NCBI GenBank assembly: GCA_037893245.1
Contig: JBAIAA010000030.1
Location: forward strand, 620,001 to 684,000
Source of the DNA: Crossaster papposus
Taxonomy: Eukaryota; Echinodermata; Asteroidea; Velatida; Solasteridae
Reading direction: 5' to 3'
DNA length: 64,000 nucleotides
Within the stretch, counting starts at the first letter, position 1, and each line of letters begins with the position of its first letter. Of the stretch, positions 1 to 64,000 are shown in pieces. Both the position numbers and the translations under genes were made by a program. The notes under the pieces were generated by a model that worked only from the letters and a program-made list of their open reading frames with translations, had not been told where the DNA came from and did no database searches.

Positions 1-773
1 GTTAATGTTGCCATTCCTGGAGGCCCCCCTCTATCTCCTAACACCCAGCCCCTTCCCGGGGCATGCTTTCCTTCATGCCCTTATTTGTGGGCGGGGATTG
101 TGTGCACAAACCTATGGCGAATTTGAAACGCGTGTGTTAACGTTACAATTTTCAGAAAATCGAAATAAAATACTAACAAAGCATGCCCCGGGTCAAATTG
201 CTAATTTTGCCATTCCTGGAGGCCCCCCTCTATCTCCTAACACCCAGCCCCTTCCCGGGGCATGCTTTCCTTCATGCCCTTATTTGTGGGCGGAGATTGT
301 GTGCACAAACCTATGGCGAATTTGAAACGCGTGTGTTAACGTTAAAATTTTAAGAAAATCGAAATAAAATACTAACAAAGCATGCCCCGGGTCAAATTGC
401 TAATGTTGCCATTCCTGGAGGCCCCCCTCTATCTCCTAACACCCAGCCCCTTCCCGGGGCATGCTTACCTTCATGTCCTTATTTGTGGGCGGGGATTGTG
501 TGCACAAACCTATGGCGAATTTGAAACGCGTGTGTTAACGTTACAATTTTCAGAAAATCGAAATAAAATACTAACAAAGCATGCCCCGGGTCAAATTGCT
601 AATTTTTCCATTCCTGGAGGACCCCTCTATCTCCTAACACCCAGCCCCTTCCCGGGGCATGCTTTCCTTCATGCCCTTATTTGTGGGCGGGGATTGTGTG
701 CACAAACCTATGGCGAATTTGAAACGCGTGTGTTAACGTTAAAATGTACAGAAAATCGAAATAAAATACTAAC

Positions 774-864
774 AAAGCATGCCCCGGGTCAAATTGCTAA
801 TTTTGCCATTCCTGGAGGCCCCCCTCTATCTTCTAACACCCAGCCCCTTCCCGGGGCATGCTTT
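774..864. repeat. 15-bp inverted repeat inside each monomer (example copy)
   Basis: AAAGCATGCCCCGGG at 774-788 and its exact reverse complement at 850-864 are separated by 61 bp. The next left arm follows the right arm after 108 bp, so arms alternate at spacings of 61 and 108 bp along the array. Each arm combines a GCATGC and a CCCGGG palindrome. The bases flanking the arms on both sides do not pair, so the dyad is exactly 15 bp. It is preserved in most monomers of both array halves. It resembles a short terminal inverted repeat, but no transposon lies between the arms. It could allow hairpin or cruciform extrusion, or bind a dimeric protein; neither is shown by sequence alone. Confidence 0.9.
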
Positions 865-975
865 CCTTCATGCCCTTATTTGTGGGCGGGGATTGTGTGC
901 ACAAACCTATGGCGAATTTGAAACGCGTGTGTTAACGTTAACATTTTCAGAAAATCGAAATAAAATACTAACAAA
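777..975 (+). repeat. Representative 199-bp monomer
   Basis: A typical full-length monomer, phased from GCATGCCCCGGG. In order: the left inverted-repeat arm; a short AT stretch; a C-run (six C in most copies, five to ten overall); a CT-rich stretch; the right inverted-repeat arm CCCGGGGCATGC; a GGGCGGGGATT stretch; the palindrome TGTGCACA; GGCGAATTTGAAACGCGT; the palindrome GTTAACGTTAAC; and an AT-rich tail of about 35 bases ending in ACTAACAAA. I count eight CpG sites. The tail and GC-rich body contrast strongly in base composition. A length of 199 bp is close to one nucleosome plus linker, a size common among eukaryotic satellites. No match to a named satellite is claimed. Confidence 0.95.
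896..942. other. Cluster of short palindromes in the monomer (example copy)
   Basis: Within 47 bp lie TGTGCACA (896-903), ACGCGT (923-928) and the 12-bp perfect palindrome GTTAACGTTAAC (931-942). The last is complete only in monomers that carry AACATTTTC after it; other variants keep GTTAACGTTAA or only GTTAACGTT. With GCATGC and CCCGGG in the inverted-repeat arms, the monomer holds recognition sites for SphI, SmaI, ApaLI, MluI, HpaI and AclI, so any of these should cut the array into a 199-bp-based ladder where sites are unmethylated. Confidence 0.85.
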
Positions 976-2586
976 GCATGCCCCGGGTCAAATTGCTAAT
1001 TTTGCCATTCCTGGAGGCCCCCCTCTATCTCCTAACACCCAGCCCCTTCCCGGGGCATGCTTTCCTTCATGCCCTTATTTGTGGGCGGGGATTGTGTGCA
1101 CAAACCTATGGCGAATTTGAAACGCGTGTGTTAACGTTACAATTTTCAGAAAATCAAAATAAAATACTAACAAAGCATGCCCCGGGTCAAATTGCTAATT
1201 TTTCCATTCCTGGAGGCCCCCCTCTATCTCCTAACACCCAGCCCCTTCCCGGGGCATGCTTACCTTCATGTCCTTATTTGTGGGCGGGGATTGTGTGCAC
1301 AAACCTATGGCGAATTTGAAACGCGTGTGTTAACGTTACAATTTTCAGAAAATCGAAATAAAATACTAACAAAGCATGCCCCGGGTCAAATTGCTAATTT
1401 TGCCATTCCTGGAGGACCCCTCTATCTCCTAACACCCAGCCCCTTCCCGGGGCATGCTTTCCTTCATGCCCTTATTTGTGGGCGGGGATTGTGTGCACAA
1501 ACCTATGGCAAATTTGAAACGCGTGTGTTAACGTTAAAATGTACAGAAAATCGAAATAAAATACTAACAAAGCATGCCCCGGGTCAAATTGCTAATTTTG
1601 CCATTCCTGGAGGCCCCCCTCTATCTCCTAACACCCAGCCCCTTCCCGGGGCATGCTTTCCTTCATATCCTTATTTGTGGGCGGGGATTGTGTGCACAAA
1701 CCTATGGCGAATTTGAAACGCGTGTGTTAACGTTAAAATGTACAGAAAATCGAAATAAAATACTAACAAAGCATGCCCCGGGTCAAATTGCTAATTTTGC
1801 CATTCCTGGAGGCCCCCCTCTATCTCCTAACACCCAGCCCCTTCCCGGGGCATGCTTTCCTTCATATCCTTATTTGTGGGCGGGGATTGTGTGCACAAAC
1901 CTATGGCGAATTTGAAACGCGTGGGTTAACGTTAAAATTTTAAGAAAATCGAACTAAAATACTAACAAAGCATGCCCCGGGTCAAATTGCTAATTTTACC
2001 ATTCCTGGAGGCCCCCCTCTATCTCCTAACACCCAGCCCCTTCCCGGGGCATGCTTTCCTTCATGCCCTTATTTGTGGGCGGGGATTGTGTGCACAAACC
2101 TATGGCGAATTTGAAACGCGTGTGTTAACGTTAAAATGTACAGAAAATCGAAATAAAATACTAACAAAGCATGCCCCGGGTCAAATTGCTAATTTTGCCA
2201 TTCCTGGAGGCCCCCCCTCTATCTCCTAACACCCAGCCCCTTCCCGGGGCATGCTTTCCTTCATGCCCTTATTTGTGGGCGGGGATTGTGTACACAAACC
2301 TATGGCGAATTTGAAACGCGTGTGTTAACGTTAAAATTTTCAGAAAATCGAAATAAAATACTAACAAAGCATGCCCCGGGTCAAATTGCTAATTTTGCCA
2401 TTCCTGGAGGCCCCCCTCTATCTCCTAACACCCAGCCCCTTCCCGGGGCATGCTTTCCTTCATTCCCTTATTTGTGGGCGGGGATTGTGTGCACAAACCT
2501 ATGGCGAATTTGAAACGCGTGTGTTAACGTTAACCTTTTCAGAACATCGAAATAAAATACTAACAAAGCATGCCCCGGGTCAAATT

Positions 2587-3984
2587 GTTAATGTTGCCAT
2601 TCCTGGAGGCCCCCCTCTATCTCCTAACACCCAGCCCCTTCCCGGGGCATGCTTTCCTTCATGCCCTTATTTGTGGGCGGGGATTGTGTGCACAAACCTA
2701 TGGCGAATTTGAAACGCGTGTGTTAACGTTACAATTTTCAGAAAATCGAAATAAAATACTAACAAAGCATGCCCCGGGTCAAATTGCTAATTTTGCCATT
2801 CCTGGAGGCCCCCCTCTATCTCCTAACACCCAGCCCCTTCCCGGGGCATGCTTTCCTTCATGCCCTTATTTGTGGGCGGAGATTGTGTGCACAAACCTAT
2901 GGCGAATTTGAAACGCGTGTGTTAACGTTAAAATTTTAAGAAAATCGAAATAAAATACTAACAAAGCATGCCCCGGGTCAAATTGCTAATGTTGCCATTC
3001 CTGGAGGCCCCCCTCTATCTCCTAACACCCAGCCCCTTCCCGGGGCATGCTTACCTTCATGTCCTTATTTGTGGGCGGGGATTGTGTGCACAAACCTATG
3101 GCGAATTTGAAACGCGTGTGTTAACGTTACAATTTTCAGAAAATCGAAATAAAATACTAACAAAGCATGCCCCGGGTCAAATTGCTAATTTTTCCATTCC
3201 TGGAGGACCCCTCTATCTCCTAACACCCAGCCCCTTCCCGGGGCATGCTTTCCTTCATGCCCTTATTTGTGGGCGGGGATTGTGTGCACAAACCTATGGC
3301 GAATTTGAAACGCGTGTGTTAACGTTAAAATGTACAGAAAATCGAAATAAAATACTAACAAAGCATGCCCCGGGTCAAATTGCTAATTTTGCCATTCCTG
3401 GAGGCCCCCCTCTATCTCCTAACACCCAGCCCCTTCCCGGGGCATGCTTTCCTTCATGCCCTTATTTGTGGGCGGGGATTGTGTGCACAAACCTATGGCG
3501 AATTTGAAACGCGTGTGTTAACGTTAACATTTTCAGAAAATCGAAATAAAATACTAACAAAGCATGCCCCGGGTCAAATTGCTAATTTTGCCATTCCTGG
3601 AGGCCCCCCTCTATCTCCTAACACCCAGCCCCTTCCCGGGGCATGCTTTCCTTCATGCCCTTATTTGTGGGCGGGGATTGTGTGCACAAACCTATGGCGA
3701 ATTTGAAACGCGTGTGTTAACGTTACAATTTTCAGAAAATCAAAATAAAATACTAACAAAGCATGCCCCGGGTCAAATTGCTAATTTTTCCATTCCTGGA
3801 GGCCCCCCTCTATCTCCTAACACCCAGCCCCTTCCCGGGGCATGCTTACCTTCATGTCCTTATTTGTGGGCGGGGATTGTGTGCACAAACCTATGGTGAA
3901 TTTGAAACGCGTGTGTTAACGTTACAATTTTCAGAAAATCGAAATAAAATACTAACAAAGCATGCCCCGGGTCAAATTGCTAAT
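2587..3984 (+). repeat. 13-mer higher-order repeat, copy 2 (matching part)
   Basis: Second copy of the segment at 1-1,398, offset 2,586. Both copies hold the same 198-bp monomer, in which GGAGGACCCC replaces GGAGGCCCCCC. That one-base loss makes the monomer a multiple of three, which is why unusually long open frames (179 codons) appear there; it is not evidence of coding. Confidence 0.85.
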
Positions 3985-5649
3985 TTTTCCATTCCTGGAG
4001 GACCCCTCTATCTCCTAACACCCAGCCCCTTCCCGGGGCATGCTTTCCTTCATGCCCTTATTTGTGGGCGGGGATTGTGTGCACAAACCTATGGCGAATT
4101 TGAAACGCGTGTGTTAACGTTAAAATGTACAGAAAATCGAAATAAAATACTAACAAAGCATGCCCCGGGTCAAATTGCTAATTTTGCCATTCCTGGAGGC
4201 CCCCCTCTATCTCCTAACACCCAGCCCCTTCCCGGGGCATGCTTTCCTTCATGCCCTTATTTGTGGGCGGGGATTGTGTGCACAAACCTATGGCGAATTT
4301 GAAACGCGTGTGTTAACGTTAACATTTTCAGAAAATCGAAATAAAATACTAACAAAGCATGCCCCGGGTCAAATTGCTAATTTTGCCATTCCTGGAGGAC
4401 CCCTCTATCTCCTAACACCCAGCCCCTTCCCGGGGCATGCTTTCCTTCATGCCCTTATTTGTGGGCGGGGATTGTGTGCACAAACCTATGGCAAATTTGA
4501 AACGCGTGTGTTAACGTTAAAATGTACAGAAAATCGAAATAAAATACTAACAAAGCATGCCCCGGGTCAAATTGCTAATTTTGCCATTCCTGGAGGCCCC
4601 CCTCTATCTCCTAACACCCAGCCCCTTCCCGGGGCATGCTTTCCTTCATATCCTTATTTGTGGGCGGGGATTGTGTGCACAAACCTATGGCGAATTTGAA
4701 ACGCGTGTGTTAACGTTAACATTTTCAGAAAATCGAAATAAAATACTAACAAAGCATGCCCCGGGTCAAATTGCTAATTTTGCCATTCCCGGAGGCCCCC
4801 CTCTACCTCCTAACACCCAGCCCCTTCCCGGGGCATGCTTTCCTTCATGCCCTTATTTGTGGGCGGGGATTGTGTGCACAAACCTATGGCGAATTTGAAA
4901 CGCGTGTGTTAACGTTACAATTTTCAGAAAATCAAAATAAAATACTAACAAAGCATGCCCCGGGTCAAATTGCTAATTTTGCCATTCCTGGAGGCCCCCC
5001 TCTATCTCCTAACACCCAGCCCCTTCCCGGGGCATGCTTTCCTTCATGCCCTTATTTGTGGGCGGGGATTGTGTGCACAAACCTATGGCGAATTTGAAAC
5101 GCGTGGGTTAACGTTAAAATTTTAAGAAAATCGAACTAAAATACTAACAAAGCATGCCCCGGGTCAAATTGCTAATTTTGCCATTCCTGGAGGCCCCCCT
5201 CTATCTCCTAACACCCAGCCCCTTCCCGGGGCATGCTTTCCTTCATGCCCTTATTTGTGGGCGGGGATTGTGTGCACAAACCTATGGCGAATTTGAAACG
5301 CGTGTGTTAACGTTAAAATGTACAGAAAATCGAAATAAAATACTAACAAAGCATGCCCCGAGTCAAATTGCTAATTTTGCCATTCCTGGAGGCCCCCCCC
5401 TCTATCTCCTAACACCCAGCCCCTTCCCGGGGCATGCTTTCCTTCATGCCCTTATTTGTGGGCGGGGATTGTGTACACAAACCTACGGCGAATTTGAAAC
5501 GCGTGTGTTAACGTTAAAATTTTCAGAAAATCGAAATAAAATACTAACAAAGCATGCCCCGGGTCAAATTGCTAATTTTGCCATTCCTGGAGGCCCCCCT
5601 CTATCTCCTAACACCCAGCCCCTTCCCGGGGCATGCTTTCCTTCATGCC

Positions 5650-7369
5650 CTTATTTGTGGGCGGGGATTGTGTGCACAAACCTATGGCAAATTTGAAACG
5701 CGTGTGTTAACGTTAAAATGTACAGAAAATCGAAATAAAATACTAACAAAGCATGCCCCGGGTCAAATTGCTAATTTTGCCATTCCTGGAGGCCCCCCCT
5801 CTATCTCCTAACACCCAGCCCCTTCCCGGGGCATGCTTTCCTTCATATCCTTATTTGTGGGCGGGGATTGTGTGCACAAACCTATGGCGAATTTGAAACG
5901 CGTGTGTTAACGTTAACATTTTCAGAAAATCGAAATAAAATACTAACAAAGCATGCCCCGGGTCAAATTGCTAATTTTGCCATTCCCGGAGGCCCCCCTC
6001 TACCTCCTAACACCCAGCCCCTTCCCGGGGCATGCTTTCCTTCATGCCCTTATTTGTGGGCGGGGATTGTGTGCACAAACCTATGGCGAATTTGAAACGC
6101 GTGTGTTAACGTTAAAATGTACAGAAAATCGAAATAAAATACTAACAAAGCATGCCCCGGGTCAAATTGCTAATTTTGCCATTCCTGGAGGCCCCCCCCC
6201 CTCTATCTCCTAACACCCAGCCCCTTCCCGGGGCATGCTTTCCTTCATGCCCTTATTTGTGGGCGGGGATTGTGTACACAAACCTACGGAGAATTTGAAA
6301 CGCGTGTGTTAACGTTAAAATTTTCAGAAAATCGAAATAAAATACTAACAAAGCATGCCCCGGGTCAAATTGCTAATTTTGCCATTCCTGGAGGCCCCCC
6401 TCTATCTCCTAACACCCAGCCCCTTCCCGGGGCATGCTTTCCTTCATTCCCTTATTTGTGGACGGGGATTGTGTGCACAAACCTATGGCGAATTTGAAAC
6501 GCGTGTGTTAACGTTAACATTTTCAGAAAATCGAAATAAAATACTAACAAAGCATGCCCCGGGTCAAATTGTTAATGTTGCCATTCCTGGAGGCCCCCCC
6601 TCTATCTCCTAACACCCAGCCCCTTCCCGGGGCATGCTTTCCTTCATGCCCTTATTTGTGGGCGGGGATTGTGTGCACAAACCTATGGCGAATTTGAAAC
6701 GCGTGTGTTAACGTTAACATTTTCAGAAAATCGAAATAAAATACTAACAAAGCATGCCCCGGGTCAAATTGCTAATTTTGCCATTCCTGGAGGCCCCCCT
6801 CTATCTCCTAACACCCAGCCCCTTCCCGGGGCATGCTTTCCTTCATGCCCTTATTTGAGGGCGGGGATTGTGTGCACAAACCTATGGCGAATTTGAAACG
6901 CGTGTGTTAACGTTAACATTTTCAGAAAATCGAAATAAAATACTAACAAAGCATGCCCCGGGTCAAATTGATAATTTTGCCATTCCTGGAGGCCCCCCTC
7001 TATCTCCTAACACCCAGCCCCTTCCCGGGGCATGCTTTCCTTCATTCCCTTATTTGTGGGCGGGGATTGTGTGCACAAACCTATGGCGAATTTGAAACGC
7101 GTGTGTTAACGTTAAAATTTTCAGAAAATCGAAATAAAATACTAACAAAGCATGCCCCGGGTCAAATTGCTAATTTTGCCATTCCTGGAGGCCCCCCTCT
7201 ATCTCCTAACACCCAGCCCCTTCCCGGGGCATGCTTTCCTTCATGCCCTTATTTGTGGGCGGGGATTGTGTGCACAAAACTATGGCGAATTTGAAACGCG
7301 TGTGTTAACGTTAAAATGTTTAGAAAATCGAAATAAAATACTAACAAAGCATGCCCCGGGTCAAATTGA
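5650..7369 (+). repeat. Left outer mirror segment
   Basis: Collinear in reverse complement with 18,448-20,163. Paired rare variants: 7369/18448, 6858/18959, 6577/19240, 6572/19245 and 6462/19355 (sum 25,817), then 5987/19826 and 5847/19966 (sum 25,813), then 5689/20123 (25,812). The drop of four is explained by a ten-base C-run near 6,192 that is six bases in the partner. The sum differs from that of the inner arms by 203, about one monomer, so the two mirrored segments have been shifted by whole-repeat gains or losses since they separated. Confidence 0.8.
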
Positions 7370-7785
7370 TAATTTTGCCATTCCTGGAGGCCCCCCTCTA
7401 TCTCCTAACACCCAGCCCCTTCCCGGGGCATGCTTTCCTTCATGCCCTTATTTGTGGGCAGGGATTGTGTGCACAAACCTATGGCGAATTTGAAACGCGT
7501 GTGTTAACGTTACAATTTACAGAAAATCGAAATAAAATACTAACAAAGCATGCCCCGGGTCAAATTGCTAATTTTGCCATTCCTGGAGGCCCCCCTCTAT
7601 CTCCTAACACCCAGCCCCTTCCCGGGGCATGCTTTCCTTCATGCCCTTATTTGTGGGCGGGGATTGTGTGCACAAACCTATGGCGAATTTGAAACGCGTG
7701 TGTTAACGTTAAAATGTTCAGAAAATCGAAATAAAATACTAACAAAGCATGCCCCGGGTCAAATTGCTAATTTTGCCATTCCTGG
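6602..7785 (+). repeat. 9-mer duplication, copy 1
   Basis: Matches 8,395-9,578 at offset 1,793 (nine monomers plus two bases of C-run length). Shared markers: TTTGAGGGCGG (6,858 and 8,651), CATTCCC, the GATAATTTTG monomer (7,369 and 9,162) and the GCAGGG/ACAATTTACAG monomer. Private changes include 6,971, 7,279 and 7,320 in this copy. The match ends where the C-run lengthens to nine at about 7,789. Confidence 0.82.
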
Positions 7786-8394
7786 AGGCCCCCCCCCTCT
7801 ATCTCCTAACACCCAGCCCCTTCCCGGGGCATGCTTTCCTTCATGCCCTTATTTGTGGGCGGGGATTGTGTGCACAAACCTATGGCGAATTTGAAACGCG
7901 TGTGTTAACGTTAAAATGTTCAGAAAATCGAAATAAAATACTAACAAAGCATGCCCCGGGTCAAATTGCTAATTTTGCCATTCCTGGAGGCCCCCCTCTA
8001 TCTCCTAACACCCAGCCCCTTCCCGGGGCATGCTTTCCTTCATGCCCTTATTTGTGGGCGGGGATTGTGTACACAAAGCTATGGCGAATTTAAAACGCGT
8101 GTGTTAACGTTAACATTTTCAGAAAATCGAAATAAAATACTAACAAAGCATGCCCCGGGTCAAATTGCTAATTTTGCCATTCCTGGAGGCCCCCCTCTAT
8201 CTCCTAACACCCAGCCCCTTCCCGGGGCATGCTTTCCTTCATGCTCTTATTTGTGGGCGGGGATTGTGTGCACAAACCTATGGCGAATTTGAAACGCGTG
8301 TGTTAACGTTAAAATTTTAAGAAAATCGAAATAAAATACTAACAAAGCATGCCCCGGGTCAAATTGCTAATTTTGCCATTCCTGGAGGCCCCCT

Positions 8395-9578
8395 CTATCT
8401 CCTAACACCCAGCCCCTTCCCGGGGCATGCTTTCCTTCATGCCCTTATTTGTGGGCGGGGATTGTGTGCACAAACCTATGGCGAATTTGAAACGCGTGTG
8501 TTAACGTTAACATTTTCAGAAAATCGAAATAAAATACTAACAAAGCATGCCCCGGGTCAAATTGCTAATTTTGCCATTCCTGGAGGCCCCCCTCTATCTC
8601 CTAACACCCAGCCCCTTCCCGGGGCATGCTTTCCTTCATGCCCTTATTTGAGGGCGGGGATTGTGTGCACAAACCTATGGCGAATTTGAAACGCGTGTGT
8701 TAACGTTAACATTTTCAGAAAATCGAAATAAAATACTAACAAAGCATGCCCCGGGTCAAATTGCTAATTTTGCCATTCCTGGAGGCCCCCCTCTATCTCC
8801 TAACACCCAGCCCCTTCCCGGGGCATGCTTTCCTTCATTCCCTTATTTGTGGGCGGGGATTGTGTGCACAAACCTATGGCGAATTTGAAACGCGTGTGTT
8901 AACGTTAAAATTTTCAGAAAATCGAAATAAAATACTAACAAAGCATGCCCCGGGTCAAATTGCTAATTTTGCCATTCCTGGAGGCCCCCCTCTATCTCCT
9001 AACACCCAGCCCCTTCCCGGGGCATGCTTTCCTTCATGCCCTTATTTGTGGGCGGGGATTGTGTGCACAAACCTATGGCGAATTTGAAACGCGTGTGTTA
9101 ACGTTAAAATGTTCAGAAAATCGAAATAAAATACTAACAAAGCATGCCCCGGGTCAAATTGATAATTTTGCCATTCCTGGAGGCCCCCCTCTATCTCCTA
9201 ACACCCAGCCCCTTCCCGGGGCATGCTTTCCTTCATGCCCTTATTTGTGGGCAGGGATTGTGTGCACAAACCTATGGCGAATTTGAAACGCGTGTGTTAA
9301 CGTTACAATTTACAGAAAATCGAAATAAAATACTAACAAAGCATGCCCCGGGTCAAATTGCTAATTTTGCCATTCCTGGAGGCCCCCCTCTATCTCCTAA
9401 CACCCAGCCCCTTCCCGGGGCATGCTTTCCTTCATGCCCTTATTTGTGGGCGGGGATTGTGTGCACAAACCTATGGCGAATTTGAAACGCGTGTGTTAAC
9501 GTTAAAATGTTCAGAAAATCGAAATAAAATACTAACAAAGCATGCCCCGGGTCAAATTGCTAATTTTGCCATTCCTGG
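8395..9578 (+). repeat. 9-mer duplication, copy 2
   Basis: Partner of 6,602-7,785. This copy lacks the private changes of copy 1 and leads directly into the A/B dimer zone. Its presence explains why the left mirror arm is longer here than a simple reflection of the right arm would require. Confidence 0.82.
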
Positions 9579-11933
9579 AGGCCCCCCTCTATCTCCTAAC
9601 ACCCAGCCCCTTCCCGGGGCATGCTTTCCTTCATGCCCTTATTTGTGGGCAGGGATTGTGTGCACAAACCTATGGCGAATTTGAAACGCGTGTGTTAACG
9701 TTAACATTTTCAGAAAATCGAAATAAAATACTAACAAAGCATGCCTCGGGTCAAATTGCTAATTTTGCCATTCCTGGAGGCCCCCCTCTATCTCCTAACA
9801 CCCAGCCCCTTCCCGGGGCATGCTTTCCTTCATGCCCTTATTTGTGGGCGGGGATTGTGTGCACAAACCTATGGCGAATTTGAAACGTGTGTGTTAACGT
9901 TAAAATGTTCAGAAAATCGAAATAAAATACTAACAAAGCATGCCCCGGGTCAAATTGATAATTTTGCCATTCCTGGAGGCCCTCCTCTATCTCCTAACAC
10001 CCAGCCCCTTCCCGGGGCATGCTTTCCTTCATGCCCTTATTTGTGGGCAGGTATTGTGTGCACAAACCTATGGCGAATTTGAAACGCGTGTGTTAACGTT
10101 ACAATTTACAGAAAATCGAAATAAAATACTAACAAAGCATGCCCCGGGTCAAATTGCTAATTTTGCCATTCCTGGAGGCCCCCCTCTATCTCCTAACACC
10201 CAGCCCCTTCCCGGGGCATGCTTTCCTTCATGCCCTTATTTGTGGGCGGGGATTGTGTGCACAAACCTATGGCGAATTTGAAACGCGTGTGTTAACGTTA
10301 AAATGTTCAGAAAATCGAAATAAAATACTAACAAAGCATGCCCCGGGTCAAATTGCTAATTTTGCCATTCCTGGAGGCCCCCCTCTATCTCCTAACACCC
10401 AGCCCCTTCCCGGGGCATGCTTTCCTTCATGCCCTTATTTGTGGGCAGGGATTGTGTGCACAAACCTATGGCGAATTTGAAACGCGTGTGTTAACGTTAA
10501 AATTTTCAGAAAATCGAAATAAAATACTAACAAAGCATGCCCCGGGTCAAATTGCTAATTTTGCCATTCCTGGAGGCCCCCCTCTATCTCCTAACACCCA
10601 GCCCCTTCCCGGGGCATGCTTTCCTTCATGCCCTTATTTGTGGGCGGGGATTGTGTGCACAAACCTATGGCGAATTTGAAACGCGTGTGTTAACGTTAAA
10701 ATGTTCAGAAAATCGAAATAAAATACTAACAAAGCATGCCCCGGGTCAAATTGCTAATTTTGCCATTCCTGGAGGCCCCCCTCTATCTCCTAACACCCAG
10801 CCCCTTCCCGGGGCATGCTTTCCTTCATGCCCTTATTTGTGGGCAGGGATTGTGTGCACAAACCTATGGCGAATTTGAAACGCGTGTGTTAACGTTACAA
10901 TTTACAGAAAATCGAAATAAAATACTAACAAAGCATGCCCCGGGTCAAATTGCAAATTTTGCCATTCCTGGAGGCCCCCCTCTATCTCCTAACACCCAGC
11001 CCCTTCCCGGGGCATGCTTTCCTTCATGCCCTTATTTGTGGGCGGGGATTGTGTGCACAAACCTATGGCGAATTTGAAACGCGTGTGTTAACGTTAAAAT
11101 GTTCAGAAAATCGAAATAAAATACTAACAAAGCATGCCCCGGGTCAAATTGCTAATTTTGCCATTCCTGGAGGCCCCCCTCTATCTCCTAACACCCAGCC
11201 CCTTCCCGGGGCATGCTTTCCTTCATGCCCTTATTTGTGGGCAGGGATTGTGTGCACAAACCTATGGCGAATTTGAAACGCGTGTGTTAACGTTACAATT
11301 TACAGAAAATCGAAATAAAATACTAACAAAGCATGCCCCGGGTCAAATTGCAAATTTTGCCATTCCTGGAGGCCCCCCTCTATCTCCTAACACCCAGCCC
11401 CTTCCCGGGGCATGCTTTCCTTCATGCCCTTATTTGTGGTCGGGGATTGTGTGCACAAACCTATGGCGAATTTGAAACGTGTGTGTTAACGTTAAAATGT
11501 TCAGAAAATCGAAATAAAATACTAACAAAGCATGCCCCGGGTCAAATTGATAATTTTGCCATTCCTGGAGGCCCTCCTCTATCTCCTAACACCCAGCCCC
11601 TTCCCGGGGCATGCTTTCCTTCATGCCCTTATTTGTGGGCAGGGATTGTGTGCACAAACCTATGGCGAATTTGAAACGCGTGTGTTAACGTTACAATTTA
11701 CAGAAAATCGAAATAAAATACTAACAAAGCATGCCCCGGGTCAAATTGCTAATTTTGCCATTCCTGGAGGCCCCCCTCTATCTCCTAACACCCAGCCCCT
11801 TCCCGGGGCATGCTTTCCTTCATGCCCTTATTTGTGGGCGGGGATTGTGTGCACAAACCTATGGCGAATTTGAAACGCGTGTGTTAACGTTAAAATGTTC
11901 AGAAAATCGAAATAAAATACTAACAAAGCATGC
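9054..11933 (+). repeat. Two-monomer (398-bp) alternating HOR, left side
   Basis: Monomers alternate strictly: type A has GCGGGG and AAAATGTTCAG, type B has GCAGGG and mostly ACAATTTACAG. I count 15 consecutive monomers in alternation. Three B monomers deviate only in part: those near 9,705 and 10,500 in the variable segment, and the one at 10,052 with GCAGGT. B-type monomers are otherwise nearly confined to the region around the inversion (about 7.4-18.4 kb), so this dimer is a local, probably young, amplification family. Confidence 0.87.
9300..11933 (+). repeat. Left inner mirror arm
   Basis: This 2.6 kb is collinear, in reverse complement, with 13,681-16,314. Rare variant bases pair at a constant coordinate sum of 25,614: 11575/14039, 11480/14134, 11440/14174, 10052/15562, 9983/15631, 9888/15726 and 9705/15909. 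The few differences I noticed include two bases in the variable segment near 10,500 (partner near 15,110) and one base at 9,746. By eye the two arms are about 99 percent identical, so the duplication or homogenisation is recent. The mirror fails left of about 9,300, where the partner monomers differ in type and in C-run length. Confidence 0.88.
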
Positions 11934-11949
11934 AAAACATTTTAACGTT
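11886..11949. other. Orientation switch of the array (fold-back junction)
   Basis: AACGTTAAAATGTT (11886-11899) pairs with its exact reverse complement at 11936-11949, leaving a 36-nt loop. The + monomer stops within GCATGC at 11,933; two A bases (11,934-11,935) follow that fit neither side; then the - monomer starts in the middle of its variable segment. Just to the right, 12 bases normally present between AACGTT and TTCAAATTCG are missing, so ...AACG joins TTTCAAATTCG directly at about 11,948. Beyond that bulge the arms keep pairing as homologous monomers. The abrupt switch, short non-matching bases and small adjacent deletion resemble a fold-back or template-switch repair junction. A sequencing or assembly fold-back must also be considered. 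Confidence 0.93.
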
Positions 11950-13681
11950 TCAAATTCGCCATAGGTTTGTGCACACAATCCCCGACCACAAATAAGGGCA
12001 TGAAGGAAAGCATGCCCCGGGAAGGGGCTGGGTGTTAGGAGATAGAGGGGGGCCTCCAGGAATGGCAAAATTTGCAATTTGACCCGGGGCATGCTTTGTT
12101 AGTATTTTATTTCGATTTTCTGTAAATTGTAACGTTAACACACGCGTTTCAAATTCGCCATAGGTTTGTGCACACAATCCCTGCCCACAAATAAGGGCAT
12201 GAAGGAAAGCATGCCCCGGGAAGGGGCTGGGTGTTAGGAGATAGAGGGGGGCCTCCAGGAATGGCAAAATTAGCAATTTGACCCCGGGCATGCTTTGTTA
12301 GTATTTTATTTCGATTTTCTGAAAATGTTAACGTTAACACACGCGTTTCAAATTCGCCATAGGTTTGTGCACACAATCCCCGCCCACAAATAAGGGCATG
12401 AAGAAAAGCATGCCCCGGGAAGGGGCTGGGTGTTAGGAGATAGAGGGGGGCCTCCAGGAATGGCAAAATTTGCAATTTGACCCGGGGCATGCTTTGTTAG
12501 TATTTTATTTCGATTTTCTGAAAATGTTAACGTTAACACACGCGTTTCAAATTCGCCATAGGTTTGTGCACACAATCCCCGCCCACAAATAAGGGCATGA
12601 AGGAAAGCATGCCCCGGGAAGGGGCTGGGTGTTAGGAGATAGAGGGGGGCCTCCAGGAATGGCAAAATTTGCAATTTGACCCGGGGCATGCTTTGTTAGT
12701 ATTTTATTTCGATTTTCTTAAAATGTTAACGTTAACACACGCGTTTCAAATTCGCCATAGGTTTGTGCACACAATCCCCGCCCACAAATAAGGGCATGAA
12801 GGAAAGCATGCCCCGGGAAGGGGCTGGGTGTTAGGAGATAGAGGGGGGCCTCCAGGAATGGCAAAATTAGCAATTTGACCCGGGGCATGCTTTGTTAGTA
12901 TTTTATTTCGATTTTCTGAAAATGTTAACGTTAACACACGCGTTTCAAATTCGCCATAGGTTTGTGCACACAACCCCCGCCCACAAATAAGGGCATGAAG
13001 GAAAGCATGCCCCGGGAAGGGGCTGGGTGTTAGGAGATAGAGGGGGGCCTCCAGGAATGGCAAAATTTGCAATTTGACCCGGGGCATGCTTTGTTATTAT
13101 TTTATTTCGATTTTCTGTAAATTGTAACGTTAACACACGCGTTTCAAATTCGCCATAGGTTTGTGCACACAATCCCTGCCCACAAATAAGGGCATGAAGG
13201 AAAGCATGCCCCGGGAAGGGGCTGGGTGTTAGGAGATAGAGGGGGGCCTCCAGGAATGGCAAAATTAGCAATTTGACCCGGGGCATGCTTTGTTAGTATT
13301 TTATTTCGATTTTCTGAACATTTTAACGTTAACACACGCGTTTCAAATTCGCCATAGGTTTGTGCACACAATCCCCGCCCACAAATAAGGGCATGAAGGA
13401 AAGCATGCCCCGGGAAGGGGCTGGGTGTTAGGAGATAGAGGGGGGCCTCCAGGAATGGCAAAATTAGCAATTTGACCCGGGGCATGCTTTGTTAGTATTT
13501 TATTTCGATTTTCTGTAAATTGTAACGTTAACACACGCGTTTCAAATTCGCCATAGGTTTGTGCACACAATCCCTGCCCACAAATAAGGGCATGAAGGAA
13601 AGCATGCCCCGGGAAGGGGCTGGGTGTTAGGAGATAGAGGGGGGCCTCCAGGAATGGCAAAATTAGCAATTTGACCCGGGG
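11934..13681 (-). repeat. Unpaired monomers between the mirrored arms
   Basis: These roughly nine inverted monomers lie between the orientation switch and the point (13,681) that mirrors base 11,933. The first carries CGACCAC and TTTGCAATTTG variants, shared with the monomer at about 14,110-14,270. The second is a B-type dimer half. Monomers from about 12,300 to 13,085 do not alternate A/B: they carry GAAAATGTTAACG, and three of the four carry TTTGCAATTTG. This block makes the inverted repeat asymmetric. It could be an inserted or retained central segment, or a later local amplification. Confidence 0.75.
12417..12450 (+). other. Four-G-run motif in the monomer (example copy)
   Basis: Runs of G3 (12417-12419), G4 (12422-12425), G3 (12428-12430) and G6 (12445-12450) are separated by 2, 2 and 14 bases. 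Three short-loop tracts plus one long loop make a possible intramolecular quadruplex. The motif lies on the + strand throughout the right arm and on the - strand in the left arm, so its strand flips at 11,934. The final G-run varies from five to ten bases among monomers. The 14-base loop is longer than the usual 1-7 bases, so folding is uncertain. Confidence 0.5.
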
Positions 13682-16170
13682 CATGCTTTGTTAGTATTTT
13701 ATTTCGATTTTCTGAACATTTTAACGTTAACACACGCGTTTCAAATTCGCCATAGGTTTGTGCACACAATCCCCGCCCACAAATAAGGGCATGAAGGAAA
13801 GCATGCCCCGGGAAGGGGCTGGGTGTTAGGAGATAGAGGGGGGCCTCCAGGAATGGCAAAATTAGCAATTTGACCCGGGGCATGCTTTGTTAGTATTTTA
13901 TTTCGATTTTCTGTAAATTGTAACGTTAACACACGCGTTTCAAATTCGCCATAGGTTTGTGCACACAATCCCTGCCCACAAATAAGGGCATGAAGGAAAG
14001 CATGCCCCGGGAAGGGGCTGGGTGTTAGGAGATAGAGGAGGGCCTCCAGGAATGGCAAAATTATCAATTTGACCCGGGGCATGCTTTGTTAGTATTTTAT
14101 TTCGATTTTCTGAACATTTTAACGTTAACACACACGTTTCAAATTCGCCATAGGTTTGTGCACACAATCCCCGACCACAAATAAGGGCATGAAGGAAAGC
14201 ATGCCCCGGGAAGGGGCTGGGTGTTAGGAGATAGAGGGGGGCCTCCAGGAATGGCAAAATTTGCAATTTGACCCGGGGCATGCTTTGTTAGTATTTTATT
14301 TCGATTTTCTGTAAATTGTAACGTTAACACACGCGTTTCAAATTCGCCATAGGTTTGTGCACACAATCCCTGCCCACAAATAAGGGCATGAAGGAAAGCA
14401 TGCCCCGGGAAGGGGCTGGGTGTTAGGAGATAGAGGGGGGCCTCCAGGAATGGCAAAATTAGCAATTTGACCCGGGGCATGCTTTGTTAGTATTTTATTT
14501 CGATTTTCTGAACATTTTAACGTTAACACACGCGTTTCAAATTCGCCATAGGTTTGTGCACACAATCCCCGCCCACAAATAAGGGCATGAAGGAAAGCAT
14601 GCCCCGGGAAGGGGCTGGGTGTTAGGAGATAGAGGGGGGCCTCCAGGAATGGCAAAATTTGCAATTTGACCCGGGGCATGCTTTGTTAGTATTTTATTTC
14701 GATTTTCTGTAAATTGTAACGTTAACACACGCGTTTCAAATTCGCCATAGGTTTGTGCACACAATCCCTGCCCACAAATAAGGGCATGAAGGAAAGCATG
14801 CCCCGGGAAGGGGCTGGGTGTTAGGAGATAGAGGGGGGCCTCCAGGAATGGCAAAATTAGCAATTTGACCCGGGGCATGCTTTGTTAGTATTTTATTTCG
14901 ATTTTCTGAACATTTTAACGTTAACACACGCGTTTCAAATTCGCCATAGGTTTGTGCACACAATCCCCGCCCACAAATAAGGGCATGAAGGAAAGCATGC
15001 CCCGGGAAGGGGCTGGGTGTTAGGAGATAGAGGGGGGCCTCCAGGAATGGCAAAATTAGCAATTTGACCCGGGGCATGCTTTGTTAGTATTTTATTTCGA
15101 TTTTCTGTACATTTTAACGTTAACACACGCGTTTCAAATTCGCCATAGGTTTGTGCACACAATCCCTGCCCACAAATAAGGGCATGAAGGAAAGCATGCC
15201 CCGGGAAGGGGCTGGGTGTTAGGAGATAGAGGGGGGCCTCCAGGAATGGCAAAATTAGCAATTTGACCCGGGGCATGCTTTGTTAGTATTTTATTTCGAT
15301 TTTCTGAACATTTTAACGTTAACACACGCGTTTCAAATTCGCCATAGGTTTGTGCACACAATCCCCGCCCACAAATAAGGGCATGAAGGAAAGCATGCCC
15401 CGGGAAGGGGCTGGGTGTTAGGAGATAGAGGGGGGCCTCCAGGAATGGCAAAATTAGCAATTTGACCCGGGGCATGCTTTGTTAGTATTTTATTTCGATT
15501 TTCTGTAAATTGTAACGTTAACACACGCGTTTCAAATTCGCCATAGGTTTGTGCACACAATACCTGCCCACAAATAAGGGCATGAAGGAAAGCATGCCCC
15601 GGGAAGGGGCTGGGTGTTAGGAGATAGAGGAGGGCCTCCAGGAATGGCAAAATTATCAATTTGACCCGGGGCATGCTTTGTTAGTATTTTATTTCGATTT
15701 TCTGAACATTTTAACGTTAACACACACGTTTCAAATTCGCCATAGGTTTGTGCACACAATCCCCGCCCACAAATAAGGGCATGAAGGAAAGCATGCCCCG
15801 GGAAGGGGCTGGGTGTTAGGAGATAGAGGGGGGCCTCCAGGAATGGCAAAATTAGCAATTTGACCCGGGGCATGCTTTGTTAGTATTTTATTTCGATTTT
15901 CTGAAAATGTTAACGTTAACACACGCGTTTCAAATTCGCCATAGGTTTGTGCACACAATCCCTGCCCACAAATAAGGGCATGAAGGAAAGCATGCCCCGG
16001 GAAGGGGCTGGGTGTTAGGAGATAGAGGGGGGCCTCCAGGAATGGCAAAATTAGCAATTTGACCCGGGGCATGCTTTGTTAGTATTTTATTTCGATTTTC
16101 TGAACATTTTAACGTTAACACACGCGTTTCAAATTCGCCATAGGTTTGTGCACACAATCCCCGCCCACAA
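13100..16170 (-). repeat. Two-monomer (398-bp) alternating HOR, right side
   Basis: The inverted counterpart of the left dimer zone: A monomers (CCCCGCCC with GAACATTTT) alternate with B monomers (CCCTGCCC, mostly with TGTAAATTGT) without a break from about 13,115 to 16,170. Exceptions in the variable segment (TGTACATTTT near 15,108 and GAAAATGTT near 15,904) do not break the A/B order. Confidence 0.85.
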
Positions 16171-16314
16171 ATAAGGGCATGAAGGAAAGCATGCCCCGGG
16201 AAGGGGCTGGGTGTTAGGAGATAGAGGGGGGCCTCCAGGAATGGCAAAATTAGCAATTTGACCCGGGGCATGCTTTGTTAGTATTTTATTTCGATTTTCT
16301 GAAAATGTTAACGT
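13681..16314 (-). repeat. Right inner mirror arm
   Basis: Reverse-complement partner of 9,300-11,933, with the same order of rare variants: the AGGAGGGCC change at 14,039 and 15,631, CACACGTTTC at 14,134 and 15,726, and CGACCAC at 14,174. The symmetry axis of the pair is at 12,807, not at the orientation switch. Part of this arm is itself duplicated to the right (see the 8-mer repeat at 15,480-18,285). Confidence 0.88.
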
Positions 16315-16690
16315 TAACACACGCGTTTCAAATTCGCCATAGGTTTGTGCACACAATCCCCGCCCACAAATAAGGGCATGAAGGAAAGCATGCCCCGGGA
16401 AGGGGCTGGGTGTTAGGAGATAGAGGGGGGGGGCCTCCAGGAATGGCAAAATTAGCAATTTGACCCGGGGCATGCTTTGTTAGTATTTTATTTCGATTTT
16501 CTGAACATTTTAACGTTAACACACGCGTTTCAAATTCGCCATAGGTTTGTGCACACAATCCCCGCCCACAAATAAGGGCATGAAGGAAAGCATGCCCCGG
16601 GAAGGGGCTGGGTGTTAGGAGATAGAGGGGGGCCTCCAGGAATGGCAAAATTAGCAATTTGACCCGGGGCATGCTTTGTTAGTATTTTAT
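15480..16690 (-). repeat. 8-mer duplication, copy 1
   Basis: Matches 17,075-18,285 at offset 1,595 (eight monomers plus three G). Shared markers: CAATACCTGCCC (15,562 and 17,157), AGAGGAGGGCC, CACACGTTTC and a nine-base G-run (about 16,425 and 18,020). Differences are few. Confidence 0.85.
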
Positions 16691-17074
16691 TTCGATTTTC
16701 TGTAAATTGTAACGTTAACACACGCGTTTCAAATTCGCCATAGGTTTGTGCACACAATCCCCGCCCACAAATAAGGGCATGAAGGAAAGCATGCCCCGGG
16801 AAGGGGCTGGGTGTTAGGAGATAGAGGGGGGCCTCCAGGAATGGCAAAATTAGCAATTTGAACCGGGGCATGCTTTGTTAGTATTTTATTTCGATTTTCT
16901 GAACATTTTAACGTTAACACACGCGTTTCAAATTCGCCATAGGTTTGTGCACACAATCCCCGCCCACAAATAAGGGCATGAAGGAAAGCATGCCCCGGGA
17001 AGGGGCTGGGTGTTAGGAGATAGAGGGGGGCCTCCAGGAATGGCAAAATTAGCAATTTGATCCGGGGCATGCTT

Positions 17075-18285
17075 TGTTAGTATTTTATTTCGATTTTCTG
17101 TAAATTGTAACGTTAACACACGCGTTTCAAATTCGCCATAGGTTTGTGCACACAATACCTGCCCACAAATAAGGGCATGAAGGAAAGCATGCCCCGGGAA
17201 GGGGCTGGGTGTTAGGAGATAGAGGAGGGCCTCCAGGAATGGCAAAATTATCAATTTGACCCGGGGCATGCTTTGTTAGTATTTTATTTCGATTTTCTGA
17301 ACATTTTAACGTTAACACACACGTTTCAAATTCGCCATAGGTTTGTGCACACAATCCCCGCCCACAAATAAGGGCATGAAGGAAAGCATGCCCCGGGAAG
17401 GGGCTGGGTGTTAGGAGATAGAGGGGGGCCTCCAGGAATGGCAAAATTAGCAATTTGACCCGGGGCATGCTTTGTTAGTATTTTATTTCGATTTTCTGAA
17501 AATGTTAACGTTAACACACGCGTTTCAAATTCGCCATAGGTTTGTGCACACAATCCCTGCCCACAAATAAGGGCATGAAGGAAAGCATGCCCCGGGAAGG
17601 GGCTGGGTGTTAGGAGATAGAGGGGGGCCTCCAGGAATGGCAAAATTAGCAATTTGACCCGGGGCATGCTTTGTTAGTATTTTATTTCGATTTTCTGAAC
17701 ATTTTAACGTTAACACACGCGTTTCAAATTCGCCATAGGTTTGTGCACACAATCCCCGCCCACAAATAAGGGCATGAAGGAAAGCATGCCCCGGGAAGGG
17801 GCTGGGTGTTAGGAGATAGAGGGGGGCCTCCAGGAATGGCAAAATTAGCAATTTGACCCGGGGCATGCTTTGTTAGTATTTTATTTCGATTTTCTGAAAA
17901 TGTTAACGTTAACACACGCGTTTCAAATTCGCCATAGGTTTGTGCACACAATCCCCGCCCACAAATAAGGGCATGAAGGAAAGCATGCCCCGGGAAGGGG
18001 CTGGGTGTTAGGAGATAGAGGGGGGGGGCCTCCAGGAATGGCAAAATTAGCAATTTGACCCGGGGCATGCTTTGTTAGTATTTTATTTCGATTTTCTGAA
18101 CATTTTAACGTTAACACACGCGTTTCAAATTCGCCATAGGTTTGTGCACACAATCCCCGCCCACAAATAAGGGCATGAAGGAAAGCATGCCCCGGGAAGG
18201 GGCTGGGTGTTAGGAGATAGAGGGGGGCCTCCAGGAATGGCAAAATTAGCAATTTGACCCGGGGCATGCTTTGTTAGTATTTTAT
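17075..18285 (-). repeat. 8-mer duplication, copy 2
   Basis: Partner of 15,480-16,690. The three monomers between the copies (about 16,690-17,075) carry private changes, such as TTGAACCGGGG near 16,860 and TTGATCCGGGG near 17,081. Confidence 0.85.
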
Positions 18286-18447
18286 TTCGATTTTCTGTAA
18301 ATTGTAACGTTAACACACGCGTTTCAAATTCGCCATAGGTTTGTGCACACAATCCCTGCCCACAAATAAGGGCATGAAGGAAAGCATGCCCCGGGAAGGG
18401 GCTGGGTGTTAGGAGATAGAGGGGGGCCTCCAGGAATGACAAAATTA

Positions 18448-20163
18448 TCAATTTGACCCGGGGCATGCTTTGTTAGTATTTTATTTCGATTTTCTGAACA
18501 TTTTAACGTTAACACACGCGTTTCAAATTCGCCATAGGTTTGTGCACACAATCCCCGCCCACAAATAAGGGCATGAAGGAAAGCATGCCCCGGGAAGGGG
18601 CTGGGTGTTAGGAGATAGAGGGGGGCCTCCAGGAATGGCAAAATTAGCAATTTGACCCGGGGCATGCTTTGTTAGTATTTTATTTCGATTTTCTGAAAAT
18701 TTTAACGTTAACACACGCGTTTCAAATTCGCCATAGGTTTGTGCACACAATCCCCGCCCACAAATAAGGGAATGAAGGAAAGCATGCCCCGGGAAGGGGC
18801 TGGGTGTTAGGAGATAGAGGGGGGCCTCCAGGAATGGCAAAATTAGCAATTTGACCCGGGGCATGCTTTGTTAGTATTTTATTTCGATTTTCTGAAAATG
18901 TTAACGTTAACACACGCGTTTCAAATTCGCCATAGGTTTGTGCACACAATCCCCGCCCTCAAATAAGGGCATGAAGGAAAGCATGCCCCGGGAAGGGGCT
19001 GGGTGTTAGGAGATAGAGGGGGGCCTCCAGGAATGGCAAAATTAGCAATTTGACCCGGGGCATGCTTTGTTAGTATTTTATTTCGATTTTCTGAAAATGT
19101 TAACGTTAACACACGCGTTTCAAATTCGCCATAGGTTTGTGCACACAATCCCCGCCCACAAATAAGGGCATGAAGGAAAGCATGCCCCGGGAAGGGGCTG
19201 GGTGTTAGGAGATAGAGGGGGGGCCTCCAGGAATGGCAACATTAACAATTTGACCCGGGGCATGCTTTGTTAGTATTTTATTTCGATTTTCTGAAAATGT
19301 TAACGTTAACACACGCGTTTCAAATTCGCCATAGGTTTGTGCACACAATCCCCGTCCACAAATAAGGGAATGAAGGAAAGCATGCCCCGGGAAGGGGCTG
19401 GGTGTTAGGAGATAGAGGGGGGCCTCCAGGAATGGCAAAATTAGCAATTTGACCCGGGGCATGCTTTGTTAGTATTTTATTTCGATTTTCTGAAAATTTT
19501 AACGTTAACACACGCGTTTCAAATTCGCCATAGGTTTGTGTACACAATCCCCGCCCACAAATAAGGGCATGAAGGAAAGCATGCCCCGGGAAGGGGCTGG
19601 GTGTTAGGAGATAGAGGGGGGCCTCCAGGAATGGCAAAATTAGCAATTTGACCCGGGGCATGCTTTGTTAGTATTTTATTTTGATTTTCTGAAAATTGTA
19701 ACGTTAACACACGCGTTTCAAATTCGCCATAGGTTTGTGCACACAATCCCCGCCCACAAATAAGGGCATGAAGGAAAGCATGCCCCGGGAAGGGGCTGGG
19801 TGTTAGGAGGTAGAGGGGGGCCTCCGGGAATGGCAAAATTAGCAATTTGACCCGGGGCATGCTTTGTTAGTATTTTATTTCGATTTTCTGAAAATGTTAA
19901 CGTTAACACACGCGTTTCAAATTCGCCATAGGTTTGTGCACACAATCCCCGCCCACAAATAAGGATATGAAGGAAAGCATGCCCCGGGAAGGGGCTGGGT
20001 GTTAGGAGATAGAGGGGGGCCTCCAGGAATGGCAAAATTAGCAATTTGACCCGGGGCATGCTTTGTTAGTATTTTATTTCGATTTTCTGTACATTTTAAC
20101 GTTAACACACGCGTTTCAAATTTGCCATAGGTTTGTGCACACAATCCCCGCCCACAAATAAGG
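18448..20163 (-). repeat. Right outer mirror segment
   Basis: Partner of 5,650-7,369. Diagnostic bases, in order going right: the GACAAAATTATCA monomer (about 18,439-18,451), CGCCCTCAAATA at about 18,959, CAACATTAACAA at about 19,240, CGTCCAC at 19,355, CCTCCGGGAA at 19,826, AAGGATATGA at 19,965 and CAAATTTGCC at 20,123. The same variants appear in reverse order in the left arm. Further right the correspondence continues only with jumps of about six monomers (4399/20217, 2991/20434). Confidence 0.8.
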
Positions 20164-21230
20164 GCATGAAGGAAAGCATGCCCCGGGAAGGGGCTGGGTG
20201 TTAGGAGATAGAGGGGTCCTCCAGGAATGGCAAAATTAGCAATTTGACCCGGGGCATGCTTTGTTAGTATTTTATTTCGATTTTCTGAAAAATTGTAACG
20301 TTAACACACGCGTTTCAAATTCGCCATAGGTTTGTGCACACAATCCCCGCCCACAAATAAGGGCATGAAGGAAAGCATGCCCCGGGAAGGGGCTGGGTGT
20401 TAGGAGATAGAGGGGGGCCTCCAGGAATGGCAACATTAGCAATTTGACCCGGGGCATGCTTTGTTAGTATTTTATTTCGATTTTCTTAAAATTTTAACGT
20501 TAACACACGCGTTTCAAATTCGCCATAGGTTTGTGCACACAATCTCCGCCCACAAATAAGGGCATGAAGGAAAGCATGCCCCGGAAAGGGGCTGGGTGTT
20601 AGGAGATAGAGGGGGGCCTCCAGGAATGGGAAAATTAGCAATTTGACCCGGGGCATGCTTTGTTAGTATTTTATTTCGATTTTCTGAAAATTGTAACGTT
20701 AACACACGCGTTTCAAATTCGCCATAGGTTTGTGCACACAATCCCCGCCCACAAATAAGGGCATGAAGGAAAGCATGCCCCGGGAAGGGGCTGGGTGTTA
20801 GGAGATAGAGGGGGGCCTCCAGGAATGGCAAAATTAGCAATTTGACCCGGGGCATGCTTTGTTAGTATTTTATTTCGATTTTCTTAAAATTTTAACGTTA
20901 ACACACGCGTTTCAAATTCGCCATAGGTTTGTGCACACAATCCCCGCCCACAAATAAGAGCATGAAGGAAAGCATGCCCCGGGAAGGGGCTGGGTGTTAG
21001 GAGATAGAGGGGGGCCTCCAGGAATGGCAAAATTAGCAATTTGACCCGGGGCATGCTTTGTTAGTATTTTATTTCGATTTTCTGAAAATGTTAACGTTAA
21101 CACACGCGTTTCAAATTCGCCATAGCTTTGTGTACACAATCCCCGCCCACAAATAAGGGCATGAAGGAAAGCATGCCCCGGGAAGGGGCTGGGTGTTAGG
21201 AGATAGAGGGGGGCCTCCAGGAATGGCAAA

Positions 21231-21250
21231 ATTAGCAATTTTAGTATTTT
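21231..21250 (-). repeat. 19-bp deletion monomer, copy 1
   Basis: AGCAATT is followed directly by TTAGTATTTT: 19 bases including the CCCGGGGCATGC box are missing, so the monomer is 180 bp and lacks one inverted-repeat arm. The two T bases at the joint fit a microhomology deletion. Three identical copies follow to the right, so the deletion happened once and was then amplified. Confidence 0.9.
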
Positions 21251-22804
21251 ATTTCGATTTTCTGAAAAATGTAACGTTAACACACGCGTTTTAAATTCGC
21301 CATAGGTTTGTGCACACAATCCCCGCCCACAAATAAGGGCATGAAGGAAAGCATGCCCCGGGAAGGGGCTGGGTGTTAGGAGATAGAGGGGGGGGGCCTC
21401 CAGGAATGGCAAAATTAGCAATTTGACCCGGGGCATGCTTTGTTAGTATTTTATTTCGATTTTCTGAAAATTTTAACGTTAACACACGCGTTTCAAATTC
21501 GCCATAGGTTTGTGCACAAAATCCCCGCCCACAAATAAGGATATGAAGGAAAGCATGCCCCGGGAAGGGGCTGGGTGTTAGGAGATAGAGGGGGGCCTCC
21601 AGGAATGGCAAAATTAGCAATTTGACCCGGGGCATGCTTTGTTAGTATTTTATTTCGATTTTCTGTACATTTTAACGTTAACACACGCGTTTCAAATTTG
21701 CCATAGGTTTGTGCACACAATCCCCGCCCACAAATAAGGGCATGAAGGAAAGCATGCCCCGGGAAGGGGCTGGGTGTTAGGAGATAGAGGGGTCCTCCAG
21801 GAATGGCAAAATTAGCAATTTGACCCGGGGCATGCTTTGTTAGTATTTTATTTCGATTTTCTGAAAATTGTAACGTTAACACACGCGTTTCAAATTCGCC
21901 ATAGGTTTGTGCACACAATCCCCGCCCACAAATAAGGGCATGAAGGAAAGCATGCCCCGGGAAGGGGCTGGGTGTTAGGAGATAGAGGGGGGCCTCCAGG
22001 AATGGCAACATTAGCAATTTGACCCGGGCATGCTTTGTTAGTATTTTATTTCGATTTTCTTAAAATTTTAACGTTAACACACGCGTTTCAAATTCGCCAT
22101 AGGTTTGTGCACACAATCTCCGCCCACAAATAAGGGCATGAAGGAAAGCATGCCCCGGGAAGGGGCTGGGTGTTAGGAGATAGAGGGGGGCCTCCAGGAA
22201 TGGCAAAATTAGCAATTTGACCCGGGGCATGCTTTGTTAGTATTTTATTTCGATTTTCTGAAAATTGTAACGTTAACACACGCGTTTCAAATTCGCCATA
22301 GGTTTGTGCACACAATCCCCGCCCACAAATAAGGGCATGAAGGAAAGCATGCCCCGGGAAGGGGCTGGGTGTTAGGAGATAGAGGGGGGCCTCCAGGAAT
22401 GGCAAAATTAGCAATTTGACCCGGGGCATGCTTTGTTAGTATTTTATTTCGATTTTCTTAAAATTTTAACGTTAACACACGCGTTTCAAATTCGCCATAG
22501 GTTTGTGCACACAATCCCCGCCCACAAATAAGAGCATGAAGGAAAGCATGCCCCGGGAAGGGGCTGGGTGTTAGGAGATAGAGGGGGGCCTCCAGGAATG
22601 GCAAAATTAGCAATTTGACCCGGGGCATGCTTTGTTAGTATTTTATTTCGATTTTCTGAAAATGTTAACGTTAACACACGCGTTTCAAATTCGCCATAGC
22701 TTTGTGTACACAATCCCCGCCCACAAATAAGGGCATGAAGGAAAGCATGCCCCGGGAAGGGGCTGGGTGTTAGGAGATAGAGGGGGGCCTCCAGGAATGG
22801 TAAA

Positions 22805-22824
22805 ATTAGCAATTTTAGTATTTT
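22805..22824 (-). repeat. 19-bp deletion monomer, copy 2
   Basis: Same joint as at 21,240, 1,574 bp away. This and the later copies also carry GGTAAAATTAG where copy 1 has GGCAAAATTAG, placing copy 1 apart from copies 2-4. Confidence 0.9.
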
Positions 22825-22984
22825 ATTTCGATTTTCTGAAAAATGTAACGTTAACACACGCGTTTTAAATTCGCCATAGGTTTGTGCACACAATCCCCGC
22901 CCACAAATAAGGGCATGAAGGAAAGCATGCCCCGGGAAGGGGCTGGGTGTTAGGAGATAGAGGGGGGGGGCCTCCAGGAATGGC

Positions 22985-25358
22985 AAAATTAGCAATTTGA
23001 CCCTGGGCATGATTTGTTAGTATTTTATTTCGATTTTCTGAAAATGTTAACGTTAACACACGCGTTTCAAATTCGCCATAGGTTTGTGCACACAATCCCC
23101 GCCCACAAATAAGGGCATGAAGGAAAGCATGCCCCGGGAAGGGGCTGGGTGTTAGGAGATAGAGGGGGGCCTCCAGAAATGGCAAAATTAGCAATTTGAC
23201 CAGGGGCATGCTTTGTTAGTATTTTATTTCGATTTTCTGAAAATGTTAACGTTAACACACGCGTTTCAAATTCGCCATAGGTTTGTGCACACAATCCCCG
23301 CCCACAAATAAGGGCATGAAGGAAAGCATGCCCCGGGAAGGGGCTGGGTGTTAGGAGATAGAGGGGGGCTTCCAGGAATGGCAAAATTAGCAATTTGACC
23401 CGGGGCATGCTTTGTTAGTATTTTATTTCGATTTTCTGAACATTTTAACGTTAACACACGCGTTTCAAATTCGCCATAGGTTTGTGCACACAATCCCCGC
23501 CCACAAATAAGGGAATGAAGGAAAGCATGCCCCGGGAAGGGGCTGGGTGTTAGGAGATAGAGGGGGGGGGCCTCCAGGAATGGCAAAATTAGCAATTTGA
23601 CCCGGGGCATGCTTTGTTAGTATTTTATTTCGATTTTCTGAAAATTTTAACGTTAACACACGCGTTTCAAATTCGCCATAGGTTTGTGCACAAAATCCCC
23701 GCCCACAAATAAGGATATGAAGGAAAGCATGCCCCGGGAAGGGGCTGGGTGTTAGGAGATAGAGGGGGGCCTCCAGGAATGGCAAAATTAGCAATTTGAC
23801 CCGGGGCATGCTTTGTTAGTATTTTATTTCGATTTTCTGTACATTTTAACGTTAACACACGCGTTTCAAATTTGCCATAGGTTTGTGCACACAATCCCCG
23901 CCCACAAATAAGGGCATGAAGGAAAGCATGCCCCGGGAAGGGGCTGGGTGTTAGGAGATAGAGGGGTCCTCCAGGAATGGCAAAATTAGCAATTTGACCC
24001 GGGGCATGCTTTGTTAGTATTTTATTTCGATTTTCTGAAAATTGTAACGTTAACACACGCGTTTCAAATTCGCCATAGGTTTGTGCACACAATCCCCGCC
24101 CACAAATAAGGGCATGAAGGAAAGCATGCCCCGGGAAGGGGCTGGGTGTTAGGAGATAGAGGGGGGCCTCCAGGAATGGCAACATTAGCAATTTGACCCG
24201 GGGCATGCTTTGTTAGTATTTTATTTCGATTTTCTTAAAATTTTAACGTTAACACACGCGTTTCAAATTCGCCATAGGTTTGTGCACACAATCTCCGCCC
24301 ACAAATAAGGGCATGAAGGAAAGCATGCCCCGGAAAGGGGCTGGGTGTTAGGAGATAGAGGGGGGCCTCCAGGAATGGCAAAATTAGCAATTTGACCCGG
24401 GGCATGCTTTGTTAGTATTTTATTTCGATTTTCTGAAAATTGTAACGTTAACACACGCGTTTCAAATTCGCCATAGGTTTGTGCACACAATCCCCGCCCA
24501 CAAATAAGGGCATGAAGGAAAGCATGCCCCGGGAAGGGGCTGGGTGTTAGGAGATAGAGGGGGGCCTCCAGGAATGGCAAAATTAGCAATTTGACCCGGG
24601 GCATGCTTTGTTAGTATTTTATTTCGATTTTCTTAAAATTTTAACGTTAACACACGCGTTTCAAATTCGCCATAGGTTTGTGCACACAATCCCCGCCCAC
24701 AAATAAGAGCATGAAGGAAAGCATGCCCCGGGAAGGGGCTGGGTGTTAGGAGATAGAGGGGGGCCTCCAGGAATGGCAAAATTAGCAATTTGACCCGGGG
24801 CATGCTTTGTTAGTATTTTATTTCGATTTTCTGAAAATGTTAACGTTAACACACGCGTTTCAAATTCGCCATAGCTTTGTGTACACAATCCCCGCCCACA
24901 AATAAGGGCATGAAGGAAAGCATGCCCCGGGAAGGGGCTGGGTGTTAGGAGATAGAGGGGGGCCTCCAGGAATGGTAAAATTAGCAATTTTAGTATTTTA
25001 TTTCGATTTTCTGAAAAATGTAACGTTAACACACGCGTTTTAAATTCGCCATAGGTTTGTGCACACAATCCCCGCCCACAAATAAGGGCATGAAGGAAAG
25101 CATGCCCCGGGAAGGGGCTGGGTGTTAGGAGATAGAGGGGGGGGGCCTCCAGGAATGGCAAAATTAGCAATTTGACCCGGGGCATGCTTTGTTAGTATTT
25201 TATTTCGATTTTCTGAAAATTTTAACGTTAACACACGCGTTTCAAATTCGCCATAGGTTTGTGCACAAAATCCCCGCCCACAAATAAGGGCATGAAGGAA
25301 AGCATGCTCCGGGAAGGGGCTGGGTGTTAGGAGATAGAGGGGGGCCTCCAGGAATGGC
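22985..25358 (-). repeat. 2,374-bp 12-mer HOR, copy 1
   Basis: From about 22,985 to about 28,300 the sequence repeats itself at a constant lag of 2,374 bp. Markers in this copy: CCTGGGCATGATTTG (about 23,003), CCAGAAATGG (23,174), GGGCTTCC (23,367), GGGAATGAAGG (23,513), a nine-base G-run, GCACAAAATCC (23,689), AAGGATATG (23,713), GGGGTCCTCC (23,967) and the 19-bp deletion at 24,989. Twelve monomers, one of them 180 bp and one 198 bp, account for the length. Confidence 0.88.
24980..24999 (-). repeat. 19-bp deletion monomer, copy 3
   Basis: Same joint, 2,175 bp from copy 2, with the GGTAAAATTAG variant. Confidence 0.9.
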
Positions 25359-27732
25359 AAAATTAGCAATTTGACCCTGGGCATGATTTGTTAGTATTTT
25401 ATTTCGATTTTCTGAAAATGTTAACGTTAACACACGCGTTTCAAATTCGCCATAGGTTTGTGCACACAATCCCCGCCCACAAATAAGGGCATGAAGGAAA
25501 GCATGCCCCGGGAAGGGGCTGGGTGTTAGGAGATAGAGGGGGGCCTCCAGAAATGGCAAAATTAGCAATTTGACCAGGGGCATGCTTTGTTAGTATTTTA
25601 TTTCGATTTTCTGAAAATGTTAACGTTAACACACGCGTTTCAAATTCGCCATAGGTTTGTGCACACAATCCCCGCCCACAAATAAGGGCATGAAGGAAAG
25701 CATGCCCCGGGAAGGGGCTGGGTGTTAGGAGATAGAGGGGGGCTTCCAGGAATGGCAAAATTAGCAATTTGACCCGGGGCATGCTTTGTTAGTATTTTAT
25801 TTCGATTTTCTGAACATTTTAACGTTAACACACGCGTTTCAAATTCGCCATAGGTTTGTGCACACAATCCCCGCCCACAAATAAGGGAATGAAGGAAAGC
25901 ATGCCCCGGGAAGGGGCTGGGTGTTAGGAGATAGAGGGGGGGGGCCTCCAGGAATGGCAAAATTAGCAATTTGACCCGGGGCATGCTTTGTTAGTATTTT
26001 ATTTCGATTTTCTGAAAATTTTAACGTTAACACACGCGTTTCAAATTCGCCATAGGTTTGTGCACAAAATCCCCGCCCACAAATAAGGATATGAAGGAAA
26101 GCATGCCCCGGGAAGGGGCTGGGTGTTAGGAGATAGAGGGGGGCCTCCAGGAATGGCAAAATTAGCAATTTGACCCGGGGCATGCTTTGTTAGTATTTTA
26201 TTTCGATTTTCTGTACATTTTAACGTTAACACACGCGTTTCAAATTTGCCATAGGTTTGTGCACACAATCCCCGCCCACAAATAAGGGCATGAAGGAAAG
26301 CATGCCCCGGGAAGGGGCTGGGTGTTAGGAGATAGAGGGGTCCTCCAGGAATGGCAAAATTAGCAATTTGACCCGGGGCATGCTTTGTTAGTATTTTATT
26401 TCGATTTTCTGAAAATTGTAACGTTAACACACGCGTTTCAAATTCGCCATAGGTTTGTGCACACAATCCCCGCCCACAAATAAGGGCATGAAGGAAAGCA
26501 TGCCCCGGGAAGGGGCTGGGTGTTAGGAGATAGAGGGGGGCCTCCAGGAATGGCAACATTAGCAATTTGACCCGGGGCATGCTTTGTTAGTATTTTATTT
26601 CGATTTTCTTAAAATTTTAACGTTAACACACGCGTTTCAAATTCGCCATAGGTTTGTGCACACAATCTCCGCCCACAAATAAGGGCATGAAGGAAAGCAT
26701 GCCCCGGAAAGGGGCTGGGTGTTAGGAGATAGAGGGGGGCCTCCAGGAATGGCAAAATTAGCAATTTGACCCGGGGCATGCTTTGTTAGTATTTTATTTC
26801 GATTTTCTGAAAATTGTAACGTTAACACACGCGTTTCAAATTCGCCATAGGTTTGTGCACACAATCCCCGCCCACAAATAAGGGCATGAAGGAAAGCATG
26901 CCCCGGGAAGGGGCTGGGTGTTAGGAGATAGAGGGGGGCCTCCAGGAATGGCAAAATTAGCAATTTGACCCGGGGCATGCTTTGTTAGTATTTTATTTCG
27001 ATTTTCTTAAAATTTTAACGTTAACACACGCGTTTCAAATTCGCCATAGGTTTGTGCACACAATCCCCGCCCACAAATAAGAGCATGAAGGAAAGCATGC
27101 CCCGGGAAGGGGCTGGGTGTTAGGAGATAGAGGGGGGCCTCCAGGAATGGCAAAATTAGCAATTTGACCCGGGGCATGCTTTGTTAGTATTTTATTTCGA
27201 TTTTCTGAAAATGTTAACGTTAACACACGCGTTTCAAATTCGCCATAGCTTTGTGTACACAATCCCCGCCCACAAATAAGGGCATGAAGGAAAGCATGCC
27301 CCGGGAAGGGGCTGGGTGTTAGGAGATAGAGGGGGGCCTCCAGGAATGGTAAAATTAGCAATTTTAGTATTTTATTTCGATTTTCTGAAAAATGTAACGT
27401 TAACACACGCGTTTTAAATTCGCCATAGGTTTGTGCACACAATCCCCGCCCACAAATAAGGGCATGAAGGAAAGCATGCCCCGGGAAGGGGCTGGGTGTT
27501 AGGAGATAGAGGGGGGGGGCCTCCAGGAATGGCAAAATTAGCAATTTGACCCGGGGCATGCTTTGTTAGTATTTTATTTCGATTTTCTGAAAATTTTAAC
27601 GTTAACACACGCGTTTCAAATTCGCCATAGGTTTGTGCACAAAATCCCCGCCCACAAATAAGGGCATGAAGGAAAGCATGCTCCGGGAAGGGGCTGGGTG
27701 TTAGGAGATAGAGGGGGGCCTCCAGGAATGGC
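25359..27732 (-). repeat. 2,374-bp 12-mer HOR, copy 2
   Basis: Repeats every marker of copy 1 at +2,374 (GGGGTCCTCC at 26,341, 19-bp deletion at 27,363). At the markers I compared I saw no differences, so the two copies look very recently duplicated or homogenised. A partial third copy runs from 27,733 to about 28,300, where a G-run of nine becomes six and the order changes. Confidence 0.88.
27354..27373 (-). repeat. 19-bp deletion monomer, copy 4
   Basis: Same joint, 2,374 bp from copy 3, marking the second full 12-mer unit. Confidence 0.9.
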
Positions 27733-28300
27733 AAAATTAGCAATTTGACCCTGGGCATGATTTGTTAGTATTTTATTTCGATTTTCTGAAAATGTTAACG
27801 TTAACACACGCGTTTCAAATTCGCCATAGGTTTGTGCACACAATCCCCGCCCACAAATAAGGGCATGAAGGAAAGCATGCCCCGGGAAGGGGCTGGGTGT
27901 TAGGAGATAGAGGGGGGCCTCCAGAAATGGCAAAATTAGCAATTTGACCAGGGGCATGCTTTGTTAGTATTTTATTTCGATTTTCTGAAAATGTTAACGT
28001 TAACACACGCGTTTCAAATTCGCCATAGGTTTGTGCACACAATCCCCGCCCACAAATAAGGGCATGAAGGAAAGCATGCCCCGGGAAGGGGCTGGGTGTT
28101 AGGAGATAGAGGGGGGCTTCCAGGAATGGCAAAATTAGCAATTTGACCCGGGGCATGCTTTGTTAGTATTTTATTTCGATTTTCTGAACATTTTAACGTT
28201 AACACACGCGTTTCAAATTCGCCATAGGTTTGTGCACACAATCCCCGCCCACAAATAAGGGAATGAAGGAAAGCATGCCCCGGGAAGGGGCTGGGTGTTA
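27733..28300 (-). repeat. 2,374-bp 12-mer HOR, partial copy 3
   Basis: Continues the 2,374-bp lag through CCTGGGCATGATTTG, CCAGAAATGG, GGGCTTCC and GGGAATGAAGG, then departs at the G-run near 28,308 into a 398-bp dimer duplication. Confidence 0.8.
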
Positions 28301-29800
28301 GGAGATAGAGGGGGGCCTCCAGGAATGGCAAAATTAGCAATTTGACCCGGGGCATGCTTTGTTAGTATTTTATTTCGATTTTCTGAAAATGTTAACGTTA
28401 ACACACGCGTTTCAAATTCGCCATAGGTTTGTGCACACAATCCCCGCCCACAAATAAGGGCATGAAGGAAAGCATGCCCCGGGAAGGGGCTGGGTGTTAG
28501 GAGATAGAGGGGGGCTTCCAGGAATGGCAAAATTAGCAATTTGACCCGGGGCATGCTTTGTTAGTATTTTATTTCGATTTTCTGAACATTTTAACGTTAA
28601 CACACGCGTTTCAAATTCGCAATAGGTTTGTGCACACAATCCCCGCCCACAAATAAGGGAATGAAGGAAAGCATGCCCCGGGAAGGGGCTGGGTGTTAGG
28701 AGATAGAGGGGGGCCTCCAGGAATGGCAAAATTAGCAATTTGACCCGGGGCATGCTTTGTTAGTATTTTATTTCGATTTTCTGAAAATGTTAACGTTAAC
28801 ACACGCGTTTCAATTTCGCCATAGGTTTGTGCACACAATCCCCGCCCACAAATAAGGGCATGAAGGAAAGCATGCCCCGGGAAGGGGCTGGGTGTTAGGA
28901 GATAGAGGGGGGCCTCCAGGAATGGCAAAATTAGCAATTTGACCCGGGGCATGCTTTGTTAGTATTTTATTTCGATTTTCTGAAAATGTTAACGTTAACA
29001 CACGCGTTTCAATTTTGCCATAGGTTTGTGCACACAATCCCCGCCCACAAATAAGGGCATGAAGGAAAGCATGCCCCGGGAAGGGGCTGGGTGTTAGGAG
29101 ATAGAGGGGGGGCCTCCAGGAATGGCAAAATTAGCAATTTGACCCGGGGCATGCTTTGTTAGTATTTTATTTCGATTTTCTGAAATGTTAACGTTAACAC
29201 ACGCGTTTCAAATTCGCCATAGGTTTGTGCACACAATCCTCGCCCACAAATAAGGGCATGAAGAAAAGCATGCCCCGGGAAGGGGCTGGGTGTTAGGAGA
29301 TAGAGGGGGGCCTCCAGGAATGGCAAAATTAGCAATTTGACCCGGGGCATGCTTTGTTATTATTTTATTTCGATTTTCTGAAAATGTTAACGTTAACACA
29401 CGCGTTTCAATTTCGCCATAGGTTTGTGCACACAATCCCCGCCCACAAATAAGGGCATGAAGGAAAGCATGCCCCGGGAAGGGGCTGGGTGTTAGGAGAT
29501 AAAGGGGGGCCTCCAGGAATGGCAAAATTAGCAATTTGACCCGGGGCATGCTTTGTTAGTATTTTATTTCGATTTTCTGAAAATGTTAACGTTAACACAC
29601 GCGTTTCAATTTTGCCATAGGTTTGTGCACACAATCCCCGCCCACAAATAAGGGCATGAAGGAAAGCATGCCCCGGGAAGGGGCTGGGTGTTAGGAGATA
29701 GAGGGGGGCCTCCAGGAATGGCAAACTTAGCAATTTGACCCGGGGCATGCTTTGTTAGTATTTTATTTCGATTTTCTGAAAATGTTAACGTTAACACACG
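28300..29800 (-). repeat. Local dimer and trimer duplications
   Basis: A 398-bp dimer (GGGCTTCC monomer then GGGAATGAAGG monomer) is repeated at about 28,110-28,310 and 28,510-28,710. To its right, monomers with CAATTTCGCC (28,812 and 29,409) and CAATTTTGCC (about 29,012 and 29,609) recur at about 597 bp (three monomers). These two variants appear nowhere else that I noticed. A seven-base G-run (about 29,106) and a short AAAATG segment (about 29,183) explain shifts in the frame here. Confidence 0.7.
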
Positions 29801-29999
29801 CGTTTCAAATTCGCCATAGGTTTGTGCACACAATCCCCGCCCACAAATAAGGGCATGAAGGAAAGCATGCCCCGGGAAGGGGCTGGGTGTTAGGAGATAG
29901 AGGGGGGCCTCCAGGAATGGCAAAATTAGCAATTTGACCCGGGGCATGCTTTGTTAGTATTTTATTTCGATTTTCTGAAAATTTTAACGTTAACACACG

Positions 30000-30990
30000 C
30001 GTTTCAAATTCGCCATAGGTTTGTGCACAAAATCCCCGCCCACAAATAAGGGCATGAAGGAAAGCATGCTCCGGGAAGGGGCTGGGTGTTAGGAGATAGA
30101 GGGGGGCCTCCAGGAATGGCAAAATTAGCAATTTGACCCTGGGCATGATTTGTTAGTATTTTATTTCGATTTTCTGAAAATGTTAACGTTAACACACGCG
30201 TTTCAAATTCGCCATAGGTTTGTGCACAAAATCCCCGCCCACAAATAAGGGCATGAAGGAAAGCATGCTCCGGGAAGGGGCTGGGTGTTAGGAGATAGAG
30301 GGGGGCCTCCAGGAATGGCAAAATTAGCAATTTGACCCGGGGCATGCTTTGTTAGTATTTTATTTCGATTTTCTGAACATTTTAACGTTAACACACGCGT
30401 TTCAAATTCGCCATAGGTTTGTGCACACAATCCCCGCCCACAAATAAGGGAATGAAGGAAAGCATGCCCCGGGAAGGGGCTGGGTGTTAGGAGATAGAGG
30501 GGGGCCTCCAGGAATGGCAAAATTAGCAATTTGACCCGGGGCATGCTTTGTTAGTATTTTATTTCGATTTTCTGAAAATGTTAACGTTAACACACGCGTT
30601 TCAAATTCGCCATAGGTTTGTGCACACAATCCCCGCCCACAAATAAGGGCATGAAGGAAAGCATGCCCCGGGAAGGGGCTGGGTGTTAGGAGATAGAGGG
30701 GGGCCTCCAGGAATGGCAAAATTAGCAATTTGACCCGGGGCATGCTTTGTTAGTATTTTATTTCGATTTTCTGAAAATTGTAACGTTAACACACGCGTTT
30801 CAAATTCGCCATAGGTTTGTGCACACAATCCCCGCCCACAAATAAGGGCATGAAGGAAAGCATGCCCCGGGAAGGGGCTGGGTGTTAGGAGATAGAGGGG
30901 GGCCTCCATGAATGGCAAAATTAGCAATTTGACCCGGGGCATGCTTTGTTAGTATTTTATTTCGATTTTCTGAAAATGTTAACGTTAACA
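30000..30990 (-). repeat. 13-mer HOR, copy 1 (matching part)
   Basis: Matches 32,586-33,576 at offset 2,586. Shared markers: GCATGCTCCGGG with GCACAAAATCC, GGGAATGAAGG, and CCTCCATGAATGG (30,908 and 33,494). The loss of one base comes from GGGGGTCTCC near 31,300. Another shared variant, the HindIII-site monomer, recurs at 32,051 and 34,638, one base more than this lag. Confidence 0.72.
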
Positions 30991-32585
30991 CACGCGTTTC
31001 AAATTCGCCATAGGTTTGTGCACACAATCCCCGCCCACAAATAAGGGAATGAAGGAAAGCATGCCCCGGGAAGGGGCTGGGTGTTAGGAGATAGAAGGGG
31101 GCCTCCAGGAATGGCAAAATTAGCAATTTGACCCGGGGCATGCTTTGTTAGTATTTTATTTCGATTTTCTGAAAATGTTAACGTTAACACACGCGTTTCA
31201 AATTCGCCATAGGTTTGTGCACACAATCCCCGCCCACAAATAAGGGCATGAAGGAAAGCATGCCCCGGGAAGGGGCTGGGTGTTAGGAGATAGAGGGGGT
31301 CTCCAGGAATGGCAAAATTAGCAATTTGACTTGGGGCATGCTTTGTTAGTATTTTATTTCGATTTTCTGAAAATTGTAACGTTAACACACGCGTTTCAAA
31401 TTCGCCATAGGTTTGTGCACACAATCCCCGCCCACAAATAAGGGCATGAAGGAAAGCATGCCCCGGGAAGGGGCTGGGTGTTAGGAGATAGAGGGGGGCC
31501 TCCAGGAATGGCAAAATTAGCAATTTGACCCGGGGCATGCTTTGTTAGTATTTTATTTCGATTTTCTGAAAATGTTAACGTTAACACACGCGTTTCAAAT
31601 TCGCCATAGGTTTGTGCACACAATCCCCGCCCACAAATAAGGGCATGAAGAAAAGCATGCCCCGGGAAGGGGCTGGGTGTTAGGAGATAGAGGGGGGCCT
31701 CCAGGAATGGCAAAATTAGCAATTTGACCCGGGGCATGCTTTGTTAGTATTTTATTTCGATCTTCTGAAAATTTTAACGTTAACACACGCGTTTCAAATT
31801 CGCCATAGGTTTGTGCACACAATCCCCGCCCACAAATAAGGGCATGAAGGAAAGCATGCCCCGGGACGGGGCTGGGTGTTAGGAGATAGAGGGGGGCCTC
31901 CAGGAATGGCAACATTAGCAATTTGACCCGGGGCATGCTTTGTTAGTATTTTATTTCGATTTTCTGAAAATGTTAACGTTAACACACGCGTTTCAAATTC
32001 GCCATAGGTTTGTGCACACAATCCCCGCCCACAAATAAGGGCATGAAGGAAAGCTTGCCCCGGGAAGGGGCTGTGTGTTAGGAGATAGAGGGGGGCCTCC
32101 AGGAATGGCAAAATTAGCAATTTGACCCGGGGCATGCTTTGTTAGTATTTTATTTCGATTTTCTGAAAATTGTAACGTTAACACACGCGTTTCAAATTCG
32201 CCATAGGTTTGTGCACACAATCCCCGCCCACAAATAAGGGCATGAAGGAAAGCATGCCCCGGGAAGGGGCTGGGTGTTAGGAGATAGAGGGGGGCCTCCA
32301 GGAATGGCAAAATTAGCAATTTGACCCGGGGCATACTTTGTTAGTATTTTATTTTGATTTTCTGAAAATGTTAACGTTAACACACGCGTTTCAAATTCGC
32401 CATAGGTTTGTGCACACAATCCCCGCCCACAAATAAGGGCATGAAGGAAAGCATGCCCCGGGAAGGGGCTGGGTGTTAGGAGATAGAGGGGGGCCTCCAG
32501 GAATGGCAAAATTAGCAATTTGACCCGGGGCATGCTTTGTTAGTATTTTATTTCGATTTTCTGAACATTTTAACGTTAACACACG

Positions 32586-33576
32586 CGTTTCAAATTCGCC
32601 ATAGGTTTGTGCACACAATCCCCGCCCACAAATAAGGGCATGAAGGAAAGCATGCCCCGGGAAGGGGCTGGGTGTTAGGAGATAGAGGGGGGCCTCCAGG
32701 AATGGCAAAATTAGCAATTTGACCCGGGGCATGCTTTGTTAGTATTTTATTTCGACTTTCTGAAAATTTTAACGTTAACACACGCGTTTCAAATTCGCCA
32801 TAGGTTTGTGCACAAAATCCCCGCCCACAAATAAGGGCATGAAGGAAAGCATGCTCCGGGAAGGGGCTGGGTGTTAGGAGATAGAGGGGGGCCTCCAGGA
32901 ATGGCAAAATTAGCAATTTGACCCGGGGCATGCTTTGTTAGTATTTTATTTCGATTTTCTGAACATTTTAACGTTAACACACGCGTTTCAAATTCGCCAT
33001 AGGTTTGTGCACACAATCCCCGCCCACAAATAAGGGAATGAAGGAAAGCATGCCCCGGGAAGGGGCTGGGTGTTAGGAGATAGAGGGGGGCCTCCAGGAA
33101 TGGCAAAATTAGCAATTTGACCCGGGGCATGCTTTGTTAGTATTTTATTTCGATTTTCTGAAAATTTTAACGTTAACACACGCGTTTCAAATTCGCCATA
33201 GGTTTGTGCACACAATCCCCGCCCACAAATAAGGGCATGAAGGAAAGCATGCCCCGGGAAGGGGCTGAGTGTTAGGAGATAGAGGGGGGCCTCCAGGAAT
33301 GGCAAAATTAGCAATTTGACCCGGGGCATGCTTTGTTAGTATTTTATTTCGATTTTCTGAAAATTGTAACGTTAACACACGCGTTTCAAATTCGCCATAG
33401 GTTTGTGCACACAATCCCCGCCCACAAATAAGGGCATGAAGGAAAGCATGCCCCGGGAAGGGGCTGGGTGTTAGGAGATAGATGGGGGCCTCCATGAATG
33501 GCAAAATTAGCAATTTGACCCGGGGCATGCTTTGTTAGTATTTTATTTCGATTTTCTGAAAATGTTAACGTTAACA
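32586..33576 (-). repeat. 13-mer HOR, copy 2 (matching part)
   Basis: Partner of 30,000-30,990. It carries private changes such as GGGGCTGAGTGTT near 33,267 and GATAGATGGGGG near 33,483. Beyond this part the two 13-monomer intervals keep similar but not identical order, so this is an older HOR than the 2,374-bp unit. Confidence 0.7.
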
Positions 33577-34639
33577 CACGCGTTTCAAATTCGCCATAGG
33601 TTTGTGCACACAATCCCCGCCCACAAATAAGGGCATGAAGGAAAGCATGCCCCGGGAAGGGGCTGGGTGTTAGGAGATAGAGGGGGGCCTCCAGGAATGG
33701 CAAAATTAGCAATTTGACCCGGGGCATGCTTTGTTAGTATTTTATTTCGATTTTCTGAAAATTGTAACGTTAACACACGCGTTTCAAATTCGCCATAGGT
33801 TTGTGCACACAATCCCCGCCCACAAATAAGGGCATGAAGGAAAGCATGCCCCGGGAAGGGGCTGGGTGTTAGGAGATAGAGGGGGGCCTCCAGGAATGGC
33901 AAAATTAGCAATTTGACCCGGGGCATGCTTTGTTAGTATTTTATTTCGATTTTCTGAACATTTTAACGTTAACACACGCGTTTCAAATTCGCCATAGGTT
34001 TGTGCACACAATCCCCGCCCACAAATAAGGGAATGAAGAAAAGCATGCCCCGGGAAGGGGCTGGGTGTTAGGAGATAGAGGGGGGCCTCCAGGAATGGCA
34101 AAATTAGCAATTTGACCCGGGGCATGCTTTGTTAGTATTTTATTTCGATTTTCTGAAAATGTTAACGTTAACACACGCATTTCAAATTCGCCATAGGTTT
34201 GTGCACACAATCCCCGCCCACAAATAAGGGCATGAAGGAAAGCATGCCCCGGGAAGGGGCTGGGTGTTAGGAGATAGAGGGGGGCCTCCAGGAATGGCAA
34301 CATTAGCAATTTGACCCGGGGCATGCTTTGTTAGTATTTTATTTCGATTTTCTGAAAATTGTAACGTTAACACACGCGTTTCAAATTCGCCATAGGTTTG
34401 TGCACACAATCCCCGCCCACAAATAAGGGCATGAAGGAAAGCATGCCCCGGGAAGGGGCTGGGTGTTAGGAGATAGAGGGGGGCCTCCAGGAAATGCAAA
34501 ATTAGCAATTTGACCCGGGGCATGCTTTGTTAGTATTTTATTTCGATTTTCTGAAAATGTTAACGTTAACACACGCGTTTCAAATTCGCCATAGGTTTGT
34601 GCACACAATCCCCGCCCACAAATAAGGGCATGAAGGAAA

Positions 34640-36650
34640 GCTTGCCCCGGGAAGGGGCTGTGTGTTAGGAGATAGAGGGGGGCCTCCAGGAATGGCAAAA
34701 TTAGCAATTTGACCCGGGGCATGCTTTGTTAGTATTTTATTTCGATTTTCTGAAAATTGTAACGTTAACACACGCGTTTCAAATTCGCCATAGGTTTGTG
34801 CACACAATCCCCGCCCACAAATAAGGGCATGAAGGAAAGCATGCCCCGGGAAGGGGCTGGGTGTTAGGAGATAGAGGGGGGCCTCCAGGAATGGCAAAAT
34901 TAGCAATTTGACCCGGGGCATGCTTTGTTAGTATTTTATTTCGATTTTCTGAAAATGTTAACGTTAACACACGCGTTTCAAATTCGCCATAGGTTTGTGC
35001 ACACAATCCCCGCCCACAAATAAGGGCATGAAGGAAAGCATGCCCCGGGAAGGGGCTGGGTGTTAGGAGATAGAGGGGGGCCTCCAGGAATGGCAAAATT
35101 AGCAATTTGACCCGGGGCATGCTTTGTTAGTATTTTATTTCGATTTTCTGAACATTTTAACGTTAACACACGCGTTTCAAATTCGCCATAGGTTTGTGCA
35201 CACAATCCCCGCCCACAAATAAGGGAATGAAGGAAAGCATGCCCCGGGAAGGGGCTGGGTGTTAGGAGATAGAGGGGGGCCTCCAGGAATGGCAAAATTA
35301 GCAATTTGACCCGGGGCATGCTTTGTTAGTATTTTATTTCGATTTTCTGAAAATGTTAACGTTAACACACGCGTTTCAAATTCGCCATAGGTTTGTGCAC
35401 ACAATTCCCGCCCACAAATAAGGGCATGAAGGAAAGCATGCCCCGGGAAGGGGCTGGGTGTTAGGAGATAGAGGGGGGCCTCCAGGAATGGCAAAATTAG
35501 CAATTTGACCCGGGGCATGCTTTGTTAGTATTTTATTTCGATTTTCTGAACATTTTAACGTTAACACACGCGTTTCAAATTCGCCATAGGTTTGTGCACA
35601 CAATACCCGCCCACAAATAAAGGAATGAAGGAAAGCATGCCCCGGGAAGGGGCTGGGTGTTAGGAGATAGAGATAGAGGGGGGCCTCCAGGAATGGCAAA
35701 ATTAGCAATTTGACCCGGGGCATGCTTTGTTAGTATTTTATTTCGATTTTCTGAAAATGTTAACGTTAACACACGCGTTTCAAATTCGCCATAGGTTTGT
35801 GCACACAATCCCCGCCCACAAATAAGGGCATGAAGGAAAGCATGCCCCGGGAAGGGGCTGGGTGTTAGGAGATAGAGGGGGGCCTCCAGGAATGGCAACA
35901 TTAGCAATTTGACCCGGGGCATGCTTTGTTAGTATTTTATTTCGATTTTCTGAAAATTGTAACGTTAACACACGCGTTTCAAATTCGCCATAGGTTTGTG
36001 CACACAATCCCCGCCCACAAATAAGGGCATGAAGGAAAGCATGCCCCGGGAAGGGGCTGGGTGTTAGGAGATAGAGGGGGGCCTCCAGGAAATGCAAAAT
36101 TAGCAATTTGACCCGGGGCATGCTTTGTTAGTATTTTATTTCGATTTTCTGAAAATGTTAACGTTAACACACGCGTTTCAAATTCGCCATAGGTTTGTGC
36201 ACACAATCCCCGCCCACAAATAAGGGCATGAAGGAAAGCTTGCCCCGGGAAGGGGCTGTGTGTTAGGAGATAGAGGGGGGCCTCCAGGAATGGCAAAATT
36301 AGCAATTTGACCCGGGGCATGCTTTGTTAGTATTTTATTTCGATTTTCTGAAAATTGTAACGTTAACACACGCGTTTCAAATTCGCCATAGGTTTGTGCA
36401 CACAATCCCCGCCCACAAATAAGGGCATGAAGGAAAGCATGCCCCGGGAAGGGGCTGGGTGTTAGGAGATAGAGGGGGGCCTCCAGGAATGGCAAAATTA
36501 GCAATTTGACCCGGGGCATGCTTTGTTAGTATTTTATTTCGATTTTCTGAAAATGTTAACGTTAACACACGCGTTTCAAATTCGCCATAGGTTTGTGCAC
36601 ACAATCCCCGCCCACAAATAAGGGCATGAAGGAAAGCATGCCCCGGGAAG
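34640..36650 (-). repeat. 16-monomer-lag HOR, copy 1
   Basis: Matches 37,830-39,840 at offset 3,190 (16 monomers plus six bases). Shared markers: CACAATTCCCGCC (35,405 and 38,595), the six-base GATAGA duplication (35,665 and 38,855), the GGAAATGCAAAATT variant (about 36,090 and 39,280) and the HindIII-site monomer. The six extra bases come from the GATAGA duplication. Confidence 0.8.
35665..35676 (-). repeat. GATAGA duplication in a monomer, copy 1
   Basis: GATAGAGATAGAGG replaces GATAGAGG, lengthening the monomer to 205 bp. Found again at 38,855 and 40,055, so it is a single event spread by HOR amplification. Six bases keep the reading frame, but the array is non-coding. Confidence 0.9.
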
Positions 36651-37829
36651 GGGCTGGGTGTTAGGAGATAGAGGGGGGCCTCCGGGAATGGCAAAATTAG
36701 CAATTTGACCCGGGGCATGCTTTGTTAGTATTTTATTTCGATTTTCTGAACATTTTAACGTTAACACACGCGTTTCAAATTCGCCATAGGTTTGTGCACA
36801 CAATCCCCGCCCACAAATAAGGGAATGAAGGAAAGCATGCCCCGGGAAGGGGCTGGGTGTTAGGAGATAGAGGGGGGCCTCCAGGAATGGCAAAATTAGC
36901 AATTTGACCCGGGGCATGCTTTGTTAGTATTTTATTTCGATTTTCTGAAAATGTTAACGTTAACACACGCGTTTCAAATTCGCCATAGGTTTGTGCACAC
37001 AATCCCCGCCCACAAATAAGGGAATGAAGAAAAGCATGCCCCGGGAAGGGGCTGGGTGTTAGGAGATAGAGGGGGGCCTCCAGGAATGGCAAAATTAGCA
37101 ATTTGACCCGGGGCATGCTTTGTTAGTATTTTATTTCGATTTTCTGAAAATGTTAACGTTAACACACGCGTTTCAAATTCGCCATAGGTTTGTGCACACA
37201 ATCCCCGCCCACAAATAAGGGCATGAAGGAAAGCATGCCCCGGGAAGGGGCTGGGTGTTAGGAGATAGAGGGGGGCCTCCAGGAATGGCAAAATTAGCAA
37301 TTTGACCCGGGGCATGCTTTGTTAGTATTTTATTTCGATTTTCTGAAAATGTTAACGTTAACACACGCGTTTCAAATTCGCCATAGGTTTGTGCACACAA
37401 TCCCCGCCCACAAATAAGGGAATGAAGAAAAGCATGCCCCGGGAAGGGGCTGGGTGTTAGGAGATAGAGGGGGGCCTCCAGGAATGGCAAAATTAGCAAT
37501 TTGACCCGGGGCATGCTTTGTTAGTATTTTATTTCGATTTTCTGAAAATGTTAACGTTAACACACGCGTTTCAAATTCGCCATAGGTTTGTGCACACAAT
37601 CCCCGCCCACAAATAAGGGCATGAAGGAAAGCATGCCCCGGGAAGGGGCTGGGTGTTAGGAGATAGAGGGGGGCCTCCAGGAATGGCAACATTAGCAATT
37701 TGACCCGGGGCATGCTTTGTTAGTATTTTATTTCGATTTTCTGAAAATTGTAACGTTAACACACGCGTTTGAAATTCGCCATAGGTTTGTGCACACAATC
37801 CCCGCCCACAAATAAGGGCATGAAGGAAA

Positions 37830-39840
37830 GCTTGCCCCGGGAAGGGGCTGTGTGTTAGGAGATAGAGGGGGGCCTCCAGGAATGGCAAAATTAGCAATTT
37901 GACCCGGGGCATGCTTTGTTAGTATTTTATTTCGATTTTCTGAAAATTGTAACGTTAACACACGCGTTTCAAATTCGCCATAGGTTTGTGCACACAATCC
38001 CCGCCCACAAATAAGGGCATGAAGGAAAGCATGCCCCGGGAAGGGGCTGGGTGTTAGGAGATAGAGGGGGGCCTCCAGGAATGGCAAAATTAGCAATTTG
38101 ACCCGGGGCATGCTTTGTTAGTATTTTATTTCGATTTTCTGAAAATGTTAACGTTAACACACGCGTTTCAAATTCGCCATAGGTTTGTGCACACAATCCC
38201 CGCCCACAAATAAGGGCATGAAGGAAAGCATGCCCCGGGAAGGGGCTGGGTGTTAGGAGATAGAGGGGGGCCTCCAGGAATGGCAAAATTAGCAATTTGA
38301 CCCGGGGCATGCTTTGTTAGTATTTTATTTTGATTTTCTGAACATTTTAACGTTAACACACGCGTTTCAAATTCGCCATAGGTTTGTGCACACAATCCCC
38401 GCCCACAAATAAGGGAATGAAGGAAAGCATGCCCCGGGAAGGGGCTGGGTGTTAGGAGATAGAGGGGGGCCTCCAGGAATGGCAAAATTAGCAATTTGAC
38501 CCGGGGCATGCTTTGTTAGTATTTTATTTCGATTTTCTGAAAATGTTAACGTTAACACACGCGTTTCAAATTCGCCATAGGTTTGTGCACACAATTCCCG
38601 CCCACAAATAAGGGCATGAAGGAAAGCATGCCCCGGGAAGGGGCTGGGTGTTAGGAGATAGAGGGGGGCCTCCAGGAATGGCAAAATTAGCAATTTGACC
38701 CGGGGCATGCTTTGTTAGTATTTTATTTCGATTTTCTGAACATTTTAACGTTAACACACGCGTTTCAAATTCGCCATAGGTTTGTGCACACAATCCCCGC
38801 CCACAAATAAGGGAATGAAGGAAAGCATGCCCCGGGAAGGGGCTGGGTGTTAGGAGATAGAGATAGAGGGGGGCCTCCAGGAATGGCAAAATTAGCAATT
38901 TGACCCGGGGCATGCTTTGTTAGTATTTTATTTCGATTTTCTGAAAATGTTAACGTTAACACAAGCGTTTCAAATTCGCCATAGGTTTGTGCACACAATC
39001 CCCGCCCACAAATAAGGGCATGAAGGAAAGCATGCCCCGGGAAGGGGCTGGGTGTTAGGAGATAGAGGGGGGCCTCCAGGAATGGCAACATTAGCAATTT
39101 GACCCGGGGCATGCTTTGTTAGTATTTTATTTCGATTTTCTGAAAATTGTAACGTTAACACACGCGTTTCAAATTCGCCATAGGTTTGTGCACACAATCC
39201 CCGCCCACAAATAAGGGCATGAAGGAAAGCATGCCCCGGGAAGGGGCTGGGTGTTAGGAGATAGAGGGGGGCCTCCAGGAAATGCAAAATTAGCAATTTG
39301 ACCCGGGGCATGCTTTGTTAGTATTTTATTTCGATTTTCTGAAAATGTTAACGTTAACACACGCGTTTCAAATTCGGCATAGGTTTGTGCACACAATCCC
39401 CGCCCACAAATAAGGGCATGAAGGAAAGCTTGCCCCGGGAAGGGGCTGTGTGTTAGGAGATAGAGGGGGGCCTCCAGGAATGGCAAAATTAGCAATTTGA
39501 CCCGGGGCATGCTTTGTTAGTATTTTATTTCGATTTTCTGAAAATTGTAACGTTAACACACGCGTTTCAAATTCGCCATAGGTTTGTGCACACAATCCCC
39601 GCCCACAAATAAGGGCATGAAGGAAAGCATGCCCCGGGAAGGGGCTGGGTGTTAGGAGATAGAGGGGGGCCTCCAGGAATGGCAAAATTAGCAATTTGAC
39701 CCGGGGCATGCTTTGTTAGTATTTTATTTCGATTTTCTGAAAATGTTAACGTTAACACACGCGTTTCAAATTCGCCATAGGTTTGTGCACACAATCCCCG
39801 CCCACAAATAAGGGCATGAAGGAAAGCATGCCCCGGGAAG
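37830..39840 (-). repeat. 16-monomer-lag HOR, copy 2
   Basis: Partner of 34,640-36,650. It also carries ACAAGCGTTTC (about 38,964) and TTCGGCATAGG (about 39,376), absent from the first copy, so these arose after the copies separated and before the 1,200-bp duplication that shares them. Confidence 0.8.
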
Positions 39841-39874
39841 GGGCTGGGTGTTAGGAGATAGAGGGGGGCCTCCG
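38675..39874 (-). repeat. 1,200-bp 6-mer tandem duplication, copy 1
   Basis: Six monomers plus the six-base GATAGA insertion. All variants I compared recur at exactly +1,200: GATAGA duplication 38,855/40,055, ACAAGCG 38,962/40,162, GGAAATGC 39,277/40,477, TTCGGCATAGG 39,375/40,575, AAGCTT 39,426/40,626 and CCTCCGGGAATGG 39,871/41,071. No difference was seen, so this is the best candidate for the most recent duplication in the window, or for an assembly duplication. Confidence 0.9.
38855..38866 (-). repeat. GATAGA duplication, copy 2
   Basis: Same six-base duplication, 3,190 bp from copy 1. Confidence 0.9.
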
Positions 39875-41074
39875 GGAATGGCAAAATTAGCAATTTGACC
39901 CGGGGCATGCTTTGTTAGTATTTTATTTCGATTTTCTGAACATTTTAACGTTAACACACGCGTTTCAAATTCGCCATAGGTTTGTGCACACAATCCCCGC
40001 CCACAAATAAGGGAATGAAGGAAAGCATGCCCCGGGAAGGGGCTGGGTGTTAGGAGATAGAGATAGAGGGGGGCCTCCAGGAATGGCAAAATTAGCAATT
40101 TGACCCGGGGCATGCTTTGTTAGTATTTTATTTCGATTTTCTGAAAATGTTAACGTTAACACAAGCGTTTCAAATTCGCCATAGGTTTGTGCACACAATC
40201 CCCGCCCACAAATAAGGGCATGAAGGAAAGCATGCCCCGGGAAGGGGCTGGGTGTTAGGAGATAGAGGGGGGCCTCCAGGAATGGCAACATTAGCAATTT
40301 GACCCGGGGCATGCTTTGTTAGTATTTTATTTCGATTTTCTGAAAATTGTAACGTTAACACACGCGTTTCAAATTCGCCATAGGTTTGTGCACACAATCC
40401 CCGCCCACAAATAAGGGCATGAAGGAAAGCATGCCCCGGGAAGGGGCTGGGTGTTAGGAGATAGAGGGGGGCCTCCAGGAAATGCAAAATTAGCAATTTG
40501 ACCCGGGGCATGCTTTGTTAGTATTTTATTTCGATTTTCTGAAAATGTTAACGTTAACACACGCGTTTCAAATTCGGCATAGGTTTGTGCACACAATCCC
40601 CGCCCACAAATAAGGGCATGAAGGAAAGCTTGCCCCGGGAAGGGGCTGTGTGTTAGGAGATAGAGGGGGGCCTCCAGGAATGGCAAAATTAGCAATTTGA
40701 CCCGGGGCATGCTTTGTTAGTATTTTATTTCGATTTTCTGAAAATTGTAACGTTAACACACGCGTTTCAAATTCGCCATAGGTTTGTGCACACAATCCCC
40801 GCCCACAAATAAGGGCATGAAGGAAAGCATGCCCCGGGAAGGGGCTGGGTGTTAGGAGATAGAGGGGGGCCTCCAGGAATGGCAAAATTAGCAATTTGAC
40901 CCGGGGCATGCTTTGTTAGTATTTTATTTCGATTTTCTGAAAATGTTAACGTTAACACACGCGTTTCAAATTCGCCATAGGTTTGTGCACACAATCCCCG
41001 CCCACAAATAAGGGCATGAAGGAAAGCATGCCCCGGGAAGGGGCTGGGTGTTAGGAGATAGAGGGGGGCCTCCG
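39875..41074 (-). repeat. 1,200-bp 6-mer tandem duplication, copy 2
   Basis: Identical to 38,675-39,874 at every marker compared. The lag holds on to about 41,250, where the expected third GATAGA duplication is missing and the arrays part. Confidence 0.9.
40055..40066 (-). repeat. GATAGA duplication, copy 3
   Basis: Same six-base duplication, 1,200 bp from copy 2. Confidence 0.9.
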
Positions 41075-44000
41075 GGAATGGCAAAATTAGCAATTTGACC
41101 CGGGGCATGCTTTGTTAGTATTTTATTTCGATTTTCTGAACATTTTAACGTTAACACACGCGTTTCAAATTCGCCATAGGTTTGTGCACACAATCCCCGC
41201 CCACAAATAAGGGAATGAAGGAAAGCATGCCCCGGGAAGGGGCTGGGTGTTAGGAGATAGAGGGGGGCCTCCAGGAATGGCAAAATTAGCAATTTGACCC
41301 GGGGCATGCTTTGTTAGTATTTTATTTCGATTTTCTGAAAATGTTAACGTTAACACACGCGTTTCAAATTCGCCATAGGTTTGTGCACACAATCCCCGCC
41401 CACAAATAAGGGCATGAAGGAAAGCATGCCCCGGGAAGGGGCTGGGTGATAGGAGATAGAGGGGGGCCTCCAGGAATGGCAAAATTAGCAATTTGACCCG
41501 GGGCATGCTTTGTTAGTATTTTATTTCGATTTTCTGAAAATTGTAACGTTAACACACGCGTTTCAAATTCGCCATAGGTTTGTGCACACAATCCCCGCCC
41601 ACAAATAAGGGCATGAAGGAAAGCATGCCCCGGGAAGGGGCTGGGTGTTAGGAGATAGAGGGGGGCCTCCAGGAATGGCAAAATTAGCAATTTGACCCGG
41701 GGCATGCTTTGTTAGTATTTTATTTCGATTTTCTGAAAATGTTAACGTTAACACACGCGTTTCAAATTCGCCATAGGTTTGTGCACACAATCCCCGCCCA
41801 CAAATAAGGGCATGAAGGAAAGCATGCCCCGGGAAGGGGCTGGGTGTTAGGAGATAGAGGGGGGCCTCCAGGAATGGCAAAATTAGCAATTTAACCCGGG
41901 GCATGCTTTGTTAGTATTTTATTTCGATTTTCTGAAAATTTTAACGTTAACACACGCGTTTCAAATTCGCCATAGGTTTGTGCACACAATCCCCGCCCAC
42001 AAATAAGGGCATGAAAAAAAGCATGCCCCGGGAAGGGGCTGGGTGTTAGGAGATAGAGGGGGGCCTCCAGGAATGGCAAAATTAGCAATTTGACCCGGGG
42101 CATGCTTTGTTAGTATTTTATTTCGATCTTCTGAAAATTGTAACGTTAACACACGCGTTTCAAATTCGCCATAGGTTTGTGCACACAATCCCCGCCCACA
42201 AATAAGGGCATGAAGGAAAGCATGCCCCGGGAAGGGGCTGGGTGTTAGGAGATAGAGGGGGGCCTCCAGGAATGGCAACATTAGCAATTTGACCCGGGGC
42301 ATGCTTTGTTAGTATTTTATTTCGATTTTCTGAAAATTGTAACGTTAACACACGCGTTTCAAATTCGCCATAGGTTTGTGCACACAATCCCCGCCCACAA
42401 ATAAGGGCATGAAGGAAAGCATGCCCCGGGAAGGGGCTGGGTGTTAGGAGATAGAGGGGGGCCTCCAGGAAATGCAAAATTAGCAATTTGACACGGGGCA
42501 TGCTTTGTTAGTATTTTATTTCGATTTTCTGAAAATGTTAACGTTAACACACGCGTTTCAAATTCGCCATAGGTTTGTGCACACAATCCCCGCCCACAAA
42601 TAAGGGCATGAAGGAAAGCTTGCCCCGGGAAGGGGCTGTGTGTTAGGAGATAGAGGGGGGCCTCCAGGAATGGCAAAATTAGCAATTTGACCCGGGGCAT
42701 GCTTTGTTAGTATTTTATTTCGATTTTCTGAAAATTGTAACGTTAACACACGCGTTTCAAATTCGCCATAGGTTTGTGCACACAATCCCCGCCCACAAAT
42801 AAGGGCATGAAGGAAAGCATGCCCCGGGAAGGGGCTGGGTGTTAGGAGATAGAGGGGGGCCTCCAGGAATGGCAAAATTAGCAATTTGACCCGGGGCATG
42901 CTTTGTTAGTATTTTATTTCGATTTTCTGAAAATGTTAACGTTAACACACGCGTTTCAAATTCGCCATAGGTTTGTGCACACAATCCCCGCCCACAAATA
43001 AGGGCATGAAGGAAAGCATGCCCCGGGAAGGGGCTGGGTGTTAGGAGATAGAGGGGGGCCTCCAGGAATGGCAACATTAGCAATTTGACCCGGGGCATGC
43101 TTTGTTAGTATTTTATTTCGATTTTCTGAAAATTTTAACGTTAACACACGCGTTTCAAATTCGCCATAGGTTTGTGCACACAATCCCCGCCCACAAATAA
43201 GGGCATAAAGAAAAGCATGCCCCGGGAAGGGGCTGGGTGTTAGGAGATAGAGGGGGGCCTCCAGGAATGGCAAAATTAGCAATTTGACCCGGGGCATGCT
43301 TTGTTAGTATTTTATTTCGATTTTCTAAAAATTTTAACGTTAACACTCGCGTTTCAAATTCGCCATAGGTTTGTGCACACAATCCCCGCCCACAAATAAG
43401 GGCATGAAGGAAAGCATGCTGCGGGAAGGGGCTGGGTGTTAGGAGATAGAGGGGGGCCTCCAGGAATGGCAAAATTAGCAATTTGACCCTGGGCATGCTT
43501 TGTTAGTATTTTATTTCGATTTTCTGAAAAATTTTACGTTAACACACGCGTTTCAAATTCGCCATAGGTTTGTGCACACAATCCCCGCCCACAAATAAGG
43601 GCATGAAGGAAAGCATGCCCCGGGAAGGGGCTGGGTGTTAGGAGATAGAGGGGGGCCTCCAGGAATGGCAAAATTTGCAATTTGACCCGGGGCATGCTTT
43701 GTTAGTATTTTATTTCGATTTTCTGAAAATTGTAACGTTAACACACGCGTTTCAAATTCGCCATAGGTTTGTGCACACAATCCCCGCCCACAAATAAGGG
43801 CATGAAGGAAAGCATGCCCCGGGAAGGGGCTGGGTGTTAGGAGATAGAGGGGGGCCTCCAGGAATGGCAAAATTAGCAATTTGACCCGGGGCATGCTTTG
43901 TTAGTATTTTATTTAGATTTTCTGAAGATTTTAACGTTAACACACGCGTTTCAAATTCGCCATAGGTTTGTGCACACAATCCCCGCCCACAAATAAGGGA

Positions 44001-44449
44001 ATGAAGGAAAGCATGCCCCGGGAAGGGGCTGGGTGTTAGGAGATAGAGGGGGGCCTCCAGGAATGGCAAAATTAGCAATTTGACCCGGGGCATGCTTTGT
44101 TAGTATTTTATTTCGATTTTCTGAAAATGTTAACGTTAACACACGCGTTTCAAATTCGCCATAGGTTTGTGCACACAATCCCCGCCCACAAATAAGGGCA
44201 TGAAGGAAAGCATGCCCCGGGAAGGGGCTGTGTGTTAGGAGATAGAGGGGGGCCTCCAGGAAAGGCAAAATTAGCAATTTGACCCGGGGCATGCTTTGTT
44301 AGTATTTTATTTCGATTTTCTGAAAATTGTAACGTTAACACACGCGTTTCAAATTCGCCATAGGTTTGTGCACACAATCCCCGCCCACAAATAAGGGCAT
44401 GAAGGAAAGCATGCCCCGGGAAGTGGCTGGGTGTTAGGAGATAGAGGGG

Positions 44450-47400
44450 GGCCTCCAGGAATGGCAAAATTAGAAATTTGACCCGGGGCATGCTTTGTTA
44501 GTATTTTATTTCGATTTTCTGAAAATTTTAACGTTAACACACGCGTTTCAAATTCGCCATAGGTTTGTGCACACAATCCCCGCCCACAAATAAGGGCATG
44601 AAGAAAAGCATGCCCCGGGAAGGGGCTGGGTGTTAGGAGATAGAGGGGGGCCTCCAGGAATGGCAAAATTAGCAATTTGACCCGGGGCATGCTTTGTTAT
44701 TATTTTATTTCGATTTTCTGAAAATGTTAACGTTAACACTCGCGTTTCAAATTCGCCATAGGTTTGTGCACACAATCCCCGCCCACAAATAAGGGCATGA
44801 AGGAAAGCATGCTCCGGGAAGGGGCTGGGTGTTAGGAGATAGAGGGGGGCCTCCAGGAATGGCAAAATTAGCAATTTGACCCTGGGCATGCTTTGTTAGT
44901 ATTTTATTTCGATTTTCTGAAAAATTTAACGTTAACACACGCGTTTCAAATTCGCCATAGGTTTGTGCACACAATCCCCGCCCACAAATAAGGGCAGGAA
45001 GGAAAGCATGCCCCGGGAAGGGGCTGGGTGTTAGGAGATAGAGGGGGGCCTCCAGGAATGGCAAAATTAGCAATTTGACCAGGGGCATGCTTTGTTAGTA
45101 TTTTATTTCGATTTTCTGAAAATGTTAACGTTAACACACGCGTTTCAAAATCGCCATAGGTTTGTGCACACAATCCCCGCCCACAAATAAGGGCATGTTG
45201 ACCCGGGGCATGCTTTGTTAGTATTTTATTTCGATCTTCTGAACATTTTAACGTTAACACACGCGTTTCAAATTCGCCATAGGTTTGTGCACACAATCCC
45301 CGCCCACAAATAAGGGCATGAAGGAAAGCATGCTCCGGGAAGGGGCTGGGTGTTAGGAGATAGAGGGGGCCTCCAGGAATGGCAAAATTAGCAATTTGAC
45401 CCGGGGCATGCTTTGTTAGTATTTTATTTCGATTTTCTGAAAATTTTAACGTTAACACACGCGTTTCAAATTCGCCATAGGTTTGTGCACACAATCCCCG
45501 CCCACAAATAAGGGCATAAAGAAAAGCATGCCCCGGGAAGGGGCTGGGTGTTAGGAGATAGAGGGGGGCCTCCAGGAATGGCAAAATTAGCAATTTGACC
45601 CGGGGCATGCTTTGTTAGTATTTTATTTCGATTTTCTGAAAATTTTAACGTTAACACTCGCGTTTCAAATTCGCCATAGGTTTGTGCACACAATCCCCGC
45701 CCACAAATAAGGGCATGAAGGAAAGCATGCTGCGGGAAGGGGCTGGGTGTTAGGAGATAGAGGGGGGCCTCCAGGAATGGCAAAATTAGCAATTTGACCC
45801 TGGGCATGCTTTGTTAGTATTTTATTTCGATTTTCTGAAAAATGTAACGTTAACACACGCGTTTCAAATTCGCCATAGGTTTGTGCACACAATCCCCGCC
45901 CACAAATAAGGGCATGAAGGAAAGCATGCCCCGGGAAGGGGCTGGGTGTTAGGAGATAGAGGGGGGCCTCCAGGAATGGCAAAATTTGCAATTTGACCAG
46001 GGGCATGCTTTGTTAGTATTTTATTTCGATTTTCTGAAAATGTTAACGTTAACACACGCGTTTCAAATTCGCCATAGGTTTGTGCACACAATCCCCGCCC
46101 ACAAATAAGGGCATGAAGGAAAGCATGCCCCGGGAAGAGGCTGGGTGTTAGGAGATAGAGGGGGGCCTCCAGGAATGGCAAAATTAGCAATTTGACCCGG
46201 GACATGCTTTGTTAGTATTTTATTTCGATCTTCTGAAAATTTTAACGTTAACACACGCGTTTCAAATTCGCCATAGGTTTGTGCACACAATCCCCGCCCA
46301 CAAATAAGGGCATGACGGAAAGCATGCCCCGGGAAGGGGCTGGGTGTTAGGAGATAGAGGGGGGCCTCCAGGAATGGCAACATTAGCAATTTGACCCGGG
46401 GCATGCTTTGTTAGTATTTTATTTCGATTTTCTGAAAATTGTAACGTTAACACACGCGTTTCAAATTCGCCATAGGTTTGTGCACACAATCCCCGCCCAC
46501 AAATAAGGGCATGAAGGAAAGCATGCCCCGGGAAGGGGCTGGGTGTTAGGAGATAGAGGGGGGCCTCCAGGAATGGCAAAATTAGCAATTTGACCCGGGG
46601 CATGCTTTGTTAGTATTTTATTTAGATTTTCTGAAGATTTTAACGTTAACACACGCGTTTCAAATTCGCCATAGGTTTGTGCACACAATCCCCGCCCACA
46701 AATAAGGGAATGAAGGAAAGCATGCCCCGGGAAGGGGCTGGGTGTTAGGAGATAGAGGGGGGCCTCCAGGAATGGCAAAATTAGCAATTTGACCCGGGGC
46801 ATGCTTTGTTAGTATTTTATTTCGATTTTCTGAAAATGTTAACGTTAACACACGCGTTTCAAATTCGCCATAGGTTTGTGCACACAATCCCCGCCCACAA
46901 ATAAGGGCATGAAGGAAAGCATGCCCCGGGAAGGGGCTGTGTGTTAGGAGATAGAGGGGGGCCTCCAGGAATGGCAAAATTAGCAATTTGACCCGGGGCA
47001 TGCTTTGTTAGTATTTTATTTCGATTTTCTGAAAATTGTAACGTTAACACACGCGTTTCAAATTCGCCATAGGTTTGTGCACACAATCCCCGCCCACAAA
47101 TAAGGGCATGAAGGAAAGCATGCCCCGGGAAGGGGCTGGGTGTTAGGAGATAGAGGGGGGCCTCCAGGAATGGCAAAATTAGCAATTTGACCCGGGGCAT
47201 GCTTTGTTAGTATTTTATTTCGATTTTCTGAAAATGTTAACGTTAACACACGCGTTTCAAATTCGCCATAGGTTTGTTCACACAATCCCCGCCCACAAAT
47301 AAGGGCATGAAGGAAAGCATGCCCCGGGAAGAGGCTGGGTGTTAGGAGATAGAGGGGGGCCTCCAGGAATGGCAAAATTAGAAATTTGACCCGGGGCATG

Positions 47401-47610
47401 CTTTGTTAGTATTTTATTTCGATTTTCTGAAAATTTTAACGTTAACACACGCGTTTCAAATTCGCCATAGGTTTGTGCACACAATCCCCGCCCACAAATA
47501 AGGGCATGAAGAAAAGCATGCCCCGGGAAGGGGCTGGGTGTTAGGAGATAGAGGGGGGCCTCCAGGAATGGCAAAATTAGCAATTTGACCCGGGGCATGC
47601 TTTGTTAGTA
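44450..47610 (-). repeat. 18-mer HOR (about 3,507 bp), copy 1
   Basis: Matches 47,956-51,117 at a lag of 3,506-3,507 bp. Markers in order: AATTAGAAATTTG (44,471), GTTATTATTTTATTTC (44,698), GCATGCTCCGGG, GGGCAGGAAGG (44,996), the 123-bp truncated monomer (45,197), GGGCATAAAGAAAAGC, GCATGCTGCGGG (45,730), GGGACATGC (46,200), GCATGACGGAAAGC (46,312) and ATTTAGATTTTCTGAAG (46,621). Seventeen full monomers, one of them 200 bp, plus the truncated one give the length. The order after about 47,610 differs between copies. Confidence 0.85.
45188..45207 (-). repeat. 123-bp truncated monomer, copy 1
   Basis: GGGCATG joins TTGACCCGG directly, removing 76 bases: the G-rich part and one inverted-repeat arm of the monomer. 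The same joint recurs at 48,703, and a one-base variant at 62,976. Being a single event carried in an 18-mer, it is a good tag for the unit. Confidence 0.92.
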
Positions 47611-47955
47611 TTTTATTTCGATTTTCTGAAAATTGTAACGTTAACACACGCGTTTCAAATTCGCCATAGGTTTGTGCACACAATCCCCGCCCACAAATAA
47701 GGGCATGAAGGAAAGCATGCCCCGGGAAGGGGCTGGGTGTTAGGAGATAGAGGGGGGCCTCCAGGAATGGCAAAATTAGCAATTTGACCCGGGGCATGCT
47801 TTGTTAGTATTTTATTTCGATTTTCTGAAAATGTTAACGTTAACACACGCGTTTCAAATTCGCCATAGGTTTGTGCACACAATCCCCGCCCACAAATAAG
47901 GGCATGAAGGAAAGCATGCCCCGGGAAGGGGCTGGGTGTTAGGAGATAGAGGGGG

Positions 47956-50900
47956 GGCCTCCAGGAATGGCAAAATTAGAAATTTGACCCGGGGCATGCT
48001 TTGTTAGTATTTTATTTCGATTTTCTGAAAATGTTAACGTTAACACACGCGTTTCAAATTCGCCATAGGTTTGTGCACACAATCCTCGCCCACAAATAAG
48101 GGCATGAAGAAAAGCATGCCCCGGGAAGGGGCTGGGTGTTAGGAGATAGAGGGGGGCCTCCAGGAATGGCAAAATTAGCAATTTGACCCGGGGCATGCTT
48201 TGTTATTATTTTATTTCGATTTTCTGAAAATGTTAACGTTAACACTCGCGTTTCAAATTCGCCATAGGTTTGTGCACACAATCCCCGCCCACAAATAAGG
48301 GCATGAAGGAAAGCATGCTCCGGGAAGGGGTTGGGTATTAGGAGATAGAGGGGGGCCTCCAGGAATGGCAAAATTAGCAATTTGACCCTGGGCATGCTTT
48401 GTTAGTATTTTATTTCGATTTTCTGAAAAATTTAACGTTAACACACGCGTTTCAAATTCGCCATAGGTTTGTGCACACAATCCCCGCCCACAAATAAGGG
48501 CAGGAAGGAAAGCATGCCCCGGGAAGGGGCTGGGTGTTAGGAGATAGAGGGGGGCCTCCAGGAATGGCAAAATTAGCAATTTGACCAGGGGCATGCTTTG
48601 TTAGGATTTTATTTCGATTTTCTGAAAATGTTAACGTTAACACACGCGTTTCAAAATCGCCATAGGTTTGTGCACACAATCCCCGCCCACAAATAAGGGC
48701 ATGTTGACCCGGGGCATGCTTTGTTAGTATTTTATTTCGATCTTCTGAACATTTTAACGTTAACACACGCGTTTCAAATTCGCCATAGGTTTGTGCACAC
48801 AATCCCCGCCCACAAATAAGGGCATGAAGGAAAGCATGCTCCGGGAAGGGGCTGGGTGTTAGGAGATAGAGGGGGGCCTCCAGGAATGGCAAAATTAGCA
48901 ATTTGACCCGGGGCATGCTTTGTTAGTATTTTATTTCGATTTTCTGAAAATTTTAACGTTAACACACGCGTTTCAAATTCGCCATAGGTTTGTGCACACA
49001 ATCCCCGCCCACAAATAAGGGCATAAAGAAAAGCATGCCCCGGGAAGGGGCTGGGTGTTAGGAGATAGAGGGGGGCCTCCAGGAATGGCAAAATTAGCAA
49101 TTTGACCCGGGGCATGCTTTGTTAGTATTTTATTTCGATTTTCTGAAAATTTTAACGTTAACACTCGCGTTTCAAATTCGCCATAGGTTTGTGCACACAA
49201 TCCCCGCCCACAAATAAGGGCATGAAGGAAAGCATGCTGCGGGAAGGGGCTGGGTGTTAGGAGATAGAGGGGGGCCTCCAGGAATGGCAAAATTAGCAAT
49301 TTGACCCTGGGCATGCTTTGTTAGTATTTTATTTCGATTTTCTGAAAAATGTAACGTTAACACACGCGTTTCAAATTCGCCATAGGTTTGTGCACACAAT
49401 CCCCGCCCACAAATAAGGGCATGAAGGAAAGCATGCCCCGGGAAGGGGCTGGGTGTTAGGAGATAGAGGGGGGCCTCCAGGAATGGCAAAATTTGCAATT
49501 TGACCAGGGGCATGCTTTGTTAGTATTTTATTTCGATTTTCTGAAAATGTTAACGTTAACACACGCGTTTCAAATTCGCCATAGGTTTGTGCACACAATC
49601 CCCGCCCACAAATAAGGGCATGAAGGAAAGCATGCCCCGGGAAGGGGCTGGGTGTTAGGAGATAGAGGGGGGCCTCCAGGAATGGCAAAATTAGCAATTT
49701 GACCCGGGACATGCTTTGTTAGTATTTTATTTCGATCTTCTAAAAATTTTAACGTTAACACACGCGTTTCAAATTCGCCATAGGTTTGTGCACACAATCC
49801 CCGCCCACAAATAAGGGCATGACGGAAAGCATGCCCCGGGAAGGGGCTGGGTGTTAGGAGATAGAGGGGGGCCTCCAGGAATGGCAACATTAGCAATTTG
49901 ACCCGGGGCATGCTTTGTTAGTATTTTATTTCGATTTTCTGAAAATTGTAACGTTAACACACGCGTTTCAAATTCGCCATAGGTTTGTGCACACAATCCC
50001 CGCCCACAAATAAGGGCATGAAGGAAAGCATGCCCCGGGAAGGGGCTGGGTGTTAGGAGATAGAGGGGGGCCTCCAGGAATGGCAAAATTAGCAATTTGA
50101 CCCGGGGCATGCTTTGTTAGTATTTTATTTAGATTTTCTGAAGATTTTAACGTTAACACACGCGTTTCAAATTCGCCATAGGTTTGTGCACACAATCCCC
50201 GCCCACAAATAAGGGAATGAAGGAAAGCATGCCCCGGGAAGGGGCTGGGTGTTAGGAGATAGAGGGGGGCCTCCAGGAATGGCAAAATTAGCAATTTGAC
50301 CCGGGGCATGCTTTGTTAGTATTTTATTTCGATTTTCTGAAAATGTTAACGTTAACACACGCGTTTCAAATTCGCCATAGGTTTGTGCACACAATCCCCG
50401 CCCACAAATAAGGGCATGAAGGAAAGCATGCCCCGGGAAGGGGCTGTGTGTTAGGAGATAGAGGGGGGCCTCCAGGAATGGCAAAATTAGCAATTTGACC
50501 CGGGGCATGCTTTGTTAGTATTTTATTTCGATTTTCTGTAAATTGTAACGTTAACACACGCGTTTCAAATTCGCCATAGGTTTGTGCACACAATCCCCGC
50601 CCACAAATAAGGGCATGAAGGAAAGCATGCCCCGGGAAGGGGCTGGGTGTTAGGAGATAGAGGGGGGCCTCCAGGAATGGCAAAATTAGCAATTTGACCC
50701 GGGGCATGCTTTGTTAGTATTTTATTTCGATTTTCTGAAAATGTTAACGTTAACACACGCGTTTCAAATTCGCCATAGGTTTGTGCACACAATCCCCGCC
50801 CACAAATAAGGGCATGAAGGAAAGCATGCCCCGGGAAGAGGCTGGGTGTTAGGAGATAGAGGGGGGCCTCCAGGAATGGCAAAATTAGAAATTTGACCCG

Positions 50901-51117
50901 GGGCATGCTTTGTTAGTATTTTATTTCGATTTTCTGAAAATTTTAACGTTAACACACGCGTTTCAAATTCGCCATAGGTTTGTGCACACAATCCCCGCCC
51001 ACAAATAAGGGCATGAAGAAAAGCATGCCCCGGGAAGGGGCTGGGTGTTAGGAGATAGAGGGGGGCCTCCAGGAATGGCAAAATTAGCAATTTGACCCGG
51101 GGCATGCTTTGTTAGTA
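47956..51117 (-). repeat. 18-mer HOR (about 3,507 bp), copy 2
   Basis: Partner of 44,450-47,610. It shares all the markers listed for copy 1 (truncated monomer at 48,703, ATTTAGATTTTCTGAAG at about 50,127). A third, partial relative lies to the left: the ATTTAGATTTTCTGAAG monomer and its neighbours at about 43,700-44,150 match 46,410-46,860 at lag 2,709. Confidence 0.85.
48694..48713 (-). repeat. 123-bp truncated monomer, copy 2
   Basis: Same GGGCATG-TTGACCC joint as at 45,197, 3,506 bp away. The neighbouring CAAAATCGCC variant (48,653; 45,147 in copy 1) is also shared. Confidence 0.92.
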
Positions 51118-54100
51118 TTTTATTTCGATTTTCTGAAAATGTTAACGTTAACACTCGCGTTTCAAATTCGCCATAGGTTTGTGCACACAATCCCCGCCCA
51201 CAAATAAGGGCATGAAGGAAAGCATGCTCCGGGAAGGGGCTGGGTGTTAGGAGATAGAGGGGGGCCTCCAGGAATGGCAAAATTAGCAATTTGACCCTGG
51301 GCATGCTTTGTTAGTATTTTATTTCGATTTTCTGAAAAATTTAACGTTAACACACGCGTTTCAAATTCGCCATAGGTTTGTGCACACAAACCCCGCCCAC
51401 AAATAAGGGCATGAAGGAAAGCATGCCCCGGGAAGGGGCTGGGTGTTAGGAGATAGAGGGGGGCCTCCAGGAATGGCAAAATTAGCAATTTGACCCGGGG
51501 CATGCTTTGTTAGTATTTTATTTCGATTTTCTGAAAATGTTAACGTTAACACACGCGTTTCAAATTCGCCATAGGTTTGTGCACACAATCCCCGCCCACA
51601 AATAAGGGCATGAAGGAAAGCATGCCCCGGGAAGGGGCTGTGTGTTAGGAGATAGAGGGGGGCCTCCAGGAATGGCAAAATTAGCAATTTGACCCGGGGC
51701 ATGCTTTGTTAGTATTTTATTTCGATTTTCTGAAAATTGTAACGTTAACACACGCGTTTCAAATTCGCCATAGGTTTGTGCACACAATCCCCGCCCACAA
51801 ATAAGGGCATGAAGGAAAGCATGCCCCGGGAAGGGGCTGGGTGTTAGGAGATAGAGGGGGGCCTCCAGGAATGGCAAAATTAGCAATTTGACCCGGGGCA
51901 TGCTTTGTTAGTATTTTATTTCGATTTTCTGAAAATGTTAACGTTAACACACGCGTTTCAAATTCGCCATAGGTTTGTGCACACAATCCCCGCCCACAAA
52001 TAAGGGCATGAAGGAAAGCATGCCCCGGGAAGAGGCTGGGTGTTAGGAGATAGAGGGGGGCCTCCAGGAATGGCAAAATTAGAAATTTGACCCGGGGCAT
52101 GCTTTGTTAGTATTTTATTTCGATTTTCTGAAAATTTTAACGTTAACACACGCGTTTCAAATTCGCCATAGGTTTGTGCACACAATCCCCGCCCACAAAT
52201 AAGGGCATGAAGAAAAGCATGCCCCGGGAAGGGGCTGGGTGTTAGGAGATAGAGGGGGGCCTCCAGGAATGGCAAAATTAGCAATTTGACCCGGGGCATG
52301 CTTTGTTAGTATTTTATTTCGATTTTCTGAAAATGTTAACGTTAACACTCGCGTTTCAAATTCGCCATAGGTTTGTGCACACAATCCCCGCCCACAAATA
52401 AGGGCATGAAGGAAAGCTTGCTCCGGGAAGGGGCTGGGTGTTAGGAGATAGAGGGGGGCCTCCAGGAATGGCAAAATTAGCAATTTGACCCTGGGCATGC
52501 TTTGTTAGTATTTTATTTCGATTTTCTGAAAAATTTAACGTTAACACACGCGTTTCAAATTCGCCATAGGTTTGTGCACACAATCCCCGCCCACAAATAA
52601 GGGCATGAAGGAAAGCATGCCCCGGGAAGGGGCTGGGTGTTAGGAGATAGAGGGGGGCCTCCAGGAATGGCAAAATTAGCAATTTGACCAGGGGCATGCT
52701 TTGTTAGTATTTTATTTCGATTTTCTGAAAATGTTAACGTTAACACACGCGTTTCAAAATCGCCATAGGTTTGTGCACACAATCCCCGCCCACAAATAAG
52801 GGCATGAAGGAAAGCATGCCCCGGGAAGAGGCTGGGTGTTAGGAGATAGAGGGGGGCCTCCAGGAATGGCAAAATTAGAAATTTGACCCGGGGCATGCTT
52901 TGTTAGTATTTTATTTCGATTTTCTGAAAATTTTAACGTTAACACACGCGTTTCAAATTCGCCATAGGTTTGTGCACACAATCCCCGCCCACAAATAAGG
53001 GCATGAAGAAAAGCATGCCCCGGGAAGGGGCTGGGTGTTAGGAGATAGAGGGGGGCCTCCAGGAATGGCAAAATTAGCAATTTGACCCGGGGCATGCTTT
53101 GTTAGTATTTTATTTCGATTTTCTGAAAATGTTAACGTTAACACACGCGTTTCAAATTCGCCATAGGTTTGTGCACACAATCCCCGCCCACAAATAAGGG
53201 CATGAAGGAAAGCATGCCCCGGGAAGGGGCTGTGTGTTAGGAGATAGAGGGGGGCCTCCAGGAATGGCAAAATTAGCAATTTGACCCGGGGCATGCTTTG
53301 TTAGTATTTTATTTCGATTTTCTGAAAATTGTAACGTTAACACACGCGTTTCAAATTCACCATAGGTTTGTGCACACAATCCCCGCCCACAAATAAGGGC
53401 ATGAAGGAAAGCATGCCCCGGGAAGGGGCTGGGTGTTAGGAGATAGAGGGGGGCCTCCAGGAATGGCAAAATTAGCAATTTGACCCGGGGCATGCTTTGT
53501 TAGTATTTTATTTCGATTTTCTGAAAATGTTAACGTTAACACACGCGTTTCAAATTCGCCATAGGTTTGTGCACACAATCCCCGCCCACAAATAAGGGCA
53601 TGAAGGAAAGCATGCCCCGGGAAGAGGCTGGGTGTTAGGAGATAGAGGGGGGCCTCCAGGAATGGCAAAATTAGAAATTTGACCCGGGGCATGCTTTGTT
53701 AGTATTTTATTTCGATTTTCTGAAAATTTTAACGTTAACACACGCGTTTCAAATTCGCCATAGGTTTGTGCACACAATCCCCGCCCACAAATAAGGGCAT
53801 GAAGAAAAGCATGCCCCGGGAAGGGGCTGGGTGTTAGGAGATAGAGGGGGGCCTCCAGGAATGGCAAAATTAGCAATTTGACCCGGGGCATGCTTTGTTA
53901 GTATTTTATTTCGATTTTCTGAAAATGTTAACGTTAACACTCGCGTTTCAAATTCGCCATAGGTTTGTGCACACAATCCCCGCCCACAAATAAGGGCATG
54001 AAGGAAAGCATGCTCCGGGAAGGGGCTGGGTGTTAGGAGATAGAGGGGGGCCTCCAGGAATGGCAAAATTAGCAATTTGACCCTGGGCATGCTTTGTTAG

Positions 54101-55300
54101 TATTTTATTTCGATTTTCTGAAAAATTTAACGTTAACACACGCGTTTCAAATTCGCCATAGGTTTGTGCACACAATCCCCGCCCACAAATAAGGGCATGA
54201 AGGAAAGCATGCCCCGGGAAGGGGCTGGGTGTTAGGAGATAGAGGGGGGCCTCCAGGAATAGCAAAATTAGCAATTTGACCCGGGGCATGCTTTGTTAGT
54301 ATTTTATTTCGATTTTCTGAAAATGTTAACGTTAACACACGCGTTTCAAATTCGCCATAGGTTTGTGCACACAATCCCCGCCCACAAATAAGGGCATGAA
54401 GGAAAGCATGCCCCGGGAAGGGGCTGTGTGTTAGGAGATAGAGGGGGGCCTCCAGGAATGGCAAAATTAGCAATTTGACCCGGGGCATGCTTTGTTAGTA
54501 TTTTATTTCGATTTTCTGAAAATTGTAACGTTAACACACGCGTTTCAAATTCACCATAGGTTTGTGCACACAATCCCCGCCCACAAATAAGGGCATGAAG
54601 GAAAGCATGCCCCGGGAAGGGGCTGGGTGTTAGGAGATAGAGGGGGGCCTCCAGGAATGGCAAAATTAGCAATTTGACCCGGGGCATGCTTTGTTAGTAT
54701 TTTATTTCGATTTTCTGAAAATGTTAACGTTAACACACGCGTTTCAAATTCGCCATAGGTTTGTGCACACAATCCCCGCCCACAAATAAGGGCATGAAGG
54801 AAAGCATGCCCCGGAAAGAGGCTGGGTGTTAGGAGATAGAGGGGGGCCTCCAGGAATGGCAAAATTAGAAATTTGACCCGGGGCATGCTTTGTTAGTATT
54901 TTATTTCGATTTTCTGAAAATTTTAACGTTAACACACGCGTTTCAAATTCGCCATAGTTTGTGCACACAATCCCCGCCCACAAATAAGGACATGAAGAAA
55001 AGCATGCCCCGGGAAGGGGCTGGGTGTTAGGAGATAGAGGGGGGCCTCCAGGAATGGCAAAATTAGCAATTTGACCCGGGGCATGCTTTGTTAGTATTTT
55101 ATTTCGATTTTCTGAAAATGTTAACGTTAACACTCGCGTTTCAAATTCGCCATAGGTTTGTGCACACAATCCCCGCCCACAAATAAGGGCATGAAGGAAA
55201 GCATGCTCCGGGAAGGGGCTGGGTGTTAGGAGATAGAGGGGGGCCTCCAGGAATGGCAAAATTAGCAATTTGACCCTGGGCATGCTTTGTTAGTATTTTA
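50565..55300 (-). repeat. 6-4-4-6 monomer HOR steps
   Basis: A monomer pair tagged by GGGAAGAGGCTGG and AATTAGAAATTTG recurs at about 50,838, 52,032, 52,828, 53,624 and 54,818: spacings of 1,194, 796, 796 and 1,194 bp (6, 4, 4 and 6 monomers). Between them lie blocks with AACACTCGCG and GCATGCTCCGGG, present only in the longer units, so a 6-mer and a shortened 4-mer alternate. One base lost in CCATAGTTTG (about 54,957) joins two frames there. Earlier copies of the tag (46,138 and 47,331) link this zone to the 18-mer HOR. Confidence 0.82.
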
Positions 55301-55737
55301 TTTCGATTTTCTGAAAAATTTAACGTTAACACACGCGTTTCAAATTCGCCATAGGTTTGTGCACACAATCTCCGCCCACAAATAAGGGCATGAAGGAAAG
55401 CATGCCCCGGGAAGGGGCTGGGTGTTAGGAGATAGAGGGGGGCCTCCAGGAATGGCAAAATTAGCAATTTGACCAGGGGCATGCTTTGTTAGTATTTTAT
55501 TTCGATTTTCTGAAAATGTTAACGTTAACACACGCGTTTCAAATTCGCCATAGGTTTGTGCACACAATCCCCGCCCACAAATAAGGGCATGAAGGAAAGC
55601 ATGTCCCGGGAAGGGGCTGGGTGTTAGGAGATAGAGGGGGGCCTCCAGGAATGGCAAAATTAGCAATTTGACCCGGGGCATGCTTTGTTAGTATTTTATT
55701 TCGATCTTCTGAACATTTTAACGTTAACACACGCGTT

Positions 55738-58700
55738 TCAAATTCGCCATAGGTTTGTGCACACAATCCCCGCCCACAAATAAGGGCATGAAGAAAAGCA
55801 TGCCCCGGGAAGGGGCTGGGTGTTAGGAGATAGAGGGGGGCCTCCAGGAATGGCAAAATTAGCAATTTGACCCGGGGCATGCTTTGTTAGTATTTTATTT
55901 CGATTTTCTGAACATTTTAACGTTAACACACGCGTTTCAAATTCGCCATAGGTTTGTGCACACAATCCCCGCCCACAAATAAGGGAATGAAGGAAAGCAT
56001 GCCCCGGGAAGGGGCTGGGTGTTAGGAGATAGAGGGGGGCCTCCAGAAATGGCAAAATTAGCAATTTGACCCGGGGCATGCTTTGTTAGTATTTTATTTC
56101 GATTTTCTGAAAATTTTAACGTTAACACACGCGTTTTTTAAATTCGCCATAGGTTTGTGAACACAATCCCCGCCCACAAATAAGGGCATGAAGGAAAGCA
56201 TGCCCCGGGAAGGGGCTGGGTGTTAGGAGATAGAGGGGGGCCTCCAGGAATGGCAAAATTAGCAATTTGACCCGGGGCATGCTTTGTTAGTATTTTATTT
56301 CGATTTTCTGAAAATGTTAACGTTAACACACGCGTTTCAAATTCGCCATAGGTTTGTGCACACAATCCCCGCCCACAAATAAGGGCATGAAGGAAAGCAT
56401 GCCCCGGGAAGGGGCTGGGTGTTAGGAGATAGAGGGGGGCCTCCAGGAATGGCAAAATTAGCAATTTGACCCGGGGCATGCTTTGTTAGTATTTTATTTC
56501 GATTTTCTGAACATTTTAACGTTAACACACGCGTTTCAAATTCGCCATAGGTTTGTGCACACAATCCCCGCCCACAAATAAGGGAATGAAGGAAAGCATG
56601 CCCCGGGAAGGGGCTGGGTGTTAGGAGATAGAGGGGGGCCTCCAGGAATGGCATAATTAGCAATTTGACCCGGGCATGCTTTGTTAGTATTTTATTTCGA
56701 TTTTCTGAAAATGTTAACGTTAACACACGCGTTTCAAATTCGCCATAGGTTTGTGCACACAATCCCCGCCCACAAATAAGGGCATGAAGGAAAGCATGCC
56801 CCGGGAAGGGGCTGGGTGTTAGGAGATAGAGGGGGGCCTCCAGGAATGGCAAAATTAGCAATTTGACCCGGGGCATGCTTTGTTAGTATTTTATTTCGAT
56901 TTTTGTGAACATTTTAACGTTAACACACGCGTTTCAAATTCGCCATAGGTTTGTGCACACAATCCCCGCCCACAAATAAGGGCATGAAGAAAAGCATGCC
57001 CCGGGAAGGGGCTGGGTGTTAGGAGATAGAGGGGGGCCTCCAGGAATGGCAAAATTAGCAATTTGACCCGGGGCATGCTTTGTTAGTATTTTATTTCGAT
57101 TTTCTGAAAATTGTAACGTTAACACACGCGTTTCAAATTCGCCATAGGTTTGTGCACATAATCCCCGCCCACAAATAAGGGCATGAAGGAAAGCATGCTC
57201 CGGGAAGGGGCTGGGTGTTAGGAGATAGAGGGGGGCCTCCAGGAATGGCAAAATTAGCAATTTGACCCGGGGCATGCTTTGTTAGTATTTTATTTCGATT
57301 TTCTGAACATTTTAACGTTAACACACGCGTTTCAAATTCGCCATAGGTTTGTGCACACAATCCCCGCCCACAAATAAGGGCATGAAGAAAAGCATGCCCC
57401 GGGAAGGGGCTGGGTGTTAGGAGATAGAGGGGGGCCTCCAGGAATGGCAAAATTAGCAATTTGACCCGGGGCATGCTTTGTTAGTATTTTATTTCGATTT
57501 TCTGAAAATTGTAACGTTAACACACGCGTTTCAAATTCGCCATAGGTTTGTGCACATAATCCCCGCCCACAAATAAGGGCATGAAGGAAAGCATGCTCCG
57601 GGAAGGGGCTTGGTGTTAGGAGATAGAGGGGGGCCTCCAGGAATGGCAAAATTAGCAATTTGACCCGGGGCATGCTTTGTTAGTATTTTATTTCGATTTT
57701 CTGAACATTTTAACGTTAACACACGCGTTTCAAATTCGCCATAGGTTTGTGCACACAATCCCCGCCCACAAATAAGGGAATGAAGGAAAGCATGCCCCGG
57801 GAAGGGGCTGGGTGTTAGGAGATAGAGGGGGGCCTCCAGGAATGGCAAAATTAGCAATTTGACCCGGGGCATGCTTTGTTAGTATTTTATTTCGATTTTC
57901 TGAAAATTTTAACGTTAACACACGCGTTTCAAATTCGCCATAGGTTTGTGAACACAATCCCCGCCCACAAATAAGGGCATGAAGGAAAGCATGCCCCGGG
58001 AAGGTACTGGGTGTTAGGAGATAGAGGGGGGCCTCCAGGAATGGCAAAATTAGCAATTTGACCCGGGGCATGCTTTGTTAGTATTTTATTTCGATTTTCT
58101 GAACATTTTAACGTTAACACACGCGTTTCAAATTCGCCATAGGTTTGTGCACACAATCCCCGCCCACAAATAAGGGAATGAAGGAAAGCATGCCCCGGGA
58201 AGGGGCTGGGTGTTAGGAGATAGAGGGGGGCCTCCAGGAATGGCATAATTAGCAATTTGACCCGGGCATGCTTTGTTAGTATTTTATTTCGATTTTCTGA
58301 AAATGTTAACGTTAACACACGCGTTTCAAATTCGCCATAGGTTTGTGCACACAATCCCCGCCCACAAATAAGGGCATGAAGGAAAGCATGCCCCGGGAAG
58401 GGGCTGGGTGTTAGGAGATAGAGGGGGGCCTCCAGGAATGGCAAAATTAGCAATTTGACCCGGGGCATGCTTTGTTATTATTTTATTTCGATTTTCTGAA
58501 CATTTTAACGTTAACACACGCGTTTCAAATTCGCCATAGGTTTGTGCACACAATCCCCGCCCACAAATAAGGGCATGAAGAAAAGCATGCCCCGGGAAGG
58601 GGCTGGGTGTTAGGAGATAGAGGGGGGCCTCCAGGAATGGCAAAATTAGCAATTTGACCCGGGGCATGCTTTGTTAGTATTTTATTTCGATTTTCTGAAA

Positions 58701-59470
58701 ATTGTAACGTTAACACACGCGTTTCAAATTCGCCATAGGTTTGTGCACATAATCCCCGCCCACAAATAAGGGCATGAAGGAAAGCATGCTCCGGGAAGGG
58801 GCTGGGTGTTAGGAGATAGAGGGGGGCCTCCAGGAATGGCAAAATTAGCAATTTGACCCGGGGCATGCTTTGTTAGTATTTTATTTCGATTTTCTGAACA
58901 TTTTAACGTTAACACACGCGTTTCAAATTCGCCATAGGTTTGTGCACACAATCCCCGCCCACAAATAAGGGCATGAAGAAAAGCATGCCCCGGGAAGGGG
59001 CTGGGTGTTAGGAGATAGAGGGGGGCCTCCAGGAATGGCAAAATTAGCAATTTGACCCGGGGCATGCTTTGTTAGTATTTTATTTCGATTTTCTGAAAAT
59101 TGTAACGTTAACACACGCGTTTCAAATTCGCCATAGGTTTGTGCACATAATCCCCGCCCACAAATAAGGGCATAAAGGAAAGCATGCTCCGGGAAGGGGC
59201 TGGGTGTTAGGAGATAGAGGGGGGCCTCCAGGAATGGCAAAATTAGCAATTTGACCCGGGGCATGCTTTGTTAGTATTTTATTTCGATTTTCTGAACATT
59301 TTAACGTTAACACACGCGTTTCAAATTCGCCATAGGTTTGTGCACACAATCCCCGCCCACAAATAAGGGAATGAAGGAAAGCATGCCCCGGGAAGGGGCT
59401 GGGTGTTAGGAGATAGAGGGGGGCCTCCAGGAATGGCAAAATTAGCAATTTGACCCGGGGCATGCTTTGT
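55738..59470 (-). repeat. 8-mer and 2-mer HOR steps
   Basis: The GCATAATTAG monomer with CCCGGGCATGC (one G lost) recurs at 56,654 and 58,246 (1,592 bp, eight monomers) and again at 63,762. The GTGCACATAATCC variant recurs at 57,159, 57,557, 58,750 and 59,148: pairs 398 bp apart, the pairs 1,591 bp apart. So a dimer duplicated first and the enclosing 8-mer duplicated later. GTTTGTGAACAC (56,160 and 57,951) is a further shared tag. Confidence 0.8.
56131..56148 (-). repeat. Monomer with altered T-run
   Basis: GCGTTTTTTAAATTCGCC replaces the usual GCGTTTCAAATTCGCC, a net gain of two bases and loss of a C. I saw it only once, so it is a private change. Confidence 0.85.
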
Positions 59471-59564
59471 TAGTATTTTATTTCGATTTTCTGAACATTT
59501 TAACGTTAACACACGCGTTTCAAATTCGCCATAGGTTTGTGCACACAATCCCCGCCCACAAATA

Positions 59565-59584
59565 AGGGAATAAGGAAAGCATGC
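59565..59584 (-). repeat. Monomer with two-base deletion
   Basis: GGGAATAAGGAAAGC replaces GGGAATGAAGGAAAGC-like sequence in neighbouring copies; the monomer is shortened and the open frame of the repeat changes here. Private to this copy. Confidence 0.7.
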
Positions 59585-59899
59585 CCCGGGAAGGGGCTTG
59601 GTGTTAGGAGATAGAGGGGGGCCTCCAGGAATGGCAAAATTAGCAATTTGACCCGGGGCATGCTTTGTTAGTATTTTATTTCGATTTTCTGAAAATGTTA
59701 ACGTTAACACACGCGTTTCAAATTCGCCATAGGTTTGTGCACACAATCCCCGCCCACAAATAAGGGCATGAAGGAAAGCATGCTCCGGGAAGGGGCTGGG
59801 TGTTAGGAGATAGAGGGGGGCCTCCAGGAATGGCAAAATTAGCAATTTGACCCTGGGCATGCTTTGTTAGTATTTTATTTCGATTTTCTGAACATTTTA

Positions 59900-62800
59900 A
59901 CGTTAACACACGCGTTTCAAATTCGCCATAGGTTTGTGCACACAATCCCCGCCCACAAATAAGGGCATGAAGGAAAGCATGCCCCGGGAAGGGGCTGGGT
60001 GTTAGGAGATAGAGGGGGGCCTCCAGAAATGGCAAAATTAGCAATTTGACCAGGGACATGCTTTGTTAGTATTTTATTTCGATTTTCTGAAAATGTTAAC
60101 GTTAACACACGCGTTTCAAATTCGCCATAGGTTTGTGCACACAATCCCCGCCCACAATTAAGGGCATGAAGAAAAGCATGCCCCGGGAAGGGGCTGGGTG
60201 TTAGGAGATAGAGGGGGGCCTCCAGGAATGGCAAAATTAGCAATTTGACCCGGGGCATGCTTTGTTAGTATTTTATTTCGATTTTCTGAAAATTTTAACG
60301 TTAACACACGCGTTTCAAATTCGCCATAGGTTTGTGCACACAATCCCCGCCCACAAATAAGGGCATGAAGAAAAGCATGCCGCGGGAAGCGGCTGGGTGT
60401 TAGGAGATAGAGGGGGGCCTCCAGGAATGGCAAAATTAGCAATTTGACCCTGGGCATGCTTTGTTAGTATTTTATTTCGATTTTCTGAAAATGTTAACGT
60501 TAACACACGCGTTTCAAATTCGCCATAGGTTTGTGCACACAATCCCCGCCCACAAATAAGGGCATGAAGGAAAGCATGCCCCGGGAAGGGGCTGGGTGTT
60601 AGGAGATAGAGGGGGGCCTCCAGGAATGGCAAAATTAGCAATTTGACCAGGGGCATGCTTTGTTAGTATTTTATTTCGATTTTCTGAAAATGTTAACGTT
60701 AACACACGCGTTTCAAATTCGCCATAGGTTTGTGCACACAATCCCCGCCCACAAATAAGGGCATGAAGGAAAGCATGCCCCGGGAAGGGGCTGGGTGTTA
60801 GGAGATAGAGGGGGGCCTCCAGGAATGGCAAAATTAGCAATTTGACCCGGGGCATGCTTTGTTAGTATTTTATTTCGACCTTCTGAAAATTTTAACGTTA
60901 ACACACGCGTTTCAAATTCGCCATAGGTTTGTGCACACAATCCCCGCCCACAAATAAGGGCCTGAAGGAAAGCATGCCCCGGGAAGGGGCTGGGTGTTAG
61001 GAGATAGAGGGGGGCCTCCAGGAATGGCAAAATTAGCAATTTGACCCCGGGGCATGCTTTGTTAGTATTTTATTTCGATTTTCTGAAAATTGTAACGTTA
61101 ACACACGCGTTTCAAATTCGCCATAGGTTTGTGCACACAATCCCCGCCCACAAATAAGGGCATGAAGGAAAGCATGCCCCGGGAAGGGGCTGGGTGTTAG
61201 GAGATAGAGGGGGGCCTCCAGGAATGGCAAAATTAGCAATTTGACCCGGGGCATGCTTTGTTAGTATTTTATTTCGATTTTCTGAAAATGTTAACGTTAA
61301 CACACGCGTTTCAAATGCGCCATAGGTTTGTGCACACAATGCCCGCCCACAAATAAGGGCATGAAGGAAAGCATGCCCCGGGAAAGGGCTGGGTGTTAGG
61401 AGATAGAGGGGGGCCTCCAGGAATGGCACAATTAGCAATTTGACCCGGGCATGCTTTGTTAGTATTTTATTTCGATTTTCTGAAAATGTTAACGTTAACA
61501 CACGCGTTTCAAATTCGCCATAGGTTTGTGCACACAATCCCCGCCCACAAATAAGGGCATGAAGGAAAGCATGCCCCGGGCAGGGGCTGGGTGTTAGGAG
61601 ATAGAGGGGGGCCTCCAGGAATGGCAAAATTAGCAATTTGACCCGGGGCATGCTTTGTTAGTATTTTATTTCGATTTTCTGAAAATTTTAACGTTAACAC
61701 ACGCGTTTCAAATTCGCCATAGGTTTGTGCACACAATCCCAGCCCACAAATAAGGGCATGAAGGAAAGCATGCCCCGGGAAGGGGCTGGGTGTTAGGAGA
61801 TAGAGGGGGGCGTCCAGGAATGGCAAAATTAGCAATTTGACCCGGGGCATGCTTTGTTAGTATTTTATTTCGATTTTCTGAAAATTTTAACGTTAACACA
61901 CGCGTTTCAAATTCGCCATAGGTTTGTGCACACAATCCCCGCCCACAAATAAGGGCATGAAGGAAAGCATGCCCCGGGAAGGGGCTGGGTGTTAGGAGAT
62001 AGAGGGGGGCCTCCAGGAATGGCAAAATTAGCAATTTGACCCGGGGCATGCTTTGTTAGTATTTTATTTCGATTTTCTGAACATTTTAACGTTAACACAC
62101 GCGTTTCAAATTCGCCATAGGTTTGTGCACACAATCCCCGCAAACAAATAAGGGCATGAAGGCCCACAAATAAGGGCATGAAGGAAAGCATGCCCCGGGA
62201 AGGGGCTGGATGTTAGGAGATAGAGGGGGGCCTCCAGGAATGGCAAAATTAGCAATTTGACCCGGGGCATGCTTTGTTAGTATTTTATTTCGATTTTCTG
62301 AAAATTGTAACGTTAACACACGCGTTTCAAATTCGCCATAGGTTTGTGCACACAATCCCCGCCCACAAATAAGGGCATGAAGGAAAGCATGCCCCGGGAA
62401 GGGGCTGGGTGTTAGGAGATGGAGGGGGGCCTCCAGGAATGGCAAAATTAGCAATTTGACCCGGGGCATGCTTTGTTAGTATTTTATTTCGATTTTCTGA
62501 AAATTGTAACGTTAACACACGCGTTTCAAATTCGCCATAGGTTTGTGCACACAATCCCCGCCCACAAATAAGGGCATGAAGGAAAGCATGCCCCAGGAAG
62601 GGGCTGGGTGTTAGGAGATAGAGGGGGGCCTCCAGGAATGGCAAAATTAGCAATTTGACCCGGGGCATGCTTTGTTAGTATTTTATTTCGATTTTCTGAA
62701 AATGTTAACGTTAACACACGCGTTTCAAATTCGCCATAGGTTTGTGCACACAATCCCCGCCCACAAATAAGGGCATGAAGGAAAGCATGCCCCGGGAAGG

Positions 62801-62960
62801 GGCTGGGTGTTAGGAGATAGAGGGGGGCCTCCAGGAATGGCACAATTAGCAATTTGACCAGGGGCATGCTTTGTTAGTATTTTATTTCGATTTTCTGAAA
62901 ATGTTAACGTTAACACACGCGTTTCAAAATCGCCATAGGTTTGTGCACACAATCCCCGCC
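59900..62960 (-). repeat. Mixed satellite monomers without clear HOR
   Basis: Ordinary inverted monomers with several private changes (GGCCTGAAGG at about 60,961, a five-base C-run at 61,044-61,048, CAAATGCGCC at about 61,316, GGGGCGTCC at about 61,811, GATGGAGG at about 62,421). I could not recognise a clean multi-monomer lag here except links to neighbouring zones (CCAGGGGCATGC and CCTGGGCATGC tags). No gene or foreign insertion. Confidence 0.65.
62141..62184 (-). repeat. 22-bp internal duplication in one monomer
   Basis: A 22-base segment ending in AAATAAGGGCATGAAGG occurs twice in tandem (62,141-62,162 and 62,163-62,184); the first copy begins CAAAC and the second CCCAC. It is the only internal tandem duplication of this size that I noticed in the window. 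It lengthens the monomer to about 221 bp. Confidence 0.9.
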
Positions 62961-62966
62961 CACAAA

Positions 62967-62986
62967 TAAGGGCATGTGGACCCGGG
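62967..62986 (-). repeat. 123-bp truncated monomer, copy 3
   Basis: The joint reads GGGCATGTGGACCC, one base different from the other two copies, and again follows a CAAAATCGCC monomer. It lies 14.3 kb from copy 2, so the truncated monomer predates the 18-mer duplication and has been spread more than once. Confidence 0.88.
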
Positions 62987-62989
62987 GCA

Positions 62990-64000
62990 TGCTTTGTTAG
63001 TATTTTATTTAGATCTTCTGAACATTTTAACGTTAACACACGCGTTTCAAATTCGCCATAGGTTTGTGCACACAATCCCCGCCCACAAATAAGGGAATGA
63101 AGGAAAGCATGCCCCGGGAAGGGGCTGGGTGTTAGGAGATAGAGGGGGGCCTCCAGGAATGGCAAAATTAGCAATTTGACCCGGGGCATGCTTTGTTAGT
63201 ATTTTATTTCGATTTTCTGAAAATTTTAACGTTAACACACGCGTTTCAAATTCGCCATAGGTTTGTGAACACAATCTCCGCCCACAAATAAGGGCATGAA
63301 GGAAAGCATGCCCCGGGAAGGGGCTGGGTGTTAGGAGATAGAGGGGGGCCTCCAGGAATGGCAAAATTAGCAATTTGACCCGGGGCATGCTTTGTTAGTA
63401 TTTTATTTCGATTTTCTGAAAATGTTAACGTTAACACACGCGTTTCAAATTCGCCATAGGTTTGTGCACACAATCCCCGCCCACAAATAAGGGCATGAAG
63501 GAAAGCATGCCCCGGGAAGGGGCTGGGTGTTAGGAGATAGAGGGGGGCCTCCAGGAATGGCAAAATTAGCAATTTGACCCGGGGCATGCTTTGTTAGTAT
63601 TTTATTTCGATTTTCTGAACATTTTAACGTTAACACACGCGTTTCAAATTCGCCATAGGTTTGTGCACACAATCCCCGCCCACAAATAAGGGAATGAAGG
63701 AAAGCATGCCCCGGGAAGGGGCTGGGTGTTAGGAGATAGAGGGGGGCCTCCAGGAATGGCATAATTAGCAATTTGACCCGGGCATGCTTTGTTAGTATTT
63801 TATTTCGATTTTCTGAAAATGTTAACGTTAACACACGCGTTTCAAATTCGCCATAGGTTTGTGCACACAATCCCCGCCCACAAATAAGGGCATGAAGGGA
63901 AGCATGCCCCGGGAAGGGGCTGGGTGTTAGGAGATAGAGGGGGGCCTCCAGGAATGGCAAAATTAGCAATTTGACCCGGGGCATGCTTTGTTAGTATTTT
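62990..64000 (-). repeat. HOR relative of the 57.6-58.5 kb block
   Basis: The order GGGAATGAAGG, GTTTGTGAACAC (63,268), and the GCATAATTAG/CCCGGGCATGC monomer (63,762) repeats that at 57,780-58,470, but with one extra monomer: the lag is 5,317 bp at the first tags and 5,516 at the last. The array continues past the window end. Confidence 0.72.

Follow-up and report, generated by a model that had tools for sequence, protein, structure and literature searches.

The 64,000-bp stretch of Crossaster papposus DNA analysed here (the window) is filled throughout by a 199-bp satellite, and it raises the question of how the array came to be turned round at one visible joint and where the centre of its symmetry lies. 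TRF detected the 199-bp period at positions 3-11,933, 11,946-62,976 and 62,979-64,000. Together with anchor matches, the period placed the left satellite arm at 1-11,933 (+ strand) and the right satellite array at 11,936-64,000 (- strand), both consisting of 199-bp units. An exact scan of the window with GCATGCTTTGTTAG gave 246 matches on the + strand, all at or beyond 12,089, and 60 on the - strand, all at or before 11,920. A second anchor, searched with up to three substitutions, had 52 matches to the left and 239 to the right, and none in the window was wrongly oriented. The first-pass annotation had described this as the sole orientation change in 64 kb, and both anchors bear this out. The switch produces kilobase-long inverted subarrays of one satellite, the arrangement called a macro-dyad.

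At the joint the + array ends at 11,933 with GCATGC (11,928-11,933, + strand), after which CCCGGG would be expected. The end point given earlier was correct, but the stop had been placed within this motif, which is complete. The following AA (11,934-11,935) fits neither array in a by-eye comparison with the unit consensus and forms a 2-nt insertion, and the - array begins at 11,936, both as had been claimed. Also the exact 14-bp arms reported for the joint were recovered by the inverted-repeat search, the left one at 11,886-11,899 (+ strand) and the right one at 11,936-11,949 (- strand), the latter starting at position 35 of the unit consensus, with 36 nt between them. These arms and their loop would be a by-product of the repeat, because wherever an array of near-identical 199-bp units switches strand, a local inverted repeat arises. 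Folded as single-stranded DNA, the joint region is very stable (z -19.4), as is trivially so for an inverted repeat, and this value is not taken as evidence.

The 12-bp deletion noted on the right arm is likewise present, its deletion point (11,944-11,950, - strand) lying by eye between two ACGTT copies of the inferred parental unit, and the word across the deletion joint, AACGTTTCAAATTCG, occurs once in the window. The CGACCAC variant, proposed as a further unique PCR tag, fails in that role: CCGACCACAAA is found at 11,982, at 14,171 and, in reversed orientation, at 11,433. Other indels of at least 5 bp were of only four kinds and present in 11 of the 303 unit segments, a set that excludes the joint's own partial unit. 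Because such indels are rare, chance alone would hardly have placed the deletion as near as 8-14 bp to the joint.

The unit variants showed that the left-arm end at 11,933 mirrors 13,681 and not 11,936. Positions 10,507-11,933 are the reverse complement of 13,681-15,107, identical over 1,427 bp. Over 2,000 bp, 2 bases mismatch in the register 11,933/13,681, compared with 17 in the runner-up among the 235 phase-matched registers. Extended without gaps over 2,744 bp the mirror includes 7 mismatches, with the arms beginning to differ at the 1,428th base; in direct orientation, this mirrored stretch matched at best with 29 mismatches in the left array and 26 in the right. No exact inverted match was longer than these 1,427 bp, and in 40 unit shuffles the longest measured 397-757 bp. 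The longest direct identical copy, located at 22,965/25,339 in the right array, is 2,977 bp and exceeds the mirror match in length, and therefore the length of identity alone is no proof of a mirror.

Judged from the sequence, the symmetry axis is near 12,807, approximately 870 bases from the visible flip. Between the flip and the mirrored part lies a right-only spacer of 1,745 bp (11,936-13,680, - strand), delimited by the unit list and the register mismatches. It consists of a partial unit, bearing the rare 96A mark and the 184T mark, and eight whole units (1,592 bp, 12,089 to 13,680). In the best mirror register nothing on the left corresponds to the spacer, as in the asymmetric case of an inverted duplication with a non-duplicated spacer; paralogous units do exist. 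The earlier proposal of the 36-nt loop as the symmetry centre did not survive the comparison, with 47 mismatches in 2,000 bp there versus 2 in 2,000 bp at 11,933-13,681, and the arms are thus not now mirrored straight from the visible joint in the manner of a short-loop strand switch, a pattern that a later loss of nine units could hide. The register through the 14-bp arms, which already has 8 differences in its first 400 bp, was rejected as the present mirror.

One more register, set by the rare 96A unit (11,480/11,945), was tried and rejected, being exact for 340 bp and then including 40 mismatches in 2,000 bp. Its exact part pairs 11,945-12,284, the opening 340 bp of the spacer, with left 11,141-11,480 in inverted orientation. 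Taken alone, this match would suggest a loop of approximately 450 bp and counts against a spacer of 1.75 kb, but its register has those 40 mismatches.

The order of the units was compared by unit alignment. The joint-proximal left arm (9,347-11,933, + strand) comprises 13 units mirrored in 13,681-16,267, and 11 of these 13 consecutive pairs are identical, with 3 base differences in total. The part of the right arm mirrored by the left extends over 13,681-20,253 (- strand), the 13 ungapped unit pairs being followed by 16 with unit-block indels. The whole path includes 29 pairs, 18 of them identical, and about 20 differences, in an alignment where long segments were cut by equal division, a few boundaries are approximate and the right list runs to 30,000. 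With the right list of that extent, no mirror partners were found in the unit alignment from 4,362 leftward. The mirror alignment score of the unit types was 38.3 and that of the non-mirrored order 13.2; the shuffle maxima were 13.2 in 200 unit shuffles and 29.2 in 200 four-unit-block shuffles, so that the observed score was reached by 0 of the 200 shuffles of either kind.

Comparisons were also made in 6-kb windows, extending to 61,935 for the mirror and 59,680 for the direct orientation. The inner 6 kb of the left arm differed from the adjacent right window by 39 mismatches and 5 blocks; eight further right windows, of which the first partly coincides with that adjacent window, gave 91-126 mismatches. 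The outer left 6 kb was only moderately nearer to its mirror region (75 mismatches vs 105-145). The rare marks in mirror order include 160A, 56A, 96A, 91A, 99T and 96T, and some other rare marks shared by the two sides, such as 62T, 34A, 195T and 169G, are out of that order; in this comparison, as in the unit list generally, marks are partly hidden inside the 29 of 289 segments that hold more than one unsplit unit and inside two more of odd length (123 and 221). The inverted copies are more alike than the array background, and on this sequence evidence the stretches flanking the switch are the two arms of a single inverted duplication. The claim that the array turns back on itself thus stands, the mirror going beyond satellite homogeneity in both sets of shuffles, only not about the 36-nt loop.

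Both arms also include blocks of their own. On the right, the unit list and match search identified a tandem copy of 8 units at a distance of 1,595 (15,467-18,356, - strand), where 15,467-16,761 and 17,062-18,356 are identical over 1,295 bp and which is absent as such on the left. On the left, the unit list and alignment identified a block with its own partial tandem copy (6,758-9,346, + strand), units 9,346-8,749 resembling 7,553-6,956, and this block is absent as such on the right. Gains and losses of unit blocks are frequent in both arms, and because such indels are common the 1.75-kb offset may be secondary.

The probable explanation is an inverted duplication with its axis near 12,807 and the 1,745-bp right-only spacer, formed by a mechanism of the fold-back or sister-fusion class; the grading applies to the register and the class of mechanism jointly, to no single route, and covers the short-loop variant discussed below. 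A broken end inside the array would have folded onto itself and, starting approximately 1.75 kb behind its tip, copied its own strand in the outward direction, or, alternatively, would have fused to a sister chromatid broken approximately 1.75 kb away. The second arm would then be the copied unit order, the AA and the 12-bp deletion would have been left at the joint by end joining or patch synthesis, and each arm would later have gained and lost unit blocks separately. Of the causes named in the first-pass annotation, the fold-back and template-switch class is reasonable, but a joint that by eye is without microhomology does not point to switching within palindromes. Against the unit consensus, 0 bp of inverted microhomology are shared at the joint (by eye), nor is there a long repeat, and AA is inserted. 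The joint is therefore not classed as a proven fold-back, which is kept as one possible route, and the bare junction fits sister-end fusion as well. The spacer would be either primary, at approximately 1.75 kb, or derived from a short-loop joint, one arm of which later lost nine units.

The latter origin, with a short-loop fold-back (loop of 36 nt) at the visible joint and a subsequent loss of nine left-arm units, through unequal exchange or slippage, that stabilised the palindrome, is a possible though doubtful variant within the inverted duplication. It agrees with the frequent unit-block gains and losses of both arms and with a spacer of one partial unit and exactly eight units. The cited part of PMC10766186 also describes the deletion of one arm of a palindrome as a step that stabilises it, and that of PMC8701086 reports asymmetric deletions at the junctions of inverted transgenes. 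On the other hand, it requires two events instead of one, and the local register already shows its 8 differences within the first 400 bp. A plain inversion without duplication, with the joint as one inversion end and the mirror order derived from older direct higher-order copies, is very improbable. The right array does include higher-order tandem copies, identical over as much as 2,977 bp, and large inversions are reported from primate alpha-satellite in the section of PMC11062924 drawn on here. However, the window yielded no direct copy of comparable quality: right 13,681-19,680 differed in gapped comparisons from seven right windows (19,681-59,680) by 92-115 mismatches, compared with 39 for the inner-left mirror, and without gaps the sequence from 13,681 on was matched best in direct orientation, out of the whole right array, at 13,283, with 26 mismatches in 2,744 bp, compared with 7 for the mirror. 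Both inversion ends would in addition need to lie at most 1.75 kb from matching positions.

A library or assembly artefact is unlikely. It could be a palindromic read, created by amplification, ligation or a missed adapter, or an inverted mis-join of two haplotypes, and amplified and ligation libraries do yield palindromic or inverted chimeric reads according to the cited parts of PMC13265396, PMC13141652 and PMC6218980. A fold-back of one molecule predicts identical arms, but here there are 7 differences in 2.7 kb, starting from the 1,428th base, and, beyond the first 13 units, unit blocks that are not the same on the two sides; since the arms differ, a one-molecule read artefact is disfavoured. 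Neither would the unique 12-bp deletion beside the joint be expected. A two-haplotype mis-join allows arm differences but needs a bridging read.

Other sequence tests gave negative results. No known RNA family reached its gathering score, and a CENP-B-box-like motif had 0 matches with one mismatch allowed. Exact patterns of 21-25 bases had no match in genome_contigs or viral_contigs, nor had six satellite words of 14-15 bases in the literature text searched. A chance ORF of 220 aa (queried without its first codon) had no relative at E 0.001 among 4,550 candidates. An 8-bp micro-inversion was considered for unit types 37C/40G, which are complementary sites of the palindrome AAAATTTT, and rejected, equal mutation at symmetric sites explaining them as well.

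Orientation switches and macro-dyads in satellites have already been published. In Tribolium madens, the TmSat1/TmSat2 macro-dyads presented in the cited part of PMC13081366 share with the present array the orientation change, a palindrome-like structure that can reach tens of kilobases and an altered unit beside the inversion site, and the inversion sites are there proposed to matter structurally. They differ from it in that the inversion sites occur in thousands of near-identical copies, compared with one joint seen in 64 kb here, and in a monomer unlike the 199-bp unit. Human fold-back duplications, as far as the cited part of PMC3907307 describes them, have spacers of 766-70,466 bp (median 3,428), a range including the 1,745 bp found here, and 1-3 bp insertions at 3 of 34 junctions. 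A kilobase-long non-duplicated spacer between inverted copies and small insertions at some junctions are thus common features. The 21 sequenced human junctions include 13 with 2-8 bp of inverted microhomology, 3 with long repeats and 5 with insertions, whereas no microhomology is seen here; furthermore, the human cases come from patients whose rearrangements involve terminal deletions, translocations or rings, while the arms here consist of satellite units with later changes. Both arms still continue at the edges of the window.

Orientation change within satellite arrays is also known from mammalian centromeric arrays (PMC11062924, PMC10880262), with directional switches among arrays reported at 1.7% for the minor and 1.9% for the major satellite of mouse. 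The cited parts of these two papers report inversions; mirror copies resolved to the base, their axis and spacer measured, are not described there. ODIRA, as outlined in the cited part of PMC10766186, resembles the present case in that strand switching at nearby short inverted repeats leads to palindromic junctions and later partial loss of an arm. It differs in requiring pre-existing short inverted repeats and two junctions, compared with one junction in the window, and by eye a short inverted partner of this type 36 nt away is absent in the native left-array continuation.

Ordinary unequal crossing-over between inverted arms is impossible, and for this reason the mirror pair separates copying from homogenisation. 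The mirror pairs differ by 0.23 per pair in the first 13 and by 0.70 in all 29, the closest same-arm unit within 2.5 kb by 0.88 on average, and adjacent right-array units by 5.4 bases on average. Because the first 13 mirror pairs are closer than both same-arm and adjacent units, the flip looks young relative to local turnover, the margin being small over all 29 pairs (0.70 vs 0.88). If change is clock-like, the 2,977-bp identical tandem copy of the right array looks more recent than the flip.

The rearrangement is of a known kind, here resolved to the base, and it gives the practical rule that a visible joint in a satellite may not be the axis, which is found through unit variants. By analogy with Tribolium, the altered joint (AA, 12-bp deletion and 1.75-kb spacer) might conceivably be an inversion site recurring across the arrays of the species, a hinge for hairpin or cruciform centromeric DNA, a reading of only slight probability. 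If it were true, a Tribolium-like role would have arisen independently in an unrelated 199-bp satellite.

The tandem-repeat search identified one satellite with a 199-bp unit, which fills the 64-kb window at a G+C content of 46–47% throughout. The left array, in + orientation, terminates at 11,933, and the right array, in - orientation, begins at 11,936 with unit position 35, the two being separated by AA. The first-pass annotation had located both ends correctly, but the GCATGC within which it let the + array stop is complete and forms the end of that array. The scan with orientation anchors found no second switch in the window, which bears out the claim of a sole orientation change in 64 kb. 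Also the 14-bp arms around 36 nt at the joint are real, and the 12-bp deletion described on its right side was found once in the window. Because two ACGTT copies flank the deleted stretch in the relevant unit type (judged by eye, with the parental unit inferred), the deletion looks like a short direct-repeat deletion. Most units contain a perfect 15-bp inverted repeat (AAAGCATGCCCCGGG / CCCGGGGCATGCTTT; e.g. 11726–11740 and 11802–11816), its arms having 281 and 275 exact copies in the window and being separated by 61 nt in the two examples listed. The end of the + array falls inside one such arm.

The units are distinguished by a few diagnostic bases each, and their order can therefore be read as a bar code. 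Read from the joint outwards, the units of the left arm start with 37C; 35T 41G 94T 160A 185T; and 37C 56A 96A 184T (unit position and variant base) and continue from there, and on the right side this series starts at 13,681, not at 11,936. The reverse complement of 13,681–15,107 is identical to 10,507–11,933 on the left (1,427 bp). Compared without gaps, the register pairing 11,933 with 13,681 had 2 mismatches over 2,000 bp and 7 over 2,700, against 47 and 65 in the register of the 14-bp arms and 40 and 57 in that of the rare 96A unit; the runner-up among 235 phase-matched registers had 17 in 2,000 bp. This places the mirror axis near 12,807 instead of at the visible joint with its 36-nt loop, earlier taken as the symmetry centre. 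In the best register, nothing on the left pairs with the 1,745 bp of 11,936–13,680. The range of unit type C (35T + 41G), from 7,553 to 18,264 with one further copy at 50,505 (unsplit segments may hide units), is nearly centred on 12,807 rather than on 11,934. The two common unit types 37C and 40G carry changes at sites of the 8-bp palindrome AAAATTTT that are complementary to each other (unit positions 35–42, e.g. 12321 and 13316), so that inverting this core of one type yields that of the other.

The longest inverted match, 1,427 bp, compares with 397–757 bp in 40 shuffles of the left units. The unit-type alignment scored 38.3 in mirror order and 13.2 without mirroring; the highest score was 13.2 among 200 shuffles of single units and 29.2 among 200 shuffles of four-unit blocks. 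The left arm's inner 6 kb had 39 mismatches with the adjacent 10-kb window on the right and 91–126 with the eight other right windows; the signal of the outer 6 kb was weaker (75 in the best window, 105–145 in the eight others). Since direct comparisons of 13,681–19,680 with seven later right windows gave 92–115 mismatches, and the closest direct match without gaps to the sequence from 13,681 onward, neighbouring at 13,283, had 26 in 2,744 bp, no direct copy comparable to the mirror was found in the window, using gapped windows and an ungapped scan of the right array. As counter-evidence, direct tandem copies elsewhere in the window reach longer identity (2,977 bp), and the rare marks 62T, 34A, 195T and 169G are shared out of mirror order.

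As read from the assembled sequence, the structure is an inverted duplication mirrored about approximately 12,807, with a spacer of 1.75 kb on one side only, and its origin through fold-back repair or sister-end fusion, a short-loop joint with later loss of units included, is rather likely. By one route, a broken array end would have folded back and copied itself; by the other, sister ends with breaks 1.75 kb apart would have fused to each other. The joint has 2 inserted bases and the unique 12-bp deletion adjoining them, and the lack of microhomology at the joint, judged by eye, leans a little towards end fusion. Human fold-back duplications are reported to have spacers of 766–70,466 bp (median 3,428) and now and then 1–3 bp insertions (PMC3907307).

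A joint formed with the short loop, followed by the loss of nine left units, is possible and clearly the less probable course: unit-block changes are frequent in the array, and extracts of two papers describe the loss of one palindrome arm as a stabilising step (PMC10766186; PMC8701086). An artefact is improbable. Excerpts of the literature describe palindromic chimeric reads as a recognised risk (PMC13265396, PMC13141652, PMC6218980), but the fold-back of one molecule should leave identical arms, and the present arms diverge from the 1,428th base onwards and also in their unit blocks. The mis-join of two haplotypes would produce arm differences as seen, but requires a bridging read.

In the inverted duplication about 12,807, the gap-free run comprises 13 consecutive mirrored unit pairs, 11 of them identical, with 3 base differences in total; farther out there are 16 more mirror pairs with about 17 differences. 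Past the first 13 pairs each arm has private unit blocks. A tandem copy of 8 units, identical over 1,295 bp at distance 1,595, lies in the right arm, and the left arm has a partial one of its own, identical over 473 bp at distance 1,793. The unit alignment includes zero pairs from 4,362 leftward, where many rare marks still repeat in mirror order, and a forced base-level alignment of the arms covered 11,925 bases with 132 mismatches in 19 blocks. Mirror pairs differ by 0.23 bases per pair in the first 13 and by 0.70 in all 29, against averages of 0.88 to the closest unit within 2.5 kb and 5.4 between adjacent units. Close to the joint, homogenisation therefore does not seem to have overrun the duplication.

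The right array includes large tandem copies at 21433–28315 with a period of about 2,174–2,374 bp, among them a stretch of 2,977 bp at 22,965 that recurs without a difference at 25,339; this copy is probably younger than the flip if change is clock-like. A 76-bp unit deletion is present at three distant places of the right array (45085, 48392–48826 and 62864), pointing to long-period tandem copies, and a lone unit at 62046–62266 has a 22-bp insertion similar to adjoining unit sequence.

Orientation switches or inversions like that of the 199-bp array are known from other satellites, as far as the consulted parts of the sources go: macro-dyad symmetry in Tribolium madens, where thousands of copies share conserved inversion sites, as verified on HiFi reads (PMC13081366), directional switches of 1.7% and 1.9% in mouse arrays (PMC10880262), and inversions in primate centromeres (PMC11062924). 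The literature search found no published description of the 199-bp satellite. The kind of structure is already known and the example in this satellite is new, and its value lies in a joint seen at base level with a measurable axis.
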